In this document: positions 1-39,617 of the stretch, in pieces | Layout of the letters: each line of letters starts with the position of its first letter | Numbering within the stretch: the stretch's first letter is position 1 | NCBI GenBank assembly: GCA_003284375.1 | Contig: QBVL01000014.1 | Location: forward strand, 1 to 39,617 | Source of the DNA: Prochlorococcus sp. AG-311-J23 | GTDB taxonomy: Bacteria; Cyanobacteriota; Cyanobacteriia; PCC-6307; Cyanobiaceae | Direction of reading: 5' to 3' | DNA length: 39,617 nt | Position numbers and translations under genes: made by a program | Notes under the pieces: model-generated | What the model saw: the letters and a program-made list of their open reading frames with translations, nothing else | Told to the model about the DNA's origin: nothing | Database searches by the model: none

Positions 1-1
1 T

Positions 2-889
2 TTTCTTGGAAAGAAAGGAAAACTCTCACTTTTATTGGGAGGGATGAAAAATCTTTCTAGTGAGGAAAGACCTTTAATTGGTCAAAGAGCGAACGTTTTA
101 AAAAATCAATTGCAAGAGTTAATAAAAGAAAAGCTTGAAATTTTAAGAACTCAGGCTTTAAGTCAGATACTAATAAATGAAACTATAGATGTTACAGCGC
201 CTCCAACAGGTATTCCTCAAGGACATCGGCACCCCTTGATAACGACTACTGAGCAAATAATTGATCTTTTCCTGGGTCTTGGATATCAAGTTTCTGAAGG
301 CCCTGAGATAGAGAATGATTATTACAATTTCGAGGCCTTAAATATTCCACATGATCATCCTGCAAGAGATATGCAAGATACTTTTTATCTGGGAGGAGAA
401 TACCTTTTGAGAACTCATACTTCACCTGTTCAGATTCGATGCCTTGAAAGTAAGAAGCCTCCTGTAAGAATTGTCTCTCCTGGTCGGGTTTATAGAAGAG
501 ATGCAGTGGATGCAACTCACTCGCCTGTGTTCCACCAGGTAGAGGTCTTAGCAATTGATGAAAAACTTGACTTTAGTCATTTAAGAGGAACAGTAATGGC
601 CTTTTTAAAAGCGTTTTTTGGAGATCTTCCTATTCGATTCAGAGCTAGTTATTTTCCATTTACGGAGCCATCAGCAGAAGTTGATGTTCAATGGAGAGGT
701 AAGTGGTTAGAAGTCATGGGTTGCGGGATGGTAGATCCTGCTGTCTTAGAAGAATTAGGGATTGACCCAGAAAAATATAGTGGATTTGCGGCTGGACTTG
801 GGGTTGAAAGATTTTGCATGGTTCGTAATGGCCTAGATGATATTAGAAAGCTATATACAAGTGATCTCAGATTTTTAGAACAATTTTAA
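2..889 (+). CDS. pheS: Phenylalanyl-tRNA synthetase alpha subunit, 5' end outside window
   Basis: Alpha chain of the cytoplasmic PheS2PheT2 enzyme, which charges tRNA-Phe. The frame is open from base 2; the first residues read FLGRKGKLS, the conserved end of the N-terminal coiled-coil tRNA-binding arm. The TTG at 35 is therefore internal and the true start lies left of the window. About 295 residues are visible of the roughly 330 usual for the family. Class II synthetase motif 2 ([19 protein letters not shown]) is near visible residues 161-179 and motif 3 ([11 protein letters not shown]) is near the C-terminus. No tight operon partner is seen: nadK begins 93 bases downstream. Identification is secure. 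Confidence 0.97.
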
Positions 890-982
890 AGTTGGATATT
901 TTGAATTAACTTTTAATTTATTAAACAAATAATATTGACAGTTAATTGCTAATATTGATAGATAGTTTGTGAAGTATGATCG

Positions 983-1891
983 GTGCCCCGAGTAGGACTG
1001 ATCGTTAATGACGGGAAAGAGCTTGCTGTTAAGACAGCAAAAACTTTTCAAAAGAAACTCGAAGATTCTGGTTTTGAAGTCGTCAGAGTTAGTAGCGCAG
1101 GCGGTTTATTAGGTTTTACTAATCCTGATCAATATATGAGTTCACAAGGATACAACTCATGTATTCCTGATGGATTTGATTCTTCGATTATGTTTGCCGT
1201 TGTATTGGGAGGGGATGGGACCGTTTTGTCTGCAGCTAGACAAACTGCACCATTGGGCATCCCGATACTCACTGTAAATACTGGACATTTGGGCTTTTTG
1301 GCTGAGGCTTATCTTTCAGATATAGATAAAATTTTCAAATATTTAGTTGCAAGGCAGTGGAATATTGAGGAGAGAACAAGTCTGGTAGTAAGTGTTATGA
1401 GAGGTGATCAATGTAGATGGGAAGCTCTTTGCCTCAATGAAATGGCATTGCATAGAGAACCTATGACAAGTATGTGTCATTTTGAAATTTCTGTTGGTCG
1501 GCATGCGCCCGTAGATATTTCTGCAGATGGTGTGATTCTCTCTACTCCCACTGGCTCAACTGCTTATTCACTCAGTGCAGGAGGACCTGTAATTACTCCA
1601 GATTGTCCAGTTTTACAGCTTACCCCCTTATCTCCTCATTCATTAGCATCGAGAGCTCTTGTCTTTAGCAACGAAGAGCCAGTGACTGTTTTTCCTGCCA
1701 CACCTGAAAGATTAATGATGGTAGTTGATGGTAGTGCAGGCTGTTATGTGTGGCCAGAGGATAGAGTTTTAATTAGAAAAAGTGATCATCCAGTTAAGTT
1801 CATTAGACTTTCAGATCATGAGTTCTTTCAAGTTCTAAGAAATAAATTAGGGTGGGCACTCCCCCACGTTGCAAAACCTGACAAAACATAA
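983..1891 (+). CDS. nadK: NAD kinase (ATP:NAD 2'-phosphotransferase)
   Basis: Makes NADP from NAD and ATP in the cytoplasm. The diagnostic GGDGT loop is at residues 76-80, followed by the NTGHLGFL segment; the LNE motif (LNEMALHR) is near 155 and the glycine-rich [15 protein letters not shown] segment near 190. The length of 302 residues fits the family. The start is GTG. Cyanobacteria usually carry two NAD kinase paralogues and which one this is cannot be decided here. It converges on cobL with only two bases between the stop codons, so the two transcripts must read into each other or end within coding DNA. Confidence 0.95.
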
Positions 1892-1893
1892 AA

Positions 1894-3180
1894 TTATATA
1901 ATTTCACCCTTCAAAATAAAAACAGGATTTATAGGAGATAATCTTATATCTTCTCCAATACTTACACCTCTATAAGATTGATGTTGACTGATAGATAAAT
2001 TGTTGACTTTAGGCTTTAGAACCGACTCTAATTTTGATATTGATTTTAATGATATTAGTGGTATTACTATTATACAATTACTATCTATTAGCTTCAAAAC
2101 TTCTGAAAGAATTAAATGTGAGATTGAGCCACCACCACCAATAATAACTCTATCTGGATGTAAAAGATTATATGTTATTTTATTTTGTTTGAAAATATTC
2201 AATGCTTCATCCTCAATTATCAATGATGGTTTAACACCAAGCCTTCTAGCGTTTTCCTCAATTATATTTTTACTTCCAACTCTTTTATCAATGGATACTA
2301 ATTTCAGTTTTGGAGATATTCTTAATGCTTCTAAACCTATACTCCCAACTCCACTTCCAATGTCCCAAATTACTCCTTGCTTTGGGAGATTAAGTTCGGC
2401 AAGAAGTTGAACTCTAACTTCTCTTTTTGTTAATAATCCAGGACAGTCTGCATTTTGAAGGAAAACCGAATCAACAATTCCAAATAAAGGTAAATCTTTT
2501 GATTTTATTAGCGGCTCTTCTTTTTTAAGAAGAATAACAAGATGTAATGGATCTATATTTGTTGGAAAATCCTCAATTGAATTAATTTCGATTATTCTTT
2601 CATTTTGATATCCGAGCCTTTCAAAATACCAAAATTCATAATTCTCCTTAAGACCAATTGAATGTAGTAATTGATAAACCTCATAAGCACCACCTCTCTT
2701 TGAGTCAGTTAAAACAACAAGTGAGGAAGGAAGCTTTTTAATTGCTTTTTTAAATGGAAGCGGGTCTCTTCCATGAAGACTGATCCATTGTGTATTTTGC
2801 CAAGGCTTGCCAAGCCTGGAGAAAGCTAGCTGGAAAGAGGTGGAGGCTGGCTCGAAAAAAAGTTTTGATAAAGGAAAATTTTGAACTAATAATCTACCAA
2901 TCCCGAACCAAAGAGGATCACCACCGGAAAACACAATTGTTTTTTTTTCTCCCTTTTTTAATTGATCTATAAAGTTATTTAGTTTGTCAGTTGTAATGAA
3001 CTCAAACTTATGATTTTTTATATTTTTATGCTTTAACCAAGTTTTGAATGAATCTAAAATTCTTTGTGGTCCAAAGATTCTTTCAGCTTTAAAAATTGAT
3101 TTTTTTTTAGCTTCAAAAAAACTTTCAATACTTGAAGTATCAATTCCTATTACGTGTATCTGCTTTGACTCATCATGCAT
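1894..3180 (-). CDS. cobL: Precorrin-6Y C5,15-methyltransferase (CbiE-CbiT fusion)
   Basis: Bifunctional cobalamin (corrin ring) enzyme that methylates C5 and C15 and decarboxylates the acetate side chain of ring C. The N-terminal half is CbiE-like: SGGDP at 85-89, which in this family binds S-adenosylmethionine, then WISLHGRD at 132-139. The C-terminal half, from about residue 250, is CbiT-like: KREVRVQLLAEL followed by the SAM-binding motif DIGSGVGSIG near 273-282. The length of 428 residues matches the fused CobL form. ATG start at 3180. Picocyanobacteria make a pseudocobalamin and keep this pathway. No other cob gene is adjacent. Confidence 0.93.
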   Translation of the reverse strand: MHDESKQIHVIGIDTSSIESFFEAKKKSIFKAERIFGPQRILDSFKTWLKHKNIKNHKFEFITTDKLNNFIDQLKKGEKKTIVFSGGDPLWFGIGRLLVQNFPLSKLFFEPASTSFQLAFSRLGKPWQNTQWISLHGRDPLPFKKAIKKLPSSLVVLTDSKRGGAYEVYQLLHSIGLKENYEFWYFERLGYQNERIIEINSIEDFPTNIDPLHLVILLKKEEPLIKSKDLPLFGIVDSVFLQNADCPGLLTKREVRVQLLAELNLPKQGVIWDIGSGVGSIGLEALRISPKLKLVSIDKRVGSKNIIEENARRLGVKPSLIIEDEALNIFKQNKITYNLLHPDRVIIGGGGSISHLILSEVLKLIDSNCIIVIPLISLKSISKLESVLKPKVNNLSISQHQSYRGVSIGEDIRLSPINPVFILKGEII

Positions 3181-3311
3181 GGTTTAAATTAATGGCCGTA
3201 GAAAAATTTCTTTTTTATAGCTTTACTATTTTTTCGATGAAAATCAACTAAAACTTCAATAGTTAGTTTGAAAGTTTTGTGAATCTTAAAAAAAATGAAG
3301 AGGAGGAACCC

Positions 3312-3566
3312 TTGACCAGAAGATCCCGCCTGCATGAAATTTTGATAGCGCTGATTAAGCAACAAAAAGATTTGGAATTAATGGATGATAATGTCCAGGT
3401 ATTTGAAAACCCTATTAATAATTCAGAAAAATATGACCCTTCAAAAATTATAGAACGTAATCAACGTATCATAAAGAAATATCAGTCACTCGTTCGCTCA
3501 GCAATAGCATTAGATGCACTACTTGAATCGGAAGATTACGATATTGGTGATGGAAGGATTTCGTAA
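3312..3566 (+). CDS. Small conserved cyanobacterial protein, unknown function
   Basis: A soluble protein of 84 residues, charged, predicted largely helical, with no signal peptide or membrane segment. The frame is open from a GTG at 3279 but I prefer the TTG at 3312: a perfect AGGAGG lies at 3301-3306, five bases before it, and the protein then starts MTRRSRLHEIL. Using the GTG would place the Shine-Dalgarno sequence inside the gene. It overlaps the next gene by 17 bases, which suggests translational coupling. I do not recognise a domain. The tight spacing with the DUF3122 gene and ribD suggests a shared transcript. Confidence 0.7.
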   Translation: MTRRSRLHEILIALIKQQKDLELMDDNVQVFENPINNSEKYDPSKIIERNQRIIKKYQSLVRSAIALDALLESEDYDIGDGRIS

Positions 3567-4056
3567 TTCATTTCGTTTGATAATTTCTTGTCTTTTGATT
3601 TGTTGTTGTTGTTTTTTTACTAATGTAAATAGAAGCTATGCAGATTCAAAAATCACTTTAAATAATCAAAATAATCAGAAAAAAGAGATTAAAAGAAGCT
3701 TCGAGAGCCTCAAAGACTTGGATTACCAAACTTGGCAAATTATCGTCTATCCAAGTTCCAAAGAGTCTAAGAATTTAATTTTAAGAATTGTGGGTTATCC
3801 AGGTTCATTAAGAATTGATCATCCAACAAGCATGAAAGTTAGTTCGGGGAGAAAAACTTGGGCTCTAAAAGACATTACAAAAAACAGTAAAGTCAACGTT
3901 GAAACTTTGAATGACTCTGCTGCCGAATTTGATCTAAGCACTTTGATTGCTGAGTTGAATAAAAATAGACCTTTAAGAATCAGCTTGCCTGGATTGATAA
4001 ATGATTTACCAATTCCGCCCTACTTAGTAAGTGAATGGAGATCATTGGCTGAATAA
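3550..4056 (+). CDS. DUF3122 family exported protein
   Basis: Predicted exported protein of 168 residues from the ATG at 3550. An upstream ATG at 3514 is in frame but would overlap the previous gene by 53 bases. Residues 8-25 form a hydrophobic, cysteine-rich export segment (SFRLIISCLLICCCCFF), then a polar stretch and the mature domain. The pattern SLKDLDYQTWQIIVYP, LILRIVGYPG, a HP segment and SSGRKTW resembles the cyanobacterial DUF3122 family; that assignment is from memory. The function is unknown. It lies two bases before ribD, so it is probably cotranscribed with it. Confidence 0.75.
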   Translation: MEGFRNSFRLIISCLLICCCCFFTNVNRSYADSKITLNNQNNQKKEIKRSFESLKDLDYQTWQIIVYPSSKESKNLILRIVGYPGSLRIDHPTSMKVSSGRKTWALKDITKNSKVNVETLNDSAAEFDLSTLIAELNKNRPLRISLPGLINDLPIPPYLVSEWRSLAE

Positions 4057-4058
4057 AA

Positions 4059-5153
4059 ATGATTAATTTATCTGATAATCAAAAAAGATGGGTGCCATGG
4101 ATGAGACGCTCAATCCAGCTGGCTCAATTGGCAGAGGGTAGGACAAGCCCAAACCCTCTAGTAGGATCTATTGTTTTGGATTCGAATGGAAGACTTGTTG
4201 GAGAGGGATTTCATACAGGCGCAGGAAATCCTCATGCTGAAATAGAAGCACTTACTCAGGCGGGGAAAAAGTCGGTTGAGGGGACAATCGTTGTAACTTT
4301 AGAACCCTGTTGCCATCAAGGATTAACACCCCCCTGTACAGAAGCAATAATAAAAGCAGGTCTAAAAACAGTTGTTATTGGGATGGTCGATCCTGATCCA
4401 AGAGTTTCAGGTAATGGGATCTCAAGATTAAAAGACTCCGGGCTTGAAGTCATAGAGGGGGTTTTGAGTCAAGAATGTGAATCAATTAATCGCGAATTTA
4501 GTTTTCGAGTTCGTCATGGACGCCCTTGGGGAATTTTAAAATGGGCAATGAGCTTAGATGGAAGAATTAGCTTGCCAAATGGTTGTAGTAAGTGGATTAC
4601 AGATATTCCTGCGAGGCATTCGGTTCATAGAATTCGATCTAAGTGCGATGCAGTAATAGTTGGAGGAGGAACAGTTCGGGCCGATAATCCACTTTTAACT
4701 TCAAGAGGAAAATCAAATTCTGAGCCTTTAAGGGTTGTTTTTTCAAGAACTTTGAACTTGCCTCCATCTGCAAAACTTTGGGATACAAAAATCGCTAGGA
4801 CAATAGTTGCTTATGGGCCAGAGAGCGATGAATCTCTCCTTGATAATTTGCCAGATGGTCCAGAGAAATTGAGATTAAGTTCGGACAGTCCATTGGAATT
4901 GCTCTCTTCACTTGCGAAAAAAGGCTGTAATAAAATTCTTTGGGAATGCGGTCCTAAACTAGCTACAAGTGCAATTGAAGCAAATTGTGTCCAGGAACTA
5001 GTAGTTTTTGTTGCACCAAAACTCTTAGGAGGAATTTCTTCGATGAGTCCTTTGAACAATTTTGGATTTGAAGAGATTAAGTCCACCTACAAATTGCAAC
5101 ATTCTTTTTTAGAACGAAAAGGGGGAGATCTTAGCTGGAGACTACTTCTTTAG
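4059..5153 (+). CDS. ribD: Bifunctional riboflavin biosynthesis deaminase/reductase
   Basis: Carries out the second and third steps of riboflavin synthesis: deamination of the pyrimidine intermediate, then NADPH-dependent reduction of the ribosyl chain. The N-terminal deaminase domain has the zinc site HAE at 59-61 with PCCHQG at 83-88 and PPC at 91-93, supplying His and two Cys ligands. The reductase domain begins near residue 155 (RPWGILKWAMSLDGRI) and carries AVIVGGGTVRADNP. The length of 364 residues is normal. ATG start two bases after the DUF3122 stop codon; last gene of the small apparent operon starting at 3312. Confidence 0.95.
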   Translation: MINLSDNQKRWVPWMRRSIQLAQLAEGRTSPNPLVGSIVLDSNGRLVGEGFHTGAGNPHAEIEALTQAGKKSVEGTIVVTLEPCCHQGLTPPCTEAIIKAGLKTVVIGMVDPDPRVSGNGISRLKDSGLEVIEGVLSQECESINREFSFRVRHGRPWGILKWAMSLDGRISLPNGCSKWITDIPARHSVHRIRSKCDAVIVGGGTVRADNPLLTSRGKSNSEPLRVVFSRTLNLPPSAKLWDTKIARTIVAYGPESDESLLDNLPDGPEKLRLSSDSPLELLSSLAKKGCNKILWECGPKLATSAIEANCVQELVVFVAPKLLGGISSMSPLNNFGFEEIKSTYKLQHSFLERKGGDLSWRLLL

Positions 5154-5257
5154 AAGGTTAATTTTTTAGAATTAGATATTCGTTCGGATCTCCCCCCAGT
5201 TAAACAAGCCAATTTGGTTGAAAGTTGTTTAACTTGGTATTACTTAAGCTTTCGCTA

Positions 5258-7132
5258 ATGCCAATACGACAGGATGAGAATCAACCTAATAGACGTTTCG
5301 GAGTTATAAACCTAGTTTTGATCGGTTTTGGAGCAATTCTGCTTTTTAGCAGTTTTTTCCCAACCCAGAACACACAAGTCCCCAGAGTTCCTTATTCCCT
5401 CTTTATAAACCAAGTTGATGATGGTGAAGTTAAACGTGCGTACATAACTCAAGATCAAATAAGGTACGAACTTTCTACAGTAGAAGAAGGAGCTCCTTCA
5501 GTACTCGCAACAACTCCAATATTCGATATGGAGCTGCCCCAAAGGCTCGAGAAAAAAGGTGTTGAGTTTGCGGCAGCACCCCCTAAAAAACCAAATATCT
5601 TTACAACTATCCTTAGTTGGGTTGTACCCCCTTTGATTTTCATCCTTGTTCTACAATTCTTTGCTCGCAGAAGCATGGGTGGTGGTGGAGCTCAGGGAGC
5701 ACTTAGCTTCACTAAAAGCAAAGCTAAAGTTTATGTTCCTGATGATGAATCTAAAGTAACTTTTGAGGATGTAGCAGGAGTCGATGAGGCAAAAGATGAA
5801 CTCACTGAGATAGTAGATTTTCTCAAAAAACCACAAAGATACACAGATATTGGTGCAAGAATACCAAAAGGTGTTTTATTAGTTGGTCCTCCAGGAACTG
5901 GTAAAACTCTTCTATCAAAAGCAGTTGCAGGTGAAGCGGAAGTTCCTTTCTTTATCATCTCTGGTTCTGAATTTGTAGAATTATTTGTTGGTGCTGGTGC
6001 TGCGAGAGTTAGAGACTTATTTGAACAAGCCAAGAAGAAAGCTCCCTGCATTATATTTATCGACGAATTAGATGCTATCGGTAAGAGCAGATCTGGTTCA
6101 ATGGGTGTAGTTGGAGGTAATGATGAAAGAGAGCAAACTCTAAACCAGTTACTTACTGAGATGGATGGATTTGCATCAACTGACAAACCAGTCATTGTAC
6201 TTGCAGCAACAAACCAACCCGAAGTATTAGATGCAGCTTTACTACGTCCAGGTAGATTTGATAGACAAGTTCTTGTTGATAGACCGGATTTATCAGGCAG
6301 GAAGACTATTTTAGATATTTACACAAAAAAAGTTAAACTTTCAGAAAAGATAGATCTTGATCGTATTGCTCAAGCTACCAGTGGATTTGCAGGTGCTGAT
6401 TTAGCAAATATGGTTAATGAAGCTGCTCTATTAGCTGCAAGAGCTTATCGTCCAGAAGTTGAGCAGAAAGATTTAAATGAAGCCATTGAGAGAGTTGTAG
6501 CTGGACTTGAGAAAAAAAGTAGAGTTTTGCAGGATGATGAGAAGAAAATAGTTGCTTACCATGAGGTTGGTCATGCAATAGTGGGACATTTAATGCCTGG
6601 CGGAAGCAAAGTGGCTAAAATTTCAATAGTTCCAAGAGGTATGAGCGCTTTAGGTTATACTCTTCAACTTCCAACTGAAGAAAGATTTCTAAATTCCAAG
6701 GAGGAACTTCAAGGTCAGATTGCTACTCTTCTTGGGGGAAGATCTGCAGAAGAGATAATTTTTGGAAAAGTAACTACAGGTGCTTCTAACGATTTACAAA
6801 GAGCAACAGATATTGCTGAGCAAATGGTGGGTACATATGGAATGAGCGATATCTTGGGGCCGTTGGCATATGACAAGCAAGGAGGAGGACAATTCCTTGG
6901 AGGCAACAACAACCCCAGAAGAGAATTAAGTGACGCTACTGCTCAAGCAATTGATAAAGAAGTCAGAAGCTTGGTAGATGATGCTCATGAAAAAGCTCTA
7001 AACATACTTAAAAATAATCTTTCATTACTTGAAGATATCTCCCAGAAAATCCTTGAGAAAGAAGTTATAGAAGGAGATGATTTAATTAAAATGCTTTCAA
7101 GCAGTGTAATGCCTGAGAAAGTTTCTAACTAA
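5258..7132 (+). CDS. ftsH: ATP-dependent zinc metalloprotease FtsH
   Basis: Membrane-anchored AAA+ protease, hexameric, involved in membrane protein quality control; cyanobacterial members include those that turn over photosystem II D1. I use the ATG at 5258 (MPIRQDENQ), giving 624 residues; an in-frame TTG at 5225 is less likely. Membrane segments lie at about 14-34 and 115-135, with the lumenal or periplasmic loop between. Walker A GPPGTGKT is at 210-217, Walker B IIFIDE at 265-270, the second region of homology includes LRPGRFDR, and the zinc site HEVGH is at 435-439. All catalytic elements are intact. Which cyanobacterial paralogue this is cannot be told here. Confidence 0.95.
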   Translation: MPIRQDENQPNRRFGVINLVLIGFGAILLFSSFFPTQNTQVPRVPYSLFINQVDDGEVKRAYITQDQIRYELSTVEEGAPSVLATTPIFDMELPQRLEKKGVEFAAAPPKKPNIFTTILSWVVPPLIFILVLQFFARRSMGGGGAQGALSFTKSKAKVYVPDDESKVTFEDVAGVDEAKDELTEIVDFLKKPQRYTDIGARIPKGVLLVGPPGTGKTLLSKAVAGEAEVPFFIISGSEFVELFVGAGAARVRDLFEQAKKKAPCIIFIDELDAIGKSRSGSMGVVGGNDEREQTLNQLLTEMDGFASTDKPVIVLAATNQPEVLDAALLRPGRFDRQVLVDRPDLSGRKTILDIYTKKVKLSEKIDLDRIAQATSGFAGADLANMVNEAALLAARAYRPEVEQKDLNEAIERVVAGLEKKSRVLQDDEKKIVAYHEVGHAIVGHLMPGGSKVAKISIVPRGMSALGYTLQLPTEERFLNSKEELQGQIATLLGGRSAEEIIFGKVTTGASNDLQRATDIAEQMVGTYGMSDILGPLAYDKQGGGQFLGGNNNPRRELSDATAQAIDKEVRSLVDDAHEKALNILKNNLSLLEDISQKILEKEVIEGDDLIKMLSSSVMPEKVSN

Positions 7133-7146
7133 ATCTCTTGACTTTG

Positions 7147-7171
7147 TATCCTTTATCCACGATAAAGGATA
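7147..7171 (+). terminator. Hairpin between ftsH and argF
   Basis: Perfect 11-bp stem (TATCCTTTATC pairing with GATAAAGGATA) around a CAC loop, 14 bases after the ftsH stop codon. Only TTTG follows, so it is not a classical intrinsic terminator. It may act as an ftsH mRNA 3' end or processing stem. It lies just upstream of argF. Confidence 0.55.
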
Positions 7172-7185
7172 TTTGAGGCTTATTC

Positions 7186-8142
7186 ATGGCTTCAGTATCT
7201 TCAAGCTTAGCTTCTAAATTAACTTCTTTCAGTAAATGCAATTTCCTCTCCTCCTCTGATTTAAATAGTGGTCAAATTCTATCTTTATTTGAATTAGCTA
7301 AACAGCTAAAAACAGGTAACAGAAGAATTGACCTTGGAAATAGAGTTCTTGGATTGATTTTCAAAAAAGCATCTACAAGGACAAGAGTTAGTTTTCAAGT
7401 GGCAATGGCAAGATTGGGAGGTCAGACTGTTGATTTGAATCCTCAAATCACACAACTTGACAGGGGAGAACCTATTAAAGACACAGCAAGGGTTTTAAGT
7501 CGTTATTGTGATGCACTAGCAATTAGAACTTTTTCTCAGCAAGAAATAGAAGAATATGCAGAATGGTCTACTATTCCTGTCATTAATGCTTTAACTGACC
7601 TCGAACATCCCTGTCAGGCGCTTGCTGATTATTTCACAATTCAAGAAAAGTTTGGGGAGCTCAAAGGGATAAATCTCACTTATATAGGAGATGGTAATAA
7701 TGTTGCAAATTCATTGATGATATGCGGCGCAATGCTGGGAGTTAATGTGCAAATTTGCTCTCCAGAAGGTTTTAAGGCAGATTCTCAAATTGTAGAGAAG
7801 GCGAAATCGATCTCTGAATTTGGTTCTAAAATATCTATTTCTAATGATCCTTTAAAGGCCGTAAAGGAAGCCCAAGTGATTTATACAGATGTCTGGGCTT
7901 CTATGGGGCAAGAAGAAGAACATTTGCGGAGGAAAAAGATTTTCGAAAATTATAAAGTTGATCAAAAATTAGTAGAACTTGCAGAGGAGGAAGTGATCAT
8001 CTTGCATTGTTTGCCTGCTCATAGAGGAGAAGAAATCACTGAAGAAGCTTTAGAGAATCAAAGCAGTAATGTTTTTGATCAAGCTGAGAACAGGCTTCAT
8101 GTTCAGCAAGCCTTGCTCGCCGTCCAACTGGGAGGTATTTAG
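7186..8142 (+). CDS. argF: Ornithine carbamoyltransferase
   Basis: Makes citrulline from ornithine and carbamoyl phosphate in arginine synthesis. The carbamoyl-phosphate motif STRTR is at residues 63-67, HPCQ at 141-144, the SMG loop in DVWASMGQEEEH and the ornithine-side HCLPAHRGEE near 274. The 318 residues fit the family; about 15 extra serine-rich residues sit at the N-terminus (MASVSSSLASK), so the true start could be slightly later. The next gene, lexA, starts 65 bases downstream, and the LexA boxes lie in that gap. Confidence 0.95.
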   Translation: MASVSSSLASKLTSFSKCNFLSSSDLNSGQILSLFELAKQLKTGNRRIDLGNRVLGLIFKKASTRTRVSFQVAMARLGGQTVDLNPQITQLDRGEPIKDTARVLSRYCDALAIRTFSQQEIEEYAEWSTIPVINALTDLEHPCQALADYFTIQEKFGELKGINLTYIGDGNNVANSLMICGAMLGVNVQICSPEGFKADSQIVEKAKSISEFGSKISISNDPLKAVKEAQVIYTDVWASMGQEEEHLRRKKIFENYKVDQKLVELAEEEVIILHCLPAHRGEEITEEALENQSSNVFDQAENRLHVQQALLAVQLGGI

Positions 8143-8165
8143 GGTTGCGATGTTGCTATATTTTA

Positions 8166-8195
8166 GGTACATATGTATTGAAGGACAAATGTACT
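8166..8195 (+). promoter_or_regulatory. Two tandem LexA boxes in the lexA promoter
   Basis: Two near-palindromes, GGTACATATGTATT (8166-8179) and AGGACAAATGTACT (8182-8195), each differ by one base from the cyanobacterial LexA box pattern RGTACNNNDGTWCB. Their centres are 16 bp apart and the second ends 12 bases before the lexA ATG. The position fits autorepression. The consensus is established knowledge; binding here is inferred. Confidence 0.75.
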
Positions 8196-8207
8196 TAATC
8201 CATTCGA

Positions 8208-8816
8208 ATGCCAGAAGAAGCTTTAACTACTGCACAGCAAGAACTCTATGACTGGCTTGTAGGTTTTATTGGAGATCATCATCACAGCCCTTCAATTAGG
8301 CAAATGATGCAAGCTATGGGCCTTAGATCTCCAGCCCCAATCCAAAGCCGTCTAAGACATTTACAACAAAAAGGATGGATAAAATGGCAAGAAGGTCAGG
8401 CAAGAACACTGCAATTGATAGGGGAGAATATTTCGGGGGTTCCTGTTCTGGGAGCAATAGCTGCAGGTGGGTTGGTTGAAACTTTTGATGATGTACAGGA
8501 AACTCTAGACTTAAATTCAGTTCTTCAACTAAAAGGACTCTTTGCTTTGACGGTAAATGGAGATTCAATGATTGATTCTTATATTGCAGATGGAGATATG
8601 GTTCTAATGGAGCCTGTTAATAACCCTTCTCGTCTGAGGAACGGCACTATTGTTAGCGCAATGGTCAAAGGACTTGGAACTACTTTGAAACATTTTTTTC
8701 GTGATGGAAGTTTAGTTCGTTTAGAAGCCGCTAATACATCTTATGAACCTATAGAAATTGATGCTGAACAAGTACATGTTCAGGGAAAATTAGCAGCCGT
8801 ATGGAGGAAAACTTAA
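8208..8816 (+). CDS. lexA: LexA repressor / SOS regulator
   Basis: DNA-binding repressor that cleaves itself when RecA filaments form. N-terminal winged helix-turn-helix (SPSIRQMMQAMGLRS, then the PIQSRLRHLQQKGWI recognition region) covers residues 1-70. The cleavage site Ala86-Gly87 lies in AIAAGGLV, the catalytic serine is Ser120 (NGDSMID) and the catalytic lysine Lys161 (TTLKHFF). The Ser-Lys dyad and cut site are intact, so it should be a cleavable LexA and not one of the cyanobacterial LexA-like proteins that have lost autoproteolysis. Own promoter with two LexA boxes. Confidence 0.95.
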   Translation: MPEEALTTAQQELYDWLVGFIGDHHHSPSIRQMMQAMGLRSPAPIQSRLRHLQQKGWIKWQEGQARTLQLIGENISGVPVLGAIAAGGLVETFDDVQETLDLNSVLQLKGLFALTVNGDSMIDSYIADGDMVLMEPVNNPSRLRNGTIVSAMVKGLGTTLKHFFRDGSLVRLEAANTSYEPIEIDAEQVHVQGKLAAVWRKT

Positions 8817-8819
8817 CGT

Positions 8820-8843
8820 TATTTCTAATACTAATTAGAAATA
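8820..8843. terminator. Hairpin between convergent lexA and small gene
   Basis: Inverted repeat TATTTCTAAT / ATTAGAAATA with a 4-base loop just after the lexA stop codon, overlapping the last bases of the opposite-strand gene ending at 8831. It is AT-rich with no clean T tract on either side. It could be a bidirectional 3' end for the two convergent transcripts. Confidence 0.4.
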
Positions 8844-9061
8844 TTAATTCTTTCTGACTTCCAAGAGTTGAATAAAAATTTTCTACTTTTGTCTTCAATA
8901 TGAACTAAATTATCTGCTGCTGTAAATGGGCTTTCAGTTGCTAATAAAGGTCTTCTTATTAGAACTCCCAGTCCTTTTGCTTCAATGTGAATTCCACCTT
9001 CCATATGTACTATCTGAAAGGTCCAGTTTTTATTCCAATAAAGAGAGAAAGGATTATGCAT
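8831..9061 (-). CDS. Small hypothetical protein
   Basis: A 76-residue soluble protein, ATG start at 9061, with no signal peptide, membrane segment or domain I recognise. The sequence has a normal mix of residues (WTFQIVHMEGGIHIEAKG, then RRPLLATESPFTAADNL) and looks like a folded small protein, unlike random AT-rich translation. It converges on lexA. The ORF antisense to it (8926-9120) is a poorer candidate. This is the last ordinary gene before the decayed island begins. Confidence 0.6.
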   Translation of the reverse strand: MHNPFSLYWNKNWTFQIVHMEGGIHIEAKGLGVLIRRPLLATESPFTAADNLVHIEDKSRKFLFNSWKSERINISN

Positions 9062-9939
9062 GCAATCACTATGGCTCTAAATTATCTTCTGGTGATTTCA
9101 AAGTCAGCAAAATAAATTAATTTATTAAGCCAATAACTTTTAACTAAAAACAAAGATAATTGCATTCAGGGCCAAATTATTTTCTTTTTGAAAAACACTC
9201 TGTGCAATGAAAACATTGAAGTTTTTGGATTTAATTAATCGATGATCATCAAAAGGAGGTAGAAATGTCAAATAAAGACCTAGAAGAGGACCAAACTTGC
9301 TTGAGCTACATTGTATACATCTACTAGAAAGTTATTCCTTTAGTTGAATTGTTTTTGGCTTTCATTAAAAGTAATAAATTAATATTTAAATGCATTTAAT
9401 GCAGTTTTCCACTTTTCCACAAAATTCATAATTCGAAAAATATCTCAATAGGGGACATGTCAATTGAATAAGTGGATTAATTACAAAAAAATAATCGATC
9501 ACCTCAATTTCAGGTATTGCAGCAGTTCTCAAGGACTTCGTATCTCTTGATACATTGAAATGTTATTGTCAAAAATCTCGGACAAAACTTTTTACAATAT
9601 GAGGGGAAAAAGAAAATGTGGAAAAGTATCATCTTGTACAACTATCTCTTGAAAGGCAACTTTTTACGTTAAAAATCGATTGATTTTGGCTTTTTTTGTA
9701 TGGCGATGACTTTTGAGGTGAATAATTTTTTATACAACTCTATAAAAAAACATAAAATCCATTATCTATTTGCGAAATTAACTAATTTAATGAAGAAGCC
9801 CTTGAAAGCAATACAAACAAAACCATCTTTTGTAATTAATTGGTAGATTCGCGAATTTTTTTTCAGAAGCTGCTTTGGATAGTTTTTGTGATGAGAAAGA
9901 TAGTAAATACCTTTCTATTGAGAAAATGAATATTCAATC
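9062..9939. other. Gene-poor AT-rich stretch at island boundary
   Basis: Nearly 900 bases with no convincing gene other than the 20-codon frame at 9265. No tRNA, terminator or recognisable domain remnant was found on either strand. It marks the change from compact housekeeping genes to the accessory island. Confidence 0.6.
9265..9327 (+). CDS. Possible 20-residue small ORF with perfect Shine-Dalgarno
   Basis: AAGGAGGT at 9253-9260 sits four bases before ATG at 9265, followed by a 20-codon frame (MSNKDLEEDQTCLSYIVYIY). So strong a ribosome site is unusual in this AT-rich genome. It may be a microprotein gene or the 5' end of a gene whose body has decayed. No similarity is recognised. Confidence 0.3.
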   Translation: MSNKDLEEDQTCLSYIVYIY

Positions 9940-10445
9940 TTTTTTTTTTAGTTGTCGGAGAAATAATGACTTCCGCCTTTTCATCAATAGAAAAGAATAA
10001 CTCTTGGGATATAATGGCTTCTTCGGTTCATGAGTTGGCACTTTGTTTTCAAATGCTCCATGGGGAATTGAATCTACATTTCATCGAGCTTAAATATAAA
10101 AAAGCTAATAAACAGTAGATGGAATTAAGAACAGCTTTTTCTGCTGACTTTCTTGATCATTGACACAGCTGCTACGTAGTAACTACCCGAGCGAACGAAG
10201 CAATATGGCTTGTCTCGAAGACGAGCTCGAAGGATTAGTGCGAAGGCAATGGATTTGACGACTTTCAAGACTTTGAAGAGATCAATATTGAGCGGCCGCA
10301 AATTGAGGCAAAACCACTCGTAAATCTTGCATAGTGTATGTAAAAAGGACTAATTAATAACCAATTCATTGGAGTTCCTGCCTGTGCTAGGCAAATAATT
10401 TCAATGACCTGTTGAGCGTCTGATCCCTCACATAACAATCGAGTG
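9940..10445 (+). pseudogene. Decayed copy of the 119-residue island gene family and its upstream region
   Basis: Aligns by eye along its length with 26440-26953, which carries the intact member. Positions 9966-10118 can be read as a 50-codon frame (MTSAFSSIEKNNSW and so on) matching the region before the intact gene. From about 10118 the DNA follows the gene itself (MELRTAFSADF, compared with MELRAGFATDL) but with frameshifts and stops: DH-stop soon after, and a broken segment matching NLEQGMQKGLINNQ. No full frame survives. Part of a three-copy family with 33166-33497. Confidence 0.75.
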
Positions 10446-10489
10446 AGGAAAATCTATTAATAAATTATGAAAAAATTCGCTTATTACTC

Positions 10490-11737
10490 TTATGGGTAAA
10501 TTTCCATTTTAGGTAAAGGAAAAATTAATTTACCACCCTTTTTTATAAATTCTTTTTCGCGTTTTATAAATTCATCTTTAAAGTGCCAAGGTAAAACAAG
10601 ATAATAGTCTGGATTTGATTCCCTAGACTCCTGTTCGGATATTATTGGGATATTAGTACCAGGTGTTCTATGTCCATATTTCCATTCATTTCGCTCTGCT
10701 GCAGCATCAATCAGATCTTTTCCAATCCCAAAAAGTTGTAAAAGTACATTGCCTTTGGTTGACGCACCATAGATATGAATTTTTTTTCCTTTATTCTTCT
10801 CTTTTTCAATAAAATTAACTAGCTCATCACCTATTGACATTATTTTCTCTTTGAAAAGTATAAATGTCGAATGATTATCTATCTTTGAAATTGATTCAAG
10901 TCTCTGAATACGATTAATGTTATTTTCATTAGATAATCTAGTTGAATTCGAGTGACATAGGAAAACTCTCAATGAGCCACCATTCATATTATTAGTTTCA
11001 ACATTAAATACTCTAAGATTGGCACTTTCTGCGGCTAATTTTATTTGCTTGAATCCATAGTATCCAAGGTGCTCATGGCAAATACTATCAAAAGCTAAAT
11101 CTTTAATTAAAAGAGGTAGATATGATTGCTCCATGACCCAAACTCCATCTTTATCAAGTATTGAAGCTATGTCTTTTATAAAAAGATTTGGATCGGGCAC
11201 GTCATAAAATACAGCGATTGATGAAATCAATTTTGCATATTTTGTTGGACTTATAGAATTAAATACTTCCTTTGTGAAAAACTCTGATGAAACATATGTC
11301 CTTTCTTTTTTATAGTATTCTTTATATTGTGAAATTGTAGGATCTATCCCAATTAAGTTAATATTTTTATTTTCATAACTTTTTAATAGTGTTCCATCAT
11401 TGCTAGCTATATCTAAAACAGTATCATTGTCTTTTAATTCGACTTCAGATACTAATTGATTTGCTATTTGATTGAGATGACTACGCATTGTTTTATTTAT
11501 TCCAGAACGATATCCATAACCTTTTCTATATAAATCATCGAAGTCATAGTCATGAGTAAGTTGTACTAAATTACATTTAATATTCTGACATTGAATTAAG
11601 TTAAGAGGAAGTATTTCTGCATCAGGTTCATCTGCGGCAGGGAATCTGGTTGAAAGTGCTTGTAATCCGAAGTCAAATATTGGAACTAATTCTTTGCACT
11701 TGCATAATCGGCAATTATCAATTTTAGTTGTCTTCAA
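10490..11737 (-). CDS. Sugar C-methyltransferase (zinc domain, SAM domain, C-terminal domain)
   Basis: Class I SAM-dependent methyltransferase of the NovU/TylC3-like family that C-methylates nucleotide-linked deoxysugars. The N-terminal zinc-binding module has Cys9, Cys12, Cys50 and Cys55. The SAM motif DTVLDIASNDGTLL lies near 104-117, and the C-terminal domain carries IYGASTKGNVLLQL. ATG start at 11737; 415 residues is normal. It is the third gene of a tight minus-strand run after a cupin and an SDR (30-base gap), a set consistent with making a branched sugar for surface polysaccharide. A paralogue is at 21887. The sugar substrate is not known. Confidence 0.88.
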   Translation of the reverse strand: MKTTKIDNCRLCKCKELVPIFDFGLQALSTRFPAADEPDAEILPLNLIQCQNIKCNLVQLTHDYDFDDLYRKGYGYRSGINKTMRSHLNQIANQLVSEVELKDNDTVLDIASNDGTLLKSYENKNINLIGIDPTISQYKEYYKKERTYVSSEFFTKEVFNSISPTKYAKLISSIAVFYDVPDPNLFIKDIASILDKDGVWVMEQSYLPLLIKDLAFDSICHEHLGYYGFKQIKLAAESANLRVFNVETNNMNGGSLRVFLCHSNSTRLSNENNINRIQRLESISKIDNHSTFILFKEKIMSIGDELVNFIEKEKNKGKKIHIYGASTKGNVLLQLFGIGKDLIDAAAERNEWKYGHRTPGTNIPIISEQESRESNPDYYLVLPWHFKDEFIKREKEFIKKGGKLIFPLPKMEIYP

Positions 11738-11767
11738 TTTGAATTTATATTTGTGTGTTTAACTTCA

Positions 11768-12451
11768 TTATAAAATAAATTCAAGCACATTTCTCGCTTC
11801 AGGAGCATCTTTTATTTCTTTTGATATGATTTGATTATCTATGGGACCGATAAATAAAGATTTGGAACCAATCTTTTGAGCAATCTCATCCAATTTGATT
11901 GCATTATTGCCACCTACATCTAAAACTCCAGACAAATGGATGTTTTCACATATCCATTTACCAATCCAATCTACTGGGGCGAAACAATATAAACTTTCCT
12001 TTGAAACGTATACTGGCTTATCATTTTTCATGTCAATTAGCACACCTTTATTCAAGTCCTTGCCATACATAGGACCTAGTCTAAGTATTAGATTCTTTTC
12101 ATCACTTACAAGCTTTTCGGCTGCTGCTTTGTGTCTTCCGTAAGTGGTATCTAGTTGTGAACGTGCAGAAATTGAACTGATTTGAATTATTTTTGAACTT
12201 TTCCAATTAGTCACAATATTAAATGTTTTCTCTACTGTCTCACAAAAATCTTTATTAGGATTCTGCTTTGCCCAAAATCTTTTTGATGGCATTGCAGCAT
12301 TAATTATAATGTCATATTCCTTTTCATCTCTTGCTGCTTCATAATTTTCTCGAGTGACACAAGTTATTGAGTTACTTTTATCATATAATATGTTTTTTTT
12401 GATGGATTTTCCTACAAAACCATCTGCTCCAATTAATGCGATTGATTTCAA
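11768..12451 (-). CDS. NAD-dependent sugar epimerase/reductase (short extended-SDR)
   Basis: Nucleotide-sugar SDR of the RmlD/GalE type. The Rossmann motif GADGFVGKS is at residues 8-16 and the catalytic pair Tyr104-x3-Lys108 lies in TYGRHK, preceded by the ISSIS serine segment. At 227 residues it is short for the family (usually about 290-330) with a reduced C-terminal substrate domain, but it seems intact. It sits between the cupin gene (14 bases away) and the C-methyltransferase. A 4-keto reductase or epimerase role is likely; the substrate is unknown. Confidence 0.82.
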   Translation of the reverse strand: MKSIALIGADGFVGKSIKKNILYDKSNSITCVTRENYEAARDEKEYDIIINAAMPSKRFWAKQNPNKDFCETVEKTFNIVTNWKSSKIIQISSISARSQLDTTYGRHKAAAEKLVSDEKNLILRLGPMYGKDLNKGVLIDMKNDKPVYVSKESLYCFAPVDWIGKWICENIHLSGVLDVGGNNAIKLDEIAQKIGSKSLFIGPIDNQIISKEIKDAPEARNVLEFIL

Positions 12452-12465
12452 TTTAAATGCCTTAA

Positions 12466-12876
12466 TTAAGAATCGACTTTTACGATTGGTGGATTAGAAT
12501 CATCCCATCTTTTGGTTAACATTGAAACTATTGTCATTTCAGTAATAGCATAGATTGTATGATAAATATTAATTTCTGTACGAATACAAATTCCTTTGCT
12601 TAAATGAAATAAACTTTCCGTCTCTTTATTTTTAGGGTCATCACGAGTTACGAGTACACCTGATCCTTCAGTTACTAGTGAGTATTCGATAAAATGTGGA
12701 TGGTAATGAAATCCTCTTGTTTTACCTGGTTGAAAGTAAAGCATATTAAACTCTACAATTGGTTCATCTGGGATCCATGTAAATATACCGCCTCTGCCAT
12801 CTTTAACTGTATCTAAGTTGCATGTTGGCCTTAGTATCTCAAGATTGTCATGTTTCTTTGATGAATATGGATCCAT
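12466..12876 (-). CDS. Cupin-fold nucleotide-sugar isomerase-like protein
   Basis: Small single-domain cupin of 136 residues. The core reads FQPGKTRGFHYHPHFIEYS; the HxH-x3-E cluster near residues 57-65 could bind a metal or hold the catalytic base. It resembles RmlC/FdtA/WxcM-like proteins that isomerise or epimerise 4-keto-6-deoxy sugars. First gene of the three-gene minus-strand operon with the SDR and C-methyltransferase. Epimerase versus 3,4-ketoisomerase cannot be decided here. Confidence 0.78.
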   Translation of the reverse strand: MDPYSSKKHDNLEILRPTCNLDTVKDGRGGIFTWIPDEPIVEFNMLYFQPGKTRGFHYHPHFIEYSLVTEGSGVLVTRDDPKNKETESLFHLSKGICIRTEINIYHTIYAITEMTIVSMLTKRWDDSNPPIVKVDS

Positions 12877-13338
12877 ATTTATTTTAATTCTAATAAATTA
12901 ATTATCTTAACTCTACTCTCTTTCTAGTCTAATTTTCCATTCCCCTTGTCGTATTGCAGTTTATTCTTTCTATTATTGGACTCCTCTTTTTACGTCTTTT
13001 TTTTATAATCGCATAGATTAATACTAAAATGTCTTGTCTCTATAAAGGTCCAATCTAGAATAAGGCAGATCCCTTAGTAGCTACTAAACTTTTCCTGCTT
13101 CCTGCTGCTCAATGTCCCAGGAGGGTGCACTCATTGTTAATAATTAAAGCGTATTTGCTCTAGACCATAATCTTTTTGAATAAAAGAAAGCTTATTTTCT
13201 TGTTTTCATTTTATTTATAAATTTGGTGGTTTTTCCTAAATTGATAGCTCCCAATTGTAATAAATTTAATCCTCAAAAATTAACTAATTAGTTTAAAATA
13301 TTATCTTCGGTATATTTATAGCAATTTATATATTATTA
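12877..13338. other. Intergenic stretch without recognised genes
   Basis: About 460 AT-rich bases between the cupin operon and the TPR transferase, both on the minus strand. It must hold the promoter of the cupin operon and the 3' end of the TPR gene. No ORF, repeat or clear terminator was recognised. A short GC-rich patch (13085-13130) has no match elsewhere in the window. Confidence 0.5.
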
Positions 13339-15540
13339 TTAGCATTTTAAATGAATTTTGATTAAGTCTTTATATATTTTTTCTAAATCATTAGTAAATA
13401 TTTTTGTATTAAAAAGCAACGATTTTGTTCTTTGCTTTCCTAACTTATATTTTAATTCATATAGTTCATTGGGATTATTAGCCAATCTTAAAGCTGTATC
13501 TTCATATTCACTTTCACTATATGTAATTAGTTCAGGAATACCCAAAACAGAAAGAATACTAGCTGTAAATCTTGCAGAAAAGCTTTCACCTCTTTTGGTT
13601 AGAATTGGTAAACCTGCCCACAAAGCATGAAGTGAAGTTGTGCAGCCATTAAAAGCAAATGTATCAAGTGCGAGATCTCCAAGAGAATGTCTTGCTAAAT
13701 GATTTTTTAATTCAGCGTTAGATGCGAATATTAATCTATTTTTATCAACTTTTCTATTCTCCGCTTCTCTGCGTAAATTACTAATTGAGTTTTTATTTGA
13801 ATCCTTTAGCCAAAGAACACTTCCTTTTGTTTTTGTTAGTAATCTCATCCAAATATCAAATTCATTTGGTGTAATCTTTTTCATTCCATTAAAGCAAGTA
13901 AATACAAATGAATTTTTAGGTAAATTGAAATTTTCACGTAAAAAAGGTTCTTTACTTATTTCGAGTTTATCGTAAGTACATAGATAACAGTTAGGCATTC
14001 TTATTATCTTTTCACTATAAAATTTCTCGCTAGCATATGGAATTACAACGTTATCTGCAATTATATAATCAATCTTATTTGCTCCAAGTGAGCCAGGGTA
14101 TCCAAGATAATTTATTTGTATAGGGGCAACTCTATATGAAAAAATAGAGAACCTATTATGTTTTGTATAACCCATTAGATCTATAGCAATATCTATATTA
14201 TCACTTCTTGCTAATTGAACAGCTTCGATTTCATTTAATTTATTTATTTCCCTAAATGTACATCCACAATTTTTAGCTCTATTAGTATATTCATCATCTC
14301 TCTCTCCAAATGAATATAAAAAGATTTTAAATAGTGATTTATCATGCAATTCAAGTAATGATGCAATAAGATGCATTACAGGATGGTCATTAAAATCAGC
14401 AGAAAAATAACCAATATGTATTTTTTGTTTGGTTGACGAAACCAATGGAATTGAAGGACGATGGTATTTTTCTTTATAAAATTTTTGAGACCTTTTTAGA
14501 TGGTTCAAAGGGTTATCTATATATGGAAGTAAACCAAATGGAGGAACAGAATTTCCATCAATTCCAATAGTATTAAGCCATTTTTTTTGTATATCTTGAT
14601 CACTCCAGTCGCAAACTATTCCTTTACATATAATTAATTCTGCCTTAGCTAGAGATAATTTATTATCTAAATCTACGGCTTTTCGACAATATTTTATAGC
14701 CTCTTTATATTTACCTTGGTCTTTCATTATAAGTCCTAGATTGTAATAAGACCTTGCATTGTTAGGCTTTAATTGAATTGCCTTAAGAGTGTATATTTCT
14801 GCTTCTTTTAATTTATCTGTTTCTATCAATGTGCTCCCTAGGTTTAAATATGCTTCTGCATAGTCAGGTTTTAATATGATCGCTTTTTGTAAATAGAATA
14901 ATGATTCCTTTGATTTTCCAAGATCTTTCAATATATTTCCCAGATTTGAATATGCCTCTGCAAAATCAGGTTTAAGTTCAATTGCTTTGCGAGTGTGTAT
15001 TTCTGCTTCAAGTAAGTTGCCAAGATCTCTCAATACATTTCCCAAATTCGAATGTGCATTTGCGGAATCAGGTTTAAGTTCAATTGCTTTTTGATAAGCT
15101 ATTGCTGCTTCTTTTGATTTCCCAATATCTTTTAATATATTCCCAAGGTTGTAATGAGCCTCTACAAAACTAGGTTTAAGTTCGATTGCTTTTAGATAGC
15201 ATATCTCAGCTTTTTTTGATTTTCCAAGAGCACTATAAATGGTTCCCAGATTCGAATATGCCTCTACAAAATCAGATTTAAGCTCAATTGCTTTTAGCGT
15301 GTATATTTCTGCTTCTTGTAAGTTGCCAAAACCTTTCAATATAATTCCATAATTTAAAAAGACTATTGGATTATTAAAACCTTTATCAATGCAACATTGA
15401 TAAAGGTTCGCGGCTTCTAAATTATTTCCTTGTGAATGAAACTTAATTGCTTGGTTAAGTATCTTATTGTTTGAAATTTGAGAATACTTATTTCTCTCCT
15501 TTTGCTTTTTAGATTTATCCTTTTCTCCAAAACCTTTCAT
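13339..15540 (-). CDS. TPR-repeat O-GlcNAc transferase-like glycosyltransferase (SPINDLY type)
   Basis: A 733-residue cytoplasmic-type glycosyltransferase. Residues 30-300 are about eight TPR units with the period-34 pattern (EAYSNLGNILKDLGK, then KAIELKPDFA). From about residue 370 follows the bacterial OGT domain (Glyco_transf_41): IGYFSADFNDHPVMHL with the conserved His, INYLGYPGSLGANKIDYI, FNGMKKITP with a lysine at the position used for UDP-sugar binding, and TFAFNGCTTSLHALWAG. Such enzymes glycosylate Ser/Thr of proteins in eukaryotes and some bacteria; the target here is unknown. The N-terminus MKGFGEKDKSKK matches the protein at 30558-32498. Own transcript. Confidence 0.88.
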   Translation of the reverse strand: MKGFGEKDKSKKQKERNKYSQISNNKILNQAIKFHSQGNNLEAANLYQCCIDKGFNNPIVFLNYGIILKGFGNLQEAEIYTLKAIELKSDFVEAYSNLGTIYSALGKSKKAEICYLKAIELKPSFVEAHYNLGNILKDIGKSKEAAIAYQKAIELKPDSANAHSNLGNVLRDLGNLLEAEIHTRKAIELKPDFAEAYSNLGNILKDLGKSKESLFYLQKAIILKPDYAEAYLNLGSTLIETDKLKEAEIYTLKAIQLKPNNARSYYNLGLIMKDQGKYKEAIKYCRKAVDLDNKLSLAKAELIICKGIVCDWSDQDIQKKWLNTIGIDGNSVPPFGLLPYIDNPLNHLKRSQKFYKEKYHRPSIPLVSSTKQKIHIGYFSADFNDHPVMHLIASLLELHDKSLFKIFLYSFGERDDEYTNRAKNCGCTFREINKLNEIEAVQLARSDNIDIAIDLMGYTKHNRFSIFSYRVAPIQINYLGYPGSLGANKIDYIIADNVVIPYASEKFYSEKIIRMPNCYLCTYDKLEISKEPFLRENFNLPKNSFVFTCFNGMKKITPNEFDIWMRLLTKTKGSVLWLKDSNKNSISNLRREAENRKVDKNRLIFASNAELKNHLARHSLGDLALDTFAFNGCTTSLHALWAGLPILTKRGESFSARFTASILSVLGIPELITYSESEYEDTALRLANNPNELYELKYKLGKQRTKSLLFNTKIFTNDLEKIYKDLIKIHLKC

Positions 15541-15792
15541 CTTTTAACTTTAAGGGTTTTTACTTTTTTAGCAATTATATCTTGCTCTGAGGTCTTAACT
15601 TCGATCCAATATCTTCATTTCTGAAATGTTTTTTCTCTTGAAAAGTACCATAAATTTTGCCTCAATATATTTTAGATATTAAGAAAGGAATAATCAACGG
15701 ATATAGAAGTTATGGTTGACTTGCAAACTAATTGCTTCTATTCCTAACTACAATTCTTCAATCGTTAGGAGGTGGAGTTTTCCTTGTTCCGC

Positions 15793-15981
15793 TCAACTAT
15801 AGTTATGGCTTTGTTTTGAAAAGATAGTGTTGTTTGGATTTTTCTTGCCGCATTTATTAATCTGCTCAGCCGTATTAGCAATGGAGTTTTCTGATTTGAG
15901 AATTAATTCAGTTATTGCAATCGAAGAAAAGAAAAGAAAATAAGTACTTAAGAACCGAACAATCCAACTGGACCAAAGCAA
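15793..15981 (-). CDS. Possible small membrane protein
   Basis: A 62-codon frame with one hydrophobic segment (RFLSTYFLFFSSIAITELIL, residues 9-28) and a polar tail. No family recognised, no clear ribosome site and decayed DNA all round, so it may be a chance frame or a gene remnant. The rest of 15541-16018 shows nothing I can name. Confidence 0.25.
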   Translation of the reverse strand: MLWSSWIVRFLSTYFLFFSSIAITELILKSENSIANTAEQINKCGKKNPNNTIFSKQSHNYS

Positions 15982-16018
15982 AGTCTCAACTAATGCTTTT
16001 CATTTTATGCAAGACCTT

Positions 16019-16490
16019 CTAACAGCATCTTCTAAGTCTTCTTCTTTGAGTGGGCGCTGTTAATGCTTCTGCGCTGCTTCTAGTAGGACTTCCAATCAAA
16101 TATTTTTTAAGTTCTTTATCAGTTTGAAGCCATCTTTGATGTTCTCCAGTTTTCTTAACTGAGTACTTTAAAGGCTTTTACAACTCCAAGATTTCTTTTT
16201 CTGCCTTGTCTTCCCTCTGGTCAATTATGGAAGTGCATTTCTTCAAATCTCTTCATCAAAGTTCTTCCATCTCTCGGCTTGGGATCAGCTGCAATAGTTT
16301 CTAAAACCCTTATCATCCTTGTCTTAAATCCCTAAGCGTTTTCCCTCTGCGGTCACTTCTGGAAGCTCGAAAAGCTTCAATTATGTTTCCCAGTTATTAA
16401 CGCTTGGAGCGTGATCCCTCTCTACATGTTCAAGCATGAAATTTGCAGTTTCTTTAAGAGATAGGTTTCTTTCCTAAATAAGTCTTTTTA
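16019..16490 (-). pseudogene. Decayed tyrosine-recombinase (integrase) fragment
   Basis: Read on the minus strand in shifting frames this gives, in order: KRLI-stop-ERNLSLKETANFM, IIEAFRASRSDRRGKTLRDL, RMIRVLETIAADPKPRDG, RTLMKRFEEMHFH, EGRQGRKRNLGVVKAF, and RWLQTDKELKKYLIGSP. These match in order the core-binding domain of the broken integrase at 18157-18747 (NNLSLKEAAKL, then TTLRDTKLRMNRVLQVLNKT, RPRNGASLMKRYAE, GSGRKRNLNDVAAF). At least three frameshifts and several stops. The catalytic domain is absent. It lies just downstream of the UDP-sugar decarboxylase gene. Confidence 0.75.
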
Positions 16491-16596
16491 TGATACTTAA
16501 GACATAAGATAAATAAAGGGTAATCTAAAGGTAAATACTAATTTATTTAGATTCGAATAACATATAGGGTTTAAACTGTATTAATTTAAAATCATA

Positions 16597-17544
16597 CTAA
16601 TGTGAGAAATAATCTCTAAAATAACTACATGTTTCTTCAATGCCATCAATAAAGCTTACTTTGGGCTCCCATTTTAAATTCTGACGGGCAAAATCAATCA
16701 CAGGTTGTCGTCTGTAAGGATCATCTATTGGCATTTCTAAATACTCAAATCCTTCATTATTATCAAATTTTTTGCTAATTAAATCTGCTACTTCGGAGAT
16801 AGTAATTTCATCAGGATTCCCAATATTAACAGGATTGCTATAAGAACTATTCATCAGCCTTATCAACCCTTCAATTAAATCATCTACGTAACAAAAGCTT
16901 CTAGATTGAGATCCTTTACCATAAATTGTCAAAGGTTTTTTAGTGAGAGACTGTACAATAAAATTACTAATTACCCTCCCATCATCTGGTAGCATTCTGG
17001 GCCCATAAGTATTAAATATTCTTGCAATTCGGACTTGCGTGTTATTCATTCTCAAATAGTCATTGCATAGAGTTTCTGCAATACGCTTACCCTCGTCATA
17101 GCAACTACGAATACCTATTGTGTTAACACAACCCTTATAGCTTTCAGGTTGGGGATGTATTTCTGGATTTCCATAAACTTCACTTGAACTAGCCAATAAC
17201 AATCTTGCCTCAACTCTTCTCGCTAAGCCCAACATATTATATGTTCCAAGAAAACTGGTTTTAGCTGTTTTAATAGGATTTAATTGATAGTGAATTGGAG
17301 AGGCTGGACAAGCAAGATGCCAGATCCTATCAACTTCTAAAAGGATAGGCTCTGTTACATCATGTCTAATTAATTCAAAATAAGGATTACCAATCCAATG
17401 TTCAACATTCTTTTTTCTGCCTGTATGGAAATTATCAATGCAAATAACTTCTTCTCCTGCCTTCATGAGGCGATCAACCAGATGAGATCCTAAAAAGCCA
17501 GCCCCACCCGTAACCAAATTACGAATTTGAGAAGGTGCTTTCAT
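16597..17544 (-). CDS. UDP-glucuronate decarboxylase-like NDP-sugar SDR
   Basis: Extended SDR of 315 residues that closely fits the UDP-glucuronate decarboxylase (UDP-xylose synthase) family: GGAGFLGSHL near 13-22, IDNFHTGRKKNVEHWIG, ASSSEVYGNP, GIRSCYDEGKRIAETL with the Tyr-x3-Lys pair, RIFNTYGPRM, and SRSFCYVDDLIEGLIRLM. It would supply UDP-xylose or a related 4-keto sugar for surface glycans. Its ATG coincides with a codon of an integrase fragment read in the same frame upstream (see 17542-17860), so the gene seems spliced into an old integrase; no other start is available. A divergent paralogue is at 23191. Confidence 0.9.
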   Translation of the reverse strand: MKAPSQIRNLVTGGAGFLGSHLVDRLMKAGEEVICIDNFHTGRKKNVEHWIGNPYFELIRHDVTEPILLEVDRIWHLACPASPIHYQLNPIKTAKTSFLGTYNMLGLARRVEARLLLASSSEVYGNPEIHPQPESYKGCVNTIGIRSCYDEGKRIAETLCNDYLRMNNTQVRIARIFNTYGPRMLPDDGRVISNFIVQSLTKKPLTIYGKGSQSRSFCYVDDLIEGLIRLMNSSYSNPVNIGNPDEITISEVADLISKKFDNNEGFEYLEMPIDDPYRRQPVIDFARQNLKWEPKVSFIDGIEETCSYFRDYFSH

Positions 17545-17860
17545 GAATTTCTCAGCTTCTTTAATGGTTAGGTTTCGATAATCAATAAGCCTTTTTAGTT
17601 CTGCAACCGCCGTAGTAATCTGGGTTGGGTTTCGACTGTTCCATTCTTAAGGAATAAACGTAGTTTCTCTGCTGCCATCTTCACGGTGTCTAGGGGTAAC
17701 TTGAGTATAAAGGACTCCCTTTATTTCTATTCCACTAAGAGACCAACCCTCGCTGTTCACGAGTTTGTTGGTTTTACGCAGAAAAATTTTCTGCGAATCA
17801 GCTCTAGAAGCCACTATGTGACTGGTAATCCATTGCGCATATTGTTGCGCAGAATTGCTA
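17542..17860 (-). pseudogene. Integrase N-terminal (arm-binding) domain fragment fused in frame to the SDR gene
   Basis: The minus-strand frame reads FLRKTNKLVNSEGWSLSG, IEIKGVLYTQVTPRHREDGS, RETTFIP, a TAA (17647-17649), then EWNSRNPTQITTAVAELKRL and IDYRNLTIKEAEKFM. This follows the layout of the N-terminal domain of the integrase at 18157 (LLRKQLK, GWGVRAMRGK, LPLDWSADNQTKILNF, NNLSLKEAAKL). Its last ATG is the start codon of the 16597-17544 gene and the frame is continuous. The end of this fragment overlaps in homology with the start of the 16019-16490 fragment (about three quarters identical over 55 bases), so the two come from different copies. Confidence 0.7.
17833..17852. repeat. GC-rich octamer pair, 12-bp period, left of tRNA-Ala
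   Basis: TTGCGCAT-ATTG-TTGCGCAG: two TGCGCA cores spaced 12 bp apart, in AT-rich DNA. The same architecture occurs at 18117-18136 and 24740-24759. It sits beside an integrase remnant. A 19-bp near-palindrome, CGCAGAAAAATTTTCTGCG, lies close by at 17777-17795. Possibly recombinase arm-type binding sites; inference. Confidence 0.4.
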
Positions 17861-17950
17861 TTTCAGCCACTATCAAGCACTATTAAGAAATTTTGAGCTT
17901 AACTCAAGATTCCTTGAGAACTATTGATAGCAAAGTGTTTAGAACGATTT

Positions 17951-18023
17951 GGGGCCATAGCTCAGCTGGTAGAGCACCTGCATGGCATGCAGGGGGTCAG
18001 CGGTTCGAGTCCGCTTGGCTCCA
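17951..18023 (+). tRNA. tRNA-Ala (GGC)
   Basis: A 73-base tRNA. Acceptor stem GGGGCCA pairs with TGGCTCC (one G-U), D arm GCTC-AGCTGGTA-GAGC, anticodon stem CCTGC/GCAGG around the loop ATGGCAT with anticodon GGC, T arm GCGG-TTCGAGT-CCGC, discriminator A. CCA is not encoded beyond the discriminator. The 3' part is copied at 24834-24879, so this is the attachment gene of the element to its right; the tRNA stays whole because integration restores its 3' end. Confidence 0.97.
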
Positions 18024-18026
18024 TTA
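17981..18026 (+). repeat. attL: 3' part of tRNA-Ala
   Basis: 46 bp from the anticodon loop to three bases past the tRNA, repeated at 24834-24879 with a single difference (C at 18001, A at 24854). Integrases of tRNA-targeting islands commonly use the anticodon-to-3'-end region as the crossover segment. Confidence 0.8.
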
Positions 18027-18116
18027 GGTTTTCTCAGTCACAGCAATAGATTTCAGAGAATTTGCGGCAAAGCGTGAATAATACGATATTGCTTGATATA
18101 GCAAGATATAGCTATT

Positions 18117-18136
18117 ATGCGCGCAGTTATACGCTC
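18117..18136. repeat. Octamer pair inside left end of element
   Basis: ATGCGCGC-AGTT-ATACGCTC, two related octamers at 12-bp period, 91 bp inside the left att repeat and just before the integrase start. Mirrors the pair at 24740-24759. Candidate arm-type site; inference. Confidence 0.45.
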
Positions 18137-18156
18137 ATTTTCAGCTCTGTAATCCG

Positions 18157-18747
18157 ATGCGGGAACAGTGGTTTCAACTATTAAGGAAGCAACTTAAATC
18201 TGAACACGGAAAAGGTTGGGGTGTGCGCGCAATGCGCGGAAAGGTTCAACTAACCCTTCGCGTGGATGAAAATGCTGGGATGAATAACCCTAGAAATTCG
18301 GTTTCTTTACCCCTTGATTGGAGCGCAGATAATCAAACTAAAATTCTGAATTTTGTTAATGACATCCGCGATAGGATGTAAGCAAATAATCTTTCTCTTA
18401 AAGAAGCTGCAAAATTAACTTCTGAACCATTAGCCGATGACCAGCAACAAAATGTTCAAGTTAATTGGGTGGAAGCTGTTAATAGATTTCTTACTGAAGA
18501 AAAGGCTGGACTAAGAGAGACAACGCTAAGAGATACCAAATTAAGAATGAATAGAGTTTTGCAGGTACTTAATAAGACTCCTAGACCAAGAAACGGCGCA
18601 TCACTAATGAAGAGATATGCAGAGGTTTACTTTGATGAATCGCTTCCTATTTGTGGATCTGGACGTAAAAGAAATTTGAATGATGTAGCAGCTTTTTTAA
18701 ACTTCGCTGTTTAGGAATGTGGAGAAAAGAACATTCGCGACCTCTAA
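18157..18747 (+). pseudogene. Tyrosine recombinase (integrase), truncated and with nonsense codons
   Basis: ATG at 18157 opens an N-terminal domain (MREQWFQLLRKQLKSEHGKG, GWGVRAMRGKVQLTLR) for 74 codons to a TAA at 18379-18381. The same frame then continues without a gap (NNLSLKEAAKLTSEP, VNWVEAVNRFLTEEKAGL, TTLRDTKLRMNRVLQ, GSGRKRNLNDVAAFLNFAV) to a TAG at 18712, with ECGEKNIRDL and a final TAA after that. The layout is arm-binding plus SAM-like core-binding domain of a phage-type integrase. The catalytic domain with the Arg-His-Arg-Tyr residues is missing. Its place directly after the tRNA matches an integrase for this att site. Three related fragments lie elsewhere in the window. Confidence 0.8.
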
Positions 18748-18772
18748 CTGTTAAGAAGGTGGTCTTTTTTTT
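18739..18772 (+). terminator. Possible intrinsic terminator after integrase remnant
   Basis: GACC (18739-18742) pairs with GGTC (18761-18764), with partial pairing inward, followed by eight T residues (18765-18772). The stem is imperfect. It would isolate the integrase remnant from the cargo operon that starts 250 bases on. Confidence 0.45.
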
Positions 18773-19025
18773 ATGATTACTTTGTAAAACTGTGACTATT
18801 GTTTGTATTTTTGTCTGATTAGCGCATATCGCAATATAAACCCTTAGGCATCATGCTTAACTAATCACTTCACCTTTCATAAAGATGAACAACTGCTTAT
18901 TATGAAGAGGATCAATTTATTTTTAGAGTCTAATTTTAGTGCCATGTATAATCCTTATAAATATATCCTTTCAAAACAAATAAATTGACCGAAGGGAAAA
19001 GCAATAAAAGCAAGCAGGAGTTGAA

Positions 19026-20924
19026 GTGAAAATATTCAACGTTCCATTTCCTTTGGGAGAAAATCAAGGAAATCTTACTATTACTACTAGCACCCCTTCC
19101 AAACCTTCTAAAGAACAAATAATCAATCAAGCAATACAATTTCATCTAAAAGGTAATATTTCAGAAGCAATAAAATATTATCGATATTTAATAAATCAAG
19201 GTTTTAAAGATCATAGAGTTTTTTCTAATTATGGAAGCATATTGAATGATCTTGGCAAATCACAAGAAGCAGAATTATCTACTCGCAAAGCAATTGAAAT
19301 TAAACCTGACTATGCAGAATCTCATTCTAATCTTGCCATGATATTGAGAGATCTTGGCAAATTACAAGAAGCAGAATTATCCATTCGAAAAGCAATTGAA
19401 CTAAAACCTGATTTCGCAGAGGCCATTTTCAACCTTGGGAACATATTGAGATATCTTGGCAAAGAAAAAGAGGCAATTAAACACTACTCTGCTGCTTTAG
19501 AAAAGAAACCAAATAATCTTTCGCTATATATAAATTCAAAGTTTAATTTCTCAAGAATAATGAAAGATATTTCACAGATAAATATTGAGCGTAAAAATTA
19601 TCAAGAACAAATACACATACTAAAACAAAAAAATGATATGGAATACAAAAATGATAAGGTTTTTAATACTTATATCTTCTATTTACCTTACCATAATAGG
19701 TCAGATGATAAACTAATACTTGAAGATCTAAGTAATACTCTTTCAAATATAAAAGGAGTAGTGGTTAATGATTTTTCTACGGACAAAAAAATAAATTCAA
19801 CTTCTAAGAATGATCATTTGAAAATGGGTATCTGCTCTGAATGTCTTAGATATTCTCATGTGGTTGGAAAACTATATATAAAAGTAATATTAGACTTACT
19901 AAAAACTGATCTTGAAATTATAATTTATATTCCACCAGGGAAAAATCAATTTGCAGAATATGAAATTCTAAAAAAATCATTCAAGAGAGTGATATGTCTT
20001 CCTAAATCGCCTATTAATGCTAAGAAAGAAATAATCAAAGACAACCTTGACATACTATTTTATCCAGATATTGGAATGTCTGGTTATACATATATTCTTT
20101 CACTCTCAAGATTGGCTTTAGTACAAGTTAACAGCTTAGGGCATACGAATACATCGGGAATTAAGAATATGGATTACTTTATAACTTCAGATATAGAGCC
20201 AATTGAATCTAATAAAAATTATACTGAGCGACTAGTTCGCTTTAGCAGGTTACCATTCAATTACTCCAAACCAATTATAAATGAAAGGAACATAAAAAAT
20301 AAACATATTATAAGTTCGGAACAATATTTCAATGTCGGATTGATGCAGACATTATTTAAACTACATCCTGACTACGATGAAATCTTAGTAGAAATATTAA
20401 AAGAGATTCCAAACTCTCGAATAATTCTTGTAAAAGACGCGCTTGATAGCGTGACAGAAGGGTTAAAAGATAGGTGGAGAGAAAAAAATAAATTATTGCT
20501 AAAAAGATCAATTTTTCTAGATAAAATGAATAATAATGATTTTCTATATATAATAAAAAATTGCGATATAGTGTTAGACCCTCTTTACTACGGTAGCGGG
20601 AATACATTTTATGAGTCTATGGCTTTTGGAACGCCATTTATTACATACAAAAATCAAAAGTCAAAAATACCAATAGCTGGCTATAGACAGATGAAAGTCA
20701 GCAATCCACCTATTGCTTCGTCTCAATCGGATTATATAAATTTGTGCAAAGCTTATGCAATGGATAAAAACTTACTAAGTAGAACGCGTAACGATTTAAT
20801 CGAAAAATCAAATCAACATTTATTTAATGACAATGATATATATAAACAGTATTATAAATTTTTTAACGAAGCGGCAGAAGCAGCAACCAATGGTAAATAC
20901 TTGAGATCAGATTGGTGTCCATAA
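19026..20924 (+). CDS. TPR protein with OGT-like glycosyltransferase domain
   Basis: A 632-residue protein. GTG start at 19026 with AGGAG (19016-19020) five bases before it. Residues 30-175 hold about four TPR units (VFSNYGSILNDLGKSQEAEL, KAIEIKPDYAESHSNL). The C-terminal region resembles a divergent SPINDLY/OGT domain: DILFYPDIGMSG, RLALVQVNSLGHTNTSGIKN, then a GT-B-like segment ending CDIVLDPLYYGSGNTFYESM. This last piece corresponds to the LDTFAFNGCTTSLHALWAG segment of the enzyme at 13339, so it is probably a sugar-donor GT-B enzyme. First gene of the element's cargo operon (20-base gap to the next). Acceptor unknown. Confidence 0.8.
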   Translation: MKIFNVPFPLGENQGNLTITTSTPSKPSKEQIINQAIQFHLKGNISEAIKYYRYLINQGFKDHRVFSNYGSILNDLGKSQEAELSTRKAIEIKPDYAESHSNLAMILRDLGKLQEAELSIRKAIELKPDFAEAIFNLGNILRYLGKEKEAIKHYSAALEKKPNNLSLYINSKFNFSRIMKDISQINIERKNYQEQIHILKQKNDMEYKNDKVFNTYIFYLPYHNRSDDKLILEDLSNTLSNIKGVVVNDFSTDKKINSTSKNDHLKMGICSECLRYSHVVGKLYIKVILDLLKTDLEIIIYIPPGKNQFAEYEILKKSFKRVICLPKSPINAKKEIIKDNLDILFYPDIGMSGYTYILSLSRLALVQVNSLGHTNTSGIKNMDYFITSDIEPIESNKNYTERLVRFSRLPFNYSKPIINERNIKNKHIISSEQYFNVGLMQTLFKLHPDYDEILVEILKEIPNSRIILVKDALDSVTEGLKDRWREKNKLLLKRSIFLDKMNNNDFLYIIKNCDIVLDPLYYGSGNTFYESMAFGTPFITYKNQKSKIPIAGYRQMKVSNPPIASSQSDYINLCKAYAMDKNLLSRTRNDLIEKSNQHLFNDNDIYKQYYKFFNEAAEAATNGKYLRSDWCP

Positions 20925-20943
20925 GATTAATCAATAAAACATA

Positions 20944-21849
20944 ATGTGTGATAAAAATAAATACGTAGAATATATATTATTACTTGGGAAGGGATTTGCT
21001 TTGAATGTATATCTTCCTGCCTTATTAGCAATAGATTGTAAAAAAATTTTAATAGCATCAAGCGCAAAAAAGCATCTAAATGAAGATTTAATTCAATATA
21101 TAGAATATATTGATGACGAAGAAATTGTAAATTATAAATTTTTAAAAATAATTTTTGCAGAACCTCCAGATAAACAATATAGCTTAATCTGTGACAAAGG
21201 ATTATGGAGAAACTCTAACAATCTAATACTTGAAAAGCCAATCGCAGAAAACTATAAAAAGGCACAATACTTAATAAGTATATTAAATAAAAAGGGAAAT
21301 ATATATTCTATTAATTATAGCTTTAGATATACAAAATGGTTTGCTGATATGTATAAATATATTCATAATAATCACAAAAAAGGAGAGATTGACATAACTT
21401 GGAAATTCAAAAGTAGGCACTTAAAGAAGAAAAAAGCATCATGGAAAACCAATCAATTACTTGGAGGAGGTATTATTAAATATTATGGTATTCACCTGAT
21501 AGCAGTACTTTCTGATATTGGATACTCTGATATAAATAAATCAAATATATCTAACCAGGAAAATATCGAACTAACATCTTGGTCATCTGAATTTGTTTCT
21601 AATAAGAAACTACCAAAAATAAATCTACTTATTGATTCCTATTCAGATGAAAATATATTCTGTTGGAAACAAATAAATCAAACTCTACTAGAAATAGATT
21701 CACCTTTTTCTCTAGAAAGTTCTGAATATAAAGGAGACAATAGAATTCCACCTACTATAAAATTTCTGAAGGAAAAGAATAATGATTTATTAAATTATAA
21801 AAACATGGAAGCATTAGAATTATGGAGTAAGATTGAATCAATAATATAA
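20944..21849 (+). CDS. Gfo/Idh/MocA-like oxidoreductase, divergent
   Basis: A 301-residue protein with the N-terminal nucleotide-binding fold (YILLLGKGFALNVYLPAL) and the family's EKPI motif at residues 97-100 (LILEKPIAENYKKA), then INYSFRYTKW and GGGIIKYYGIHLIAVLSDIG. It is shorter than typical members (330-390) and the glycine motif is degenerate (GKGFAL), so cofactor use is uncertain. In sugar clusters such enzymes oxidise or reduce NDP-sugar hydroxyl or keto groups. Lies in the cargo operon between the glycosyltransferase and the C-methyltransferase. Very AT-rich, lysine/isoleucine/asparagine-heavy. Confidence 0.72.
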   Translation: MCDKNKYVEYILLLGKGFALNVYLPALLAIDCKKILIASSAKKHLNEDLIQYIEYIDDEEIVNYKFLKIIFAEPPDKQYSLICDKGLWRNSNNLILEKPIAENYKKAQYLISILNKKGNIYSINYSFRYTKWFADMYKYIHNNHKKGEIDITWKFKSRHLKKKKASWKTNQLLGGGIIKYYGIHLIAVLSDIGYSDINKSNISNQENIELTSWSSEFVSNKKLPKINLLIDSYSDENIFCWKQINQTLLEIDSPFSLESSEYKGDNRIPPTIKFLKEKNNDLLNYKNMEALELWSKIESII

Positions 21850-21886
21850 ACTCTTATGTATTTCCATGCACAGAAAATAAACGAAT

Positions 21887-23194
21887 ATGAATCACATGTC
21901 ATTTAATGAATACAAAACAATCAAAACATGCTGTATTTGCAATTCGCAAAATTTAGAGCAGGTTTTAGACTTGGGTAAGACTCCTTTAGCTAATAATTTA
22001 ACAACTAGTTGCGAACAATCAATCATACAAAAAGAATATGATTTATGCTTGGTCATATGTAAAAACTGCAAACATGTTCAACTAAATACTGAAATAGATC
22101 AGAAAATTTTGTTTAGTGAATACTCTTATAAAACTGGTATTTCCTCAACTATGAAGTCTCATTTCAATTGTTTTGCAAATGATCTATCCGAATATTTCAA
22201 TAAAAAAAATAAGTTATATTCAGAAATTAAAGTTTTAGATATAGGATCTAATGATTCAACATTATTAGATATACTACATTCCAAAGGTTATAAAACCTTT
22301 GGAATTGAACCAGCGTCAAACTTAGCGAATAAATCATCACATAAAATATTTAATGGTTTTTTTAAAGATGAAAACATCAGTAGAATCCATAACCAGTTTG
22401 GTGCATTCGATGTAATCACTGCAAATAATGTATTTGCACATAACAGAGACCTAAATAAATTTATTCAAAATATGTCTTACTTGCTCAAAGAAGATGGCTT
22501 AATCTCAATAGAAGTACAATATTTACCAAAGTTAATCAGTAATTGCTACATAGACATGATATACCATGAACATACTTCCTATCATCATTTTAAACCCTTA
22601 AATAAATTATTTGAAAAATATGCTCTCACCTTAAATTCCGTATCAGATATTCCAACTCATGGTGGAAGTATGCGAATTGTATTAAATAACTTGTCAGACA
22701 ATATGATATTATTTAAGAATGAAGAAATAACCAAGAATTTTCTTAAATTAGATAATATGTTTGACAGCAAAATATTAAATAAATTTGAAATACTTAAATC
22801 TAAAGTCGAGAATATAAAAGTATTACTTAATAAATCCATTAGAATAGTAACGGAAAAATATCCCTTACTATATGGCTATTCAGCTCCAGCAAAAACCGTC
22901 ACACTTTTAAGTTTATTAGAGAAAGATATTATTAATAAAATCGAATTTATTATTGAAGATAATGATATAAAGCAAGGTAAATATATCCCTAAAACAAAAA
23001 TCCCATTAATATCTTCTATTGAGGCAATTGATAAAATCGAAAAGAGGAAGTCAGCATGTATTGTTTTTGCGTGGAATATGTTTGAAGAATTGAGTAAAAA
23101 AATAATGTCAAATCCTAAATTAAATCCTAACGCTCTTATATCTCCACTACCTCACCCTAAAATAAGAGAGCTCAATTACAATAAAAATATATGA
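21887..23194 (+). CDS. Sugar C-methyltransferase (paralogue of 10490-11737)
   Basis: A 435-residue SAM-dependent methyltransferase with the same three-part plan as the gene at 10490: zinc-binding Cys15/Cys18 and Cys58/Cys61, SAM motif KVLDIGSNDSTLLDIL, conserved YHEHTSYHHFKPL and THGGSMRIVL, and C-terminal YGYSAPAKTVTLLSLL. The start could be ATG 21887 or the in-frame ATG at 21896. Overlaps the next gene by four bases, so translation is coupled. Likely makes a C-branched sugar; the substrate is unknown. Confidence 0.87.
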   Translation: MNHMSFNEYKTIKTCCICNSQNLEQVLDLGKTPLANNLTTSCEQSIIQKEYDLCLVICKNCKHVQLNTEIDQKILFSEYSYKTGISSTMKSHFNCFANDLSEYFNKKNKLYSEIKVLDIGSNDSTLLDILHSKGYKTFGIEPASNLANKSSHKIFNGFFKDENISRIHNQFGAFDVITANNVFAHNRDLNKFIQNMSYLLKEDGLISIEVQYLPKLISNCYIDMIYHEHTSYHHFKPLNKLFEKYALTLNSVSDIPTHGGSMRIVLNNLSDNMILFKNEEITKNFLKLDNMFDSKILNKFEILKSKVENIKVLLNKSIRIVTEKYPLLYGYSAPAKTVTLLSLLEKDIINKIEFIIEDNDIKQGKYIPKTKIPLISSIEAIDKIEKRKSACIVFAWNMFEELSKKIMSNPKLNPNALISPLPHPKIRELNYNKNI

Positions 23195-24159
23195 AAAAAG
23201 TTCTCATAACTGGAATCAATGGCTTTTTGGGTAAACACCTTTTAAATAAATTATTAGATAGTATTATCTTTTCTGATATTGATAAAATACTCGGTATTGA
23301 TAATTTTATAAGCTCCAATAGAGAAAAAGAATATACAGATTCTAAAAAATATAATTTCATAGAATCTGATCTGATTAAATTTGACTTTAATAAGTTAGAG
23401 AACTTTGATACTGTTATACATCTAGCTAGTTTAGCAAGTCCTGTCTATTATAAGAAATATCCTCTTGAAACAATAGATATAGGTACCACTGTTACGAGGA
23501 AGCTACTTGAAAAATGTAAAGAATGGAATGCTACATTTATCTTTTTTTCATCTTCAGAAATTTATGGTAATCCTTCTTCTGAAAACATTCCAACGCCAGA
23601 AGATTTTAAAGGTTATGTATCATGCCAAGGGCCAAGATCTTGCTATGATGAAAGCAAAAGGCTTGGTGAAACATTATGTTATATATATAATAAAAAATAT
23701 AATGTAAACACTAAGATAATAAGACCATTTAATATTTATGGTCCAGGAATGTCTATTGAAACGGACTATAGAATGGTGCCTAATCTAATAAAATCGGCTT
23801 TAAGAAAGCAAGCCGTTAATATATATGGTACGGGTAATCAAACAAGAACCTTTTGTTATTATACAGATGCAATTGAAGGCATAATTAAAGTTATAAAAAA
23901 TGGAGCTTCCGGAGAGACTTATAATATTGGTAATGACAAACCTGAAATATCAATGATAGATTTAGTTAAATTATTTCGCGAAACAATTAATATAGATTTA
24001 AGTTATGAATTAACTCCATATCCAGCATATTATCCTGATGATGAACCGAAAAGAAGACTTGCATCAATTGACAAAGCAAGAGAACATTTAAACTTTAATC
24101 CAAAAGTAACTTTAGAAGCTGGTCTCACTAAAACATGGGTACGGGCTTTAAGGAATTGA
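23191..24159 (+). CDS. NDP-sugar SDR of the UDP-glucuronate decarboxylase family
   Basis: A 322-residue extended SDR. TGINGFLGKHLL near 7-18, GIDNFISSNREK, SSSEIYGNPS, QGPRSCYDESKRLGETLC carrying Tyr-x3-Lys, RPFNIYGPGM, and GNQTRTFCYYTDAIEGI. Clearly related to the gene at 16597 but divergent in the C-terminal substrate region (SYELTPYPAYYPDDEPKRR), so it may act on another sugar (dehydratase, epimerase or decarboxylase). Last gene of the cargo operon; it starts inside the end of the methyltransferase gene and is followed by a strong terminator. Confidence 0.88.
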   Translation: MKKVLITGINGFLGKHLLNKLLDSIIFSDIDKILGIDNFISSNREKEYTDSKKYNFIESDLIKFDFNKLENFDTVIHLASLASPVYYKKYPLETIDIGTTVTRKLLEKCKEWNATFIFFSSSEIYGNPSSENIPTPEDFKGYVSCQGPRSCYDESKRLGETLCYIYNKKYNVNTKIIRPFNIYGPGMSIETDYRMVPNLIKSALRKQAVNIYGTGNQTRTFCYYTDAIEGIIKVIKNGASGETYNIGNDKPEISMIDLVKLFRETINIDLSYELTPYPAYYPDDEPKRRLASIDKAREHLNFNPKVTLEAGLTKTWVRALRN

Positions 24160-24201
24160 TCATAAAAAACTATAATTTATGATCAATAGAATTTTAAGTC
24201 A

Positions 24202-24232
24202 TAAAAAAACCCTGAATTTCAGGGCTTTTTTT
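24202..24232. terminator. Bidirectional intrinsic terminator
   Basis: CCCTGA (24210-24215), ATT loop, TCAGGG (24219-24224), with seven A residues on the left and seven T residues on the right. It serves the plus-strand cargo operon ending at 24159 and the minus-strand DUF4278 gene ending at 24247. Confidence 0.85.
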
Positions 24233-24246
24233 AGAGATTCAATCAA

Positions 24247-24408
24247 TCAGTTTTGGTAAGACTTACCACGATAAGTAAGCTTGACATGATCTTTTTCTAC
24301 AACTTCTTTGTGCTGGTTGTACTTAAGGCCTCTGTAAGTTAAAGACACAATGGTCTCCGGAATATGCTCAAGTCCCCGTTCCTTGGCTTGAGTCAAGCTG
24401 CGGCTCAC
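24247..24408 (-). CDS. DUF4278-like small protein, possibly 5'-truncated
   Basis: A 53-residue frame from a GTG at 24408 ending in the tandem motif SLTYRGLKYNQHKEVVEKDH then VKLTYRGKSYQN. The LTYRG..Y unit repeated twice is typical of cyanobacterial DUF4278 proteins, whose function is unknown. The N-terminal part (SRSLTQAKERGLEHIPET) is well behaved. The frame is stopped by TAA at 24421-24423, so either GTG is the true start or the gene has lost its 5' end. Convergent with the cargo operon across the terminator. Confidence 0.65.
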   Translation of the reverse strand: MSRSLTQAKERGLEHIPETIVSLTYRGLKYNQHKEVVEKDHVKLTYRGKSYQN

Positions 24409-24469
24409 TGCTAAGCGAGTTTAACGCTTTAGTAACTATCGCTACATAAATTAATAACATCATTTTTTC

Positions 24470-24721
24470 TTATCTGTTGTTCATCTTGATACATATGCTT
24501 TGCCTGTTGTTTTTTGTTATTTTCGTATCTAACGCCCAGATAAACAGCATTAGTGGAACCATTAGCAAGGCAACAAGCCATGCTGTTTCGCATGTAAAAG
24601 ATGTCATTAGTTTTTGAAAATGCTTTAATGCCGAGTGAAAACCAACAAGCCCTGCGACTTCGACTTGCTCAATATTGATCTCTTGTTTATCAGCTTTTAC
24701 AATATTGATTAGAAGGCTCAA
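24470..24721 (-). CDS. Possible small membrane protein
   Basis: An 83-codon frame from a TTG at 24721. Residues 47-64 form one hydrophobic segment (WLVALLMVPLMLFIWALD), preceded by a soluble-looking stretch (VEVAGLVGFHSALKHFQKL) and followed by a basic tail. No family recognised. It lies in the last part of the tRNA-bounded element. May be real or chance. Confidence 0.35.
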   Translation of the reverse strand: MSLLINIVKADKQEINIEQVEVAGLVGFHSALKHFQKLMTSFTCETAWLVALLMVPLMLFIWALDTKITKNNRQSICIKMNNR

Positions 24722-24739
24722 TAACTAGGTGTGTCTGGT

Positions 24740-24759
24740 ATGCGCTCAATCATGCGCGC
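24740..24759. repeat. Octamer pair inside right end of element
   Basis: ATGCGCTC-AATC-ATGCGCGC, the same two octamer types as at 18117-18136 in swapped order and the same 12-bp period, 75 bp before the right att repeat. Candidate recombinase arm site; inference. Confidence 0.45.
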
Positions 24760-24833
24760 TTTACATTGTGTAAGGTACTTTTAAGGGGTTATTTTTGAAT
24801 CTATAACAAGGATATTGAGGAATTTTCGAGCTT

Positions 24834-24879
24834 CATGGCATGCAGGGGGTCAGAGGTTCGAGTCCGCTTGGCTCCATTA
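24834..24879 (+). repeat. attR: duplicated 3' fragment of tRNA-Ala
   Basis: Matches 17981-18026 over 46 bp with one mismatch. It lacks the acceptor 5' strand and D arm (preceding bases are unrelated), so it is not a tRNA gene. Right boundary of the element. Confidence 0.85.
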
Positions 24880-25013
24880 TTTCTTTTGATTGATTTTCCT
24901 TAATTAAATTATTTTTTGTTTTTATCATATTTTTTACGAGATGTATAATTACTTATGAAATATATTTTATAAACCCATTGTTTATGTATAGATATCGTCT
25001 TGAAAGCTTTATT

Positions 25014-25412
25014 TTATTCTAAAGACTCCTGGTCTTTTGAAAGATAGTAATTTTTAAATTCCATAATACCCTTTTCTCCTGATAGTTTGATTGGGTAACC
25101 ACATTTTTCGATAACTCCTATTGCTATTTCTTCAGCAAGAGCCTCTTTATTTATACTTTTAAAATCTTTTCTTTTATTAAATACTTGATTATTTTCTTGT
25201 AGGGAAAAGTTCATAGAGCTTTCCTTGGAAAGTCCAAATCCAATGGAGTTGCAGAATTTTTTGGTATATGAACGAGATACTTTTTTTATTAAATTAGAGT
25301 CAAGACCTTCTGATGCATATAATTGATCTGCATCAAAAATAAATAGCGCTGAAAAAATTAAAACAATAAAGGCAAATAGCCTCAAATTTATTTTTTTGAA
25401 CCTAGCTTGCAT
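25014..25412 (-). CDS. Exported hypothetical protein
   Basis: A 132-residue protein with a clear signal peptide: basic start (MQARFKKINLR), hydrophobic core (LFAFIVLIFSALFIF) and a likely cut after QLYA near residue 33. The mature part has two cysteines (FCNSIGFGLSKESSMNF and IEKCGYPIKL), which could form a disulfide in the periplasm. It looks like a conserved picocyanobacterial secreted protein, but I know no function. Single gene just outside the right att repeat. Confidence 0.7.
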   Translation of the reverse strand: MQARFKKINLRLFAFIVLIFSALFIFDADQLYASEGLDSNLIKKVSRSYTKKFCNSIGFGLSKESSMNFSLQENNQVFNKRKDFKSINKEALAEEIAIGVIEKCGYPIKLSGEKGIMEFKNYYLSKDQESLE

Positions 25413-25663
25413 AATCTATTAGTAAAATGATTTATTAAAATACATCTAGGAATAGATTTTAAAATATTTTTTTTAGCTCCTTATAATATTTGAACACAAT
25501 TATCTAGTTATAACTAGCTTTTTTTAATAGATATGAGCCAAAGTATATTTCAGAATCATTTGTCCAAGTTAATTGGAAATTTTTTACTTGGAAACGAACT
25601 ACCTCATCACGCGCTGTGATTTATGATTTCTGTTAGTGTATTATTTGATCAGGAAAGGTTATT

Positions 25664-26146
25664 GTGCTCGGACTTGTTTTCCCTGCTGATTTATTGCAAT
25701 CTGCTTCCGTTGCGTATATTCATTATTTAAGCTTTATGCTTTGTTTTGGTGCTTTGGTCTTTGAACGTATTTCGTTGAAGGTTAATCCAAATAGGGAAGA
25801 AGCAATATCTATGGTCATTGCAGATATTATTTATGGAATTGCTGGGATTGCTCTTTTGGTAAGTGGTATTTATAGAGTTATAAAGTTTGGCCAGGGCTCT
25901 GAATTTTATACAGAAAATCCTATCTTTTGGACTAAAATAATAGTCTTTGCTTTAGTTGGTTCTTTATCTCTTTATCCGACCATTACTTACGTCTTGTGGG
26001 CAATACCTCTTAGTAAGGGTACTCTTCCTCAAGTAAAGGAGAATCTAGTTTCAAGATTAAGATTAATAATTAATATTGAACTAGTTGGTTTTGCTTCGAT
26101 ACCTTTTTTAGCAACACTCATGGCCAGAGGCGTGGGATTAGGTTGA
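25664..26146 (+). CDS. DUF2214 family membrane protein
   Basis: A 160-residue integral membrane protein with four hydrophobic segments: about 12-32 (SVAYIHYLSFMLCFGALVF), 50-68 (ADIIYGIAGIALLVSGIYR), 86-112 (FWTKIIVFALVGSLSLYPTI) and 132-155. The pattern fits the DUF2214 proteins of cyanobacteria and proteobacteria. The His21 and Tyr segments are typical, the function is unknown. GTG start with AGGAAAGG about eight bases upstream. Monocistronic. Confidence 0.75.
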   Translation: MLGLVFPADLLQSASVAYIHYLSFMLCFGALVFERISLKVNPNREEAISMVIADIIYGIAGIALLVSGIYRVIKFGQGSEFYTENPIFWTKIIVFALVGSLSLYPTITYVLWAIPLSKGTLPQVKENLVSRLRLIINIELVGFASIPFLATLMARGVGLG

Positions 26147-26189
26147 AGAAATTATACTTATCAATAATAATCAATGCTGTTCCTATGAT

Positions 26190-26593
26190 CTGACTTCGGG
26201 GGCTGAAAATTCGTCTATCAATGAACAGCTTAGCTTCAGATATTGCTAAATAATCCTTCTTATAGAGAAAGCAGCTTGAAGAACACATCGCTCATCTAAA
26301 AAGCAGTTAGATCAGATGAATGCAAACCTTCAAAAATATGTTCAAGCAGATTAAGAAGCCCAAGCAAAGATTGATTCAACTGCTTCGAAATCAGAAGAAA
26401 TGAAATGGTAAAAGTCTTATTAATAAGTTCAGTCACTCTGATTTTTCAGTTGTCGCAGAATCAATTAATTCCGCCTTTTCATCAATAGAAAAGAATTAAT
26501 CTTAGGATCTAATGCCTGCTTTGGTTCCTGAGTTGTAATTGTGTTTTCTCATGCCCTAGAGGGAATTGAATCTTCATTGCATCGAGCTGGAAT
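26190..26593 (+). pseudogene. Decayed gene remnant upstream of the 119-residue gene
   Basis: Short broken frames read KKQLDQMNANLQKYVQAD, stop, EAQAKIDSTASKSEEMKW, then in another frame INKFSHSDFSVVAESINSAF followed by SSIEKN and a stop. The last piece matches the decayed copy at 9940-10118 (MTSAFSSIEKN). A coiled-coil-like gene thus once lay before the small gene and is lost in both copies. Confidence 0.5.
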
Positions 26594-26953
26594 ATGAAAA
26601 AAGCTGATAAACAAGAGATGGAATTAAGGGCAGGTTTTGCTACTGACTTACTTGCGCAAGGTCAAAGTAGCACTGTTGTAACAACCCGAGTGATCGAAGA
26701 GTACGAATTAAACAGAAGACGTGCTCGAAGGATTACAGCGAAAACAATCGATTTGATCGTTAAAGACTTTGAAGAGATCAATCTTGAGCGGCTGCAAATG
26801 GTGGCAAAATTACTCGTAAATCTTGAGCAGGGGATGCAAAAAGGATTAATCAATAATCAATCGAGCGTTGTTGCTGCCTGTGCTAAGCAAATAATTTCAC
26901 TGGCTGGATTATCTGCTGATTCCTTACATAACAATCGAAGGAGAAAAGTCTAG
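26594..26953 (+). CDS. Small helical protein, intact member of a three-copy island family
   Basis: A 119-residue, charged, all-helical-looking protein starting MKKADKQEMELRAGFATDLL. The N-terminal half (QGQSSTVVTTRVIEEYELNR, then RRARRITAKTIDLIVKDF) looks like a DNA-binding helix-turn-helix; the C-terminal half (RLQMVAKLLVNLEQGMQKGL, INNQSSVVAACAKQIISLAG) is helical. The shape resembles phage small-terminase-like proteins common near cyanobacterial mobile elements, but I cannot confirm this. Two decayed copies lie at 9940-10445 and 33166-33497, the latter next to an integrase remnant, so the family is mobile-element linked. Confidence 0.7.
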   Translation: MKKADKQEMELRAGFATDLLAQGQSSTVVTTRVIEEYELNRRRARRITAKTIDLIVKDFEEINLERLQMVAKLLVNLEQGMQKGLINNQSSVVAACAKQIISLAGLSADSLHNNRRRKV

Positions 26954-27089
26954 TAATATATGATTTAATAGAAATAATATATGAAGATCAAATCATATTG
27001 ATTTCAATCTATTTAGGGATCTATAATGGTTATATTGTTTATTGATTTCAACAAGATAAACTTGAAATTATCTTACTCATGTTTTGTAG

Positions 27090-28142
27090 ATGCAAATATT
27101 AATTTCTTTAGATGATTATTGTAAAGCCTATAACTTGCAGATAGGTGTCTATAGCCCTTTATCTTATTTTGTAGGTTCATCTGATCTAATTAGTATTGCG
27201 AAAAAGCTTAAGCTTAGGGATGGAAGTTTTTATCCTCTACCTATTTATATGCCATTAAGAGACCAAAACTTATCAGGTAAAGTTTGGGGGCAAAAAGTTG
27301 ATCTAATTTATGAAAATAATTTAGTTGGTTTTATAGAAGTTTCAGAGGTATATAAACCGGATAAGGATGATTTATGTATAAATTTATTTGGTACTAAAGA
27401 TAAAAATCATCCGGGAGTTAACTATTTTTTAAATGAACCAAATTATTTTATTTCAGGAACACCTACGATTTTTAAAGCACCAGATTTTACAAATGAAAAA
27501 TATTTTATGTCTCCAGATCAGGTTAAATCAGAAAAAGCAAAAAGAGGTTTGAAATCATTGGCAGGATTTCAAACTCGTAATATTCCTCATAGAGCACATG
27601 AACATCTGCAAAGAACTTCGTTAGAAATTTGTGATGGTATTTTAATTCATCCATTGGTTGGATGGAAAAAACCAGGAGACTTTAGTAAAGATGCAATTGT
27701 AAGAGCCTATAAAATATTAATAGATAATTTCTATCCAAAAAATAATGTCATATTTTCATTGTTTTATTCTCCCATGTTTTATGCGGGACCTAGAGAAGCA
27801 TTGTTTCATGCACTAGTTAGGAAAAATTTTGGTTGTACACATTTCATTGTTGGAAGAGATCATGCTGGAGTTGGTAATTTTTATAAATTATATGAAGCTC
27901 ATCAAATAGCAACTAAATATGCACATTTACTTGATATAGAATTTCTTCTTCTAAGAGGACCTTATTTCTGTAAAAAATGTAGATGTATAGTTACAGATAA
28001 GCACTGTAGACATAATAAAGATATGATTTGTAAAATAAGTGGTAGTAATGTTAGAAGATTAATGCTAAATGAAGAAGATTTACCTGATTGGTTGATTAGA
28101 CCCCAAATAGCTAATGTTTTGACCAAAAAAGATCTTATATAA
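27090..28142 (+). CDS. sat: ATP sulfurylase (sulfate adenylyltransferase)
   Basis: Makes adenosine 5'-phosphosulfate from ATP and sulfate. The PUA-like N-terminal domain is followed by the nucleotidyltransferase domain: QTRNIPHRAHEH at 161-172 (classical QTRNPxHRAHE), IHPLVGWKKPGDF, FYAGPREALFHALVRKNFGC, GRDHAGVG at 255-262, a zinc-type cluster FCKKCRCIVTDKHCRH (Cys294, Cys297, Cys306, His308) and ISGSNVRRLM at 316-325. The 350 residues are slightly short for the family. First of four tight plus-strand genes; the assimilatory sat is expected elsewhere in the genome, so this looks like a dedicated second copy for sulfated surface glycans. Confidence 0.9.
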   Translation: MQILISLDDYCKAYNLQIGVYSPLSYFVGSSDLISIAKKLKLRDGSFYPLPIYMPLRDQNLSGKVWGQKVDLIYENNLVGFIEVSEVYKPDKDDLCINLFGTKDKNHPGVNYFLNEPNYFISGTPTIFKAPDFTNEKYFMSPDQVKSEKAKRGLKSLAGFQTRNIPHRAHEHLQRTSLEICDGILIHPLVGWKKPGDFSKDAIVRAYKILIDNFYPKNNVIFSLFYSPMFYAGPREALFHALVRKNFGCTHFIVGRDHAGVGNFYKLYEAHQIATKYAHLLDIEFLLLRGPYFCKKCRCIVTDKHCRHNKDMICKISGSNVRRLMLNEEDLPDWLIRPQIANVLTKKDLI

Positions 28143-28147
28143 ATATA

Positions 28148-29572
28148 ATGAGTAAAATAATAGCTACTATAGGCCCAAGAACAGAAACAAAAGAGAGTCT
28201 TAAGGCGTTCAGCACTTTAGGGGTTAAAATCTTCAGATTGAACTTATCTCATAATAATATTGAATGGCATATAAAAACTATAAATAATATAAGAGATGTT
28301 TCACCTTCAGCTTCTATTCTTGCAGATATTCCAGGAAGGAAAATAAGAACAACATTTAATATAAGCAAAGAAAAATTCAAAAAAGATCAGAAAATTTATT
28401 TGGTTTCAAAGGACTTTAATGAGAGGGGCCATAAATCAAATTACATTTATGAGGTAAATAATAATATATTGTTTAAAATGGCGAAGAAGGGAATGATAAT
28501 TTATGCTGATGATGGAAGACTCTCCTTTGAAGTTGAAAGTGTACAAAATAAAATTATTCAGCTTAAAGCTAAATGCGATGGTTTTCTGAAAGAATGTAAA
28601 GGTATAAATATTCCAGATAGCTCATTTGGAAAAGAAGAATTAACTCAAAAAGATAAATATTTCTTGGATTTTTGTTGTCATCATAAAATTGACTTTGTTG
28701 GAATTAGCTTTGTTGATAATGCAGATTATTTGAAAAAAATACAAAGCTATATTGGTGGAAGGCATCCTAAGGCAGTCGCTAAAATTGAAAATTCATCTGC
28801 TATCAGTAATTTATCAAAAATACTAAATATTTCTTATGCAATAATGATAGATAGAGGTGATTTATCGGTAGAAACTAATCCAAGCAAAATTGGTATTTTA
28901 CAAAAAGATATTTTGATTGAGGCAAATAAATTAGGTGTTCCGGTTATTGTTGCAACTGAAATGCTTCATAGCATGCAAGAATCAATTCATCCTACAAAAG
29001 CAGAATATAATGATATAACTAATACAGTATTAGATGGCGCTTCTTGTCTAATGCTTTCTGGTGAGACTGCCATAGGCCTTAACCCTAATGAATCTATAAA
29101 CACTATGCAATCTATTATTGACATAACACAAAAATATATTTTAAATAAGAAAAATATATCTTTAGAATATGTATACAATAGCAATCTTGGCCAGGCAGAT
29201 GTTATGGCGGCAAGTGTTAGTTTGATAGCTTCTTCAGATATTTCTAAGGGATTAGTATGTATTAGTAAAACTGGAGAGGGGGTTCGTTTCCTCTCGAGAT
29301 ATATTAAACAAAATTTCTATTGTGTAACAGATTCTTATTCAACGCTAAGGCATTTAAATATTTTTAAAAATGTAAGTCCAATATTATCTAATGTGGTTTT
29401 CAATAAAGAAGATAGGAGTCATATTTATTATATTGCAAGACAGCTTATTGATATTGGATTGAATCCAGATGATTTGTATACATTTATATACGTTAGTGAA
29501 GGAGGTAAAGGTCTTAGATTAAATACTATCCAAGTAAATTACTTAAAATCATTGGCTAGTTTTTTAATATGA
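28148..29572 (+). CDS. Divergent pyruvate kinase-like protein
   Basis: A 474-residue homologue of pyruvate kinase (PEP + ADP to pyruvate + ATP). Key positions kept: IIATIGP, RLNLSH with Arg30 and Asn32, Asp60 in DIPGRKIRT, AKIEN with Lys212 and Glu214, RGDL with Asp238, and Thr270. Motifs are altered from the glycolytic form: the DLxGPKIR motif reads DIPGRKIR, MVARGDLGVE reads MIDRGDLSVE, ATQML reads ATEML. It starts five bases after sat and ends overlapping the APS kinase start (ATGA). It is therefore cotranscribed with sulfate activation, where it could regenerate ATP. A true glycolytic role is unlikely but possible. Confidence 0.85.
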   Translation: MSKIIATIGPRTETKESLKAFSTLGVKIFRLNLSHNNIEWHIKTINNIRDVSPSASILADIPGRKIRTTFNISKEKFKKDQKIYLVSKDFNERGHKSNYIYEVNNNILFKMAKKGMIIYADDGRLSFEVESVQNKIIQLKAKCDGFLKECKGINIPDSSFGKEELTQKDKYFLDFCCHHKIDFVGISFVDNADYLKKIQSYIGGRHPKAVAKIENSSAISNLSKILNISYAIMIDRGDLSVETNPSKIGILQKDILIEANKLGVPVIVATEMLHSMQESIHPTKAEYNDITNTVLDGASCLMLSGETAIGLNPNESINTMQSIIDITQKYILNKKNISLEYVYNSNLGQADVMAASVSLIASSDISKGLVCISKTGEGVRFLSRYIKQNFYCVTDSYSTLRHLNIFKNVSPILSNVVFNKEDRSHIYYIARQLIDIGLNPDDLYTFIYVSEGGKGLRLNTIQVNYLKSLASFLI

Positions 29573-30105
29573 TTATATGGATAACAGGACTCCCAGGTTC
29601 AGGAAAAACTACTCTTGCTCGAAATCTTAAATCTATATTAGAAACAAAAGTATCAAATAATATAGTTATTTTGGATGGTGATAACATCAGAAGAGTTTTA
29701 CCGTATCAAATTTCATATTCAAATGAAGATAGAAGAAAATTAGCACTTTTCTATAGTGAATTGGCATTGTTAATAGATCAAAGTGATTGTATCGTAATTT
29801 GTTCTTTTGTTGCATTATTTCATAGTGTTCAAGAGCATACACGATTAAAAGCTAATGATTATTTTGAAATCTTCCTTGATCCCCCTTTGGATGAATTAGC
29901 AAAGAAGAATAAAAAAAATCTCTATTCAGAGAAATCAGAATATATGCTTTATCAATTTATAAAGCATGAATTTCCTATTAATCCTGACTTAAGAATTAAT
30001 AACATTATAAACGGGGTTTACCAAGATCATTTAAGTGAAATTACAAATAAAATTCTTAAAAAATTAAAAATTAATATTTTTGATGAGAAAGATATTATTA
30101 GTTAA
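29569..30105 (+). CDS. cysC: Adenylylsulfate (APS) kinase
   Basis: Phosphorylates APS to PAPS, the sulfate donor of sulfotransferases. P-loop GLPGSGKTT at 7-15, DGDNIRRVL at 36-44, SNEDRRKLALFYSELA where other APS kinases have SxxDRxENIRR, and FEIFLDPPLDELAKKNKKNL matching the family's FVxxPLxxCxxRDxKGLY. The SISPYREDR-type loop is divergent (CSFVALFHSVQEHTR), so affinity or even substrate may differ. Start codon overlaps the upstream stop by four bases; 178 residues is normal. Confidence 0.83.
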   Translation: MIIWITGLPGSGKTTLARNLKSILETKVSNNIVILDGDNIRRVLPYQISYSNEDRRKLALFYSELALLIDQSDCIVICSFVALFHSVQEHTRLKANDYFEIFLDPPLDELAKKNKKNLYSEKSEYMLYQFIKHEFPINPDLRINNIINGVYQDHLSEITNKILKKLKINIFDEKDIIS

Positions 30106-30129
30106 AATTAGATTAACTAAATAATAAGA

Positions 30130-30570
30130 ATGAAAAAGATATTATATGTTGATATGGATAATGTCCTCGTTGATTTTGCTTCTGGTATTAAAAATGTTCC
30201 TGAGAAGATACAAATTGAATATCAAGGAAGATTAGATGAAATTCCTGGTATTTTTTCTCTCATGAGGCCATTAAGTGGAGCAATTTGTTCATTTGAAAGA
30301 CTTTCTAATAAATATGACACTTATATTCTTTCTACCGCACCTTGGGAAAATGCGAGTGCCTGGAGTGATAAGAATCTTTGGGTAAAAAAATATCTTGGAG
30401 AAATTGCATATAAAAGACTTATTTTGACTCATCACAAGAATTTAAATCTTGGGGATTTATTAATAGATGATCGTACTGCGAATGGTGCTGATTTATTTAA
30501 GGGTGAACATATTATTTTTGGATCTAAAAAATATCCAAACTGGCAAACTGTATGTAACTATTTATTATGA
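30130..30570 (+). CDS. 5'(3')-deoxyribonucleotidase-like HAD phosphatase
   Basis: A 146-residue NT5C-family HAD hydrolase. Nucleophile and acid Asp8/Asp10 lie in VDMDNVLVDF, motif II is ILSTAPWENASAW, the lysine HHKNL follows, and motif IV is LLIDDRTANGADLF. Family enzymes remove 5' and 3' phosphates from nucleotides. In this operon, 24 bases after the APS kinase, it may act on the 3'-phosphate of PAP, the by-product of sulfotransferases; that is inference. Tail-to-tail overlap of 13 bases with the TPR gene on the other strand. Confidence 0.82.
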   Translation: MKKILYVDMDNVLVDFASGIKNVPEKIQIEYQGRLDEIPGIFSLMRPLSGAICSFERLSNKYDTYILSTAPWENASAWSDKNLWVKKYLGEIAYKRLILTHHKNLNLGDLLIDDRTANGADLFKGEHIIFGSKKYPNWQTVCNYLL

Positions 30571-32498
30571 TTAGTTATCCAATCGTCCGACATCAATAGA
30601 TCAAAAGCTCTTTTTGCGCTGTCACCTTGGTAACGTGTATTAAAAAATTCTTCTCTTAGCGATTTTAAAATAGAATTATTAGGAGGATATTTTAAGCAAT
30701 AATTACAAATCTCTTCTAGATTGTCTATCTTTGCAATTCTATCAGGGAAAAAAGATTTTACGTAATCCTCGCTAGATTGACTCCCTAAATGATTATGGCC
30801 TTTAGCTTCTAAATCCATGTCTAAAAATGCAAAGTTCTTATTTAAATAAAGTGAACCAAACATTGAACCTCCATAATCAAATAGCATTAGATCAGCGAGG
30901 GCATATAACTGCACATTGTCATCCTCATTATCATCAACATAGTTAAAATCTGCTTTTAAAATTTTTTTGTAATTTTCTGGGTCATTTACTTTCGTCATTG
31001 GATGAGGTCTCACAACGATATTATGATCTTTTCTTAATAAAGATATTTCTTGGTAGTATTTTTCAATTGAAGATAAATCGCTCCATGTTGTTATCCAAAC
31101 AACAGTTTTTTTATTAGGGTCACATTTAAACTTTTTAATAAGATTACTCTTCTCGAATCCGGGCTTAAAATATTTATCAAATCTTGGATAGCCCATTTGC
31201 TTCGCAGGTATATTATGCCTTAACTTGAATCTTTCTTCATGGTATGGTCCATAGCAAAGAATACCATCAAAGTACTTATTCCAATAGGAAAAAGTATTTT
31301 GATTTTTACCAGCAGTATACATAAGTCTTATATTTCTTTTTCCAAGTAGTTTAATAAGAGGAACAATTCCTGTTTTAAGCTGTCCATTTTTATCAAAGTT
31401 TGTAGGAACGATGTTTTTAAAAAAGTTTGTATTTATATTAAATTCTCTAGTATCACAGCCACGATTAGATACAAGCTTTTTGTAGATCAATTTATTTTCT
31501 ATAACTTCATTATGAGTTCTTATCCTTATGTCTTTGTTTCCAAATTCAAAACGAATTTTGTCAATAATATTTTTGGAAACTCCATCAGGAATTAATATTT
31601 CGAAAGAACTTGGATCTATCTCTATGATTTCTTTATAGTGATTTAATATCGTATGGCTAAATATAAATAATGCTGTTTTATTTATTATTTTGGCATTCTC
31701 TCTATAATATTCTAAATATTTAAATAAGGGGTTAAGTTTAATTGCTTTCCATTCTGAAATACTAGCTTCTTCAGGTTTATCTAATTCAAATAAAATCTCT
31801 CCAAGTTTTATATGAGCTAAAATTATTTTTGAATTAAGTGCAATTGATTTACGTAATGATAATTCAGCTTCTTTAAATCTTCCAAGATTCTGTAATAAGA
31901 CTCCAAGATTACAATGTGCTTCAGCTTTATTTGGCTGGAGTTCAATTGTTTTTCGAAATGATAATTCTGCTTCTTTTGATTTGCCTAGATCATTCAATAA
32001 GACTCCCAAATTGTAATTAGCCTCTGCGTAATCAGGTTTAATTTCTATCGCTTTGCGATATGACAATTCTGAATCTTTTAAGTTGCCAAGATCATTCAAT
32101 ATGTTTCCCAGATTGGAATGAGCCTCTGCGTAATCAGGCTTAATTTCAATCGCTTTACGAATGGATATTTCTGCTTCTTTTAAGTTGCCAATATCTTGCA
32201 ATATGTTTCCTAGATTGGAATGAGCCTCTGCGTAATCAGGCTTAATTTCAATTGCTTTATGATATGATAATTTTGCTTCTTTTAATTTGCCAAGGTTTTT
32301 CAAAATGATTCCATAATTAGAAAAAACTCTGTGATCATTACATCCTTGATTTATTATCTGTTGATAATATTTTGTTGCTTCTAAAATATTTCCTTTTATA
32401 TGAAATTGAATTGCTTGATTAATTAGTTGTTCTTTAGAAGGTTTCCTCTTCTTATTGCTTTTCTTTTTAGACTTTTGCTGTTCTCCAAAACCGTTCAT
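30558..32498 (-). CDS. TPR protein with CDP-glycerol glycerophosphotransferase-like domain
   Basis: A 646-residue protein. Residues 25-270 contain seven or so TPR units (KAIEIKPDYAEAHSNLGNIL). The C-terminal region (280-640) looks like the GT-B fold CDP-glycerol:polyglycerolphosphate transferase family: MGYPRFDKYF, NKKTVVWITTWSD, NIVVRPHPM, ALADLMLFDYGGSMFGSLY in place of the usual LITDYSS. It would attach a phospho-linked group or sugar to a surface polymer. The start MNGFGEQQKSKKKSNKKRK resembles the 13339-15540 protein, and their 5' leaders are also alike. ATG start at 32498. Confidence 0.8.
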   Translation of the reverse strand: MNGFGEQQKSKKKSNKKRKPSKEQLINQAIQFHIKGNILEATKYYQQIINQGCNDHRVFSNYGIILKNLGKLKEAKLSYHKAIEIKPDYAEAHSNLGNILQDIGNLKEAEISIRKAIEIKPDYAEAHSNLGNILNDLGNLKDSELSYRKAIEIKPDYAEANYNLGVLLNDLGKSKEAELSFRKTIELQPNKAEAHCNLGVLLQNLGRFKEAELSLRKSIALNSKIILAHIKLGEILFELDKPEEASISEWKAIKLNPLFKYLEYYRENAKIINKTALFIFSHTILNHYKEIIEIDPSSFEILIPDGVSKNIIDKIRFEFGNKDIRIRTHNEVIENKLIYKKLVSNRGCDTREFNINTNFFKNIVPTNFDKNGQLKTGIVPLIKLLGKRNIRLMYTAGKNQNTFSYWNKYFDGILCYGPYHEERFKLRHNIPAKQMGYPRFDKYFKPGFEKSNLIKKFKCDPNKKTVVWITTWSDLSSIEKYYQEISLLRKDHNIVVRPHPMTKVNDPENYKKILKADFNYVDDNEDDNVQLYALADLMLFDYGGSMFGSLYLNKNFAFLDMDLEAKGHNHLGSQSSEDYVKSFFPDRIAKIDNLEEICNYCLKYPPNNSILKSLREEFFNTRYQGDSAKRAFDLLMSDDWITNHNK

Positions 32499-32639
32499 AT
32501 TTAAAACTTTCAGGGTCTTTTCTTTTCTTTAATAATACTATCCTCCTCAGGAACTTGATAAAAATACATTGCCTTCATTAATTAGGCTGGGGATTATCTT
32601 CTTACAAAAGGAAGTAATTAGTTCAGCTGCATTATGCCT

Positions 32640-33146
32640 TTAGCATTTTTGTTCCTCCCATTCTTGCTTTTGCCCAAGGCTGTTTTGAGTGTTGAATCAT
32701 CGTTTCTCTTCCTGATCATGGCGTTGGCTTCCCTGAAAGAGTCCTTAATAGATTGCTTAGTCTTCTGCTTGTATCGTTGTCAGTTGTTGCTCTTATCCCT
32801 TTTGCTTTTTTTGTTGCCAAGTATTCATCTCTTAAATTTTCCCAATTCACCACTCCAGCTTGAACAGGGCTTTTGGTTTCAATTTTGGCTTGAGCTTCTT
32901 TGAGTGAAAGAGGATTATCTGCGTTTCTTGTTAGGTCAATAAGTCGTTTAACTGTTTCTCTGATAAGTAGTGCATTTTCTTTCTTTAAAGTATCTCCAGA
33001 TTGCAACAGCTTCGTGGATTGTTAGCTCCGAGTCCTTTTGCAAGTCTTCTCCTGAGTTTTGATTTGCGACCTTCAGGAGTAACTATCCATCCATGTCCAC
33101 ATTCAAACTTGATCTTTTGGTGCAGAAGTTCAATCCAATCGGCCAT
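32640..33146 (-). pseudogene. Decayed tyrosine-recombinase fragment
   Basis: Minus strand from ATG at 33146 reads MADWIELLHQKIKFECGHGW then IVTPEGRKSKLRRRLAKG, followed by a frameshift. The frame 32716-33006 gives NALLIRETVKRLIDLTRNA, DNPLSLKEAQAKIE, VNWENLRDEYLATKKAKGI, TTDNDTSRRLSNLLRTLSG, KPTP, then a stop. This matches the N-terminal and core-binding domains of the integrase at 18157 (SLKEAAK, VNWVEAVNRFL, TTLRDTKLRMNRVLQVLNKT). The catalytic domain is not seen. It starts about 20 bases from the opposite-strand decayed copy of the 119-residue gene. Confidence 0.75.
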
Positions 33147-33165
33147 TTTCTTGATATGACAAAAT

Positions 33166-33497
33166 GCTTATGGTGCATGTTTTGCTGCTGACCTACTCGC
33201 TCAGGGCCACAGTTGCACGGTCGTAACGACCCGAGTGACCGAACAGTACGAATTAAGCAGAAGACAAGCTCGAAGGATTACCTGAAGGCAATGGACTTGA
33301 TTGTTCAAGACTTTGAAGAGATCAATATTGAGCGGCCGCAAATGGTGGCGAAACTTCTTGTAAATCTTGAACAAGGTATGCAAAAAGGACTTATTAATAA
33401 CCAATCAAGTGGCGTTATTGCCTGCGCGAGGCAAATAATTTCACTGTCTGGTTTGGCTGCTGATTCCTCGTATAACAATAGAGTTACAAAAATCTAG
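33166..33497 (+). pseudogene. Frameshifted, N-truncated copy of the 119-residue gene
   Basis: The first part reads ACFAADLLAQGHSCTVVTTR then VTEQYELSRRQARRIT and a stop; one base is missing relative to the intact gene at 26594 (ACAGCGAAAACA compared with ACCTGAAGGCA). The rest continues in another frame as KAMDLIVQDFEEINIERPQM, VAKLLVNLEQGMQKGLINNQ and QIISLSGLAADSSYNN to the normal stop. The start codon is missing. High similarity to the intact copy suggests recent decay. Confidence 0.8.
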
Positions 33498-33666
33498 TAT
33501 GTGCTCAATTTTTTGTTTTACAACCCCAGAACTGATACATACCGGCGAAGATCGTGAAATGTTGTTCTTCAAATTTTGCTCATATCGTATTTTAATAATA
33601 TGATTTTCTATTGTTTTTTATTCATGTTATTATTTTTCAAATTAAATTATCCGAAGTGGATTATAT

Positions 33667-35073
33667 ATGAATAATGAAAGAATAATACTTGGAGACCGAA
33701 CATTCTCTCATGAGGATCAAAAAAAATTCAGTAAATTTAGTGGTGATAAAAACCCTATTCATTTAGACATTCTTAACCAACGTAAAACAATCACTGGTGA
33801 ATGTATCGTACATGGTATCCACTCAGTATTATGGGCGATTGAATTATTTAATAGTAAATACCTTTACATCCATGAATCATATATAATTACTTTCCGAAAT
33901 AAAATATCATTAAATCAAAAGATTTATTGTGTTTTAGATAAGATTAATAATAAAATAATTATAAAAAATATTGATGAAAAAAAACTTGTTGTAATAAAAT
34001 ATAAAGGGCTTTTTAAATCATATGATGAGGGTAGTTTGCCTTTAGATCTTAAAAAAAATCTATCAGAACCAAAAGAAATAGATGATAATTCACTTAAAAG
34101 TAAATCATATATTAAAAGTCAGTATGGAGGCGAAATCGAACACGCTAAAGCCCTTTTCCCTATGCTTTCCAAATCTATAGATATTAATTTAATATATGAA
34201 GTTTCAATATTATCAAATATTGTAGGAATGCAAATACCCGGACGAAATTCTTTATTTGCTTCTTGCAAAATATTCTTGAAATACCAAAAAAATATTGAAC
34301 CCACCTTCAGGGTTAAGTCTTTTCATGACAGATTGAAATTAGTAAACTTGGAATATCACGGAAGAAATCTAAATGCAGAAATGCAAGCTTACCTACTACA
34401 GAAAAGCACTTCTTCAAAAATAAATACGGATTTTAAAAATAGATTGATTGACCTTAGTCGTTTTGATGGAAGAACAATTTTGATTATTGGAGGCAGCAGA
34501 GGCATTGGATCTTTTGTAGCAAAGGTAATTGGATTGTTAGGAGCTAGAGTAACTATTTCTTATAATGTCGGTCTTATAGAAGCATCCAGTGTTTGTAATG
34601 ATATAAATAGAAATACATTTGCAGAAAAAGCAGATCATGTGAAATTTAATGTATTAAATGATGATTATTCAGATGTTTTTAAAAATATATATGATGATCT
34701 ATTCTATTTCCCTACTCCTAAAATAATCTCTGATGCATCAGATACTTTCTCTCATGATAAGTATATGAAATTCAAAGAAATATATTGTACTTATTTTCAA
34801 AAGATTGCTTTAGAATTTATAAGAAGAGGTGGAAAACAAATATTTTACCCATCATCTATTTATGTAGAAAAGAATATAAATGGTTTTGAAGAATATACAC
34901 TAGCAAAACAAGATGGTGAATTAATATGCAAAACACTGAGTAGTAATTACTTTGTTAAAATAATTGTTGACCGATTAGATAGAGTTGATACAGATCAAAC
35001 GATAAGTGTTCTACCAGTCCCTTCTCTAGATCCCTTAGAAGTGGCAATTGATATTGCTCAAAGAATGAACTAA
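33667..35073 (+). CDS. MaoC-like double hotdog plus SDR fusion protein
   Basis: A 468-residue fusion. Residues 8-115 are a MaoC/hydratase-like hotdog with FSGDKNPIH at 24-32; 150-245 look like a second hotdog (SNIVGMQIPGRNSLFASCKI, FHDRLKLVNLEYHGRN); 265-468 are an SDR with GGSRGIGS at 275-282, serine at 396-397 and Tyr410-x3-Lys414 (YTLAK). Together this suggests hydration or dehydration of an acyl thioester and reduction of a keto group in one chain. The neighbouring ACP and FkbH on the other strand suggest the acyl substrate is ACP-bound. The end product is unknown; a surface-glycan acyl substituent is possible. Confidence 0.8.
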   Translation: MNNERIILGDRTFSHEDQKKFSKFSGDKNPIHLDILNQRKTITGECIVHGIHSVLWAIELFNSKYLYIHESYIITFRNKISLNQKIYCVLDKINNKIIIKNIDEKKLVVIKYKGLFKSYDEGSLPLDLKKNLSEPKEIDDNSLKSKSYIKSQYGGEIEHAKALFPMLSKSIDINLIYEVSILSNIVGMQIPGRNSLFASCKIFLKYQKNIEPTFRVKSFHDRLKLVNLEYHGRNLNAEMQAYLLQKSTSSKINTDFKNRLIDLSRFDGRTILIIGGSRGIGSFVAKVIGLLGARVTISYNVGLIEASSVCNDINRNTFAEKADHVKFNVLNDDYSDVFKNIYDDLFYFPTPKIISDASDTFSHDKYMKFKEIYCTYFQKIALEFIRRGGKQIFYPSSIYVEKNINGFEEYTLAKQDGELICKTLSSNYFVKIIVDRLDRVDTDQTISVLPVPSLDPLEVAIDIAQRMN

Positions 35074-35281
35074 GATTTAAAATTTGTTTTTTCTATAGAA
35101 TTGATGACAGATCTTTATTGTGAAAAATGAGTTCATCAGGTGTATTGATTACTTGTTATTTTGGAAGAGTACTTCGATGTTAGAAAATTACTGTTAACAT
35201 CTCCTTATTTCTGTTAATAAGTCATTATGTTCTCGAAATAGAATATTTACTTCTTTCTCTTTCTTTAAATATTGAAAATCT

Positions 35282-35771
35282 TTAGATAGTAGACCAAATA
35301 AGATTTTCACCATAATTAACAATCATCAAGAAATATTGCTTAGCAATTCTATCTTGCTTAAAACCTATTGAGGTAAGCATTTTGATCAAATTTTTAAGCT
35401 TTTCATTAGTTCCATTTTCTATTCGATTTATATTTAAACGATTTATGGCATGGTCAGCCATTAAACCAAATCTTTCAACCCCAGTTCTCATAGAAGCCTT
35501 TGCCCATATCGTTAAACCTAAGTTGCTATTTCGATTAATTAAATCTATGTTTTTTAAGGAAATATTTCCTACTAATCTATTATTTTTCTTTAATAATTGC
35601 AATAGATAGAATATCAACTCTGTTTTGATTATTGATAATATATTCTAAATCCTTTTCTCTAGCGATAGGAAATATCCCATGATTATTATATTTAGTTGTA
35701 TTTATATCATTGTACCAGCTATACCACTAGCCTTAGATTCTGTCATCTTATGCAGGATTCCCAAGGTAAAT
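35282..35771 (-). pseudogene. GNAT N-acetyltransferase (RimJ/RimL type), frameshifted
   Basis: The 3' part (35282-35617) is a 111-codon frame with NRLVGNISLKNIDLINRNSN, a GNAT strand pair, then HAINRLNINRIENGTNEKL. The 5' part is in a different frame and reads WYSWYNDINTTKYNNHGIFP then IAREKDLEYIINNQNRVDIL, ending in IAIIKEK and stops near 35590; upstream residues (IYLGNPA) contain more stops. The two halves form the usual RimJ-like acetyltransferase. One indel in an A-rich run plus 5' nonsense codons means it is probably dead. Lies downstream of the FkbH gene on the same strand. Confidence 0.75.
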
Positions 35772-35810
35772 GGTATACCCTACTAGAATAGATTTTCAGT
35801 GGTCAAAATA

Positions 35811-37451
35811 TTACCTTGATGTGAATAAATCGTTTCTTGATTTTAAGATATTAGATATCTTGTCTTTGCTTAAGTAAATTATTTCTTTATCATAGTTTAG
35901 CTTGCATTCAATTAAGAAATTCTTGAACGGTATGTTCTTTCTTGTTTTACGGTATTCTAATTTAAATTTTTTATATGGTAATGACAAAAGTGATGATAAA
36001 AAATAGTATTCCAATTCCCTCTGGAAAACTCTACAAGACATTACAAAGGAACGAATAACTCCATCACTATCAATTAACAGGCAAATCACCTCTCCATGAC
36101 TACCGTATCTGTCGTGTAGTAGACCAGATATGATTTCACCTCCTTTACTCGTGATATCTGATATCTCGGATTCTGAGTATCTGATTCCATTTAGATTAAA
36201 TTGATTTGTTTTATTAATTAGTTGAATAGACCTATTCCACGTCTGAGCAGTTGGTAACTTTATCTCTAGATTCATTTCTAAATCAATAAGATGAGATCTG
36301 ATATCTTGAGATTTTCCTTCCAAAACTTGTAAACCTTTAAGTCTTTTACGATATAAATTAGTTCGATCTCTATCTTCATTAGTAACACTTTCTATTGGAA
36401 AATACTTGATTACTTCTGAAATAAATTCTGGAATATTCTCTAATTTTTCTGGAAAAATTAGACTTGAAGAATTACCGAATAATTTCGATACTTCTTGTAT
36501 TTCAATTTCATTATCATCTATAAATAGAAATGAGTCTTTAGTTAGATTGAGTTGAGCTATTAATTGATTAATTTGAAGAGATTTTGGTTCATAGGTTGCA
36601 ACGATTAATATAAAATCATTGAAATCAATTATAAAGTCATTACAATGAAAAGCCTTTTTAACATCATTGATTTCATTCTTTGATATAGCACATAGTAGAA
36701 CTCCATTTAACTTTAGATATTTAAGTAGTGTTTGGTAAAGGAAGTGCTTATAACCTTCTCTTTCCTGATCTGCTCTTATTCCATTCACTCCTTCTTCTCC
36801 TAAAATACCTGACCAGAATGTATTATCTAGATCAGTAATTAAAAGTTTTTTTGGTTCTCTATTTTTTAGAACTAATTCGCTTATCGTTTTTGATATCTTT
36901 GGTAGTTCACTTGTTTTAATAGGACAACCACTTATAATATAATTGTTTAAAGAGAAAATATCTTCAGTTATTATTTTTGAGCCTAATTCTTTAACACTAT
37001 TAATTATTAGATTTTTGAATTCATTCTTTTTATTTTCACTTTCTAAAAGAGGAAGACTATCTATGTCTAAATATATTATATTTTCATAACCTTTTCCTGC
37101 AAAAATGTGTAAATTACTGACAATCCTTTTTTTTGTTTCATCTGAATCATTCTTTGCTGTCGAGAAACCTATTCTCCAATCTAATTTTTCGCAAAAATCC
37201 CATGGAGTCAATATTAAAATATGATTACTTTTTGATGATTCTATTTCTTCATTAAGAAGGAATTGTTTTAGTGTATTAAAAGGTAGTGTTTCAATAGTTA
37301 CATCAAACCCTTCTATTGCAAAAAAGGTCTCTATATAAATTAAGAGTTGATTTACTTCAAAGGAGCATAGCAATTTAATCCGAATTTCACATTTTGTTAT
37401 TTTTTTATACTTATTAAGTATTTTCTTGGCTTTTAAATATGTTAATTCCAT
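35811..37451 (-). CDS. FkbH-like HAD-superfamily protein (glyceryl-ACP loading type)
   Basis: A 546-residue FkbH homologue. These proteins dephosphorylate 1,3-bisphosphoglycerate and load the glyceryl group onto an ACP. An N-terminal SGNH-like region (residues 20-190) precedes the HAD domain with LLITDLDNTFWSGILGEEG at 203-221 and FLFIDDNEIEIQEV further on, then a C-terminal GNAT-like region (NLNGIRYSESEI, GLLHDRYGSHGEVICLL). The gene follows the ACP gene by six bases. The pair suggests synthesis of a glyceryl or derived three-carbon acyl unit. ATG start. Confidence 0.85.
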   Translation of the reverse strand: MELTYLKAKKILNKYKKITKCEIRIKLLCSFEVNQLLIYIETFFAIEGFDVTIETLPFNTLKQFLLNEEIESSKSNHILILTPWDFCEKLDWRIGFSTAKNDSDETKKRIVSNLHIFAGKGYENIIYLDIDSLPLLESENKKNEFKNLIINSVKELGSKIITEDIFSLNNYIISGCPIKTSELPKISKTISELVLKNREPKKLLITDLDNTFWSGILGEEGVNGIRADQEREGYKHFLYQTLLKYLKLNGVLLCAISKNEINDVKKAFHCNDFIIDFNDFILIVATYEPKSLQINQLIAQLNLTKDSFLFIDDNEIEIQEVSKLFGNSSSLIFPEKLENIPEFISEVIKYFPIESVTNEDRDRTNLYRKRLKGLQVLEGKSQDIRSHLIDLEMNLEIKLPTAQTWNRSIQLINKTNQFNLNGIRYSESEISDITSKGGEIISGLLHDRYGSHGEVICLLIDSDGVIRSFVMSCRVFQRELEYYFLSSLLSLPYKKFKLEYRKTRKNIPFKNFLIECKLNYDKEIIYLSKDKISNILKSRNDLFTSR

Positions 37452-37457
37452 ACTTAA

Positions 37458-37703
37458 TTAAAGAGTAAACTTTTCTAGTATGGTTTTAATTGATTGTATA
37501 GAATTGATTTTCTCATAGTCTTTCAAATCTATAACAATTGAGAATTCACTTTCGCACGCTGCAATCAAGTAAAGTATATTTAATGAGTCCCAAGAACATA
37601 GTTCTTCAATTGATTCGATGTCGTTTATAGAATTAATTGAATCTTCCAGATCAAAAACTTCAATCAATATATCTTTTAACTTTACTTTGTTTTCTCTATT
37701 CAT
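37458..37703 (-). CDS. Acyl carrier protein (dedicated)
   Basis: An 81-residue acyl carrier protein. The phosphopantetheine site is Ser40 in CSWDSLNILYL, with the family's acidic helix pattern around it (IEELCSWDSL). Charge and length fit a discrete ACP distinct from the fatty-acid AcpP. It directly precedes the FkbH gene, so the two form an operon, and the hotdog-SDR fusion faces it across the decayed GNAT gene. ATG start at 37703. Confidence 0.85.
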   Translation of the reverse strand: MNRENKVKLKDILIEVFDLEDSINSINDIESIEELCSWDSLNILYLIAACESEFSIVIDLKDYEKINSIQSIKTILEKFTL

Positions 37704-37812
37704 AATATCGAAGAAATTTAGGCTGGATTTAAAAAAAAAGTTCAGGCTATTTAAGCCTTATTTCTATAGTATACTAATCATATATTAATTAAATAATATT
37801 TTACAGAAATAT

Positions 37813-37941
37813 TCATTGTCTTTTACCTGATGCCCTCCGTTTCATTACACGAAAAGTATCTGCTTCATTATGTTGGTTGTGTAGTGCTTCCAATGACCGA
37901 ATTTTGTCTTGCCATTGGATATACAACTTTTGGTAAGACAT
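37813..37941 (-). CDS. Possible 42-residue small protein
   Basis: An ATG-initiated frame (MSYQKLYIQWQDKIRSLEAL, HNQHNEADTFRVMKRRASGK) with a balanced, helical, charged composition unlike the AT-rich noise around it. No ribosome site is obvious. It resembles the short coiled-coil proteins found in picocyanobacteria, but no family is recognised. Lies upstream of the ACP-FkbH operon on the same strand. Confidence 0.4.
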   Translation of the reverse strand: MSYQKLYIQWQDKIRSLEALHNQHNEADTFRVMKRRASGKRQ

Positions 37942-38007
37942 AAATAATTACTTGACTTGTTGGTTTATATTCTATTCAATCTTTGCTATAGTCTAATATT
38001 GGGCAGA

Positions 38008-38053
38008 TTATTACTATATAATATTTTCAATAAAAAATATTATATAGTAATAA
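38008..38053. repeat. Long perfect inverted repeat
   Basis: 20-bp arms (38008-38027 and 38034-38053) pair perfectly around the 6-base loop CAATAA. AT-rich, no T tract after it. Too long and clean for chance; may be an RNA hairpin, a cruciform, or the scar or end of a small element. Confidence 0.75.
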
Positions 38054-38099
38054 GTCAGATTTCAATATTACGATTTTAGTCAAGAGCACTATAAAGAAT

Positions 38100-38237
38100 A
38101 AAAGTAAAATAGATAAAAATATATATCAGAATGAAAAGCTTAAAGGAAGATTAAAAGAGTCAAAAGAACTTTATGATCGAGGGTTAATTAGCTAGGAAGT
38201 GTATAAATCTCTTCAAGCAAAGGCATTAGGCTTATAA
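38100..38237 (+). pseudogene. Decayed small gene with SHOCT-like C-terminus
   Basis: The frame reads KLKGRLKESKELYDRGLIS, TAG (38193-38195), EVYKSLQAKALGL, TAA. The pattern LxxLKxLxDxGLISxEEYxxxxAxxL is that of SHOCT oligomerisation tails. A single nonsense codon interrupts it and no intact 5' part was found. Between 38240 and 38518 only another scrap is readable (FDYRTIAVRRKLEEMEDNQN near 38390-38450). Confidence 0.4.
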
Positions 38238-38518
38238 AGTAAAGAGATAATAATTAAAATACAAAAATAAAAAACTTATAATCCTTTAAAAAGTTAAAAT
38301 ATGAGCTTATTGAGAATGCCAGGAACCTTTGTTATGAATGGACGCTTACACGTTTAATAAAAACTCCATAACGTTCATTCATACCATTTGATTACAGGAC
38401 AATCGCGGTTAGACGTAAGTTAGAAGAGATGGAAGATAATCAGAATGAATAAAATCTTAATTAAATTCTGAAAAGCCTTGAAAAAATATTTTTACATCTT
38501 CTCATTAAAGAAGAAGAA

Positions 38519-39617
38519 TTAAGAAGTTAATTCACGAAAACTATCAGGTTCGCATAGATGATTATCAAACAAATTAGTAAGACATTTAGGAGAAAGGTGA
38601 ACTGTATCACACATATGAATATTGTTATTTAACCCTTCATTATTAGAAGTCAATTTATAAACATCTAAGAAATAAGAACCCCTAGATAAAACTTCTTGTT
38701 TTAAAAGTGAATTAAATATTTTGATCATTTCAGTTCTCTTTATGTCTAATTGATCAGGAAATTCTTTTTCCCTTCTTGGTGCTGGTACACCAAAGTAATA
38801 TCTTTTTGAGTAACTTGGAGAGAGAGTGTTCTCCATATGATTTAAATAACCTTCAATTAATTTTTCACATACTGCTGAAATGTCTTTTTCTTGTTTTATT
38901 GCATAGTCGAGCATACTGTCTTCTTTTTTGCAATCTCTATCTCCAAAAGAAATAAAAACTTTATCACTATAAGTATGATTTTTGATTTGCTGTTTTAATG
39001 AATCTTTCCATTGATTATTTCCGTGTTTAGCAAAATGCCAGGCTTTACTACCCCCTGCTATTAAAACTGGTTGAATCTTGTTTGACTTCGAAAATAAAGA
39101 GAGTGTTTGATGAGCAAAAGAAAGACAATGACTTTCTCCAAAATGAGGAATTTTCTCTAATTCGAGATTCTTATTCTTTTTTTCAAGTAGAGGATATAGT
39201 GAGGTAATGAATAAAAAGAAAGATAAAAAATATTTTTTATTACTTTCAATTTTAATGTTATTAATTGCTCCTTGACTGATTAATTTTCTGATTTTATTGA
39301 TGTTAAATAAGCTTTCTGAAAAATCTTTTTTTAGTAAATGTACGATTGTCATTCTTAATAAAGCGAGTAACTTATATTCTTGATTTATTGAGATTCTTTC
39401 GAGTGTCAATTTTGATAAATGAATCAACTCTTCTGATTTACCAAGATCACTCAATATGTTTCCCAGATTGTGATGTGCTTCTCCTAGATTAGGATTTAGT
39501 TCAATTGCTTTGCGTAGAGATAATTCTGCTTCTTGTAACTTGCCAAGATCTCTCAATACGCTTCCAAGATTGGAATGTGCATCTGCGAAATCAGGCTTAA
39601 GTTGAATGGCTTTACGA
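38519..39617 (-). CDS. TPR protein with SGNH-hydrolase-like C-terminal domain, 5' end outside window
   Basis: The minus-strand frame is open to the right edge, so the start is outside. The visible N-terminal part has TPR units (RKAIQLKPDFADAHSNLGS, LRDLGKLQEAELSLRKAIEL). The C-terminal domain has the hallmarks of an SGNH/GDSL-type fold: FGESHCLSFAHQTL (block I-like), KVFISFGDRDCKKED, and MCDTVHLSP near the end (DxxH block V). Such domains often act as O-acyl transferases or esterases on polysaccharide; the activity is not certain. Same TPR type as the other three island proteins. Confidence 0.72.
   Translation of the reverse strand, partial: RKAIQLKPDFADAHSNLGSVLRDLGKLQEAELSLRKAIELNPNLGEAHHNLGNILSDLGKSEELIHLSKLTLERISINQEYKLLALLRMTIVHLLKKDFSESLFNINKIRKLISQGAINNIKIESNKKYFLSFFLFITSLYPLLEKKNKNLELEKIPHFGESHCLSFAHQTLSLFSKSNKIQPVLIAGGSKAWHFAKHGNNQWKDSLKQQIKNHTYSDKVFISFGDRDCKKEDSMLDYAIKQEKDISAVCEKLIEGYLNHMENTLSPSYSKRYYFGVPAPRREKEFPDQLDIKRTEMIKIFNSLLKQEVLSRGSYFLDVYKLTSNNEGLNNNIHMCDTVHLSPKCLTNLFDNHLCEPDSFRELTS

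Follow-up and report, generated by a model that had tools for sequence, protein, structure and literature searches.

Probable remains of a tRNA-Ala integrative element holding a glycan operon, on one side of a two-sided hotspot in Prochlorococcus

Introduction

How do surface-sugar genes come to lie where they do in a picocyanobacterial genome? Such genes are hypervariable in picocyanobacteria and are thought to govern phage infection. In Prochlorococcus sp. AG-311-J23, a four-gene glycan operon lies between a tRNA-Ala gene and a displaced copy of the 3′ end of that gene, an arrangement that a sequence-only reading had taken for a site-specific integrative element with surface-sugar cargo. The likeness it drew was to the tycheposons of Prochlorococcus, reportedly described by Hackl et al. 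in 2023 (Cell); their features include a deep-branching tyrosine recombinase, and the host genus here is the same. We therefore ask what the 17951-24879 stretch is, how it came to be bounded by tRNA sequence and whether the operon arrived with it. The DNA analysed (hereinafter designated the window) is 39,617 bp long and constitutes the whole of contig C14 of a draft genome (1.43 Mb, 77% complete, 55 contigs). Whole-genome comparisons cover 41 genomes of the same genus, among which we take G007, G010 and G036 to be Prochlorococcus sp. AG-402-B05, AG-402-C09 and AG-363-G03, respectively.

Results

A displaced tRNA-Ala 3′ end and empty sites in relatives

The tRNA-Ala(GGC) gene, together with the TTA that follows it, occupies 17951-18026 on the plus strand (17950-18024 by ARAGORN, 17951-18023 by Rfam) and would represent the regenerated target of an integration event. 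Its last 46 bp (tRNA positions 31-76) recur on the same strand at 24834-24879 with a single mismatch (45/46 identical, 97.8% over 46 bp), as the sequence-only reading had noticed; the stretch thus has a regenerated tRNA gene at one end and, oriented alike, a displaced fragment at its opposite end. A genome search with the 76-bp tRNA+TTA stretch returns four matches: the gene itself, the copy at 24831-24879 (E = 6e-17), another alanine-type tRNA, on contig C15 (85%), which we take to be tRNA-Ala(TGC), and a weak 30-bp match on C18. As a control, the C15 tRNA was searched in the 41 genomes, where it has 33 full-length copies at 100%; reading its partial matches by eye in this set, we noticed no displaced fragment of its own. 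Those partial matches lie on GGC fragments or resemble other tRNA genes at lower identity.

The conserved right flank begins directly behind the displaced fragment, at 24880-26160, with a block comprising a 132-aa ORF and a DUF2214 membrane protein. In G023 the tRNA continues straight into sequence homologous to 24880-25060, with neither fragment nor insert, which is the junction that the sequence-only reading had proposed to look for; the flanks of this empty site are 92% (left) and 90% (right block) identical to those of the window, and other relatives have empty sites as well. The tRNA and the block share a contig at 19 mapped sites; three with the block upstream were left out and 16 were counted. 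A 3′ fragment of at least 30 bp is present at none of the nine near-empty sites (at most 1.3 kb from tRNA to block) and at six of the seven filled ones (at least 2.8 kb), the filled site without a 3′ fragment being G008; the G013 fragment is short (34 bp at 88%). No near-empty site therefore has the fragment without an insertion, the arrangement that the sequence-only reading had named as speaking against itself, and the empty sites, together with 3′ fragments that track filled sites, support a site-specific integrative element. On the other side, the conserved left flank of the island (LCORE, 1-9941, plus strand) is colinear up to about 9927-9941 with G020 (90%), G032 (89%) and G026 (85%). 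The stretch between the nearest aligned flank ends measures 3.8 to 15.5 kb in six genomes analysed with both flanks on one contig, and at least 29.7 kb in this genome.

Fragment polarity places the crossover in the anticodon loop

The displaced fragments are strongly polar. The count covers fragments of 30 bp or longer whose contig also has an intact tRNA; an almost complete second copy in G011 is left out, as is any fragment that is shorter or whose contig lacks the tRNA. On this basis, 11 of 12 5′ fragments lie upstream and all 12 3′ fragments downstream, each on the same strand as the gene. The exceptional 5′ fragment, in G033, is downstream and inverted, inside an inverted duplicate. When aligned to the gene, the 5′ fragments (n = 13) end at tRNA position 39-44 in 11 cases and at 35-36 in two, and the 3′ fragments (n = 18) start at 27-31 in 12 cases and further in for six, presumably as a result of decay. 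The narrowest interval common to well-kept fragments of both kinds is tRNA 31-39, the anticodon loop and its closing pair. The anticodon stem-loop (17977-17993, tRNA positions 27-43) is a perfect 8+1+8 palindrome of 17 bp, and the alignments suggest that the crossover takes place in the anticodon loop, at the centre of this palindrome.

A broken integrase and a complete glycan operon lie between the repeats

The integrase-side arm of the 3′-side element (18027-18159, plus strand) has homologous flanks in G002, G011 and G033 and contains a CTTGATA motif 65 bases past the tRNA end. It is followed by the broken integrase that had been recognized next to the tRNA, a tyrosine recombinase of which the N-terminal part remains (18160-18726, plus strand): residues 9-198 of an intact 433-aa relative are aligned at 50% identity, with a TAG and a TAA as interruptions, and past 18726 nothing matches the second half. 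Open integrase frames are present at the same site in other genomes; because the integrase here is an N-terminal remnant with stops, we regard this copy of the element as a remnant, not a working element. All seven integrase matches in the recovered part of the genome (77%) sit on this contig, and the element therefore has no visible means of moving at present. At the far end, the distal arm (24688-24833, plus strand) is 76-90% identical to sequence beside the 3′ fragments of G002, G011 (two) and G033, and a small ORF remnant (24506-24664, minus strand) is also found beside an intact integrase in G033.

The glycan operon described by the sequence-only reading is complete, with four ORFs of 632, 301, 435 and 322 aa on the plus strand. 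It is preceded by a leader of TPR-glycosyltransferase genes (18856-19025, plus strand) that recurs in these islands, with 15 matches in 12 of the mapped contigs. The first gene (19026-20924) encodes a TPR protein with a GT41-like glycosyltransferase (Pfam), the second (20944-21849) a Gfo/Idh/MocA-type oxidoreductase whose match is just below the Pfam cut-off, the third (21887-23194) a sugar C-methyltransferase (Pfam Methyltransf_13/23/14) and the fourth (23191-24159) an NAD-dependent sugar epimerase/dehydratase, for which no NCBIfam model reaches its cut-off. A terminator-like hairpin (24210-24224, plus strand) lies 3′ of the operon, and a glutamine-II riboswitch aptamer (24367-24429, minus strand; Rfam RF01704, 57.9 bits) precedes a short ORF.

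The oxidoreductase, the one operon gene searched in whole genomes, is found in 5 of the 41, this genome counted. Related four-gene sets, with a different gene order and about 30-57% protein identity to the window operon, occur within a bounded 5′-side element in G021 and, in G005, beside the left flank and hence on the 5′ side. The complete operon, its gene order kept, is present in G022 (76% identity over 5 kb), where the contig lacks the tRNA; the 3′ site of that genome is nearly empty. In G008, relatives of part of the set lie next to the marker gene described below, again on a contig without the tRNA. Glycan cassettes are present on both sides of the tRNA; their identities are low, and no recent transfer came to light. 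Because G002 has the same two arms in a 2.8-kb element in which no operon gene was found, the ends of the element are separable from its cargo. Of the earlier proposal that surface-sugar cargo rides on an integrative element, the architecture stands, and the arrival of all four genes as one unit with the element is a plausible further step.

Mirror-image elements occupy the tRNA from both sides

On the 5′ side of tRNA-Ala an element starts with the 5′ fragment, followed after about 500 bp by a gene for a 119-aa protein (hereinafter designated the marker) and then by cargo, an integrase pointing left, and the tRNA. The 3′-side order is tRNA, an integrase pointing right, cargo, the marker pointing back, about 520 bp, and 3′ fragment; this is a composite of the window, G002, G011 and G033, no single element having every part. 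The distance from tRNA position 35 to the marker start is 510-529 bp at nine 5′-side sites and 524 and 525 bp at two 3′-side sites, with the marker in opposite orientation, and the distance from integrase start to loop, calculated with missing first residues extrapolated, is about 135-170 bp and about 150-165 bp on the two sides, respectively. The elements on the two sides are thus mirror images, with much the same spacing from the crossover.

In G007 (433 aa), G010 (452 aa) and G036 (427 aa), an open integrase frame sits immediately upstream of tRNA-Ala and points away from it; in Synechococcus AG-686-F08, one sits immediately downstream of tRNA-Ala. In a second arrangement, the integrase adjoins the displaced fragment: in Synechococcus AG-670-B23, where the frame is directly downstream of the 3′ fragment, in G033, and in a tRNA-Thr element of G023 that was partly read by eye. 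The integrase matches PHROG integrase families; the intact G007 protein is matched by no Pfam family and only weakly by PHROG integrases. What we take to be the tyrosine-recombinase motif residues are seen in the integrase alignment, and the eight best matches of a fold search are all tyrosine recombinases, though only one of them has E < 0.001. In a 15-row integrase tree, the forks that bear on which sides group together are open, and none of three tests that hold rows together is rejected (p-AU = 0.09 for the 5′-side rows as one clade); for this reason we make no claim that elements have switched sides. Because viral contigs scanned for the integrase and the 119-aa marker yielded no confirmed relative of either, and phage records searched for the integrase no match, the spread of the elements is unproven.

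A role as small terminase subunit was considered for the 119-aa protein; PICI-like phage satellites carry small terminase or capsid-remodelling genes. Pfam, PHROGs and solved structures give this role no support, PHROG matches are to families of unknown function (best E = 3e-4) and the predicted fold is of low quality (mean pLDDT 62), so the protein is called a marker only.

The window itself bears traces of the 5′ side. The N-terminal part of an integrase (17530-17826, minus strand) is directed away from the tRNA, its 3′ end merging into an epimerase ORF (16600-17646), and a middle part with many stops lies at 15951-16503 (minus strand). Next to the left flank, 9944-10468 (plus strand) is a remnant of the distal end of a 5′-side element with a broken copy of the marker gene at about 10092-10454. 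In G032 the order is left flank, 5′ fragment, then a module like this one; by this comparison a 5′ tRNA fragment should lie about 500 bp ahead of the module and would seem to have been lost here; a genome search with the 76-bp tRNA+TTA stretch finds no 5′ tRNA fragment in this genome. Since the integrase is a remnant and no 5′ fragment was found, the two-sided history of this locus rests on the integrase remnants and on relatives. Both the occupation of the tRNA from two sides and the 5′-side integrase remnants had been overlooked by the sequence-only reading.

Replaced sequence upstream of the tRNA

The sequence upstream of the 13 displaced 5′ fragments, which come from nine genomes, is of a single type in every case, and most copies have a TATAAT-like box. 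Among the intact main tRNAs of 29 genomes, this ancestral type is found in 10 (in G020 only weakly) and another type in 19, namely B in seven, C in six, D in five including the window, and E in one; the types were sorted by eye, and the counts were identical when the sequences were scored against one or two examples of each. Here, type D forms the last 70 bp of the stretch between the 5′-side integrase remnant and the tRNA (17827-17950) and is shared with G011, G017, G022 and G026. At 13 of the 29 sites, the window among them, the 700 bp upstream of the tRNA contain integrase sequence; this holds for 12 of the 19 non-ancestral sites, leaving seven without, vs one of the 10 ancestral-type sites. 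Because every displaced fragment has the ancestral type and 19 of 29 intact tRNAs do not, insertion on the 5′ side appears to swap the promoter region, the original promoter being moved away together with the old 5′ half and a new one supplied. A consensus promoter scan of 17500-24900 gave 33 matches vs 40.8 in shuffles, none of them between 17500 and the tRNA; as this is no better than shuffles, we say only that the new upstream sequence may act as a promoter. Motifs of the TATCAAG/CTTGATA type, coming from related sequences, number 37 vs 1.1 expected in the 120 bp upstream of the 29 tRNAs and are candidate arm or operator sites. They are no general feature of the 3′ side (three seen vs 1.0 expected).

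A neighbouring tRNA-Arg(TCT) array

A tRNA-Arg(TCT) gene faces tRNA-Ala across the conserved block and collects 3′ fragments of its own. In this genome it is on contig C8 (40406-40480), with a perfect 49-bp 3′ fragment near the contig end (44569-44617) that adjoins the conserved right flank. No tRNA-Arg fragment was found in the window; the part of the window to the right of 26160 is nevertheless most likely tRNA-Arg array. An end module with an intact marker gene (26429-26964, plus strand; gene 26594-26953) probably belongs to it, as judged by position and synteny with G032 and G029. We had considered the repeats at 26429 and 33175 as tRNA-Ala element ends; both were rejected, the first on the G032/G029 synteny that points to tRNA-Arg(TCT) and the second, by extension, on position. 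An integrase remnant (32653-33167, minus strand) followed by a marker-gene remnant (plus strand) makes 32653-33499 a probable junction of two further elements. The spacing from tRNA-Arg fragment start to marker is about 509 bp at locus L116, which fits, and about 2.1 kb at L119, which does not.

Discussion

The 17951-24879 stretch is very probably what is left of a tRNA-Ala integrative element, forming one side of a two-sided hotspot whose elements cross over in the anticodon loop. Sequence comparison demonstrates the target, the empty site, the fragment polarity, the crossover interval, the mirror layout and the upstream replacement. Integration would have split tRNA-Ala at about positions 31-39, a 3′ half borne by the element regenerating the tRNA gene and the original 3′ half being shifted 6.9 kb downstream. 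The catalytic half of the integrase would have been lost afterwards, and because of that loss the element would now be fixed in the island, holding the glycan operon. Elements of the same family likewise occupy the 5′ side as mirror images, with the integrase end at the intact tRNA and the 119-aa marker at the far end, bringing a new 5′ half and new upstream sequence to the tRNA. The integrase presumably performs the reaction, the cargo may have come on the element and the operon may alter the cell surface.

Whether the operon did come that way bears on a different account, in which the element ends are genuine but the operon came in afterwards, through homologous recombination at TPR-glycosyltransferase genes and the leader they share, deleting the second half of the integrase, so that the element gave the site and not the cargo. 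Later cassette exchange is possible because the integrase remnant ends 133 bp before the recurrent leader; the many repeats of leader and TPR regions in the islands, the same arms without any operon gene found in G002, and the operon of G022, in the same order at 76% and beside genes like those on the left side of the window, point the same way. Against later entry, an intact integrase can also be followed by such a gene, the leader in G010 being 384 bp downstream, and G021 has the four gene types inside a bounded 5′-side element, in which the integrase was not found. On balance we consider later entry a tentative alternative, somewhat doubtful as it stands.

The two remaining accounts deny the element itself. 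Fragments of tRNA genes can arise by duplication, and G011 does have a second, near-full tRNA copy (92%); that the fragment here is the relic of a duplicated and decayed gene, unrelated to integration, is nonetheless very unlikely, being largely refuted by the empty sites and the fragment counts, and at odds with the 5′/3′ polarity, the conserved arms, the adjacent integrases and a control tRNA for which no displaced fragments were noted. A chimeric assembly, conceivable in a draft that is 77% complete in 55 contigs, is the least probable account of all, as the same junction flanks recur in independent genomes, single-contig ones included (G002, G011, G033).

How does the tRNA-Ala element compare with known systems? 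The part of Layoun 2024 (PMC10872708) that deals with tycheposons gives seven tRNA genes as their sites, lengths of 4-200 kb and cargo mainly for nutrient and nitrogen uptake. The resemblance to tycheposons lies in a tRNA-bounded element with a tyrosine recombinase and cargo in Prochlorococcus, and the difference from that account in the cargo, here glycan genes. In the figures excerpted from Islander (PMC4383910), 159 islands have a 5′ fragment, as against 3760 whose fragment is a 3′ one; 2083 of them are anticodon-centred. Relative to those figures, the present case differs in having the 5′ and 3′ kinds at one tRNA gene, with one integrase family, in one genus.

Integration on the 5′ side is already known and, by the relevant passages of a review (PMC8371274), rare in bacteria. 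The pTN3-like archaeal integrases have the 5′ tRNA half as attB, and the promoter of the integrase drives expression of the recombinant tRNA, a situation seldom met in bacteria, where recombinant tRNA genes keep their original promoter with very few exceptions and pTN3-like archaeal ones do not (PMC8371274). As described in those passages, the pTN3-like systems share with ours an attB in the 5′ half of the tRNA gene; unlike ours, they are archaeal and their integrase gene is split on integration, whereas here it is whole beside the tRNA in intact cases, and the tRNA-Ala family has a 3′-side form too.

Clustered tRNA fragments have precedents in the genus itself, and Coleman in 2006 is said to have reported Prochlorococcus genomic islands with repeated tRNA fragments. 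The portion of one study that concerns MIT9313 places several partial tRNA-Met copies clustered in an island near the gene (PMC2784084). As presented there, these islands are alike in their clustering of partial copies near the gene and unlike in the tRNA concerned; for the present tRNA, an empty site, the polarity of the fragments and integrases on either side are worked out.

The chances seem about even for a broader proposal, in which the palindromic stem-loop is a two-faced entrance for one integrase family. Mirror-image forms would enter the 3′ or the 5′ half, the 5′ forms would repeatedly take over transcription of the tRNA, and glycan cassettes would come to lie on both sides. At a site filled on both sides, recombination of the outermost half-sites would yield one circle that takes along both elements with an intact tRNA, while another intact tRNA would stay in place. 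Because 19 of 29 sites have replaced upstream sequence, the effect on host tRNA supply is open to study as a natural experiment. Now that the target is defined, an empty site is known, the crossover interval is mapped and named single cells offer open integrase genes, the entry and exit of surface-sugar genes become assayable.

Rearranged and additional tRNA sites

At the tRNA-Ala site of the relative genome G033 (L015), the intact tRNA is flanked on both sides by a 2.3-kb inverted duplicate (G033:C1, about 851.5-854 kb and 863.3-866.4 kb), the copies of which are 95.5% identical. The duplicate contains a tRNA 5' fragment, and the conserved left flank of the island and the conserved block are both inverted relative to tRNA-Ala. 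A second, nearly full tRNA-Ala copy lies inverted in G011 (92%; G011:C1 786195-786268, L019), adjoined by its own integrase-side arm. It might have arisen from a composite circle, a proposed excised circle carrying elements of both sides and an intact tRNA.

One element in G023 (G023:C13 8000-27900, L117) contains an open integrase frame and is bounded by tRNA-Thr(GGT) and, at its far end, by what looks like a 3' fragment of that tRNA; the tRNA is adjoined by the recurrent 119-aa marker gene, not by the integrase. The right boundary of the island is a second hotspot, at tRNA-Arg(TCT), which is convergent with tRNA-Ala and has gathered 3' fragments of its own as well as marker genes (G000:C8 40406-44617, L133, in the genome of the window; window 26429-26964 and 33175-33499 probably belong to it too).

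Island cargo

Within the tRNA-Ala element, a glutamine-II riboswitch aptamer (24367-24429, minus strand) precedes a short, DUF4278-like ORF with TYRG repeats. Elsewhere in the island, ATP-sulfurylase, pyruvate-kinase-like and APS-kinase genes follow one another (27090-30105), a row that perhaps serves sulfated glycans. The islands also hold repeated TPR-glycosyltransferase genes (window 14600-15540, 18856-19475, 31700-32530 and 39428-39617), some sharing a common leader that can directly follow an integrase or its remnant (window, G002 and G010). Cassette exchange could possibly use these recurrent genes as substrate.
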